Below are positions 1 through 36,118 of a stretch of DNA of 36,118 nt, piece after piece. The translations under genes and the position numbers were made by a program. The stretch covers positions 1 through 36,118 of the forward strand of contig JAHIVT010000141.1 of assembly GCA_018816555.1 (NCBI GenBank). The letters are read 5' to 3'. Below the pieces are notes generated by a model that was not told where the DNA came from, did no database searches, and saw only the letters and a program-made list of their open reading frames with translations. The first letter of the stretch is position 1; each line of letters begins with the position of its first letter. This stretch comes from Pseudomonadota bacterium. GTDB taxonomy: Bacteria > Desulfobacterota > Desulfobulbia > Desulfobulbales > SURF-16.

Positions 1-1
1 C

Positions 2-118
2 TGGTACCGTATCAAAATCCTGCCGCATCGGCAAGCACGCTCTGCTGATCATCTCCAAAAAATCATTTTTTTACGGAAAATCAATATGTTGACAATTGCA
101 ACCCACGATAGTAAATAG
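2..118 (+). CDS. C-terminal end of an unidentified protein (5' truncated)
   Basis: Frame 2 is open from the window edge to a TAG at 116-118 and encodes 38 residues beginning WYRIKILPHRQARSADHLQK. The pattern (aromatic-R-I-K followed by a helix with spaced Ala/Leu) faintly resembles the end of a SPOR-type peptidoglycan-binding domain, but 38 residues cannot establish that. It could also be chance open frame. No terminator is obvious directly after the stop. Confidence 0.3.
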   Translation, partial: WYRIKILPHRQARSADHLQKIIFLRKINMLTIATHDSK

Positions 119-158
119 TCTCGAGGTCAGGATGTCTGAACTTCTCAGTGTCTTCACT

Positions 159-240
159 GGGGCATTATCCCCATTTTCCCCAGGATTTCTTTTAGGATGG
201 TGCGTGAAATAACCCAAAACCATTGGGTGAAAATTTTCCC
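159..240 (+). promoter_or_regulatory. Cluster of three GGGTGAAA-type repeats (putative enhancer sites)
   Basis: Three copies of a 14-bp imperfect palindrome lie 175-256 bp upstream of the sigma-54 promoter at 415: GGGGCATTATCCCC (159-172), GCGTGAAATAACCC (202-215) and GGGTGAAAATTTTCCC (225-240). Related pairs precede other sigma-54 promoters in the window at 7776, 15334 and 20751. The spacing and position are those expected of binding sites for a sigma-54 enhancer-binding protein; the regulator is not in the window. The rest of the 119-502 gap holds only this cluster and the promoter. Confidence 0.6.
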
Positions 241-414
241 TGGTCTACACGCTAATGTCCTGATTTTATTAAGTTCTACTTTTTGCAATGAATTTCCCGA
301 ATTTTTGCACGGATAATCCGAAAAAATACAATTCCCCCGTTTCGATATGCTCATCGTTTGTAAGTATCTGTTAATGTTATATGAATTTATTTATATTTAT
401 TCTTGTCGGTAAAA

Positions 415-430
415 TGGCACGGATAGTGCT
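415..430 (+). promoter_or_regulatory. Sigma-54 (-24/-12) promoter
   Basis: TGGCACGGATAGTGCT matches the sigma-54 consensus TGGCACGN4TTGCW. It has a perfect -24 element including the following G, the -12 GC is present, and GG-to-GC spacing is exactly 12. The only departure is G for T at the first position of TTGC. It lies about 75 bp upstream of the ATG at 503. Confidence 0.75.
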
Positions 431-502
431 CTTGTACATGTCAAAAGTTGGGAAAATGAGAATGATTTTTCTTGGAAAACAATAAGGAATAAGGAGCACT
501 CA

Positions 503-1126
503 ATGAAAATCACAAAAAATAGCACCACCAAAGTCTTTTCAACCGTTGCCGCTCTGATGCTCTGCTGTGCCGCCCAGGCCCATGCAGGCTCCGTCAAGTT
601 GACCGGTCAAATTGATTATATCGATACCGTAGCTAATTCAGGAATAGACTGGGATTCACCCGTGTCCATCGATTTAACCTGGTCCAATGATTCATTGGTT
701 AACCCGGTGGGGGAATCAACAGTCTATTTTCGTACCGACTGGGGCAACACCATGCTTTTAACTATGGGGCAAATGACCCTGGCGCAAACACCCGGCGCTC
801 CAGGCAACGGCGGCACGCCCTATGCCCATTTTACCGATGGCGTTCTTGATGGATTCTTTCTCGATTGGTTCCCCGTAACATTTGGCGGTGTCACCGGCAG
901 CTCATGGGGGCTTTATGTATCAAACGATATCCACTATGATTACACCATAGGCGATATTTATTTTGAAGTGTTGGACAATGGTTCAGCAACCGGGGCCTGG
1001 TTTGAGGGAAGTTTGAATTCGCCTGGTGGTGTGGTGACTTCCTCGGCCGTTCCTGTTCCCGGCGCTGTATGGTTGCTTGGCTCAGGTCTAGTCGGACTTG
1101 TCGGTCTGCGCCGGAAAATGAAGTAG
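503..1126 (+). CDS. Exosortase-type VPxP/PEP-CTERM surface protein
   Basis: The 207-residue protein has an N-terminal signal peptide (positively charged MKITKNSTTK, hydrophobic core, Ala-rich end near residue 28). A mid-section rich in Gly, Asp and aromatic residues has no recognised domain. The C-terminal tail has the sorting-signal architecture VPVPGAVWLLGSGLVGLVGL followed by RRKMK: a VPxP motif, one transmembrane helix and a basic end. By analogy with exosortase (EpsH) substrates it is exported, cleaved at the motif and released or attached at the cell surface, often with exopolysaccharide. The exosortase is not in this window. The start is supported by AAGGAG 7-8 bases upstream. A sigma-54 promoter and three enhancer-like repeats precede it, and a strong terminator follows, so it is probably a single-gene transcript co-regulated with the cytochromes. 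Confidence 0.85.
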   Translation: MKITKNSTTKVFSTVAALMLCCAAQAHAGSVKLTGQIDYIDTVANSGIDWDSPVSIDLTWSNDSLVNPVGESTVYFRTDWGNTMLLTMGQMTLAQTPGAPGNGGTPYAHFTDGVLDGFFLDWFPVTFGGVTGSSWGLYVSNDIHYDYTIGDIYFEVLDNGSATGAWFEGSLNSPGGVVTSSAVPVPGAVWLLGSGLVGLVGLRRKMK

Positions 1127-1156
1127 TCTCGTTTCCTCATCCTCTCTGTAGTACCG

Positions 1157-1207
1157 GGGCCTCAAAAGTTTCACTCCTCCCCTTTTCTTTTGAGGCCCAT
1201 TTTTTTA
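1157..1207 (+). terminator. Rho-independent terminator after the PEP-CTERM gene
   Basis: A perfect 12-bp stem (GGGCCTCAAAAG at 1157-1168 with CTTTTGAGGCCC at 1187-1198) encloses an 18-base pyrimidine-rich loop and is followed by a T tract at about 1200-1206. It separates the PEP-CTERM gene from the cyclotransferase. Confidence 0.85.
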
Positions 1208-1248
1208 TTCATGATGCAATTTCTTCATTCTTGCTTTATCAAGATCAA

Positions 1249-2097
1249 ATGAAAAGTCATCCTGTTAATATTTGGCCGCAAGATGCCTTGGTGAAGATCT
1301 TTTTTATTTTTCTTGCGGTTGGTTTCTGGCAGCGGCCCCTATCCGCGGCCTTTGGCGCTGAGCGGGTAGAAGGGAGCTTTGTCCCTGTCTATGGCTATGA
1401 GATTGTCGCCATCTATGACCATGACCCGCAGGCCTTTACCCAGGGTTTCTGTTTTGATCATGGCATGCTCTATGAGGGGACCGGGTTATATGGTCAATCG
1501 ACCCTGCGCCGGATGACCATTGATGGCGGGAATCCGGAGCTGCGTACTCTCCCTGATTACCTTTTCGGAGAGGGGGTCACCGTTTTTGGCGATAGGGTTA
1601 TTCAACTCACCTGGCAGGCCCATACCGGCATTGTCTGGGACAGAGAAAAGTTGCAGTTTGTCAGGTCCTTTGCCTATGCCACCGAGGGCTGGGGAATTAC
1701 CCATGACGGCCAATCTCTCATCATGAGTGACGGCAGTGCGACCCTCTCTTTTCTTGATCCTGAGACCTTTACCCTGCAGAAACATATTGTGGTGACCGAT
1801 GGCGACCGCCGTATCACCAGACTCAATGAGCTTGAGTATATCAAGGGAGAGATCTGGGCCAATATATGGAAAGAGAGCCGCATTGCCAGGATCAACCCGG
1901 CGAACGGCCAGGTGACCGGCTGGGTCGATTTAAGCGACCTGGCCTTGCAGTATGCCCCGGGTGATGAAGACAGTGTTTTGAACGGCATTGCCTATGACCG
2001 GGACAATGACCGTATTTATGTGACCGGCAAACGCTGGAGCAGGATATTTGCCATAAGGGTGGTAAAAAAAGGAGCAATGCCGTTTGCCAGTCCATGA
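1249..2097 (+). CDS. Glutaminyl-peptide cyclotransferase (plant/bacterial beta-propeller type)
   Basis: This 282-residue exported enzyme converts N-terminal glutamine of proteins to pyroglutamate with release of ammonia. It belongs to the glutamine cyclotransferase family (PF05096). The characteristic motifs occur in order: DPQAFTQGF, LYEGTGLYGQSTLR, FGEGVTVF, QLTW, EGWGIT, SDGSATLSFLDP, LNELEYIKGEIWANIW, LNGIAYD and VTGKRW. Upstream frame extends to 1069, but that would overlap the PEP-CTERM gene and the terminator; ATG 1249 gives a protein with an N-terminal hydrophobic export segment (VKIFFIFLAVGFW), so I chose it. It lies convergent to the PKD protein at 2185. Several exported cytochromes here would carry Gln at or near the mature N-terminus (for example AQA|QNS in the tetrahaem), making them conceivable substrates; that is inference. 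Confidence 0.92.
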   Translation: MKSHPVNIWPQDALVKIFFIFLAVGFWQRPLSAAFGAERVEGSFVPVYGYEIVAIYDHDPQAFTQGFCFDHGMLYEGTGLYGQSTLRRMTIDGGNPELRTLPDYLFGEGVTVFGDRVIQLTWQAHTGIVWDREKLQFVRSFAYATEGWGITHDGQSLIMSDGSATLSFLDPETFTLQKHIVVTDGDRRITRLNELEYIKGEIWANIWKESRIARINPANGQVTGWVDLSDLALQYAPGDEDSVLNGIAYDRDNDRIYVTGKRWSRIFAIRVVKKGAMPFASP

Positions 2098-2184
2098 TCC
2101 GTCAGCAAGAAGTAAACAAGCTCCTCGTTACAGCCGGCGAACAGTGGAACCGTCCGCCGACTGCTTGCAGTACCGAGATGATGA

Positions 2185-3048
2185 CTACGGCGTCACGGAA
2201 AGCGATGGATCATCCGCCGAGGTGTAGTCCAGTTGGTCATGGGCCAGGTCCACAGTGGTGATCCGGATTTGAAACATCTTGTCCCGACCGTAGGTGTGGC
2301 TTGCCGAATCGGATGCAGCCGGATTCACCAGCACGGTCCGTTTACGGTCACCCCAGTAAATATAGGCCCTGGCCAGGTCGGCCGGGGCAGTATCAAAGGT
2401 GAGCATGACATCGCCGCCCGGGCACCCGGCATCGTCGGCACATTTATAACCGTCACTTGCCCCGCCCACGCAGCGGTTTGCGACGCAGACAGCATTTGTT
2501 ACCACCGTGCTGAAGCTGGCGGTATTGCCCGGCGTTTCCACCATGACCGCGGTTACGGCTATGGTGTTGCTTTCCGATAAACCTGAAACCGGGTCAGTCA
2601 TGGTAAGGGTGACGTCATAGGTGCCAGGCGCCGCATACTCATACACCACCATATCGGTTGCGGTATTGCCGCCGACCACCATTCCCGCTCCTCCGTCACC
2701 GAAATCCCAGCTGTAGGTGCAGGCGAGATCGGTGATGGTCTGCTTGATATTCGGGTCATAGCAGTCATCATCAAGAAAGCAGGCAGCCCCATCATCAGAG
2801 CAGCCACCGGCAATGTGATTGAGCGGATCAGGATCGCTGGTGTCCGGCAGCGGGTTGCTGCAGGTGGGCTGGGGAAATGTCTTCTCGTAACAGGCCGCCC
2901 GGCTGGCGTTGAATTCCACCACCAGATCAGTGTCTTGCGACTGCAGACCGCTGAGGAAGGGGATAATCACCACCTCAGCCCGCGCAGACAAAGCACCGCC
3001 CATTACCAGCAGCCCTGCTGCCAGCATCGTCAGATATCTTTTTTTCAT
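2185..3048 (-). CDS. Secreted haemless protein with tandem PKD-like domains
   Basis: The 287-residue protein has a signal peptide (MKKRYLTMLAAGLLVMGGALSARA) and no CxxCH motif. The mature part consists of a PKD-type domain (FNASRAACYE... YSWDFGDGG... YEYAAPGTYDVTLTM, residues about 43-165) and a second Ig-like domain with YIYWGDRKRT near residue 230, ending DDPSLSVTP. The same two-domain unit forms the C-terminus of the cytochromes at 18271 and 21055, and its second half ends the one at 3209; here it stands alone. Two cysteine-rich insertions (CSDDGAACFLDDDC and the stretch from CVANRC to GCPGG) probably form disulfides. GGAG six bases upstream supports the ATG. It is last in the minus-strand cytochrome series. 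A structural or docking role on the cell surface is inference. Confidence 0.8.
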   Translation of the reverse strand: MKKRYLTMLAAGLLVMGGALSARAEVVIIPFLSGLQSQDTDLVVEFNASRAACYEKTFPQPTCSNPLPDTSDPDPLNHIAGGCSDDGAACFLDDDCYDPNIKQTITDLACTYSWDFGDGGAGMVVGGNTATDMVVYEYAAPGTYDVTLTMTDPVSGLSESNTIAVTAVMVETPGNTASFSTVVTNAVCVANRCVGGASDGYKCADDAGCPGGDVMLTFDTAPADLARAYIYWGDRKRTVLVNPAASDSASHTYGRDKMFQIRITTVDLAHDQLDYTSADDPSLSVTP

Positions 3049-3173
3049 CTTTTCTCCTGTTTAGGTCACATTTGATTACCTCATAAAAGGCTTACCGCAT
3101 TATTCGTTACAAAGACGCGGCTGCCAGCGCTCGGGTTTGGGGAAAACTGGTATCAAAGCGGGCAATAAGCAAG

Positions 3174-3201
3174 AAGGTGCCGCCTTGGCAGGCGGCACCT
3201 T
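3174..3201 (-). terminator. Hairpin between the 11-haem cytochrome and the PKD protein
   Basis: An 11-bp perfect stem (AAGGTGCCGCC / GGCGGCACCTT) with a 6-base loop begins eight bases after the cytochrome stop codon. On the minus strand the following bases are only moderately U-rich (CTTGCTTATTG), so it may attenuate rather than stop transcription into the PKD gene. On the plus strand a run of six T follows (3205-3210). Confidence 0.6.
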
Positions 3202-3208
3202 GGGTTTT

Positions 3209-5335
3209 TTATGGATTGATCACCGGCACCTCAAGTGATGGCTCTTCAAGATAGGTATAGGTCATTTTGCCGTAGTTCTGGTCATAGACAACCACCTTGA
3301 TCCGGTAGGTGCTGTTGCGTAAATAATGGTGTTGAACCGGAAGGATGGGGGGATTAATGATGGTTGTGGCCCGGTCTCCCCAGTAAACGTACACCTTGGC
3401 AACCGGCACACCGGCTGTGGTTGTATCCGGAATCGAGACAGTGACCAGTCCGGTGACCGGGTCAAATGAGGCGCCAAGGGTAACCCCTGTGGGAGGGGCA
3501 ATCTCTTCGGCGTTTACCGAGGTGAGTTTGTCGTTTTCCATTGAGTGATGTTTGGCGTCCCAGACATTCCAGCTTACCTGATAGCTGCCGCTGGCAGGAT
3601 AGACGTGGCTGGTGGTGCAGTCTCCGTCGGCGGTGGTGCCGTCACCCCAGACAAATGAGCAGGTAAACGGAGTATTGCAGACAGCGGAGCCGCAGTCAGT
3701 AACATTGACCTGGAAGTTAATTTCGTTGGACTCATCGCCTGCAGTCACGGAAGGGGAGGCGTGGAGGTAAACGTTGCCCCAGCGGATGGGCGTATTGAAG
3801 CCGAAGTAGCCGTGGCAGGAGTTGGTTGAGCAGGTGCCGCCGCCGGCATCAAAGGTGTAAACCAGATCAAGGGGACGGTCCTGGCCGTTGGCATGGAAGG
3901 TGGGGGCGCCGATCACGTCGTAGCGGCCGTTGCCGTGGTTGCCGGTGGGGGTAATGGTCACCCCGTCGGTGGTGGTGCCGAAATGGCAGGTTTTGCAGGT
4001 GAAACCGGCATTGATATGGCGCTGATGGCTGTTTGATTTAGGCTGATCCTGGGCATAGGCAGGCGGGTAGGTGTGGCAGGAATTGCACTGGGTGCTGCCG
4101 GTGGTCCAGGAAGGGGAGGTCTGCGCGGCAAGCACGCCGGTGGCAACCGAGGTGCCGTCGCTGTGGCAGTAAACGGTGCAGGTCATGGAGCCGCCGGTGG
4201 TCACCGTGGTGTTGTTCGTCCCCTCATAGCTGTAAGAAGGATGCAAGCTCTGGCCGTCGTAATGATTACCGTTCGTGTCCTGGCCGTTAATAGCAAAGCC
4301 CATCTGCAGCCGGTAGTCATCGATAATGGGTGTAACCGGCATGCCGCTGTAATGGCAGGTGGCACAGCTCATACCGTTGTCCGATACATGGGTGGCATGG
4401 GCGCCGGCGCTGCTTGAGCCAGTGGGGGCGGGATTCCAGACAAGGCCGTTGATCTGGCCGGGGACATCAACCACCGGCGGAAAACCGTGGCAGGCATTGC
4501 AGCTTGGCCGGAAACCCAGCTCATGATCATGGCAGGTGGTGCAGTTTTCCCCGTTAAAATGGTCGGCCAGGGAGCCGTCGCTGCGCCAGTGTCTGGTCTG
4601 GGTATGGCAGACCTGGCAGACGCCGTCCGGAGTGGGGTCGATGGTGTCGGCGGATTCATTGTCGGCCAGCCCGGCGGGAGTCCCGGCAAAGGCCACCGTC
4701 ACTCCGTTGATTTCGCTTTTAATATATTGGCCGTAGAGGATCTTGAAATCCCGGCTGGTGGAAAACTGGGTGACCTCCCCCTGCACGGTGATGGTGTTAG
4801 CTGTTGCATTGATAATCTCGGCGGAAAAATCAATAGAGACGTTCTGTTCGGCATCCCACAGCATGCCCTGCACCAGGAAGATGAGACCGCGTTCCCTACC
4901 GGTTTTGGCCCTCCAGGTTGATGGGTCCTGCCAGGTGCTGTCAAGGACCAGCAAATTGTCCAGGGTAAAGGAGGTGGTGCCGTTAGCCGCACTGTAGGAT
5001 GAAAAGCTTCCCTCAATAAGCGGGGTGGCGCATTGGGCGGAAACATGGGGATCATGACAGTCCACGCATTGTCTCTGCCACTGACCATAGCTGTTGCTGC
5101 CGATCACCGCAGCCGAATGGGTGGCCATGGCCGGTGCACTGGTTTTGCTGTAGTTGCCGCCGCTGCTGTTATTGTGGCAGAACTCGCAGGCCGTTTTCGG
5201 ACCCATATGGTTTTGGTGGCAGTCAAGACAGTAGATGTTATTTGTCGTCCAGTGCGGGGCGGTGTTGGCCGCCCCGATCTGCGGCACCATTGCTATCCCC
5301 AGCCCCAGCAAGCTGTGTAAAATGATCTTTTTCAT
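3209..5335 (-). CDS. Large exported cytochrome c, about 11 haems, with C-terminal PKD domains
   Basis: The 708-residue protein has a signal peptide (MKKIILHSLLGLGIAMVPQIGAA). I count nine CX2CH motifs (CLDCH, CEFCH, CVDCH, CQVCH, CTTCH, CNACH, CATCH, CNSCH, CKTCH), one CX4CH (CSTNSCH) and one unusual CX3CH (CTVYCH). The pair CTVYCH...CNSCH corresponds to the Geobacter-type CX4CH...CX2CH domain but has one residue fewer between the cysteines. After residue about 515 haems stop and two Ig/PKD-like domains follow (CSFVWGDGTTADGDC, then VYVYWGDRATT), ending LEEPSLEVPVINP. It is a clear paralogue of the protein at 18271: both begin PHW...NNIYCLDCH, share the haem order and carry the same central haemless insert of about 120 residues. 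A likely surface or extracellular electron-transfer protein. AAGGAG precedes the ATG; it lies 34 bp after the 13-haem gene, in the same operon. Confidence 0.9.
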   Translation of the reverse strand: MKKIILHSLLGLGIAMVPQIGAANTAPHWTTNNIYCLDCHQNHMGPKTACEFCHNNSSGGNYSKTSAPAMATHSAAVIGSNSYGQWQRQCVDCHDPHVSAQCATPLIEGSFSSYSAANGTTSFTLDNLLVLDSTWQDPSTWRAKTGRERGLIFLVQGMLWDAEQNVSIDFSAEIINATANTITVQGEVTQFSTSRDFKILYGQYIKSEINGVTVAFAGTPAGLADNESADTIDPTPDGVCQVCHTQTRHWRSDGSLADHFNGENCTTCHDHELGFRPSCNACHGFPPVVDVPGQINGLVWNPAPTGSSSAGAHATHVSDNGMSCATCHYSGMPVTPIIDDYRLQMGFAINGQDTNGNHYDGQSLHPSYSYEGTNNTTVTTGGSMTCTVYCHSDGTSVATGVLAAQTSPSWTTGSTQCNSCHTYPPAYAQDQPKSNSHQRHINAGFTCKTCHFGTTTDGVTITPTGNHGNGRYDVIGAPTFHANGQDRPLDLVYTFDAGGGTCSTNSCHGYFGFNTPIRWGNVYLHASPSVTAGDESNEINFQVNVTDCGSAVCNTPFTCSFVWGDGTTADGDCTTSHVYPASGSYQVSWNVWDAKHHSMENDKLTSVNAEEIAPPTGVTLGASFDPVTGLVTVSIPDTTTAGVPVAKVYVYWGDRATTIINPPILPVQHHYLRNSTYRIKVVVYDQNYGKMTYTYLEEPSLEVPVINP

Positions 5336-5369
5336 ATTTTCTTCTCCTTGTCAGATCAAACCGCAGTTA

Positions 5370-7568
5370 TCAGAAATTCGGAACAACAACCTGGATGTTG
5401 GGGGTTAAGGGGATATAGCTTGAGCCGGCATTATCGCTGACAGAGTATTGCACATATCGTGTTCCGCCTGAGGTGTACGTATGACTGAAGGTCTGTCCCG
5501 ACGGCGTGTCGGTCAGAGAAAGCGGCAGTATGTCGCTTGCGCCGTCACGCCAGACGATGCGGGCGCTGCCCGGACCGGAATGACCGCAACCATCAAAGTC
5601 TGAGTCAATGGACAGGTCGGTGAAGGTAACAGCGTAGCCGGTGATCTGGGTCGGCGCGCCGGGATTGCCGTACACAGGGGTATAGACAATGTTGGTCCGG
5701 TTGACATTGGGCACCGGATTGACATTGGCGGCCCCGGCGGAGGAAGTGACAGGGGTGGTCTTGGTGCCGCTGTCCAGGGTGTGCATCTTGGCATCGCGGA
5801 CCGTCCAGGTGACATTGTAGCTGGTGCTCATCTGGGGATAGACATGGGTGTGGCTGTTTACCGTACCCTCGTAATCCCAGACGCCGTCGCTCTCCCAGTC
5901 GATGGAGTAATGATAGGGCGGCACTGCCGTGCTGGAGGTGACATTAATGGCAAAGTTGATGGACCCGCACAGGCTGCCAGGGCTCCAGCTGACGCCTGCG
6001 GTGATGGCGCTGAATCCCCAGGGGCGGTTTGCGCTGGTGCCCATGTTGGCATGACAGGTGATGCTGGAGCAGGTGCCGCCGCCCGGGTCATAGGTGTAGG
6101 TGAAGTTGACGGTGCTGGGGATCTGGCCGAGCACAAAGACCGTGGCCGTGGGGTCGGGGGCCACGTCATACCGGCCATTGACATGCTGGCTCCGGTTGGT
6201 GATGGTGGCGCCATCCGAGGTGGTGCCGTAATGGCAGATATTGCAGGTGTAACCGAAGCTGGCATGTAAGAGATGTTTGTTGGCCTTGGGGTTATCCGCA
6301 TCATAGGCCGGCGGGAAGCCATGACACGAGGTGCAGGAAGTTGTGCCGTCCCAGGGAGGTGAGCTCTGATGCGGGCCGGGGAAGGTTGACGGATCAAAAA
6401 AGCTGGTGGAAACCGCCGTGCCGTCACTGTGGCAGTAGAAATTCTCGCAGGAGGTGGCTGCACCGGCAGAGGAGATCGTCGTACCGTTGGTGCCGGAGTA
6501 ACTGTAGAGATTGTCCAGAGTCTGGGAGTTGTAGATGGAGCCGTTGCCGGAAAAACCAAAGACAGCAAAGCCCATTTGCAGCCGGTAATCTCCGACAATC
6601 GGCGTATCCGGCATACCGTTAAAGTGGCAGGTATAACAGGAGATCTGGTAATCCACGACATGTTTCTGGTGAGCCCCGGAAGTGAGGGAGCCGGTGGGCG
6701 CCGGGTTGACCACCAGGCCGTCGATACCCTGGGGAATGTCCACCAGGGGTGGGTAGCCGTGACAGGCATTGCAGTTCGGTTTGAAGCCCTCGTTGTGTTC
6801 GTGGCAGGTGACACAGCGGGTGGCGGCATTGTGGCCGTCGCCCGAGGCGGATGTGTAATGGTTGGTCGAGGTGTGACAGGCCTGGCAGACTCCGTCAAAG
6901 GGCGCACTGGTTTGGGCATAATCACTGCCCATGGCGTTGGCGATAAAGGAGACCTGCGCAGTTTCCGCAGGGATGCCGAACTGGCCGTCGGACTGTTTGC
7001 TCACCTCGTCATGAATCATGTCGATGTTGTTGTCGCCATGGGGGTCGTGGCAGTCCCAGCAGAAAAAGCCGCCGTCGGTCAGTTCATCATGGCGTCCACC
7101 GGCATGGTTGGCGTCAATTTTGACCACCGAGTTGACGGCAATAAAGGCGTTGCCCTGACCGTCCGGATCATAGCCTGCGGCATCAGTGCCATGGCAGGCA
7201 AGGCAGTTGGAATTCTGACCGGCAGCGTCCGCGGTGGTGGTGTTGGCCAGTCTGAACGGGTTGGTCGGCTCGCCGTGTCTGACGTCATAATCGTGGCAAT
7301 AGTCGCAGGCAAGGACAATGTTCGGCCGGCCATGGCCGCTGGTCTGCCACTGGCCGCTGTCAATCACGGCTATGGTGAAATTACTCTGGTAATCATTGAC
7401 ATCGCCGGTGCCCAGGTGACAGCTTGCACAGGTGCCCTGCGGTTTGGTCGGTGTCAGGCAGGCGGTTGTCTCGTGGCATTCAAAACAGCCGGCCGAGGCG
7501 ATGCCCGGCAGCATCATCATGGCAAGACCTGTCAGCAGGCTTGCCTTGGCAATAGTCTTTTTCTTCAC
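5370..7568 (-). CDS. Large exported cytochrome c, about 13 haems, with C-terminal PKD-like domains
   Basis: The 732-residue protein starts at GTG 7568 (GGAGG five bases upstream) with a signal peptide MKKKTIAKASLLTGLAMMMLPGIASA; the first haem motif CFECH follows cleavage almost immediately. There are eleven CX2CH motifs (CFECH, CASCH, CDYCH, CLACH, CWDCH, CQACH, CVTCH, CNACH, CYTCH, CTSCH, CNICH) and two CX4CH (CENFYCH, CSSITCH). The middle section (CQACHTSTNHY ... CNACHGYPPLVD ... CYTCHFNGMPDTPI ... RLQMGF) is homologous to the proteins at 3209 and 18271, but the N-terminal five haems differ. Two PKD-like domains close the protein (YSIDWESDGVWDYEG; RIVWRDGASDI), more divergent than in the others. 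It is first in its transcript behind a sigma-54 promoter at 7663. Likely extracellular electron transfer; electron partner unknown. Confidence 0.9.
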   Translation of the reverse strand: MKKKTIAKASLLTGLAMMMLPGIASAGCFECHETTACLTPTKPQGTCASCHLGTGDVNDYQSNFTIAVIDSGQWQTSGHGRPNIVLACDYCHDYDVRHGEPTNPFRLANTTTADAAGQNSNCLACHGTDAAGYDPDGQGNAFIAVNSVVKIDANHAGGRHDELTDGGFFCWDCHDPHGDNNIDMIHDEVSKQSDGQFGIPAETAQVSFIANAMGSDYAQTSAPFDGVCQACHTSTNHYTSASGDGHNAATRCVTCHEHNEGFKPNCNACHGYPPLVDIPQGIDGLVVNPAPTGSLTSGAHQKHVVDYQISCYTCHFNGMPDTPIVGDYRLQMGFAVFGFSGNGSIYNSQTLDNLYSYSGTNGTTISSAGAATSCENFYCHSDGTAVSTSFFDPSTFPGPHQSSPPWDGTTSCTSCHGFPPAYDADNPKANKHLLHASFGYTCNICHYGTTSDGATITNRSQHVNGRYDVAPDPTATVFVLGQIPSTVNFTYTYDPGGGTCSSITCHANMGTSANRPWGFSAITAGVSWSPGSLCGSINFAINVTSSTAVPPYHYSIDWESDGVWDYEGTVNSHTHVYPQMSTSYNVTWTVRDAKMHTLDSGTKTTPVTSSAGAANVNPVPNVNRTNIVYTPVYGNPGAPTQITGYAVTFTDLSIDSDFDGCGHSGPGSARIVWRDGASDILPLSLTDTPSGQTFSHTYTSGGTRYVQYSVSDNAGSSYIPLTPNIQVVVPNF

Positions 7569-7662
7569 TTTCCCCTCCCCTCATTGTGGAAAATTGTGAT
7601 AACTCGTCCCGCCCGCGGTATGTATGATATTGTTAGGCGTAAAAGATCAAAGATTCAAATCA

Positions 7663-7678
7663 AGCAAGAAATGCACCA
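7663..7678 (-). promoter_or_regulatory. Sigma-54 promoter for the 13-haem/11-haem cytochrome operon
   Basis: On the minus strand the sequence is TGGTGCATTTCTTGCT. The -12 element TTGCT is perfect, the -24 GG is present with the correct 12-base spacing, and only the CAC part of -24 is degenerate. It is about 95 bp upstream of GTG 7568, and paired enhancer-like repeats lie about 100-130 bp further upstream. Confidence 0.65.
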
Positions 7679-7775
7679 TTTATTTGTTTGTGCCAGCTGT
7701 TTTTTAACTCTATGGAATAACAGGAGAAAATTTTATTGCCTTGCAGGATGATGCCGGATGATATGAGTGGTTTGC

Positions 7776-7809
7776 GGGTAATATGCCCCTCTTTTGGGGC
7801 ATATTACCC
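7776..7809 (-). promoter_or_regulatory. Inverted pair of 14-bp repeats: enhancer site and/or terminator
   Basis: GGGTAATATGCCCC (7776-7789) and its exact complement GGGGCATATTACCC (7796-7809) face each other across six bases. As a hairpin (14-bp perfect stem) it could terminate the upstream 12-haem gene, whose stop is at 7891, but no T tract follows on the minus strand. Each arm also matches the 14-bp motif found upstream of the other sigma-54 promoters, with the usual 20-bp repeat spacing, and the pair lies about 100 bp upstream of the promoter at 7663. It may do both. Apart from this and the promoter, the 7569-7890 gap shows nothing further. Confidence 0.6.
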
Positions 7810-7890
7810 TTTTGGGTGGGTGAAGAGATGGGATGTTGCCTCACATAAAAGGATGCTGTCAGGCAGAGTTTTTGATTCTGGCAATGTCCC

Positions 7891-9606
7891 TTACGGGTAA
7901 GTAAATTGCGTGCTGCCGTCATGGGTAACCCCATGGCATACCAACAGACAGCGTCCGGCCCGGGTTCCCAGGTCGTAAAAGATGGGGGTGGCATTGCCAG
8001 GGTAGGGCAGAACAATGGCGCTGTCAAAGTTGATGAGATGGGTATGGTCGCCGTTGCCGTCGGTGCTTACGCCGTGGGGATCATGGCAGGCGGAGCAGGG
8101 TGCTCGCTCGTCCACCACATGCTGCTTGTGGCCGCTGGCATTGTAAAGGCCCTGGTCGTCCAGCAGTTTGGTCCGGTCATGGCAGCGGTAGCAGAGTGCG
8201 TAGGATGTCTCGCTTTCCGGCAGGTTATCCATGGTGTCGTAGCGCTGCCTGAGGATGGGACGGTAGATTGAGCCGTGGGGACCGCGGGGGCCGGTGCCGC
8301 CAATGGCCGAACTGCTGTCGCTGTCGTGGCAGTCCGTGCAGGAGATCATCGAGGTGGAGGTCAACTGGGGTTCGTGGGTGCTGGGCAGACTGGGCACATC
8401 CGGGTTGCGGCCGATGGCTATGACCGGGTGGTAGGACTGATTGGCCGTGTCAAACTCACGAATGGTGTTGTTTTCGTTGATCCAGCGGGTAATGAGGGGA
8501 ATGGAGTCGCTGGAGTCACCGTGGCACTTGAAACAGACTTCATATTCATAGACAATCGGCTTGACAATGGAGGTGGTCTGATCCTTGCCCGAGACCAGGG
8601 TCAGAGGACCGGAGGCATAGGGCACGGTGGCCTGGTCGCCGTTTGCCGCGTGGGGATTATGGCAATCCACACATTCCACATGGCCCTGCAGAAACATGAG
8701 ATCTTCCGCCGGATCATGGGCATTACCGGTAAGATCAATGGTAGTTGCCTCCACCGGATGGTGGGATATTTTGTTAAACTGCGATTTGATATCCTTGGTT
8801 GCCACCGTGCCGTCATGGCAGGGGTAGCAGTTTTTTTCCTCTTCCAGTTGATGCAGAAGGCGCTTGGGGCCGCCTGCCCCATGGGGTGTGTGGCAGCTTT
8901 GACAGGCCCGTTCCGCCACGCTCTTGGCCCCGCCCGGGCCGCCGGAAAACCAGATTTTTGCCGAGGTGGAATGGCTTGAGCTGTTCCAGCCGGCCACGTT
9001 GACATGGCAGGTGATGCACAGGGCGGAGAACTGATTGCCCATGACCAGGAATTTGCCGTAGGTGTCATCATGGGGATCATGGCAGGTGGTGCAGTGGATG
9101 TTGCCGTTGCCGTATGTGCGCAGCCCGAGCGGGATGACCGGCGACAGTTCCGGATTGGGCAGGGCCTCGTAGTAGTTGAACGATACCGGGTGATCATTGG
9201 AGATATCGGTATCCAGGTAGGAGCGCCGGTTGGCGGTTAGTTCCATGTTCATCTGGATTCCTTCAACCGGCTGCAGGACATTGCCGAGGGCGATGGTGCC
9301 GTCGTGACAGCTGAGACAGAGACGGGTGGGGCCGGACGGCTGCTGGGGGGTGGAGCTGAGTGTGCTGCTCTGGTAAAGGGTATAGTTAGTCGGCTGCAGG
9401 TTCTTGTTCCATAAGGGGGAGCTGGGTGCGGCGTTATGCGGGGTGTGGCAGAAGATGCAGATTCTGTCCTCGGTAAGGGCGCGAATCTCCCCCGGTCCGG
9501 TGACCGAGAGGTTATGCTTTGAGTCGACGATACTCATGTCGGCCATGACCTGCCCGGCCAGGAGTTGACTGAAGACAACGATGGCAAGAGGTTTGACATG
9601 CTTCAT
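7891..9606 (-). CDS. Dodecahaem cytochrome c built from three tetrahaem modules
   Basis: The 571-residue protein has a signal peptide (to about VMA, residue 22). There are eleven CX2CH (CIFCH, CLSCH, CTTCH, CITCH, CQSCH, CYPCH, CVDCH, CFKCH, CTDCH, CYRCH, CSACH) and a terminal CX3CH (CLLVCH). The first 210 residues track the complete tetrahaem protein at 15648: SKH(N/D)LS, RICI(F/Y)CH(T/A)PH, PLWN, RLCLSCHDGT, (D/H)HP(V/I), CTTCHDPH/CVTCHDVH, ALCITCH/GFCLTCH. A second module repeats it (CQSCHTPHG, CYPCHDGTVAT, HHPVE, CVDCHNPHA, CFKCH), and the last third looks like a more divergent copy. The start codon overlaps the stop of the NHL gene (ATGA), so the two are translationally coupled. It may be the periplasmic or membrane-spanning partner, or a base/cap, for the tetrahaem; that is inference. 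Confidence 0.9.
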   Translation of the reverse strand: MKHVKPLAIVVFSQLLAGQVMADMSIVDSKHNLSVTGPGEIRALTEDRICIFCHTPHNAAPSSPLWNKNLQPTNYTLYQSSTLSSTPQQPSGPTRLCLSCHDGTIALGNVLQPVEGIQMNMELTANRRSYLDTDISNDHPVSFNYYEALPNPELSPVIPLGLRTYGNGNIHCTTCHDPHDDTYGKFLVMGNQFSALCITCHVNVAGWNSSSHSTSAKIWFSGGPGGAKSVAERACQSCHTPHGAGGPKRLLHQLEEEKNCYPCHDGTVATKDIKSQFNKISHHPVEATTIDLTGNAHDPAEDLMFLQGHVECVDCHNPHAANGDQATVPYASGPLTLVSGKDQTTSIVKPIVYEYEVCFKCHGDSSDSIPLITRWINENNTIREFDTANQSYHPVIAIGRNPDVPSLPSTHEPQLTSTSMISCTDCHDSDSSSAIGGTGPRGPHGSIYRPILRQRYDTMDNLPESETSYALCYRCHDRTKLLDDQGLYNASGHKQHVVDERAPCSACHDPHGVSTDGNGDHTHLINFDSAIVLPYPGNATPIFYDLGTRAGRCLLVCHGVTHDGSTQFTYP

Positions 9607-10670
9607 TTTTTGAGTTCTCCCTGCCTGGGTACCGCTTCACCTGCTGTTGCTGTCAGAAGATCAAAGAGCTGGATGCGTTTATTGTAGGTGTCACAGACGT
9701 AAAGTCGGTTGTTTTCATCGATAAAGAGGCCGGAGGGCATCCAGAACTGCCCCGGCTCGCTGCCCTGGGAGCCAACAGCCAGCAGGTAAGTGCCTCTGTT
9801 GTCGAAAATCTGCACGTTATCAAACAGGGTTTCGGCAATATAGATGATACCATTTTGGTCAACGCCGATGCCCTTGGGACTGGCGAAATCGCCCGAGCCA
9901 TTGCCGTGGCTGCCGAACATGAGCCATGTGTTGCTCGCGGCAAGCAGAATCTGAGCCCGGAAATTCATGGAGTCGGTGATATAGAGATTGCCCTGCAGAT
10001 CGGAGCTGAGATGGGTGGGGAAGTTAAACGAGCCGGGCTGATCACCTCTTGCGCCGATGCGGGCAATGAACTCGCCGAGACGACTGAAGACCAATATCTG
10101 ATGCTGCATGGTGTCTGATACGTAAAGACGTTTGTCAAAACGGTTGAAGGTTATGCCGGTGGGACGCTGCAGAGGGCTGCCTCCTGCCTGGTCCACGGCT
10201 TTGAGGAAGTTTGCCTCGGCATCAAAAATGAGCATCTTGTTGAGCTGGGAGTCGGTGACATAGAGGTTGCCGGCATCATCAAAGGCAACCCCCACCGGGG
10301 TTTGAAATTTTTCACGCCCGGCCATGACAATCACCTGGTAGCTCTGGTTAGCCGGATCGTAAAGATGGATCCCCTGCCGGTCCTGGTCGGCAATGGCCAT
10401 TTTACCTCCTGGCCCGATGGCGATGGCAACCGGTTTGAGGATCCTGCCTCCTTGGCTTTTGCCGGTTATCCAGGTTGCCAGTGATTCGTTCGTCTGTTCA
10501 AACTGACTGATTTCGCCGGCATAACTGACCTTGCAGCCCGGGCCGGGGGGCCAGCAGATATCCTCGGTTTTCAAGGTCACGGGCTGCCACTGCTTCGGCG
10601 CGCAGCCGGCGACAAGGGCAATGAGGAGGAGCATAAGAGATATGGTTAAAAAAGATCTTGGCTTCTTCAT
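9603..10670 (-). CDS. NHL-repeat beta-propeller lipoprotein
   Basis: The 355-residue protein has a lipoprotein signal (MKKPRSFLTISLMLLLIALVAGC, lipobox LVAGC, Cys 23). The mature part is a series of NHL blades, recognisable by repeated GNLYVTDSQLNKMLIFD, KRLYVSDTMQHQILVFS, GNLYITDSMNFRAQIL, GIIYIAETLFDNVQIF and NRLYVCDTYNKRIQLFD segments, about six blades in all. Such propellers are protein-protein scaffolds with no haem. It is coupled to the 12-haem gene by a 4-base overlap and lies 32 bp after the parvulin gene. It is paralogous in design to the lipoprotein at 13910, which opens the same operon. Together with the barrel they suggest an outer-membrane assembly or conduit complex. No clear Shine-Dalgarno sequence is visible before this ATG. 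Confidence 0.88.
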   Translation of the reverse strand: MKKPRSFLTISLMLLLIALVAGCAPKQWQPVTLKTEDICWPPGPGCKVSYAGEISQFEQTNESLATWITGKSQGGRILKPVAIAIGPGGKMAIADQDRQGIHLYDPANQSYQVIVMAGREKFQTPVGVAFDDAGNLYVTDSQLNKMLIFDAEANFLKAVDQAGGSPLQRPTGITFNRFDKRLYVSDTMQHQILVFSRLGEFIARIGARGDQPGSFNFPTHLSSDLQGNLYITDSMNFRAQILLAASNTWLMFGSHGNGSGDFASPKGIGVDQNGIIYIAETLFDNVQIFDNRGTYLLAVGSQGSEPGQFWMPSGLFIDENNRLYVCDTYNKRIQLFDLLTATAGEAVPRQGELKK

Positions 10671-10702
10671 GAAGGATATGTGAAATTTGGTTTACGGTTT
10701 TA

Positions 10703-11794
10703 TTACTTCCCCTCTTCCTGCAGTACTTCATTGACTATGACGATATCGGCACCCTGCAGCAGGTTGTTGCGCCAGTCGGTCAGCAGCTGATTGCGTTTGT
10801 TTGCTTTGAGCTGATTGGCGATGGAGGCTTTGGCTTCTTCAGCCGGCTTTTCCTTGCGGGGCTGGTGGAAATCGGATTTCAGCAGATGGAGGGTACCGTC
10901 GACGACCAGTGGTTCGGACAGGGAACCTGTCTCCATCTCTCTGGCGATCCGGTAAAGTTCCGGTCTGTTTTCCGGGGAGACATTGAGCTGGCTTTCAACA
11001 ACAAAACCCTCAGGGGTGAGTTTCTCCGGATTACCGCCGAGTTCATCGACGAGCTGTCGGCGGACGGCCGCCACTTTTTCTTTGGAGGCAGGATCATCCG
11101 GGGCCAGGAAAAAGATAATGTCCGTCACCACCACCCTTTCGGGCATGACAAACTGGTCCTTGTTGGCCTCGTAAGTCTGGTTTATTTCCTCATCCGTGAC
11201 CACTACCTTGCTGTCCACCTCCTGCCTGATGGCCTCTTTGATCACCATGAAACGGCTGATCTCGTCTTTGAGGTCGTCCATGGATTTGTTCTGCTCAGCC
11301 AGGGATTTGTCCATGGTCTCCCTGCCTCCCTGGCTGGCAATGACCGCGTCAAGTTTTGCCTGGACCACCACCGGATCAGCCGTGATGCCGAGCGAGGCGC
11401 CGCGCTGATAGGCCAGCTCCTCCAGGGCCAGCTGCTGCAGTGCCTCCTTGCGGATGCGTCCCGCCATCTCTTTGGTCAGATTGTCCCCGCTGTAGCCACC
11501 CTGCATGATGACATCCATCATGCTGTTCATAAGTTTGCCCATGGTGATTTCCGTGCCGTTAATCCTGGCGACCACGGTCTGGGTATTACCTTCGTGACCC
11601 ATGATTTTCATATTCTTGAGGCTGGTTGCGCCGCTGCCCATACCCCCATGGGGTGAACCCGTGCCGGCAACTCCTGGGTTAGTATCGCCTGAGCCCATAC
11701 CCATGAAGGCGGAAGTCGGAGGGGTTACGCTGATCAGCAGTGCGAGGGCCAGGGCGGTTGAGATGAAGATTTTTTTGGGATATATGCGTTTCAT
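10703..11794 (-). CDS. Exported SurA/parvulin-type foldase, catalytic His apparently absent
   Basis: The 363-residue protein has a signal peptide and a Gly/Met-rich linker (MGMGSGDTNPGVAGTG, residues about 31-65). A SurA-N-like helical chaperone region follows (VARINGTEITMGKLMN ... KEALQQLALEELAYQRG ... SRFMVIKEAIRQEV), then VTDEEINQTYEANKDQFVMPERV leading into a parvulin-like domain (residues about 215-325). In active parvulins the first strand carries a conserved His (usually HIL); here the equivalent is VTDIIFFL, so isomerase activity is doubtful and a holdase role is more likely. The terminal TLHLLK strand is present. AAGGAAA upstream supports the ATG at 11794. It sits between the barrel gene (22 bp) and the second NHL gene, consistent with folding the barrel or exported cytochromes. 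Confidence 0.85.
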   Translation of the reverse strand: MKRIYPKKIFISTALALALLISVTPPTSAFMGMGSGDTNPGVAGTGSPHGGMGSGATSLKNMKIMGHEGNTQTVVARINGTEITMGKLMNSMMDVIMQGGYSGDNLTKEMAGRIRKEALQQLALEELAYQRGASLGITADPVVVQAKLDAVIASQGGRETMDKSLAEQNKSMDDLKDEISRFMVIKEAIRQEVDSKVVVTDEEINQTYEANKDQFVMPERVVVTDIIFFLAPDDPASKEKVAAVRRQLVDELGGNPEKLTPEGFVVESQLNVSPENRPELYRIAREMETGSLSEPLVVDGTLHLLKSDFHQPRKEKPAEEAKASIANQLKANKRNQLLTDWRNNLLQGADIVIVNEVLQEEGK

Positions 11795-11816
11795 GCTGTT
11801 TTCCTTTTAAAAATGA

Positions 11817-13892
11817 TTAAAAGAGTTTTCGTTTTATCATGAACCTGACCATGGCGAACTGCCTGGAGGTGCTGGTGTCGCCGACGTTGGCGTCGGCACT
11901 GGTATAGGAGGCCGTCACATTGAGATCAAGCAGGCCCACATGCCATATGAGGGTTGAGAAAAAAGAAATGTTCGTCGATTCTCCCAGTCCCTGATAAAGG
12001 GTATAGTTGGTGGCAAATGAGGCGTTCAGGTTCCTCTGGGGCATCACGGTCTGTATCTGTGCCTGGGCTGAATAAAACTGTTCAGATAGGTCGGTGGTGG
12101 GACCGACGCTGCCCAGCTCATACTGGGTGGTCTGCACATCTTCAAAGGAGAGGCTCAGCTGGCCGGAGGTGTTGGGGGTGATTTCCCTGCTGTAGGTTAC
12201 ATAGGAGGCCAGCCTGTCTTCATCCGTGGTGTTTGATCTGAGCCAGCTCCGGGTGACATCGCCGGTGAAGGGATAGGCGTTAAAACCCACACCCAGGCTG
12301 TGGGTCTTGACATGGGCCGGATCACCGGGAAACCAGCCGTCCATCACCTTCTGGTCGTTCTGGCTGTATGCGTAATGCGGGGTGATGAGACTGTTGAACA
12401 GGGCAACCTGCAGGGAAGTTCCCCAGTCCTGGTTGCGCAGGTTGTAATCCGCCGGGACAAAGGAATAGTCAACTTTATATGTGTAATCCTGGATGTTGCC
12501 GGGAAGGGGGTTCCCCTGACCGTCAGGGGGCAGGTTGATAATGGTGATGCGAAAGGAGTTGGCAAAGGGCGTTACCAGATAATGGATGCCTTCGGTGAGT
12601 AGGATGGTGCGGTCGTTGTTGTTGTAATCGATGATCCGCACCTCGATGGATGCCGGTTCAATGGTCTGGTATTTAAGGGTGAAGTACTGCCCGGCTTCAA
12701 TGGTGTGGGTCTCAAAAAGAGTAACCGGCGCACCCTGGTTGTCAATGTATGAGAGACCGTCCCACAGGCCGGCCAGGACATTACCCCAGGGTATCTGTTT
12801 GGAATAATCGAAGGCAAGCCGGTAATTCTGCTGCTCCATATTACCGCCCAGGGCGTCTGTCGTCTGTTGCCCGGCGGAAAAGGACGAGGTCAGGCTTTTA
12901 TAGAGCCGGTGGTGCAGCCTGAAATTATAGTATTGCGACTCGGTGTATGATTCCAGCGTGCCGGTGTCTCTGATGTAAGTGGAATTTCTGTCGGAGTTGA
13001 GGTAGGAAAGAACGGTGTCGAAGTTATGGGGCAGCTCTACATCCACCTCGCCGTACAGTTCATCCTCTTCAAGAAATGAGAAGGAGGTGGGCGCGTCGTA
13101 ATAGGAATCCTCCTGATCATGTTCGTCATGGGTCCATCTTGAGTTGAAGCGGACCTTGTCAAGTTTCTTGATGAAATTGAGGTTATACATGTCGCGGGTG
13201 ATATCTTCCGCTCCGTCGTTGGTGGAGCTGGTGTTGTGATTATAGGTTCCCGAGATATTGGTGCCGGTCTGGAAATAGTTGAGGTTATAGAGCAGCGACT
13301 GGTTATCGGAGGAAAGATCTCCCGAACTGTCATGGTTGATATAGCTCAGCGTGCTTGACCAGGGACGTTCATCGTAACGCGCCCTGGCCCCTTGCTCGTA
13401 AATAACTACCGAGCTGCTGCTGCCTGCTGTCCCTGCCGTCATGGGGGTTGCCCTCAGGAAATAGAGCTCCATATTGTAGGGATGGCTGGGCAGGATCTTG
13501 AACTCCTGCTTGAACTGGTTGGCATTACCGTCATAATAACTGGATTTTATCCCGTTGTTGTCGATCTGCTCCTGCTGCAGTCCCAAGGTCACCGAGGTGG
13601 CCATGCTGATAAAGAGAGGGCTGTAAATATAGCCGAGCCCCTGCCCATTGATCCCTTCCTGGACGGTCAGGTCACTGCGGGTGGAGGAGGAAGTTGATTC
13701 CACCTTGTCCCATTCATAGAGGGAGCCCACACCAAGATCAGCTGAAAAATCAACATATTTGGGAATAAACTGCCTGGCAGCACCCCAGGCGCGGCCGGGG
13801 AGCAGCAGGCTGCAACCGATCATGATGGGCAGCATCTTGGCCGAAAACCAGTCGGATCGATATTTTTTGCGCGCATACGGAGCTGACTCCAT
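11817..13892 (-). CDS. Large outer-membrane beta-barrel, putative cytochrome conduit or porin
   Basis: From ATG 13892 the protein has 691 residues; a GTG at 13931 would add 13 residues but overlaps the upstream gene further. After a basic start, the hydrophobic MLPIMIGCSLLLPGRAWGA acts as signal peptide. The mature protein is dominated by alternating amphipathic strands with many Tyr, Ser, Asn and aromatic residues (QSLLYNLNYFQTGTNISGTY, SQYYNFRLHHRLYKSLTSSF) and ends in MVRFMIKRKLF, the terminal Phe typical of BAM substrates. Around residues 410-480 is a haemless soluble insert (FTLKYQTIEPASIEVRIIDY). The length fits a 20-plus-strand barrel of the MtrB/PioB or Geobacter conduit size class, but I see no family-specific motif such as an MtrB CxxC. 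Co-transcribed with NHL lipoproteins, a foldase and a cytochrome, so a role in passing electrons or exporting cytochromes is likely. Confidence 0.8.
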   Translation of the reverse strand: MESAPYARKKYRSDWFSAKMLPIMIGCSLLLPGRAWGAARQFIPKYVDFSADLGVGSLYEWDKVESTSSSTRSDLTVQEGINGQGLGYIYSPLFISMATSVTLGLQQEQIDNNGIKSSYYDGNANQFKQEFKILPSHPYNMELYFLRATPMTAGTAGSSSSVVIYEQGARARYDERPWSSTLSYINHDSSGDLSSDNQSLLYNLNYFQTGTNISGTYNHNTSSTNDGAEDITRDMYNLNFIKKLDKVRFNSRWTHDEHDQEDSYYDAPTSFSFLEEDELYGEVDVELPHNFDTVLSYLNSDRNSTYIRDTGTLESYTESQYYNFRLHHRLYKSLTSSFSAGQQTTDALGGNMEQQNYRLAFDYSKQIPWGNVLAGLWDGLSYIDNQGAPVTLFETHTIEAGQYFTLKYQTIEPASIEVRIIDYNNNDRTILLTEGIHYLVTPFANSFRITIINLPPDGQGNPLPGNIQDYTYKVDYSFVPADYNLRNQDWGTSLQVALFNSLITPHYAYSQNDQKVMDGWFPGDPAHVKTHSLGVGFNAYPFTGDVTRSWLRSNTTDEDRLASYVTYSREITPNTSGQLSLSFEDVQTTQYELGSVGPTTDLSEQFYSAQAQIQTVMPQRNLNASFATNYTLYQGLGESTNISFFSTLIWHVGLLDLNVTASYTSADANVGDTSTSRQFAMVRFMIKRKLF

Positions 13893-13909
13893 CTGTTGCC
13901 GCCTGCCTG

Positions 13910-15070
13910 CTACTTGCTCTCTTTCTGCCACTGTTTGAGCTTCTGCTCAGCCTTCTCAACCAGATCCTCCTCGCTGGGGTAGGTTCTGCCCTTCTCCTTG
14001 CCGAAACCATAGACATTCACCAGGCGCTGGCCGAACTGGCTGGTGACGAAAACCAGATATTCAATGTCGAAATTAGGGTCGGCATCTTTGCGGAAGTATT
14101 CCACATTGTCATAGTCGATGAAGACATCGGCCGGCAGGAAGAGTTTGCCCGGCCCGGTTCCTGAACCACCGAAAAAGAGGAGAAGCTGGCCGTCATTGCG
14201 AAAAATCTGCACGTTCTCAAAGGCGGCGTCCACGGCAAAAACCCTTCCTGTGCGATCGGTTGCCACGCCCCGGGGCCGGGCAAAGTGACCAAGATTGGCG
14301 CCGGGTCTGCCGATGGCGTTTCTCTGATGACCGTCCCGATCGTAGACGACAACCTGAAAACGTCCGGAATCGCTGATGTACAGCAGTCCGTCGGCGTCGA
14401 TGCTAATGCTGGTGGGCAGGCCGAGATTTTCTTCGGGCTTGTTGTCGCGGCCAAGGCTCCGGATTTTTTCACCTGAGGCAATATCAAAAACCTTGATCTC
14501 CTTCTCCTTTGCGTCCACCACATAGAGAAGTCCATCGTAAGCGGCTGCGTCAACGGGCTTCCACTGACCCGGTACTCCGAAGCCCTTTACATAAAAATCC
14601 TTGCTGTCATACATGAGCACCTCGCCACGCACCGGATCGGCGACAAACTTGTTCCCCTGATCATCCAGCGAGATATTAAGAGGCTGCACAACCTTGCCGA
14701 GCCCTTTGGCTCCCTCCATGCCATGGAATTTTTTGTTTTTGAGGTCAAAGACCACAACCGTGGCCTGGGAGTCGCAGACATAGAGATTGCCGTCCTTGAT
14801 CGCCACGCCGTATGGCTTGACAAGATGATATCCTTTGTTGGCATCGCCTGTCAGAAAAGAGTCAAAGGCATCTGCGCCGGGCTCGAGGTCGTCGGAGGTG
14901 GTGAAGCTGCGCAGAAACTGCAGACGCGGCGCTGCAGGCGGATCAGGGAAAAAAACAGCCTCTTCTTTGTCAACCGGCTTGGGCGTGGTCACGCAGCCGC
15001 TGAGTAATGCGGCGCCAATCATAAATGTCAGGAGAAGAGTGTAGCAGCAGAAATTCTTTACGTTGTTCAT
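13910..15070 (-). CDS. NHL-repeat beta-propeller lipoprotein, first gene of the minus-strand operon
   Basis: I start at ATG 15070 (386 residues, MNNVKNFCCYTLLLTFMIGAALLSGC) because GGTGAGG lies directly upstream; an in-frame ATG at 15082 would add four residues and lacks a site. The lipobox is LLSGC. The mature protein is a beta-propeller with NHL-like blades: GNLYVCDSQATVVVFD, GNKFVADPVRGEVLMYD, GLLYVVDAKEKEIKVFD, GLLYISDSGRFQVVVYD and GRVFAVDAAFENVQIF. It ends with a charged helix (SEEDLVEKAEQKLKQWQKESK). The N-terminal PAAPRLQFLRSFTTSDDLEP is common to NHL lipoproteins encoded beside multihaem cytochromes. A sigma-54 promoter lies 70 bp upstream. The stop codon is 17 bp before the barrel ATG. 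Confidence 0.88.
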   Translation of the reverse strand: MNNVKNFCCYTLLLTFMIGAALLSGCVTTPKPVDKEEAVFFPDPPAAPRLQFLRSFTTSDDLEPGADAFDSFLTGDANKGYHLVKPYGVAIKDGNLYVCDSQATVVVFDLKNKKFHGMEGAKGLGKVVQPLNISLDDQGNKFVADPVRGEVLMYDSKDFYVKGFGVPGQWKPVDAAAYDGLLYVVDAKEKEIKVFDIASGEKIRSLGRDNKPEENLGLPTSISIDADGLLYISDSGRFQVVVYDRDGHQRNAIGRPGANLGHFARPRGVATDRTGRVFAVDAAFENVQIFRNDGQLLLFFGGSGTGPGKLFLPADVFIDYDNVEYFRKDADPNFDIEYLVFVTSQFGQRLVNVYGFGKEKGRTYPSEEDLVEKAEQKLKQWQKESK

Positions 15071-15139
15071 CAACCTCACCATTTTTCATAGTTTGTATTG
15101 TTAATGATATGAGAACTAACAGAGAGATTAAGTATAAAC

Positions 15140-15155
15140 AGCAATGATGATGCCA
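15140..15155 (-). promoter_or_regulatory. Sigma-54 promoter for the NHL/barrel/foldase/cytochrome operon
   Basis: The minus strand reads TGGCATCATCATTGCT. Both elements match the consensus (TGGCAT; TTGCT) with exact 12-base GG-to-GC spacing, the best in the window. It lies 70 bp upstream of ATG 15070 and faces away from the plus-strand sigma-54 promoter at 15477. Confidence 0.8.
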
Positions 15156-15333
15156 AAAGATAAAAAATGCAAGGTGTTTTGAGAAAATCAGGACAATGCC
15201 TTGTCATGCCAGTGGTTGTCAGGGGGGAATTGTCCGTGGAAAATCTGCTTCTTATCTGAGCATGCTGCACCCAAAAAGGGGAAGGGGCGGTGACAGGGGA
15301 AAGGTGGGAAATATATAAGAGGATTTTGTGGCT

Positions 15334-15368
15334 GGGTGAAAAAACTCAAATATAGGGTGAAAAGCCCC
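15334..15368. promoter_or_regulatory. Paired repeats between two divergent sigma-54 promoters
   Basis: GGGTGAAAAAACTC (15334-15347) and GGGTGAAAAGCCCC (15355-15368) are direct repeats 21 bp apart, i.e. about two helical turns. They are about 120 bp upstream of the plus promoter at 15477 and about 180 bp upstream of the minus promoter at 15155, so one bound activator could serve both directions. Nothing else in the 15071-15647 gap looks like a gene. Confidence 0.65.
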
Positions 15369-15476
15369 TCCGGCTCCAGGGATTTCTTCTGCGCACAGCT
15401 GATATTTGAGTGTTCTTAGTGCCTAATATGCTGGAATTGCAGTTGAAAAAAAAGTTCACCAAGCGATATTGGCCTT

Positions 15477-15492
15477 TGGCATAGTGTGTGCA
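15477..15492 (+). promoter_or_regulatory. Sigma-54 promoter for the tetrahaem cytochrome
   Basis: TGGCATAGTGTGTGCA has the -24 TGGCAT and -12 GTGCA with exact spacing; the only deviation is G for T at the first base of the -12 element, as at 415. A leader of about 145 bases separates it from the coding start. Confidence 0.7.
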
Positions 15493-15647
15493 TTTTTGGC
15501 CAGACAGAAGATGATCTATCGTGATCATACTTGTAACGCGCTCATGGAATTTGGGGAAATTCATGGGATGCTGTTCTAGTTGAGAACAGCTTTTTAGCAA
15601 AAGGTGACTTCTGTCAAAAATGACAAATGTCGCAAGCAGGAGGAAAG

Positions 15648-16463
15648 ATGATGAAAAAAAGTATTCTCTTAGCAGCTGCTTTCGGTCTGATCGTAGCCGG
15701 CGCGGCTCAAGCGCAAAATTCAACCACCGGTTCCTTTAACGCTGCCGCGGGTGCCGGTATTGTCGGTTCAAAACATGACCTGAGCAATGCAACGGGTATT
15801 GGCAGCATCTACGGACAGACCGATGCACTGGATCGTATCTGTATTTACTGCCATGCTCCTCACCATGCAATCCAGGAAGCCGATGCTGCCGGTATTACCT
15901 ATCTGCCCCTGTGGAACCATGGGGTAACCACTCAGTTTTACAACACCTACCAGAGCGATTTCGGTGATGGACCCAACGCTTCGGGCCTGGCCGGCGTTGG
16001 CGTTTCTGGTGATGCCCAGCAGTTTGCCGATCGCCATCTCTTCAATGGCGAGGCCACCCTTGGCGAGCCAGGTTCCGTTTCACGTCTCTGTCTGAGCTGC
16101 CATGACGGTACGGTTGCGGTGAACGAGTATGGTTTTGATCCGGGCCGGGCCGAGTCCCGTGGTGCTGCCACCCACTTTATCGCCGATCAGTTCAAGATCG
16201 GTGGTGGGGGCAATCTGACCAACCATCATCCCATCGGCTTCAGCTACATCGATGTAGCAGCCATGGACGATGAGATCGCCAATCCTGATACCGTTGTCAA
16301 CGGCGCCGGCGAGGCCATGACCACCATCCGCTCCCTGCTTTACGGCGATAAGATGGAATGTGTAACCTGCCATGACGTGCACAACACCAAGAACACCGGT
16401 GAGACCTTCCTGTGGAAATCCGATACAAACAGTGGTTTCTGTCTGACCTGTCATATCAAATAA
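15648..16463 (+). CDS. Tetrahaem cytochrome c, OmcE-like (candidate extracellular filament subunit)
   Basis: The 271-residue protein starts at ATG 15648 or the adjacent 15651 (AGGAGG at 15638-15643). The signal peptide ends AAQA, leaving Gln-Asn-Ser at the mature N-terminus. Four CX2CH motifs lie at residues about 65, 148, 238 and 265 (CIYCH, CLSCH, CVTCH, CLTCH). Between haems 2 and 3 is NHHPIGFSY, whose His residues are likely distal haem ligands. The signature GSKHDLS ... RICIYCHAPH ... PLWNH ... RLCLSCHDGTVAV ... CVTCHDVHN ... CLTCH at the extreme C-terminus is what I associate with the OmcE-type tetrahaem family, whose Geobacter member polymerises into conductive filaments. That this one polymerises is inference from four haems, size, terminal haem and context. 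It is transcribed alone (own sigma-54 promoter, strong terminator) and divergently from the barrel operon. Confidence 0.88.
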   Translation: MMKKSILLAAAFGLIVAGAAQAQNSTTGSFNAAAGAGIVGSKHDLSNATGIGSIYGQTDALDRICIYCHAPHHAIQEADAAGITYLPLWNHGVTTQFYNTYQSDFGDGPNASGLAGVGVSGDAQQFADRHLFNGEATLGEPGSVSRLCLSCHDGTVAVNEYGFDPGRAESRGAATHFIADQFKIGGGGNLTNHHPIGFSYIDVAAMDDEIANPDTVVNGAGEAMTTIRSLLYGDKMECVTCHDVHNTKNTGETFLWKSDTNSGFCLTCHIK

Positions 16464-16495
16464 GCAACTCATATTTAATGATGTAGCAGTTTCCG

Positions 16496-16524
16496 GGGGG
16501 AGCCGTTCGGCTCCCCCTTTTTTT
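16496..16524 (+). terminator. Strong rho-independent terminator after the tetrahaem gene
   Basis: A perfect 9-bp stem GGGGGAGCC / GGCTCCCCC with GTTC loop is followed by seven T. It makes the tetrahaem a monocistronic, potentially highly expressed transcript. Confidence 0.93.
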
Positions 16525-16630
16525 ATCCTCCGATGTTAATCCTTCCCTTTTTTAATCCCTCCTCTTGTTGAACTCATCACGGCAAATGCCGCAGATTGGC
16601 CAGCCGGTATGCTCGCTGCATGCATTATTT

Positions 16631-16663
16631 GGGTTATTTAACCCTTGTAGGGTGAAATGCACC
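16631..16663 (+). promoter_or_regulatory. Paired 14-bp repeats upstream of the octahaem gene
   Basis: GGGTTATTTAACCC (16631-16644, perfect GGGTTA/TAACCC inverted repeat) and GGGTGAAATGCACC (16650-16663) are spaced 19 bp apart and match the shared enhancer-like motif. The rest of the 16525-17098 gap contains no supportable gene; only a weak promoter candidate is seen at 16797. Confidence 0.55.
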
Positions 16664-16796
16664 ATCGGTTAGCCAAGTCTCCGGCGTGCCGGTTTGCCCT
16701 GGATAACAGATGTAAAAATTGAAAAATTCAATGATGTCAAGAGAATATGTTGCAAGGAGCCCTGCCTGTGATTTTTGTGGAGTAGGCCCCACAGTG

Positions 16797-16812
16797 TGGC
16801 ATAAAAATTGAT
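16797..16812 (+). promoter_or_regulatory. Weak sigma-54-like site
   Basis: TGGCATAAAAATTGAT has a good -24 and TTG at -12 with correct spacing, but the nearly invariant -12 C is A. It lies about 135 bp after the paired repeats, as at the other promoters; that position is the main reason to list it. Confidence 0.3.
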
Positions 16813-17098
16813 GCATTTGTTTGCAGGCAAATAGAACCTTGAGCTCGGCGGCTGTTTTTTTTGTGTTACGGGCAGCCGATCTCATTTTCCATTTTGGCGC
16901 AGAAGGTACCTGCCCGCCGCTATCCGGGCAGTCGCGACTGCGGCAGCAGGGTGATGACCATTGATATGGGTCATACACAGTCAGCTGCACCTTTGGTGAG
17001 GAGCCTGATCTGGCGGTTACTATTCCATGATGACTTTGCTGTGCCATGTCATCATGCCGGGATCAGGAAATTTTTCTTTTAAAAAGGGGAGAATGAAA

Positions 17099-18154
17099 AT
17101 GAAGAAGAAAATCTGTGCAGGTGCTTTGGCGGTTGTGGGACTTGCCATCCCTTCTCTGGGCCTGGGGGCATTTGGTGACATCCCGTGCTCTAACTGTCAC
17201 GTGTGGAATGACTGTACCAGTCCCAAGGGCGAGTGTGGTTCATGTCACGCTCTGCCCCCTGCCACCGGGGCTCATCTCGCCCATTTCGGCGGGGTAAATC
17301 AGCCGGTAACCTATGGTGATCTGCGTCTAACCGCCGATTTTGCCGCAGGTCAGGCCGTCACCGTTAACATGATCGGCTGCGGCAACTGCCATCCCCTTGA
17401 TTCCGCCTCCCATGGCAACGGTGTATGGGGAGATATCGAGCTGGGCAATCCTGCGGCGCCGGCCGGCAGCATCAAGGCGGCCAACAGCGGGGCCTCCTAT
17501 GACCCTGCCACCGGGACCTGCAGCAATGTCTACTGCCACAGCGCCAACAGCTGGACCACGGACGGTGACGTGCCCATGCCGTGGCCGGCCGGCTCGCTGC
17601 CTGATAATATCATCACCACCAGAATATATAAGGATGTGCAATGGAATAGCGGCACCACCCTTGACTGCAACGGCTGCCACGGCAATTCGCCCAAGACAAG
17701 CTCTGTAGATAACAGCGGCGGCTCGGGGGACAGCCATTACTGGATCGATGATTACGGCTACGAGGATCTGCATGTATGGAATCATGGCTTTGAGGCCATA
17801 GGCTGCCGGACCTGCCATTATGATACCGTGCGGGAGCCCAGCACCACGGGGATCGGCACGGACGGCCTGCGCTTCTACAACGATGTTGCCCTGTTTGACA
17901 AGGCAAACCATGTGAACGGCGCCGTTGATGTGGTTTTTGATACGGAAAACGGTTTCACGTATAACGCCTCTTCAGGAATGAAAACCTATGACTTCGCAGG
18001 TTCCTCCTATGACCCTGCAACCAAAACCTGCACCAATGTGGGCTGCCATAACGGCGGGACCAAGGCCGAGGATACCGTTGTCTGGGGAACGCCCTACCGC
18101 TGGTGGGATGATCATGAATGCGACCGCTGCCATCAGTTTTACGGGACACCGTGA
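17099..18154 (+). CDS. Octahaem cytochrome c of the CX4CH...CX2CH type
   Basis: The start at ATG 17099 (351 residues, MKKKICAGALAVVGLAIPSLGLG) is set by AAAAAGGGGAG 8 bases upstream; the in-frame ATG at 17093 is too close to it. Six CX2CH motifs (CSNCH, CGSCH, CGNCH, CNGCH, CRTCH, CDRCH) and two CX4CH (CSNVYCH, CTNVGCH) give eight haems. The repeated unit SYDPATGTCSNVYCH...CNGCHG and SYDPATKTCTNVGCH...CDRCH is the domain described from Geobacter sulfurreducens as CxxxxCH/CXXCH. NHVNGAVDVVFD between them is also typical of that family, which includes secreted cytochromes. No PKD tail is present. The next cytochrome begins 116 bp downstream with no terminator between, so they are probably co-transcribed. 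Confidence 0.9.
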   Translation: MKKKICAGALAVVGLAIPSLGLGAFGDIPCSNCHVWNDCTSPKGECGSCHALPPATGAHLAHFGGVNQPVTYGDLRLTADFAAGQAVTVNMIGCGNCHPLDSASHGNGVWGDIELGNPAAPAGSIKAANSGASYDPATGTCSNVYCHSANSWTTDGDVPMPWPAGSLPDNIITTRIYKDVQWNSGTTLDCNGCHGNSPKTSSVDNSGGSGDSHYWIDDYGYEDLHVWNHGFEAIGCRTCHYDTVREPSTTGIGTDGLRFYNDVALFDKANHVNGAVDVVFDTENGFTYNASSGMKTYDFAGSSYDPATKTCTNVGCHNGGTKAEDTVVWGTPYRWWDDHECDRCHQFYGTP

Positions 18155-18270
18155 AAGTGACGGTCGGACAAAGGGATAAAGAGTTTTTCCATTCAACTTG
18201 CATACCAGGATGATGTCGGCACGCTGTCTTTCACAACCATGAGGGATGTCGGTGCCGCAGGAGAGTGAAA

Positions 18271-20415
18271 ATGACTAAGAGATATACCTTGAGCGGTTTG
18301 ATCATAATGGCAGGATTGCTGCTGGGCAAGGCAGCCATTGCCGCCCAGTCACCCCACTGGTTGGAGAATAATATTTACTGTCTTGACTGTCATGTCGATC
18401 ACCAGGGCACGACCACGGCCTGCACCGATTGCCATGACAATGACACGGGGGGCAACTATTCCAAACTGGACGCACCGGCGGTGCAGGGGCACGCCGGCTT
18501 CGGCTGCGTGACCTGTCATGATCCCCATACCTCGGCGCAATGCACCCTGCCGCTGGTGACTGGCAGCTTCAGCGGTTATCAGATAGGAGAGCAGACCACA
18601 ACCTTTTCCATCGATTCATTGAATATCATTGATCCGGCCTGGAGTGATCCGGCGCTGTGGAGCACCAAAAGCGGTCCGGAACGGGGCCTGATCTTTACGG
18701 TTGCCCTTGGTCTGCTGGATAATACCAGAACACCGCCGGAATATGTGGACTACTCGGCCGAGGTGGTAGCGGCAGACGCGGGTTCGATTACGGTAAACGG
18801 CACATATGCCGGCAGCGCGCTCAGCGGTACCCAGGAGTTCAGCCTGATCTTCGGACAGCTCATCACCAGCGAGATCAACGGCAGACCGGTGGTCTTCAGT
18901 GGACCCGCCACCTTTGCGGCAAACGACGGGATGGATCCGGATGGCGGCGATTCCACGCCGAACGGGGTATGCCAGGTCTGCCACACCCAGACTAAATACT
19001 GGCGCAACGATGGCTCCTTGGCCAGCCATAACAATGGTCAGGACTGTACCATCTGCCATGAGCACCAGAGCGGCTTTAATGCCAACTGCAACTCCTGCCA
19101 CGGTAATCCGCCGGTGGTGGATACGGCCCGGGGTGGGGACGGCCTGGTGGCTGTGCCGGCTGAAACAGGTTCCGCAACGGCAGGAGCCCATGCCCTGCAT
19201 GCCACGGCGGATGGGTATAACTTCAGCTGCGATAGCTGCCATACCGGCGGCATGCCAACATCCCCCATCTCGGACAACAACAGAATCCAGATCGGTTTTG
19301 GGGTTAACCCTGTTGGCGTTATCGCAAACTATGACGGGCAGGCCGGGCTGCAATCTCCCTACAGCTATGAAGGGACAGGCGATACCAGCGTTACCCTCGG
19401 CAACAGTCTGACCTGCAGTAATGTTTACTGCCACAGCAACGGCGCCTGGGTGTCAACAGGCAAACTCAATGCCAACGCCACCCCTTCCTGGGATACGCAG
19501 GGGCCGCTGGCCTGCAGCAGCTGCCATCCTTATCCCATGGCAACAGGAGCAGATGATCCGCGCAAGGATACCCATGGCCGCCATGCCTTGGCAGGCTACG
19601 GCAGTTGCCGGATATGCCACTATCAAACCACCACGGACGGCGCGACAATTCATGACCGCACCCGGCATGCCAACCAGGCCTATGACGTTGTCCCGGCACC
19701 GACTTTTGCCGGACGGCCTGCCGACGGCAACCAGCCCCTGACCTTTAACTATAGCTTTGCCAAGGGCGGCGGCACCTGTTCCGCCAATTCCTGTCATGCC
19801 TACTGGGGCTTTTCCGATCCGGCCCGCTGGGGGGTGAATATTGATCTGGTGGTGACACCCTATGTCAGCGCCCTGCCCTCACTCACCGCAGACCGGACAA
19901 TTACCTTTGATGCCAGTCGCTCCTCCTGTTACGAAAACGTGGACGGCGTGCCGGAAGAGCGGGTATGTAGCTATACCTGGGATTTCGGCGGCAGCGGCAA
20001 CGTGGTCGGCGGCAACAGCACGGATACAGTGATCTACCAGTATGGCGCCGAGGGGGATTATACTGCCAGCCTGACCATGCGTGAGTCGGTGACAGGCAAG
20101 TCGAACACGGCAAGCGTGACGGTTACTGCCGAAAATGTTGCCCCTCCTGCCTCGGTGGTTGATTTTGCCACCACGGTGACCGGCAAAACCGTAAAGCTTA
20201 CCGCCACTCTGCCCGCTGATGTCGTAAGGCTCTATGTGTACTGGGGTGATGGCAAGAAAACCGTCTACTCACACCCGGCAACCGATGTCATGACCCACAC
20301 TTACAGTGTAGGCAACCGAACGTTTACGATGAGTGTAACCAGCTATGACGCGGCCTATCACAAGGTGAACTATACCGTTGCCGACGACCCGGATCTTGTT
20401 GTTTTCATTCCCTGA
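18271..20415 (+). CDS. Large exported cytochrome c, about 11 haems, with C-terminal tandem PKD domains
   Basis: The start is ATG 18271 (714 residues) with GGAG 7 bases upstream; the GTG at 18265 lies too close to it. After a signal peptide ending AAIA, nine CX2CH (CLDCH, CTDCH, CVTCH, CQVCH, CTICH, CNSCH, CDSCH, CSSCH, CRICH) and two CX4CH (CSNVYCH, CSANSCH) follow. A haemless insert of about 120 residues separates haems 3 and 4. The C-terminal 190 residues are a PKD pair (FDASRSSCYENVDG ... YTWDFGG ... YGAEGDYTASLTM; LYVYWGDGKKTV) ending DDPDLVVFIP, closely matching the free-standing PKD protein at 2185 and the tail of the selenocytochrome. Paralogue of the protein at 3209 on the opposite arm of the locus, with the regular CX4CH where that protein has CX3CH. 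Probably surface-exposed. A strong terminator follows. Confidence 0.9.
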   Translation: MTKRYTLSGLIIMAGLLLGKAAIAAQSPHWLENNIYCLDCHVDHQGTTTACTDCHDNDTGGNYSKLDAPAVQGHAGFGCVTCHDPHTSAQCTLPLVTGSFSGYQIGEQTTTFSIDSLNIIDPAWSDPALWSTKSGPERGLIFTVALGLLDNTRTPPEYVDYSAEVVAADAGSITVNGTYAGSALSGTQEFSLIFGQLITSEINGRPVVFSGPATFAANDGMDPDGGDSTPNGVCQVCHTQTKYWRNDGSLASHNNGQDCTICHEHQSGFNANCNSCHGNPPVVDTARGGDGLVAVPAETGSATAGAHALHATADGYNFSCDSCHTGGMPTSPISDNNRIQIGFGVNPVGVIANYDGQAGLQSPYSYEGTGDTSVTLGNSLTCSNVYCHSNGAWVSTGKLNANATPSWDTQGPLACSSCHPYPMATGADDPRKDTHGRHALAGYGSCRICHYQTTTDGATIHDRTRHANQAYDVVPAPTFAGRPADGNQPLTFNYSFAKGGGTCSANSCHAYWGFSDPARWGVNIDLVVTPYVSALPSLTADRTITFDASRSSCYENVDGVPEERVCSYTWDFGGSGNVVGGNSTDTVIYQYGAEGDYTASLTMRESVTGKSNTASVTVTAENVAPPASVVDFATTVTGKTVKLTATLPADVVRLYVYWGDGKKTVYSHPATDVMTHTYSVGNRTFTMSVTSYDAAYHKVNYTVADDPDLVVFIP

Positions 20416-20470
20416 ATAATATAAGGCAGCAGAGGGTGGGAGAATTTTCCCGCTCGGTGTTGTGCGATAA

Positions 20471-20511
20471 AAGGATTGGTGGGGTATTTGCCCCACCAAT
20501 CCTTTTTTTTT
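20471..20511 (+). terminator. Strong rho-independent terminator after the 11-haem gene
   Basis: A 14-bp perfect stem (AAGGATTGGTGGGG / CCCCACCAATCCTT) with loop TATTTG runs into nine T. Confidence 0.93.
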
Positions 20512-20677
20512 CTGTTTACTGATTTTAAGAAATTTATTCTGTCGAGTCAGAATATTAGCGATTTAACGATAGCGTTTATCAAAAGTGGGGGGTCCTGAGG
20601 GGAGGGCAAAGCGATTTCATTTTCAGCGGGAAAAAGAAGAAATTGGGTATTCCTTCCTGGATAAAATGGACAATATT

Positions 20678-20784
20678 GGGTGTTTGCCCCCAATAAATTC
20701 GGTTGGCTATGGGCTTGATATCCCATGAAAAAAACCAAAATCAGCCAAAAGGGTGAAATACCCCTTTTCAGGGTGAAGGTCCTC
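20678..20784 (+). promoter_or_regulatory. Enhancer-like repeats upstream of the selenocytochrome
   Basis: GGGTGAAATACCCC (20751-20764) and GGGTGAAGGTCCTC (20771-20784) are direct repeats 20 bp apart, 100-135 bp upstream of the sigma-54 promoter at 20886. A related 13-mer, GGGTGTTTGCCCC, lies at 20678-20690 inside a wider ATTGGG...CCCAAT palindrome. The 20512-21054 gap otherwise holds only the promoter. Confidence 0.6.
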
Positions 20785-20885
20785 TGTTTTACGAAGCGGA
20801 GGATGGGTGGTTATCTGGTTGGTGGTAAGAAAATATGTATTTTATTTCGAATAGTTAACTAAAAAGTAGGGGTAATTCCCAGGCT

Positions 20886-20901
20886 GGGCACGCAGTTTGC
20901 T
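20886..20901 (+). promoter_or_regulatory. Sigma-54 promoter for the selenocytochrome
   Basis: GGGCACGCAGTTTGCT matches TGGCACGN4TTGCW at every position except the first, with exact spacing. It is about 155 bp upstream of ATG 21055. Confidence 0.78.
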
Positions 20902-21054
20902 TTTATGCCTTGTCATCTTTCTCAGATTTTCAGGTAGCGCTGTTACAAGCATGAGATTGTTTCCCGGCTGTTAAGTGTAGGACCGGTTCCCCCAAACCGT
21001 TTTGACCGCCGGCAAAGATCGAACTAAAAGAAGAAGTTAACCAAGGAGTGAAAA

Positions 21055-24000
21055 ATGAGAAAAAGGTATAAAAACGGCTTACTGGTATCAGCCCTGACCA
21101 CAGCAGCCCTGATGGTTGGCGTCAATGCCTTTGCCCATCCGGCGAACATTCCGTTGAGGGACAGTGCCGGGAATATTATCAGCAATGCAACTACGCCTTA
21201 CAGCCCGAAAATGACCTGTGGTGCCTGTCATACAACCCCGGTCACATATGACGCTAATGGCAAGGAACTCGATGCCCCGGTCAGTGTCAAGGGAAGCTAT
21301 GACGGCGGCGGCGCAGCAAAAACCGTTGTCAAGACCCAAGGTATCCAGAATGAGACCACCGGCGAGGCCGAGTGGGTTACCTATACCGTAGAAGCCTACA
21401 AACACGGCTTTGTTACCGGCCGCCACTCCCAGGAGGGACGGAACGAGGACTACGGCAACCATCTGCGTCATGCGGTGGGCGGGAAGTTCTGGGCCTCCAG
21501 CCCAGGCATGTTCGGCAAGTACTGACCCCCCTCAAACCGCCAGTTGGCGGCTAAAAACGCAGATCCTTTAACCAACCCTCTTTCCGTTGAGATGGGTGCC
21601 CAGTCCTGGGTTAACACCTGTGGCGTCTGCCATGTCGGCGGCGGTCAGTTGGAATATGACCGTGACCTTCAGCCCTATAGCGAAGCTTCAGGGCCGGGTG
21701 ACGCATATGTGCTGAAATATGCCCGTCCTGATGATCCCGCTACACAGGCAGACGAAACCTCATGGGACAACGTCACCGTGGGCAACATGAGTGACACCAA
21801 CAAGGCAGAGATGGACTGCCTGATGTGCCATTTGAACGGCTCCAACCCCGGTTCCGCCTGGTACAAGACCCTGGACTGCGGTCCTGGTAATGCCATCGGA
21901 CCGATGAATGATCCGACTTGTTCCGGTACCTCCATGTTCCCCGGCATGCGCACCGTGTCTCCGGACAGTGAGTGGACCTATGACATGTTCAACCGCAACT
22001 TCGGTCTCAAGCAGCGCCGTATGGATCTCATCGCCTCCATGGGCGCAGGCGCAAAGGGTACTTTTGACGCTGATAATCAGCTTACCGGTGTTGACTGGGG
22101 CGGCAAGGTTATAGTGGCCACGTCCGCAGAGCTGGTCCTGAAAAACACAATTGTTACCAGAGCGGTGAGAGACGCCATCGGCGCCTGTTATGAAACTGGA
22201 ACTACTGTTGACTATGGTGGTACTGCTGGACTTCCCCTTGATGCTGAACATCCTGTGGCAGGTAAATACTATACCGGTACTGATCCTGACACTTTAGTTC
22301 CTTCAGGATCGTACTATCTTACAAATGTAACAGACTGTGTCAAAATCAAGGATACCAATCTCGCCTATACTCCGAAGAGCGAGAATTGCTCCGTCTGCCA
22401 CGCCCGCGATGACCAAACCATGGGTCTGCCCGGCATGATGGCCATGCGTACCGGTTACGGCAACTACGGCCTGATCCATGATCCGTCCAACCCCATGCCT
22501 TCAGGCAATATGGGTGCCAGCCGCGATCTGGATACCGATAACGGAGCAGGTGCTGTAAACGACGACTACTGGTTCGATTTCGGCTGCAAGACCGGTATGG
22601 GTAAACGCGCCCACAAGATCACCGCAGAAAACGATGATTACGGCGTCAACGCCCGCTGGGGCATGTCCATGTTTGTCCCGAGCACTCTGGATATGGATCC
22701 TGCCACCGTACCCAACGCCGGCGACCCGATCCTTGATGCAAAAGGCAAGCTAGCCAAGATGCCGGATATCGACGTTCATGATCGTCATGGCATGGAGTGC
22801 GCCTCCTGCCATTACGCAGTGGGCTCCACCACCAAGGATCTCAACGATGTTGACGGTGACAGTAATACCACTGAAAATCTCGGTTATGAGGATATCCCCG
22901 CCAAAGAGGTACACGGCTATGAATATCCGGCCGAGCGTATCTACGCCATGGACCATCAGTTTGCCCAGGCTGACTCTTACCCGGACACCAAGGGCAAGAA
23001 CAACCTCGATGCCAAGATCAGATGTGATGGCTGCCATACCGTTCGCGACAACCCGAAACTGTTGGAAAACGGCGGTACTCTTAATGCCCCGACTCCGCTG
23101 CATAACGGTCTGCCCCAGCTGCATATCGACAGGATCGGCTGCGTGACCTGTCACGTGCCTGAGACCTATTCCGCTCCCGGCCGCCTGAAATATCGCGACT
23201 GGACCGCAGGTTTTGCCCGCGGCACCTTCAGGAACACCCTGGACTGGAACTTCGACCTGGTGACCGGCACCCATAAAACCGTGCCTTCACTGCGCAAATG
23301 GATGACCAAGAACGGCGAGCGTAAGATCTATCCTGTTCTGCCGTCACTGCTGCCCACCTGGTACGAGATGGTGCCGAACAGCGGCGTGCTGGTTAAAGAT
23401 GATGCCGGTATGGTGGCAGCAGGCGAGCCCATGGACAATATCCTGGACGAGCACACCGCCTTACTGCCGTCACCGGTTAAAAACCGTGACCTGCAGAGGG
23501 TTGCCGAGTATGTCCGCGACAATAACCCGGCATTCGACATGCGTCTCAACGGCGGCAACACCGTGCCTCTGTTTGACGGTTTCCAGATTGTCGACTCCTG
23601 GGAGATTGATACCGAGGCTGAGATCAATGCCATGCTGGACGGCTTCCACGGTCAGGTTAATGGTACCGATGCCCGTTTCGTTAAGTTCCTCAACGTTGTT
23701 CAGGCTGACTTTGACGTCACCCACGGCGTTGTGCCGAAAGATTGGGCACTGGGCGGCAAGAACCGCGGCGGTTGTGTCAGCTGTCACTCTTCCATGAATG
23801 CGGCCAGCCCCAATTACTCACCCTACTCAATTGGTTTCTTTGAGGGTTACGTACAGCCCGTGGCCAATGCCGGTATGCCTGGCTTTGGCGTAGGCGCCTA
23901 CGAGATCGTCAAGAACTGGATGGCCATGTTTGCCGATTTCGACGCCGCCGGCATGTGCGGTATGGGCGATCCGACCAAGATGGTTGCAGATGGTATGGGC

Positions 24001-25503
24001 GGGATGCTTAACCCCTACACCGACCATCACAACTACTACTTTAACCCCATGACCGGCGCTCCCAATATGACCGCCGAGTGTTCTCCAAATTCATGGTTCT
24101 CCAATAACCAGATGTTCGGCACGCAAGGCGGCAACGCTCAGCTGCAGCATGTTATCGGCATGATGACCACGACCTTTGATCAGGCCATGGGCTTCCCGGC
24201 CGGTACAGCCATGCAGATGGGTATGTATGACGGTGTTGCCGGTATCCAGGGCTTTGCGCTCAAAGAACTGCAGAGAGCAGGCACCCTGGGATGTAACCCG
24301 TTCGCCGGCCCGGTCAGCTTCAGCCCCATGGCGGGACAGAGTGTGAACAACTGTATGCCGAACTATGCCGGTATGTCTGGTATGGAAGCATATGCAGGCA
24401 TGATCAACGGTACCTGTGCTGGTGCTGATCCGGTGAACGGCGTTCCCGGAGCATGTTCCGGCGGTTTCCGCGACAACGGCGCCTGTATGGCAGATGCCGA
24501 CTGCGAAGGCGCCATGACCGATATGGCTGAGATTCAGCATAACCCGTTCGGTCTGTTGCTGAACAGGCATGACGCAGTGTCACACTTCAAGATCGACCTG
24601 CAGCAGAGCTATAATGGTGATGGCAGCCCGAAAGTCAAATGGGCTGTCGGCGGCGAGCAGAACCCGAGCAACCCGAACCATGTGGCAAGCTGGGATCAGG
24701 CAGCCTACTGCTATGACTACATGGGCGGACCGAACCCCATGACCCCGGCTGTTGTCCCGTGTAATTCCGCGGCAGCCACAGCCATGGACGGCAAACGTCA
24801 CATCGCCACCGCCCAGAGCGCCAACCAGTACCTTGGTTACACCACGCAGGCACTGGCCCTGTTGATGAATCCGGGTACGGCACAGTCTCAGGCTGCGCTG
24901 AAAGTAACCGCCAACCTCAGTGCGCTGTCCAGCATTGATACAGATCTGACTGTTACGCTTGATGCAAGCAGGTCAACCTGTGCGGCACTGGTAGAAGGTG
25001 TCTATGTGCCTTATGCGCCTGGTTGCAACTACTCCTTTGATACCAACGGTGGAACAGTTGTCGGCGGCACCAATGCAGCCAATAAGGTTGTAGTGTATGG
25101 TGCTGAGGGTGATGTTGATGTGAGTGTCACCGTCTGTATGAACGACAATCCGGCCACTGGCGGAAACGAGGCAGGCATCTGTGATACCGATACGGTAACC
25201 GCCACAGCCATGATCGTTGAGGCTCCGATGCCAGTAGTTGACTTTGCCGCCAGCGTGGCCGGCAAAGTGGTCACCCTGACTGCTCCGACGCTGGATGCAA
25301 GCGTGGTTCGCGCCTACATCTACTGGGGTGACCGGACACGTACCGTGGTCACCAACGTAGCCACTCTGGCTAGCGGTATCAACCATACCTATGCCCGCGG
25401 CGGTCGCAGCTACAACATCATCGTTGAGGCAATCGACTCCAAGCATACAATGACCACCTTTACCTCCACCGATGATGGTGATCTCTCCGTAACTCTGCCG
25501 TAA
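21055..25503 (+). CDS. Octahaem cytochrome c with a putative selenocysteine (UGA read through) and PKD tail
   Basis: The frame from ATG 21055 (AAGGAG upstream) runs 156 codons to TGA 21523-21525, then continues in the same frame without another stop to 25503. Read through, it is one protein of 1482 residues with Sec at 157. The first part supplies the signal peptide (to NAFA, about residue 27) and haem 1 (CGACH, residue 55). The second has seven more CX2CH (CGVCH at 189, CLMCH, CSVCH, CASCH, CDGCH, CVTCH, CVSCH), a long Met/Gly-rich haemless region and the tandem PKD tail (LDASRSTC; YIYWGDRTRT; DDGDLSVTLP). The second part alone would have no signal peptide and only a TTG start, so it could not be exported for haem attachment. 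A hairpin fitting the bacterial SECIS rules follows the UGA. The alternative is a recent nonsense mutation. Substrate unknown; likely surface redox protein. Confidence 0.78.
21523..21550 (+). other. In-frame UGA codon and SECIS-like hairpin
   Basis: UGA at 21523-21525 is followed by a perfect 5-bp stem CCGCC (21537-21541) / GGCGG (21546-21550) with apical loop AGTT. The loop begins 16 bases after the UGA and has G at its second position. As I recall the bacterial SECIS model, it requires a stem of at least 4 bp, a loop 16-37 bases from UGA and G in the first two loop positions; this fits at the lower edge. The protein context is G-K-Y-U-P-P-S. Confidence 0.65.
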
Positions 25504-25544
25504 CAAGCAAGTCAGTGACGGAAGGTAAAGAGTAACCAATGACT

Positions 25545-25577
25545 GAGCAGGCGGGGCAAGTTCCCGCCTGCTCTTTT
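25545..25577 (+). terminator. Terminator after the selenocytochrome
   Basis: An 11-bp perfect stem GAGCAGGCGGG / CCCGCCTGCTC with a 7-base loop is followed by TTTTCATTT. The parvulin gene downstream may use read-through or its own promoter; the 25578-25735 stretch contains one half-site-like GGGTGAAG and no convincing -24/-12. Confidence 0.75.
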
Positions 25578-25735
25578 CATTTGAGATTTAATTATTAAAT
25601 TTGAAGAGGGTGAAGAAGAATAGTTACGAACTTTGCTGCCTGACATATTGTCCTGTTTGTAGCTTTCCCGAATACCCCCTGCTTGAAACTTAATACTTAG
25701 AACTTAAATAAAAAACGTCCCATAAGGAGTTTTCC

Positions 25736-26830
25736 ATGAAGCGAATCAAATACTCTGTTACGGCAATTTTTCTGGGGGCTGTGCTCCTCACTACTCCTGT
25801 TGTGGCAAGTACTCCTGCGCCCTCTCCAGCTGCATCCGGGGCCTCCGTGACCAGCGAGCAGGCGGTGGCAACACCGGATAAGAATGAGATAGAGTCCAAC
25901 CGCAAGAAGGCGGCAGAAGCCAGGAAGGAGATCGTGGCCCGGGTCAATGGCGTTGAGATCAATATGTACGACCTGCTGGGTATGATGAACCGAGTGGCCA
26001 GCGCTTTTTACAAAGATGTCCAGGAGCCCAGCGAAGAGATCACCAGGGAGATCAGACAGCGGGCGCTGGATCGTCTCATCTTTGAAGAGCTGGCGGTGGC
26101 GGAGGCTGAAAAGCAGGGCATCAAGCCCAAGGCGGAAAGAACCCAGGAGGTAATAGATAATCTCAAAAGCAGCTATGGTTCGGAAGAGGGATTCGCGGGC
26201 TATCTTGCCGACATTGCGCTGACCGAGGAGCAGCTCAGGGTCAGGATTGACCGGAGCCAGCTTCTTGAGGGCATCACCGGCCGCGAGGTGTACCAGAAGT
26301 CGGGTAAAGATCCTGCGGCGGTGGATAGGCTCTACCAGGAGTACAAGGAAGCCGGCAAATTAAAAAAGGCGGAAAATTACCAGATCAAGGAGATTCTGGT
26401 CATGGCCGGCAAGGATGTACAGGCGACAAGGGCCACCGCGGAAAAACTCCAGGCGCAGCTCACGCAGAACAATAATGACTTCAGTAAACTGATGCTCGAC
26501 GGCACCTTCATTGTCCGTCGCTATCAGGTCAATAAAGACAAGAATCCCGCAATATTTGAAAAAATGCTGGGCATGAAGGTCGGCGAGTTCAGCGGTGTTG
26601 TGCAGGATGGGGATACCTTCCATATTTTTGAGGTGCTGCATAAAGAGCCGGCCCGCGATCTGACGGAAGAGGAGGCGCGCACCATGTTGGAAGACCGACT
26701 GTCCCCCTATTTCCAGGAGAAGCGGCGGCAAGAATGGATGAAGGACCTGAGGAAAGATGCCAAGGTTGAGATCCTGCTAGATGATCTGCAACAGGAGGCC
26801 GGGGAGACGACGGTCAAGGCACAGAAATAG
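25736..26830 (+). CDS. Second exported SurA/parvulin-type foldase
   Basis: The 364-residue protein has a signal peptide ending near VVAS, then a Pro/Ala/Ser linker. The SurA-N-like region (IVARVNGVEINMYDLLGMMNRV ... RQRALDRLIFEELAVAEAEKQGI ... LTEEQLRVRIDRSQLLEGI) is followed by a parvulin-like fold (residues about 215-310), ending in a charged helix. The active-site His expected in the first strand is replaced (NYQIKEILVM), while the final strand TFHIFEVLHK keeps His. It is thus probably a chaperone more than an isomerase. Same architecture as the protein at 10703 but diverged; each arm of the locus has its own. AAGGAG 8 bases before the ATG. It probably assists folding of the neighbouring giant cytochrome. 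Confidence 0.85.
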   Translation: MKRIKYSVTAIFLGAVLLTTPVVASTPAPSPAASGASVTSEQAVATPDKNEIESNRKKAAEARKEIVARVNGVEINMYDLLGMMNRVASAFYKDVQEPSEEITREIRQRALDRLIFEELAVAEAEKQGIKPKAERTQEVIDNLKSSYGSEEGFAGYLADIALTEEQLRVRIDRSQLLEGITGREVYQKSGKDPAAVDRLYQEYKEAGKLKKAENYQIKEILVMAGKDVQATRATAEKLQAQLTQNNNDFSKLMLDGTFIVRRYQVNKDKNPAIFEKMLGMKVGEFSGVVQDGDTFHIFEVLHKEPARDLTEEEARTMLEDRLSPYFQEKRRQEWMKDLRKDAKVEILLDDLQQEAGETTVKAQK

Positions 26831-26833
26831 GGA

Positions 26834-26877
26834 GCGTTTCAACGTTTAAGCGTTTAAACGATTAAACGTTTGAACGC
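26834..26877. terminator. Imperfect inverted repeat between convergent genes
   Basis: GCGTTTCAACGTTTAAGCG (26834-26852) pairs with 26859-26877 at 16 of 19 positions around the loop TTTAAA. Internally it reiterates CGTTTAA. It lies exactly in the gap between the convergent parvulin and MORN genes, so a bidirectional terminator is likely, although no long T tract follows. Confidence 0.5.
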
Positions 26878-26881
26878 TTCA

Positions 26882-27859
26882 CTACTTGACCATTTCACCA
26901 TCAATGAAGAGGACCTTCTTCGTGTCGCCGTTGGGGAAGGTAAAGACGCCTTCCCCATGGCGTTTACCGTCCCTGAAGGTTCCTTCATAGGTGAGGCCGC
27001 TGGTATAGGTGAAGATGCCGTGGCCATTGCGTCTGCCGGCAAGGAACTCACCTTCATATATTGAACCGCTGGCAAAGGTATAGATACCATAACCGTGACG
27101 GCTGCAGTGGAGAAAATGGCCTGTATACACCGAACCGTCTTCCAACTCCAGTGTCCCCTCGCCATCAATACAGTTGCCTTTGACGCATGTGCCTTTGGTG
27201 TTATTGGGAAAGGTGACCCGTCCCTGGCCCTTAACCACCTTGCCGTTTTTAAACTGCCCGAGGTACTGGTGTTTAGAGGGAAAACTGATCCGCATCTCGC
27301 CGTTGAACAGGCCGTTTTTGAATTCGCCGCGGTATTCGCTGCCGTCAGGCAGGGAGAGGGTGCCTTCTCCCTGGTAGATGTTGTTTTTGAAATTGCCTGA
27401 ATAGGTGGTGCCGTCGTCGAATTCCATACCGCCGAAACCTTCGCGGATTTCATTTTTGAATTCGCCGCTGTAACGGGTTCCGTCGGGCCAGAGCAAGATG
27501 CCGCGACCGGTGACACAGTTGCCCTGTTCGCATTCCGCATCAGTGCCATCGGCAAAGAGGACGTAGCCGCCGCCATCATACTGGCCGTATTTGAAGCTGC
27601 CTTCATACATGGAACCGGATGGGAGAAAAAGGACTCCTGTGCCGCTTGGTTTGCCGGCGACAAAGGTTCCCTCGTAACGACTGCCGTCGTCATAGAGCCA
27701 GGTTCCCTGGCCGTTCTGGCAATCTCCGGTTGTGCATCTGCCGGCAATTTTTTTGGCAGATGGGGTATTGTCGCCTTTCTGCTGGGTCGGCTGGAACCAG
27801 GAGCAACCCCCTGCCAGCAGCAGGGTGAAAACCAGCAGGGAGTATGTTGCTTTTTTCAT
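26882..27859 (-). CDS. MORN-repeat lipoprotein
   Basis: The 325-residue protein has a lipoprotein signal (MKKATYSLLVFTLLLAGGC, lipobox LAGGC). The mature part has about nine MORN repeats with the Y-x-G-x-F core (RYEGTF, MYEGSF, RYSGEF, TYSGNF, EYRGEF, QYLGQF, VYTGHF, IYEGEF, TYEGTF), forming an extended beta-hairpin ladder. Three times the repeats are interrupted by a two-cysteine motif followed by a restart: CTTGDCQNGQGTW, CEQGNCVTGRGIL and CVKGNCIDGEGTL. AGGTG upstream supports the ATG. MORN ladders are surface or scaffold modules without catalysis; its link to the cytochromes rests on position alone. It is single, convergent to the parvulin gene and divergent from the next operon. Confidence 0.88.
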   Translation of the reverse strand: MKKATYSLLVFTLLLAGGCSWFQPTQQKGDNTPSAKKIAGRCTTGDCQNGQGTWLYDDGSRYEGTFVAGKPSGTGVLFLPSGSMYEGSFKYGQYDGGGYVLFADGTDAECEQGNCVTGRGILLWPDGTRYSGEFKNEIREGFGGMEFDDGTTYSGNFKNNIYQGEGTLSLPDGSEYRGEFKNGLFNGEMRISFPSKHQYLGQFKNGKVVKGQGRVTFPNNTKGTCVKGNCIDGEGTLELEDGSVYTGHFLHCSRHGYGIYTFASGSIYEGEFLAGRRNGHGIFTYTSGLTYEGTFRDGKRHGEGVFTFPNGDTKKVLFIDGEMVK

Positions 27860-28043
27860 ATTGACGCACCTAACGGGCTGGAAATTTTGCAGAGTGCAGC
27901 ATGATAATTTGCCAAGAAGTCAGGCGTCAGCAATTTGTGAGGCCAGTAAAGTCCTGTGTCGAGAAAATAACGATAACACTGTGACATAAATATTATTTTG
28001 ATAACTTGACATCACCAAAAATTTTTGTCAACAATCAAAGCTG

Positions 28044-28883
28044 ATGAATTTGAAAAATATTACTAATCTCTTTATCATGTTCTGCGTATGTGGCTTTATA
28101 CACGTGCAGTTTTCGCAGCTTCGGGCAGCCGAGGCAGAACAGAGCGGGACCGTTCGTTCTAGTGTCCGCGGTGGGGATTGCGTCAAATGTCATGAAAGTA
28201 TTGTCCTTACCCTGCAGCGCATGGGCAAGGCCCACCGGCAGCTCTGCCTGGATTGTCATCAGGGGCATCCGCCGGCTGATATGGAGATTGTTCCGTCCTG
28301 CAGTCGCTGTCATCGGGAAGGGCCTCATTTTGCATTGCCCGGCTGTTTAAAATGTCATACTGACCCGCATCAACCGCTGGAGATCAGCTTTACCCGGGAT
28401 ATAACCGCCCCCTGTCTGGCATGCCATAAACAACAGAGTGAACAGCTGCTTGCCAACCCGAGCATTCACAGTAAACTGGCCTGCTCGGCCTGTCATACCT
28501 TTCATGGCCAGATCCAGCCCTGTCAGAACTGTCATCTGCCCCATTCCGACACCATGGGGCGTGAAAGCTGCCATGGCTGCCATAAGGCGCACATGCCCCT
28601 TGTGGTGGCATACGGCGAGAATATTGTTTCGGAAGACTGCGGTTCCTGTCATAAGGATGTATATGAAATCATGGCGGCTACCTGGTCAAAACACAGAAAA
28701 GTGCCCTGTGTGCAGTGCCATGCCGGACGTCATGCCATGATTCCCCGCTGCCAGGATTGTCATGGCGAGCCGCATCCCCTGGAAATCTGGGCAAAGTTTA
28801 AGGAATGCGCTGACTGTCATGGGGTGGCCCATGAGCTGTGGGCAACCAAGGCCAGTAAAAATAAATTCGCGGAAAAAAACTAA
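28044..28883 (+). CDS. Dodecahaem periplasmic cytochrome c
   Basis: The 279-residue protein has a signal peptide (MNLKNITNLFIMFCVCGFIHVQFSQLRAAEA). Twelve CX2CH motifs are packed in about 220 residues (CVKCH, CLDCH, CSRCH, CLKCH, CLACH, CSACH, CQNCH, CHGCH, CGSCH, CVQCH, CQDCH, CADCH), roughly one haem per 18 residues, with additional His residues for bis-His ligation. Such density suits a compact electron wire in the periplasm; there is no lipobox, PKD domain or membrane anchor beyond the signal. It is the first gene of a run of eight closely spaced plus-strand genes ending at 34118. The upstream gap (27860-28043) is AT-rich and shows no sigma-54 match or 14-bp repeat, suggesting separate regulation from the 1-25.5 kb genes. 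Confidence 0.9.
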   Translation: MNLKNITNLFIMFCVCGFIHVQFSQLRAAEAEQSGTVRSSVRGGDCVKCHESIVLTLQRMGKAHRQLCLDCHQGHPPADMEIVPSCSRCHREGPHFALPGCLKCHTDPHQPLEISFTRDITAPCLACHKQQSEQLLANPSIHSKLACSACHTFHGQIQPCQNCHLPHSDTMGRESCHGCHKAHMPLVVAYGENIVSEDCGSCHKDVYEIMAATWSKHRKVPCVQCHAGRHAMIPRCQDCHGEPHPLEIWAKFKECADCHGVAHELWATKASKNKFAEKN

Positions 28884-28894
28884 GAAGATCCGGT

Positions 28895-30289
28895 ATGCAC
28901 TTGGACAAATCGACATTCATGCAGATTTTATCTCATCGCAATAACACGACCGATGGGGGAAATCGCCTTTTCCCTTTGTTTTTTTCCGTCTTGGTAGTTT
29001 TTTCTGTTTTGTTCCTTACGGCGGTACATGACTGCCGGGCCGATAACTGTCTGGCAAACGGCTGTCATGCTGAAGTGAAGATGAAGCAGTTTGTCCATGC
29101 CCCTGTTGACGGGGATGACTGCCTGTCCTGCCACCAACAGGTGAACCCGCAACATCCGTCTTCTGCGGGGAAGGACTTTGCCGTAGCGGCAGAGGGCGGC
29201 GACCTCTGTTTTCAGTGTCATGATCAGGAGGGGTTCAACGGCCAATTGAAACATGGCCCGTCTGCCTCCGGTGCCTGTACCGCGTGCCATGACCCGCATA
29301 GTTCCGATCAGAAAGGTCTGCTTAAAATGCCGCTGAAAGAATTGTGCCTTGATTGTCACCAGGATTTCGCGGCGAGCATGGAGGAGGCAGCCCACCTGCA
29401 TACCGCCATCCGCAAGCTTGACTGCGGCGCCTGCCATATGCCCCACAGCAGCGACCAGCCCAGCCTGTTGAAAGGCGACAGTATCAATCTCTGCTTCGGC
29501 TGCCACGAGAATATCAAAAACAAATATGATACCTCCCTGGACAAGCATAAGGCCCTTTATGTCAGGCAGCGATGCGGCAACTGTCATTTTGCCCACTTTT
29601 CCCAATATCCTGCCCTGCTTGTAAAAGAAGGGGCTGATCTCTGTTTCACCTGCCATGGCCAGGATGATCCGGGCCGCACCGATGCCCCCTTCAACATCCG
29701 CAAGGAGATAGAGGGTAAAGAGGTGGTGCACGGTCCGGTTGCCGAAGGAGAATGCGGTGCCTGTCATGATGTTCATGGCAGTAATTTCGCCATGCTGTTG
29801 ACCGGTCCCTTCCCCCGGACCTTTTATGCCCCGTATCAGGCTGATGAATATGACTTCTGCTTTGAGTGCCATGATAAAGAGCTGCTTACCTCCCAGCCGG
29901 TAAAAAATCAGACGGGTTTTCGTAACGGCACGGACAATCTCCATTATCGCCATGTGGTCAGAAAACAGAAGGGCCGTACCTGTCTGGCCTGCCATAGCGT
30001 GCATGCGAGCAATGGCCAGAAACTGATCAATCCTGAAGGAATTCCCTTTGGTAAATGGAAAATTCCCATCAGATTCGTGGCCACCGACACCGGCGGCGGA
30101 TGTGTGCCCGGCTGCCATCGTTCACTGGATTACGACAGAAAGGCGCCTGTTGATTACAGTAAACCCGGGGCGGCGAAGCAGAAGGAAGAGAAAAAACATC
30201 CAGAGGTTGAGAAAGAGAGCAAACCTGCTGCTGCGGACACAGAGTCACTGGAAACAGAGCCACTGGATACTGAGCAGATAAAACCATGA
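28895..30289 (+). CDS. Cytochrome c with about 13 haems, doubled-CXXCH type, charged C-terminal tail
   Basis: The 464-residue protein starts at ATG 28895 (or 28919, both with poor ribosome sites); its hydrophobic export segment is at about residues 25-44. The first motif is CX4CH (CLANGCH), then eleven CX2CH (CLSCH, CFQCH, CTACH, CLDCH, CGACH, CFGCH, CGNCH, CFTCH, CGACH, CFECH, CLACH), and last a CX3CH (CVPGCH). The regular C..CH...GP...C..CH...H spacing is that of doubled-CXXCH domains (PF09699). After the last haem a 60-residue Lys/Glu/Pro-rich tail follows with the near-repeat SLETEPLDTEQ, probably disordered. The first and last motifs and the block FRNGTDNLHYRHV...GG-C-PGCH...YDRKA recur in the 7-haem protein at 30939. 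The stop overlaps the next start by 4 bp. Confidence 0.9.
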   Translation: MHLDKSTFMQILSHRNNTTDGGNRLFPLFFSVLVVFSVLFLTAVHDCRADNCLANGCHAEVKMKQFVHAPVDGDDCLSCHQQVNPQHPSSAGKDFAVAAEGGDLCFQCHDQEGFNGQLKHGPSASGACTACHDPHSSDQKGLLKMPLKELCLDCHQDFAASMEEAAHLHTAIRKLDCGACHMPHSSDQPSLLKGDSINLCFGCHENIKNKYDTSLDKHKALYVRQRCGNCHFAHFSQYPALLVKEGADLCFTCHGQDDPGRTDAPFNIRKEIEGKEVVHGPVAEGECGACHDVHGSNFAMLLTGPFPRTFYAPYQADEYDFCFECHDKELLTSQPVKNQTGFRNGTDNLHYRHVVRKQKGRTCLACHSVHASNGQKLINPEGIPFGKWKIPIRFVATDTGGGCVPGCHRSLDYDRKAPVDYSKPGAAKQKEEKKHPEVEKESKPAAADTESLETEPLDTEQIKP

Positions 30290-30885
30290 AACGGCTATTA
30301 ATCTTATTTCCCCTTGTCTGCGGATCATTGCTGCTGGCTTTTGCCGGCTGCTCCAACGATCCGCTCATCAACCAGAAAAGGCTGACTAATGTCTTTGACG
30401 GGGTACCGGACCTGCCGCCGCTTGAGCAGCTGTGCAAGGATAATATGGGTGATATCTTCAACACCTACTATGAGGAAAGGCTGGCCGAGGCTGCGGCAGG
30501 CTCCGTTGAAGAGGAAAAGACCGTTGTCGTCGGTTCGAGCCATCCGCCCTATGCGGAAAAAAACTGCCAGGGCTGCCATGACTTCAAAAAGAAGAATCTG
30601 CTCCTCTATCCGGCCGATCAGCTGTGCGAAACCTGCCATGTCGGCTTTGTCAAAGGAAAGTACATCCATGGCCCGGTCTCGGTGCGGGACTGTCTGGCCT
30701 GTCATCTGCCGCACAGTTCAAAAAACAAGTCGCTGCTGCAGGAGAGCGTGAGCGAAATCTGCTCCAAATGCCACCAGGAGGAGCGGCTGGCCTCGAAGAT
30801 GCATAAACTGGTCATGAAGCACAATATGGAATGCGTCAACTGTCATGATGCCCATGGCGGGGATACCCCCTATTTCCTGAAATAA
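30286..30885 (+). CDS. Pentahaem cytochrome c lipoprotein
   Basis: The 199-residue protein has a lipobox (LLLAFAGC, Cys 22), so it is anchored to a membrane by lipid. A haemless N-terminal region of about 70 residues precedes five CX2CH motifs (CQGCH, CETCH, CLACH, CSKCH, CVNCH) in doubled-CXXCH arrangement with PHSSKNKSLL between. It is translationally coupled to the 13-haem gene (ATGA overlap). A lipid-anchored cytochrome next to soluble ones suggests a docking point at the outer membrane's inner face. Confidence 0.88.
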   Translation: MKRLLILFPLVCGSLLLAFAGCSNDPLINQKRLTNVFDGVPDLPPLEQLCKDNMGDIFNTYYEERLAEAAAGSVEEEKTVVVGSSHPPYAEKNCQGCHDFKKKNLLLYPADQLCETCHVGFVKGKYIHGPVSVRDCLACHLPHSSKNKSLLQESVSEICSKCHQEERLASKMHKLVMKHNMECVNCHDAHGGDTPYFLK

Positions 30886-30938
30886 GCCGAGGAAATGGGC
30901 AAATTAACAGTGGAATCATCAATGTAAATTTTTAGCCT

Positions 30939-31661
30939 ATGCGACCATTATTTTTCAGCATTATCGTTATTGCAATTTCCCTGGCAACAGGCTTCCGGGC
31001 TCAAGCCCAGACAGGCTGTGTCACGGCCCAGTGCCATGCCGGCTTTGCGGAGAAAAAACAGACCCATCCCGCTGAGGCGCAATGCTCCTCCTGCCATCTT
31101 GACAGCGGAGACCAGCATGCCAAGGGCGGCGAAACCCCCCCGGCTCTCCATGAGGATATGTGTGTCTCCTGCCATGACACGATGCTTGCCCATCGCTATC
31201 TGCATTCGCCGGTAACCAAGGCGAGCTGCCATCTCTGCCATGACCCACATGACGACATGGCAAGGAAACTGCTGCCGGAAGGCTACTCCGATAAACCATT
31301 CATCAATTATGACGCCGAGGCATACAAGCTCTGCTTTTCCTGCCACAAGCGGGATCTGCTCATGTTCCCGGATACCTCCTATTCCACCGGGTTCCGTAAC
31401 GGCACCGTTAATCTCCACTATCTTCATGTGAACAAGGCCATTCGGGGCAGGAGCTGCAAACTCTGCCACGAAATGCATGGGGCGGAGCAGCCGAAGATGA
31501 TGGCGGATACGGTTTCCTTCGGCAACTGGCGGATGCCGGTGAAGTTCAAGATGACGGAAAATGGCGGCAGCTGCTTCCCCGGTTGCCATGAGACCCGGCA
31601 ATATGACCGCAAGGCCAGGACGGTGCATCCGGAAAGCCGGAATACGGAAAACGATAAATGA
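30939..31661 (+). CDS. Heptahaem periplasmic cytochrome c
   Basis: The 240-residue protein has a signal peptide ending AQA, leaving Gln-Thr-Gly-Cys at the mature end. It has CX4CH (CVTAQCH), five CX2CH (CSSCH, CVSCH, CHLCH, CFSCH, CKLCH) and a terminal CX3CH (CFPGCH). It matches the first and last domains of the 13-haem protein at 28895 (GFRNGTVNLHYLHV ... RGRSCKLCHEMHG ... GGSCFPGCHETRQYDRKA), so the two are paralogues of different length. There is no good ribosome site at the ATG. Confidence 0.88.
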   Translation: MRPLFFSIIVIAISLATGFRAQAQTGCVTAQCHAGFAEKKQTHPAEAQCSSCHLDSGDQHAKGGETPPALHEDMCVSCHDTMLAHRYLHSPVTKASCHLCHDPHDDMARKLLPEGYSDKPFINYDAEAYKLCFSCHKRDLLMFPDTSYSTGFRNGTVNLHYLHVNKAIRGRSCKLCHEMHGAEQPKMMADTVSFGNWRMPVKFKMTENGGSCFPGCHETRQYDRKARTVHPESRNTENDK

Positions 31662-31672
31662 GGTGATGTGTT

Positions 31673-32239
31673 GTGAGTGATGCTCGATCCTATCAGGTCA
31701 TTGACAAGTCATACATGCGCATGATGGTTATCCGCTGCGCGCTGATTTTTTTTGCCGGCCTGTTGATTACAGGAGGGATTTTTTTTCTGATGATGCGCCA
31801 GTCCATCGGCCCGACCTATAGCGAAGGGTACCGAATGCTGGCTCAGCTGAACCGCGATATTTTCTATAAATCCCTTGTCATATACGGCAGCACGGTGCTG
31901 GTGGCGCTGGGCTGCATCGCGGTCACCATCATGCTGTATTCTCACCGGGTTGCCGGGCCTGTTTATCGTCTGCGGCTTTTTGCCGGCAGTATCGGTAAAG
32001 GTGAGATAAGTACCCGGGTGACGCTGCGGCAGACTGACGTGGTACACCCTCTGGCAAAGGAAATGAACCGGATGAATGATAATTTTCGAATGACACTGAC
32101 CGCAGTCATGCTGGAGATGGAGACATTGGAAAAACAAGCTGAGCTTCTTGAAAAAAACCAGGACGGTCGGGAGGCGCTCAATCAAATCAGAGAGGGGGCG
32201 GGAAGAATTTCCACTCTCATCGGCAAGTACAAATTATAA
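31673..32239 (+). CDS. Small inner-membrane HAMP-domain protein without output domain
   Basis: The 188-residue protein starts at GTG 31673 (AGGTGA upstream). Two transmembrane helices (about 18-40 and 68-90) flank a short periplasmic loop of about 27 residues. A cytoplasmic HAMP domain follows (HRVAGPVYRLRLFAGSIGKG with VHPLAKEMNRMNDNF), then a coiled-coil-like helix (LEMETLEKQAELLEKNQ) and the end; no kinase, cyclase or methyl-accepting domain is present. It is similar in size and layout to the protein at 33130. HAMP modules normally relay signals across membranes; in a cytochrome operon this could report or gate electron flow, or simply anchor partners. Function not known. Confidence 0.8.
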   Translation: MSDARSYQVIDKSYMRMMVIRCALIFFAGLLITGGIFFLMMRQSIGPTYSEGYRMLAQLNRDIFYKSLVIYGSTVLVALGCIAVTIMLYSHRVAGPVYRLRLFAGSIGKGEISTRVTLRQTDVVHPLAKEMNRMNDNFRMTLTAVMLEMETLEKQAELLEKNQDGREALNQIREGAGRISTLIGKYKL

Positions 32240-32250
32240 TTGTCAGTGGT

Positions 32251-33075
32251 ATGAAAAAATCCGTTCTTCTTTCTCTGCTTTTTGTCTGCGTCCTGTATTT
32301 GTTTGTTTATTGTCTGGAGCGAAATCCCCATGACTTCAAGGAGAGCGAATGCGGCATGTGTCATCAGGGCGACCCGAACTCGGCTAACTCGCTCTTGACG
32401 ACCAGCTCGACCGGAGCCTGTACCGGCTGTCATGGTGACATCCTGCGTTCCGGGTTCATGCATCCGTATGATGTGCGCCCCGAGCAGGTGAGTATCCCCA
32501 GAGACTTCCCCCTTGCCCCGTCAGGTCTGCTTGTCTGCACCACCTGCCATGGCGTGCATTCCGCTCATATCGATGCGTTGGGGCAAAAAACATATTTTCT
32601 GCGGCGTCAGGAGCGGGGCCGGGCCTTCTGCGCCGGTTGCCACACCCAGAGTACCCTTGCCGGCGGCCATGAGCTGGGGCTCGGCGAGGCGCATTTCCAG
32701 TCAAAGTATATCTCCACCGGTTACGGGCAGGACCTCGATGAAACGTCGAAAAACTGTATTTCCTGCCATGACGGCACCTATGGATCATCGGTGTCCATTT
32801 CCAGCGGGGTCTGGCAGCATAGCAGCAATTATGATCCTGCCGGTATGGGGCTTGAACGCAAGCATCCCATCGGCATCGATTATGAAGAGGCCCGCTTAAA
32901 GCATGGCCGGAAAACGGATCTGCGGCCCCTGGCCATGGTTGATCCGCGTATCCAGCTCTATAACGGCAGGCTGGGTTGCGGCACCTGCCATAATCCCTAT
33001 TCCCATCTTGAGGATGATCTGGTGATGAGCAATGAGCACAGCGCCCTCTGTTTTAGCTGCCACCAGATGGATTGA
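32251..33075 (+). CDS. Heptahaem cytochrome c, probably N-terminally membrane-anchored
   Basis: The 274-residue protein begins with a hydrophobic segment MKKSVLLSLLFVCVLYLFVYCLERN without a clear cleavage site, so it may stay tethered to the inner membrane. Seven CX2CH motifs (CGMCH, CTGCH, CTTCH, CAGCH, CISCH, CGTCH, CFSCH) follow. The C-terminal half (CISCHDGTYGSS ... KHPIGIDY ... CGTCHNPYS ... CFSCHQMD) parallels the C-terminal half of the tetrahaem at 15648, including the HP(I/V) motif and a terminal haem. It lies 11 bp after one HAMP gene and 54 bp before the other. Confidence 0.88.
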   Translation: MKKSVLLSLLFVCVLYLFVYCLERNPHDFKESECGMCHQGDPNSANSLLTTSSTGACTGCHGDILRSGFMHPYDVRPEQVSIPRDFPLAPSGLLVCTTCHGVHSAHIDALGQKTYFLRRQERGRAFCAGCHTQSTLAGGHELGLGEAHFQSKYISTGYGQDLDETSKNCISCHDGTYGSSVSISSGVWQHSSNYDPAGMGLERKHPIGIDYEEARLKHGRKTDLRPLAMVDPRIQLYNGRLGCGTCHNPYSHLEDDLVMSNEHSALCFSCHQMD

Positions 33076-33129
33076 GGGAAGAGTGAAAAGTAAGAAGGCA
33101 AAAGGCAAAAGAGAGAAGGCGAAAAACAG

Positions 33130-33693
33130 ATGACACAGAGTTTTAAGAGAAGAAATTATTTTATCGATAAGGTTGTCCAGGGCCGTTTTATAGTGGGTTT
33201 TTCCGCAGCTTCCCTGGCCGGCGGCGTGGTGGCGGTTTTTTGTTTCCGGTATTTTGCCCAGAAAAAACTGGATGCCACGCTCTATGCCATGAGACTGCCC
33301 GATGTGCCAATGAGAAATCTGCTGATGGGGGAGATGGTTATCAGCACCATCCTGACCGCTCTTTTTGTCGTGCTGCTTTTTGTTTTTACCGCCCGGAAGG
33401 TTTTTTCCAGGATCGAGGGGCCATTAAAGAAAATGGCGGGATCCCTGGCCAGGATAGCTGCCGGAGATCTGCGCAGTGAAGTGAAGTTACGGGAAAATGA
33501 TGAATTCCAGGAATTCGCCGAAGAGGTGAACAGCATGGTGCAGGCCATGAACAGCAGGTTGTCCGCCCTGGGATTCCAGGCTGAAAAGATCAGCAATCTG
33601 TGCAACAGGGCAGGAGAAGAGGAGAACGTACCCGAGCGCGTCAGGCACCACCTCAGAGCAATGAAAAAGGAGATGCAGGTTTTTAAGCTATGA
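33130..33693 (+). CDS. Second small inner-membrane HAMP-domain protein
   Basis: The 187-residue protein has two transmembrane helices (about 20-41 and 65-90) and a short periplasmic loop. A HAMP domain follows (SRIEGPLKKMAGSLARIAAGDL ... ENDEFQEFAEEVNSMVQAM), then a helical tail with no output domain. It is a structural twin of the protein at 31673, though sequence identity is low. GAGAAGG precedes the ATG, and the stop overlaps the next gene by 4 bp. The preceding 33080-33128 bases are purine-rich with AAAAGGCA reiterations. Role unknown. Confidence 0.8.
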   Translation: MTQSFKRRNYFIDKVVQGRFIVGFSAASLAGGVVAVFCFRYFAQKKLDATLYAMRLPDVPMRNLLMGEMVISTILTALFVVLLFVFTARKVFSRIEGPLKKMAGSLARIAAGDLRSEVKLRENDEFQEFAEEVNSMVQAMNSRLSALGFQAEKISNLCNRAGEEENVPERVRHHLRAMKKEMQVFKL

Positions 33694-34118
33694 TGCTCAG
33701 ATTTTTTCTTTTTTTTCTGATCACAGTCTGGTTTTTCAGTGGATCATCCCTGTTTGCCGCCGGGCCCCATGATGATTCGCAGGTCAGGTGTCTGGATTGT
33801 CATGTGGCCCTGCCGCTCGGAGGAGGGGGGCTGCGTTTTCATGTCGATATCCAGGATATCTGCTTGAGGTGCCATGGGGCTTATTCCTGTAAACCGCAAC
33901 AGGCTGGCAGTGAGTTCCGTCATCCCGTATCAGTTGTTGCGCCATTTCCCATTCCGGCGGATATGCCTCTTGACGAAAAAAACAGGATCGGCTGTATCAC
34001 CTGTCACCTTTTCCATGAGGAAACCAGGGCAAAGGAGGACCTGCCTGTCTATCTCCTGCGGCGTCCCTTTGGACCGACTTTCTGTATCACCTGCCACCGG
34101 AAATTATTGGTGCCGTGA
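33690..34118 (+). CDS. Small tetrahaem cytochrome c
   Basis: The 142-residue protein has a signal peptide (MMLRFFLFFLITVWFFSGSSLFAA). Four CX2CH motifs (CLDCH, CLRCH, CITCH, CITCH) are present; FRHPVSVV precedes haem 3 and the last haem is near the C-terminus, the same plan as the tetrahaem proteins above in reduced size. It is translationally coupled to the HAMP gene. Probably periplasmic. Confidence 0.87.
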   Translation: MMLRFFLFFLITVWFFSGSSLFAAGPHDDSQVRCLDCHVALPLGGGGLRFHVDIQDICLRCHGAYSCKPQQAGSEFRHPVSVVAPFPIPADMPLDEKNRIGCITCHLFHEETRAKEDLPVYLLRRPFGPTFCITCHRKLLVP

Positions 34119-34189
34119 ACCTATGTGATGAAATTGCAAAGATGCCGGCCGACCTGGTTGTCGGAATCGGCAAAAGAGTGTAACGGAGT

Positions 34190-36118
34190 ATGAGGTTGTT
34201 GCTGCCAAAAAGATATCATTGCTTTTCTCCGGGCCGACTGGCGGCAGTACTTCTGTCTCTCCTGCTCATGTCAATGCTTGCGGCCACGGGATACGCTTCT
34301 GCGGAGTTGCCCCGTACCGGTCAGCGCACCTGCTATGATGACAAGGGGACAGCTGTTGACCAGTCCGCTACCGGGCAGGACGGGGATCTGCAGGCTGGAG
34401 CGGTATGGCCCGACCCGCGTTTTACCGATAATGGCGACGGTACGATAACGGACCGTCTTACCGGTCTCATGTGGCTGCAGGATGGAAGTTGCCTGGGCCG
34501 GTTGAGCTGGCAGGGAGCCATGGATATTGCCGGGGGCGGGGGCGACGATGTAACCCGCCTGGACAGCTGCCGTGGGCTTGCCGCCTACAAAGATTGGGTG
34601 CTGCCTGAGATCGGCCAGCTTGAGGTGCTGTTTGATGCGGAGGAGGTGTCGGCCGGGGGCTGGTTGAACAGGCACCGTTTTAAAAATGTGCAATCAGCGG
34701 CATACTGGTCAAGGACCACCGGACCGAACCCTTATCGTGCCTGGGTATTTCATTTTGACAGCGGTGAAGTCAGGTTGGCAGGTAAGATTGATCTGAATTT
34801 CTCTCTGCTGGTCCGGCAACCAGCGGCCCAGGAGGGTGAGGAGGCAGCGTCGCCGACAGACGGGACCGCAGTGGCCGTTCGCCTGGTTGACAATGGCGAC
34901 GGCACCGTGACGGATCAGGCCGCAGGACTGATGTGGCTCAAGGATGGCGCCTGCCTAGGGAGTGTTTCCTGGCAGGAGGGCCTGCAGGCAATAGATGACT
35001 TTAACCGTGATCCGGCAAAATATGACTGCCAAGGGCTGAAAGCCCGTTATCAGGACTGGTCTCTGCCCAACCGTCATGAATTACGCAGTTTGATTGATCA
35101 CCGGCGCGATCTTCCCGCTCTGCCGGCTGATTCTCCTTTTATCGACCCGCTTTCCCACTACTGGACATCAACCACTGCGGCAGCAAGACCCGTAGCGGCC
35201 TTCGGGTTGATGCTGGGCTCAGGCGAATTATTTGCCGTGGAAAAGGAAAAGGTGCAGGGTCTCTGGCCGGTTCGACCAGTGGCCGGCAGGCCGGACCGGA
35301 GCAGGATCACGGCGCAGGAACTGTCGGCCGGAGCAGTGAAGGATCCCTTTTTGCTGGAACCCATCGGCGGCAGCAGGGCCATCGTCTGGCCGGTCAAACG
35401 TTTTACCGATCATGGTGACGGTACGGTAACCGATAATATCACCGGATTGATGTGGCTCAATGACGGGGCATGTTTTCTGCCGGAAACCTGGGAAAATGCC
35501 GGCAAGGTGGTGGAGGCCTTAAATAGTAAACCCGACCGGCTGGCATGTGCCGTATATAAGGGGCGATATGCCGACTGGCAGCTGCCTGATCTCGCCACTA
35601 TGCGGGATCTGCTGCAAGGGGCTGAAGGAGAGCCTGCCGCCTGGCTGAAGAGCCAGGGTGCTGCTGATATCATAGCCCGTGACTACTGGGTGCAAGACAC
35701 GAATCCCTTGAATCTTTATTTTGCCTGGGCCGTTAATCTGCAGGAGGGCACTCCGCGTAATTACCCGAAATCGTTTGAACTCCATGTCTGGCCTGTCCGC
35801 TTACCCTATGTGTTTGAAAGCGTAAGTCCTGCCCCGCTCATCCTGGGAAACGGTGAAGAGGACCGGCTTTTTCTCAAAAAAGGCAATGAGTTGCTGCTGT
35901 CCGCGGCAATCGGTCAGGTCACCGCTGCTGTGCCCTCGCTTTTCATGATCTGGTATGTGGACCCCACCGGCAAAAAAAGGTGGTTGAATGATCAGGGAGC
36001 ATGGGTGGGCGAGGAGTCGGCGTTGTATCGCGGCAACCTTTTTCTGCTGGAGCAATCTCCTGTTTTCCGGGGGGATACGGCAGAACTGGCAAGCGGTGAC
36101 TATACCTTTTTCTTTGCC
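34190..36118 (+). CDS. Exported protein with three DUF1566 (Lcl C-terminal) domains, 3' truncated
   Basis: The frame is open from ATG 34190 to the window end (643 codons, no stop reached). The ATG has GGAG only one base upstream; TTG 34196 has better spacing and cannot be excluded. A signal peptide (RLAAVLLSLLLMSMLAATGYASA) is followed by three copies of the DUF1566 domain, each opening with RFTDNGDGT(I/V)TD...TGLMWL(Q/K/N)DG, then a Cys, a Trp-rich middle (DW-LP---E), YW(S/T)(R/S)TT and a terminal VRP/WPV. After them comes a segment that may be a carbohydrate- or surface-related region (IWPVRLPYVFESVSPAPLILGNGEE). DUF1566/Lcl domains occur in surface and extracellular proteins, some binding matrix components. 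It is separated from the cytochrome run by 71 bp and may belong to it. Confidence 0.8.
   Translation, partial: MRLLLPKRYHCFSPGRLAAVLLSLLLMSMLAATGYASAELPRTGQRTCYDDKGTAVDQSATGQDGDLQAGAVWPDPRFTDNGDGTITDRLTGLMWLQDGSCLGRLSWQGAMDIAGGGGDDVTRLDSCRGLAAYKDWVLPEIGQLEVLFDAEEVSAGGWLNRHRFKNVQSAAYWSRTTGPNPYRAWVFHFDSGEVRLAGKIDLNFSLLVRQPAAQEGEEAASPTDGTAVAVRLVDNGDGTVTDQAAGLMWLKDGACLGSVSWQEGLQAIDDFNRDPAKYDCQGLKARYQDWSLPNRHELRSLIDHRRDLPALPADSPFIDPLSHYWTSTTAAARPVAAFGLMLGSGELFAVEKEKVQGLWPVRPVAGRPDRSRITAQELSAGAVKDPFLLEPIGGSRAIVWPVKRFTDHGDGTVTDNITGLMWLNDGACFLPETWENAGKVVEALNSKPDRLACAVYKGRYADWQLPDLATMRDLLQGAEGEPAAWLKSQGAADIIARDYWVQDTNPLNLYFAWAVNLQEGTPRNYPKSFELHVWPVRLPYVFESVSPAPLILGNGEEDRLFLKKGNELLLSAAIGQVTAAVPSLFMIWYVDPTGKKRWLNDQGAWVGEESALYRGNLFLLEQSPVFRGDTAELASGDYTFFFA

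Follow-up and report, generated by a model that had tools for sequence, protein, structure and literature searches.

The 36,118-nt stretch of DNA analyzed here in full (hereafter, the window) contains, at positions 21055-25503, a single reading frame of 1,482 codons whose sole in-frame TGA lies at 21523-21525, as is evident from the list of open reading frames and from a translation in which TGA is read as U. Under conventional gene calling, the frame divides into ORF 1 (21055-21525, 156 amino acids, ATG start) and ORF 2 (21544-25503, 1,319 amino acids, TTG start). An initial sequence-only reading had described two adjacent frames in one register, separated by a UGA and six sense codons, with one haem motif before a selenocysteine (Sec) and seven after it and with Sec157 placed 32 residues ahead of haem 2; the list of frames and a count on the translation, in which the 32 residues run to Cys189, bear out this layout. 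The features of the gene and its surroundings are as follows, with OTR denoting octahaem tetrathionate reductase.

15627-20415, + strand: three genes for multihaem cytochromes, upstream (4, 6, and 9 CXXCH motifs)
21055-25503, + strand: predicted selenoprotein gene for an octahaem c-type cytochrome of 1,482 residues with Sec157 (translation; TGA or Cys in homologues at the Sec column)
21055-21135, + strand: likely signal peptide, residues 1-27 (by eye: basic start, hydrophobic stretch, AFA-H)
21217-21231, + strand: haem 1, CGACH, residues 55-59 (translation)
21523-21525, + strand: TGA, putative Sec157, in GKYUPPSNRQLAAK (TGA=U translation; homologues)
21537-21550, + strand: putative SECIS hairpin CCGCC-AGTT-GGCGG (folding, synonymous-site constraint, covariation)
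21619-21633, + strand: haem 2, CGVCH, residues 189-193, then a conserved GGG (translation; invariant columns in alignment)
21817-21831, + strand: haem 3, CLMCH, residues 255-259 (translation, alignment)
22387-22401, + strand: haem 4, CSVCH, residues 445-449 (translation, alignment)
22603-22605, + strand: Lys517, invariant in alignment A1, in the profile column facing OTR Lys153 (profile comparisons)
22798-22812, + strand: haem 5, CASCH, residues 582-586 (translation, alignment)
23023-23037, + strand: haem 6, CDGCH, residues 657-661 (translation, alignment)
23140-23154, + strand: haem 7, CVTCH, residues 696-700 (translation, alignment)
23773-23787, + strand: haem 8, CVSCH, residues 907-911 (translation, alignment)
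24901-25500, + strand: residues 1283-1482, a C-terminal module (about 200 residues), PKD-like at best, common to other cytochromes of the genome
25736-26830, + strand: SurA/PPIC-type peptidyl-prolyl isomerase gene adjoining the cytochrome gene
28044-33075, + strand: five genes for multihaem cytochromes, downstream (12, 11, 5, 5, and 7 CXXCH motifs)

To trace the Sec codon through relatives, contigs were scanned with a motif that tolerated either Sec or Cys, which yielded at least 117 loci, of which at least 103 are haem-protein relatives (70 kept from 80 loci, the other 10 being without haem motifs, and 33 kept from a further 37, with 4 likewise without them; one cut locus, L082, was kept by hand). 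Among the matches listed, the codon is TGA in 102 of the 103 relatives and Cys in the remaining one, and the sequence on both sides of the TGA is conserved. Invariance at position 157 in alignments A1, A2, and A5 is by construction, since their rows were picked by the same Sec/Cys motif. Among the listed matches of a profile search (30 loci), the column holds Sec in 23, Cys in 3, Ser in 2, Gln in 1, and Trp in 1. Close homologues carry UGA or Cys, the pattern for which the sequence-only reading had proposed to look; the ordinary residues that it had set against Sec do occur, in 4 of the 30 profile-search loci, but all of these fall outside the clade of the window in a quick tree (FastTree, 93 of 108 rows, four identical row pairs included, with the cut locus L082 scored as Ser on the basis of a different stretch while its own motif reads TGA). 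These four loci suggest that the chalcogen is dispensable in some relatives.

By the standard code, the UGA would be a true stop, or else a sequencing or assembly error, and the locus a broken gene or two genes, the second starting at TTG. The recurrence of TGA between conserved flanks, the Cys in close homologues that lack it, and the constraint on the hairpin make this exceedingly improbable. Insertion of an ordinary amino acid (Trp or Cys) through suppression or recoding could appeal to the Trp at the aligned column of one distant homologue (L238), yet the two nearest non-TGA homologues carry Cys, the conserved hairpin is absent from four of the five Cys homologues inspected, and the host genome contains selA, selB, selC, and selD, each above its curated cut-off, with selC (tRNA-Sec) also called by ARAGORN; we give this explanation almost no credence. 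The sel genes are those on which the sequence-only reading had made its proposal depend.

The hairpin has a stem of 5, a loop of 4 with G at loop position 2, a UGA-to-loop spacing of 16 nt, and a folding energy of -9.4 kcal/mol. Its fit to the bacterial SECIS pattern, asserted from the letters alone, holds for all of the numerical limits in the model as specified in PMC13188914 (loop of 3-9 nt, stem of 4-16 bp, spacing of 16-37 nt, a G in the first two loop positions, and a minimum free energy of at most -7.5 kcal/mol). On its own, the fold does not reach significance (z score of -0.96; 33 of 200 shuffles fold equally well), and an Rfam search of the window at gathering score detects no SECIS; at a relaxed threshold, the sole Rfam SECIS match near the TGA lies on the opposite strand with an E value of 9.6 and was rejected. 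What raises the hairpin beyond chance is that TGA and hairpin recur together in distant relatives. Within the hairpin, third codon bases depart from codon usage in the genes concerned: across 73 of 76 sequences (one short sequence and two identical over 48 nt were dropped), Arg ends in C in 65/70 (17.9 expected), Gln in G in 72/72 (57.7 expected), Leu in G in 71/73 (32.7 expected), and Ala in G in 71/73 (10.6 expected). Covariation is partial. Over 69 sequences (the window plus 68 relatives from the first 70, with L069 and L127 left out), pair 15-28 is C-G in 41, U-A in 20, G-C in 5, and unpaired in 3, and its covariation score of 0.206 is reached by none of 500 shuffles; two of the five pair measures are not above shuffles, and pairing is absent from 36/69 and 44/69 sequences at the two outer pairs. 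The 33 later motif-scan relatives lie outside both of these hairpin counts.

These comparisons support a role for the hairpin at 21537-21550 in directing Sec insertion and, with UGA or Cys in homologues and the sel genes of the host, they uphold the original reading of the UGA as Sec; on sequence evidence, Sec157 is almost certainly encoded and inserted in the window protein. The UGA might instead serve as a selenium-dependent switch that, when selenium is low, leaves only a useful single-haem fragment of 156 residues, which would retain the signal peptide and haem 1. Against this highly improbable arrangement, no selection for a free end is apparent, and the Cys paralogues present in two genomes that also hold a Sec copy offer a simpler backup.

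As for the protein itself, the family profile finds its best match in PDB in OTR of Shewanella oneidensis (1sp3; E value of 2.3e-8), with haems 4 to 8 in register and the family Lys facing Lys153; in that alignment, family haem 3 is laid on OTR haem 1, ahead of the haem 4-8 register. Profile-profile comparison with OTR gives a probability of 99.7% and an E value of 2.9e-26 over haems 4 to 7, and haems 1 to 3 of the two families correspond only in a global alignment. The profile alone reached 1sp3: a phmmer search of PDB with the single window protein returned nothing up to an E value of 10. Against the OTR family model (TIGR04315), the window protein scores 17.9 bits, far below the membership cut-off of 375, and eight relatives score at most 40.3 bits. 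Its core nevertheless very probably belongs to the OTR superfamily, judged by the shared eight haems and the alignment of haems 4 to 8 and of the Lys, although the window protein is about three times longer than OTR.

Both families have a single invariant Cys/Sec that belongs to no haem motif; it is situated between haems 1 and 2, and Sec and Cys are exchanged at it in both: where loci of OTR-family genes proper were read, the Cys64 column is TGA in 16 of 30 and Cys in 14. We take OTR Cys64 to sit at the active-site haem. Sec157 and Cys64 share the haem 1-2 interval, yet hhalign does not pair them, and the N-terminal part alone matches OTR weakly (47%, E value of 1.9e-4), with confidence only around haem 2. 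The motifs differ (GKYUPPSxRQ in the window family versus NNF[U/C] in OTR), as do the distances to haem 2 (32 residues in the window protein versus 10 in OTR). We lean slightly toward Sec157 being the equivalent of Cys64 at a catalytic haem. At the position two residues ahead of the haem 2 motif, OTR-family Sec forms have Cys (13/16) or Ala (3/16), and Cys forms have Pro (14/14). A Sec-Cys selenenylsulfide bridge in these Sec forms was considered and set aside because the Cys codon falls in the hairpin stem, where a constraint on the RNA explains it equally well.

Structure predictions were poor for both residues 28-1000 of the window protein (AlphaFold, 35 rows; mean pLDDT of 45.2) and the compact relative L089 (28 rows; mean pLDDT of 46.9), and the model of the latter, with no Foldseek match at an E value of ≤0.001 and no VIA-align match at a Z score of ≥5, is uninformative on the fold. 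With both predictions having failed, it is by inference that Sec157 is most likely a selenol beside a catalytic haem; recurrence of the same residue in relatives from distant bacteria suggests that it is probably part of a working active site. A real but noncatalytic Sec would act as a haem or metal ligand or as a redox or structural bridge, the protein being an electron conduit rather than an enzyme. The setting among multihaem cytochromes, the Ser, Gln, and Trp of distant relatives, and models that do not place Sec157 at a haem accord with this, but homology links the core, with its Lys facing Lys153, to an octahaem enzyme that is catalytic, and Sec replaces Cys at position 64 within the OTR family itself, and we consider a purely noncatalytic role unlikely.

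The last 200 or so residues, read at first as a PKD tail, match the tails of cytochromes from the same genome at 49 to 61% identity. No PKD model matches the window protein at an E value of ≤0.1, and the neighboring gene at 18265-20415 has PKD matches just below the cut-offs (26.4 versus 27 bits and 23.4 versus 23.5 bits), which together with the shared tail gives the PKD assignment indirect support only. The gene cluster is partly common to four other genomes. With a peptidyl-prolyl isomerase gene and eight further genes for multihaem cytochromes around it, the gene probably encodes an enzyme that exchanges electrons across the outer membrane or outside it.

The explanation that we favor as likely overall is a Sec-containing octahaem cytochrome with an OTR-like core and Sec at a catalytic haem. 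The two frames would form one selenoprotein gene, in which SelB with Sec-tRNA(Sec) reads the UGA at 21523 as selenocysteine under the direction of the hairpin, for which the backing is comparative rather than experimental. The product would be an octahaem c-type cytochrome, probably exported by a sulfur-cycling bacterium and presumably extracellular, in which Sec157 would take the role that Cys64 has in OTR, at a catalytic haem with a Lys ligand. There, its selenolate may act on a small species of sulfur, selenium, or nitrogen, with electrons carried by the remaining haems and probably exchanged across the outer membrane or outside it. As substrate, a sulfur species is a tentative choice.

Far from a lone oddity, the window protein is one member of a widespread OTR-related octahaem family. 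By record titles among the matches listed, carriers include Desulfobulbaceae, Geobacteraceae, Desulfuromonas-type bacteria, Desulfurobacteriaceae, Nitrospirae, Calditrichota, and others, with Geomonas, Malonomonas, and Fundidesulfovibrio strains in culture. Geomonas oryzae S43 and Fundidesulfovibrio agrisoli SG106 are two such cultured carriers, in which the Sec motif reads GxWUPPSxRQLA or GKFUPPSFRQLA. Forms within the family range from fusions with cytochrome b domains to giant, probably exported proteins, and include compact members (L089, L138) that lack the cytochrome b domain. Standard annotation would cut such genes in two and so lose them. A new family would be added to the selenoproteins, tying selenium supply to multihaem electron transfer, and the exact replacement of Cys64 by Sec in OTR-family genes makes the role of this residue directly testable. 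In its general form, the idea that octahaem cytochromes of both families contain a haem-selenol active site, with one Sec at a Lys-ligated haem, that serves respiratory redox chemistry on compounds of sulfur, selenium, or nitrogen and does so in part outside the cell, is one to which we give slightly less than even weight.

Among other known systems, the extracellular decahaem cytochromes of the OmcA/MtrC type (TIGR03507, PF22113) are likewise exported multihaem cytochromes, whereas the window protein has eight haems and an OTR-like core; its PF22113 score is 21.5 bits (cut-off, 30), and it has no TIGR03507 match at an E value of ≤0.1, while three of eight relatives reach at most 14.9 bits with TIGR03507 (cut-off, 209.3). 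ExtKL (GSU2937-GSU2936, NF040886), as described in PMC1914089 and PMC5877670, is likewise a multihaem c-type cytochrome, for which an in-frame Sec is predicted in Geobacter and its relatives, but its N-terminal part has five haems and its C-terminal part no known relatives; NF040886 has no match to the window protein at an E value of ≤0.1 or to eight relatives at ≤0.5. A further case is WP_331457571.1, a TIGR04315 selenoprotein listed in a table of PMC13188914 as "GenBank annotated" without a motif, which by that entry also places Sec in an octahaem cytochrome but is filed in the OTR family itself. Sec in multihaem cytochromes is a proposal already made, for ExtKL and in one TIGR04315 table entry.

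The open reading frames at 21055-21525 and 21544-25503 share one frame in the ORF listing of the window, and translating the joined frame with TGA as U gives 1,482 residues, in which residue 157 is the sole U and is preceded by one CXXCH motif and followed by seven. Folding places a 5-bp G+C stem with loop AGUU after the UGA, with 16 nt from UGA to loop. The gene described by the sequence-only reading, namely two same-frame ORFs carrying one and seven haems, with a UGA after the first and a hairpin behind that UGA, is thus recovered by ORF listing, translation, and folding. The same reading assigned the hairpin to the bacterial SECIS pattern: its dimensions and energy fall within the ranges that PMC13188914 quotes for such elements; folded alone it is not significant. 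The host genome (4.93 Mb, 97% complete, 4% contaminated) bears out the expectation of selenocysteine machinery, with genes for SelA, SelB, and SelD and a tRNA-Sec with anticodon TCA. Because the selD match (L240, G000:C145:35773-36699) contains an in-frame TGA, host SelD is probably itself a selenoprotein.

Among 97 genomes (the host and 96 relatives), 14 match the window protein, some through the C-terminal module alone. UGA or Cys was anticipated in the Sec157 column of homologues, and both occur: full-length homologues in relatives G001, G002, G004 (two pieces), G011, and G018 (contig C10) carry TGA, as do lower-similarity homologues in G014, G016, G094 (C7 and C48), G093 (two), and G013, while Cys is found in G018:C37 and G094:C107. 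Sec and Cys copies therefore coexist in G018 and G094. A further octahaem gene in the host genome (L213, G000:C80:21283-23340) also carries a Sec codon, TGA, at this motif.

Scanning genome contigs with a degenerate DNA pattern for G-x-aromatic-[U/C]-P-P-[ST]-x-R-Q-x-A, with TGA, TGC, and TGT permitted, returned at least 117 stretches, at least 103 of which encode haem-motif proteins around the pattern; the 103 haem-motif matches listed comprise 102 with TGA and one with TGT (L159). Fourteen of the 117 listed stretches have no haem motif and were discarded as chance. Two of the stretches so discarded, on Dehalococcoidia MAG contigs (L067 and L131), are nevertheless alike, sharing a similar TGA context, YRGHWUPPCxRQLA. 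Named carriers among the matches listed include Geomonas oryzae S43, G. propionica Red259, G. azotofigens Red51, G. edaphica Red53, Malonomonas rubra DSM 5091 (two genes), and Fundidesulfovibrio agrisoli SG106; MAG carriers among them, whose names can be wrong, include Desulfobulbaceae, Geobacteraceae, Syntrophobacterales, Desulfurobacteriaceae, Thermovibrio, Nitrospirae, Calditrichota, Deferrisomatales, and others. A profile search matched 65 of 297 genomes of the phylum at E<=1e-30, and the Sec157 column in 30 of its loci reads U 23, C 3, S 2, Q 1, and W 1. In a quick FastTree phylogeny, the three Cys loci form one clade beside Sec relatives with a different context (GGR[WY]U), and the Ser, Gln, and Trp loci fall outside the window clade.

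Third bases within the hairpin were compared with same-gene codon use in 73 Sec members. Four deviate from it: Arg C (65/70, expected 17.9, z 14.1), Gln G (72/72, expected 57.7, z 4.5), Leu G (71/73, expected 32.7, z 10.0), and Ala G (71/73, expected 10.6, z 20.8). The fifth hairpin third base shows no excess (46/73, 43.2 expected) because it tracks its pairing partner: pair 15-28 is C-G in 41, U-A in 20, G-C in 5, and unpaired in 3 of 69 sequences. Covariation scores 0.206; shuffles average 0.101, with 0/500 as high, and the best slid version reaches 0.140. Against covariation, neither pairs changed on both sides (3 versus 3.0 in shuffles) nor further pair types (7 versus 9.9) are in excess across the 69 sequences, and 36 and 44 of these fail to form the two outer pairs. 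Of five Cys homologues checked, no SECIS-kind hairpin was found in three (L229, L231, and L233), L037 has just a weak 4-bp hairpin, and L018 retains the full hairpin, as expected of a recent Sec-to-Cys change.

No NCBIfam model matches the window protein above cut-off, the sole match being TIGR04315 (17.9 bits, cut-off 375); in Pfam, Cytochrome_C7 is barely above cut-off, with three weaker haem-protein models. The best PDB match of a 37-member profile is 1sp3 (E 2.3e-8), annotated as putative cytochrome c and known as the Shewanella octahaem tetrathionate reductase (OTR). Haems 4-8 are in register with 1sp3, and a conserved Lys lies opposite residue 153. Comparison with a profile of 24 OTR-family proteins gives 99.7% probability and E 2.9e-26 over haems 4-7; a forced global alignment also pairs haems 1-3, but taken by itself the N-terminal part aligns weakly (47%, E 1.9e-4). 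Scores of this kind are raised by haem motifs. Each family has a single invariant non-haem Cys/Sec, between haems 1 and 2; as window-family rows were selected by the Sec/Cys motif, the finding of interest there is the absence of any further invariant Cys outside the haem motifs.

Sec also occurs within the OTR family. TIGR04315 matches 141 of the 297 genomes, 50 of them above cut-off, and the OTR Cys64 column in 30 loci reads U 16 and C 14. Each of the 30 genes thus keeps a chalcogen at this column, and the exchange shows that Sec can do the job there. Every one of the 16 Sec genes forms a hairpin with a stem of 7 bp or more and a G at loop position 1 or 2, at a distance of 20 or 24 nt from the UGA; in the 14 Cys genes hairpins reach 5 bp at most. 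The stem shares sequence with the haem 2 motif in the Sec genes (L182, L190, L192, L194, L198, L199, L201-L204, L206, L207, and L209), and one position there is Cys in 13 and Ala in 3 of 16, versus Pro in 14/14 Cys genes; demands of the RNA signal may therefore have altered the protein next to this haem.

Cys64 and Lys153 of OTR reportedly sit at active-site haem 2 in the 2004 structure. Sec157 is most likely the functional counterpart of Cys64; Sec conservation, the octahaem core, OTR homology, and the facing Lys are the supported parts of this reading. The selenolate of Sec157 would adjoin an open or Lys-ligated haem and handle sulfur, selenium, or nitrogen species while electrons travel along the haem chain; by the title of one study, OTR reportedly reduces nitrite and hydroxylamine.

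The gene lies among other cytochrome genes, as follows.

Upstream of the Sec gene: cytochrome genes with 4, 6, and 9 haems
21055-25503, plus strand: the Sec octahaem cytochrome gene
Beyond the Sec gene: a PPIase gene; a MORN-repeat gene on the other strand; downstream, cytochrome genes with 12, 11, 5, 5, and 7 haems

This order is identical in G001 and also present, over the stretches covered, in G011 (a different genus) and G004; in G002 the 6-haem gene has no match, and G018:C10 has just the portion downstream of the Sec gene. Such a neighborhood fits a pathway that conducts electrons to the outside of the cell. Farther upstream, the minus-strand genes at 2185-15082 include more cytochromes with CXXCH, genes for ScyF-like repeat proteins, and one for a PPIase. 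The last ~200 residues of the window protein (24901-25500) are found again, with 49-61% identity, in four or more other host genes (contigs C80, C51, C95, and C71), and perhaps help to sort or anchor exported cytochromes. Two compact members (L089:4910-7450 and L138:4336-6813) terminate in a membrane domain like that of formate dehydrogenase gamma/cytochrome b561, which suggests exchange with the quinone pool in this subgroup.

Searching titles and abstracts, with most subscription papers and all bioRxiv preprints outside the scope, found neither the window family nor Sec at OTR Cys64, and the family is absent from the accessible parts of PMC9012536 and PMC2702500; the portion of PMC9312934 available lists a "cytochrome c family protein." Sec in multihaem cytochromes as such has been proposed before, in 2007 for GSU2937-2936 (PMC1914089), later named ExtKL, with five haems and a possible part in selenite reduction (PMC5877670), and a 2026 review lists ExtKL and one TIGR04315 protein as selenoproteins (PMC13188914).
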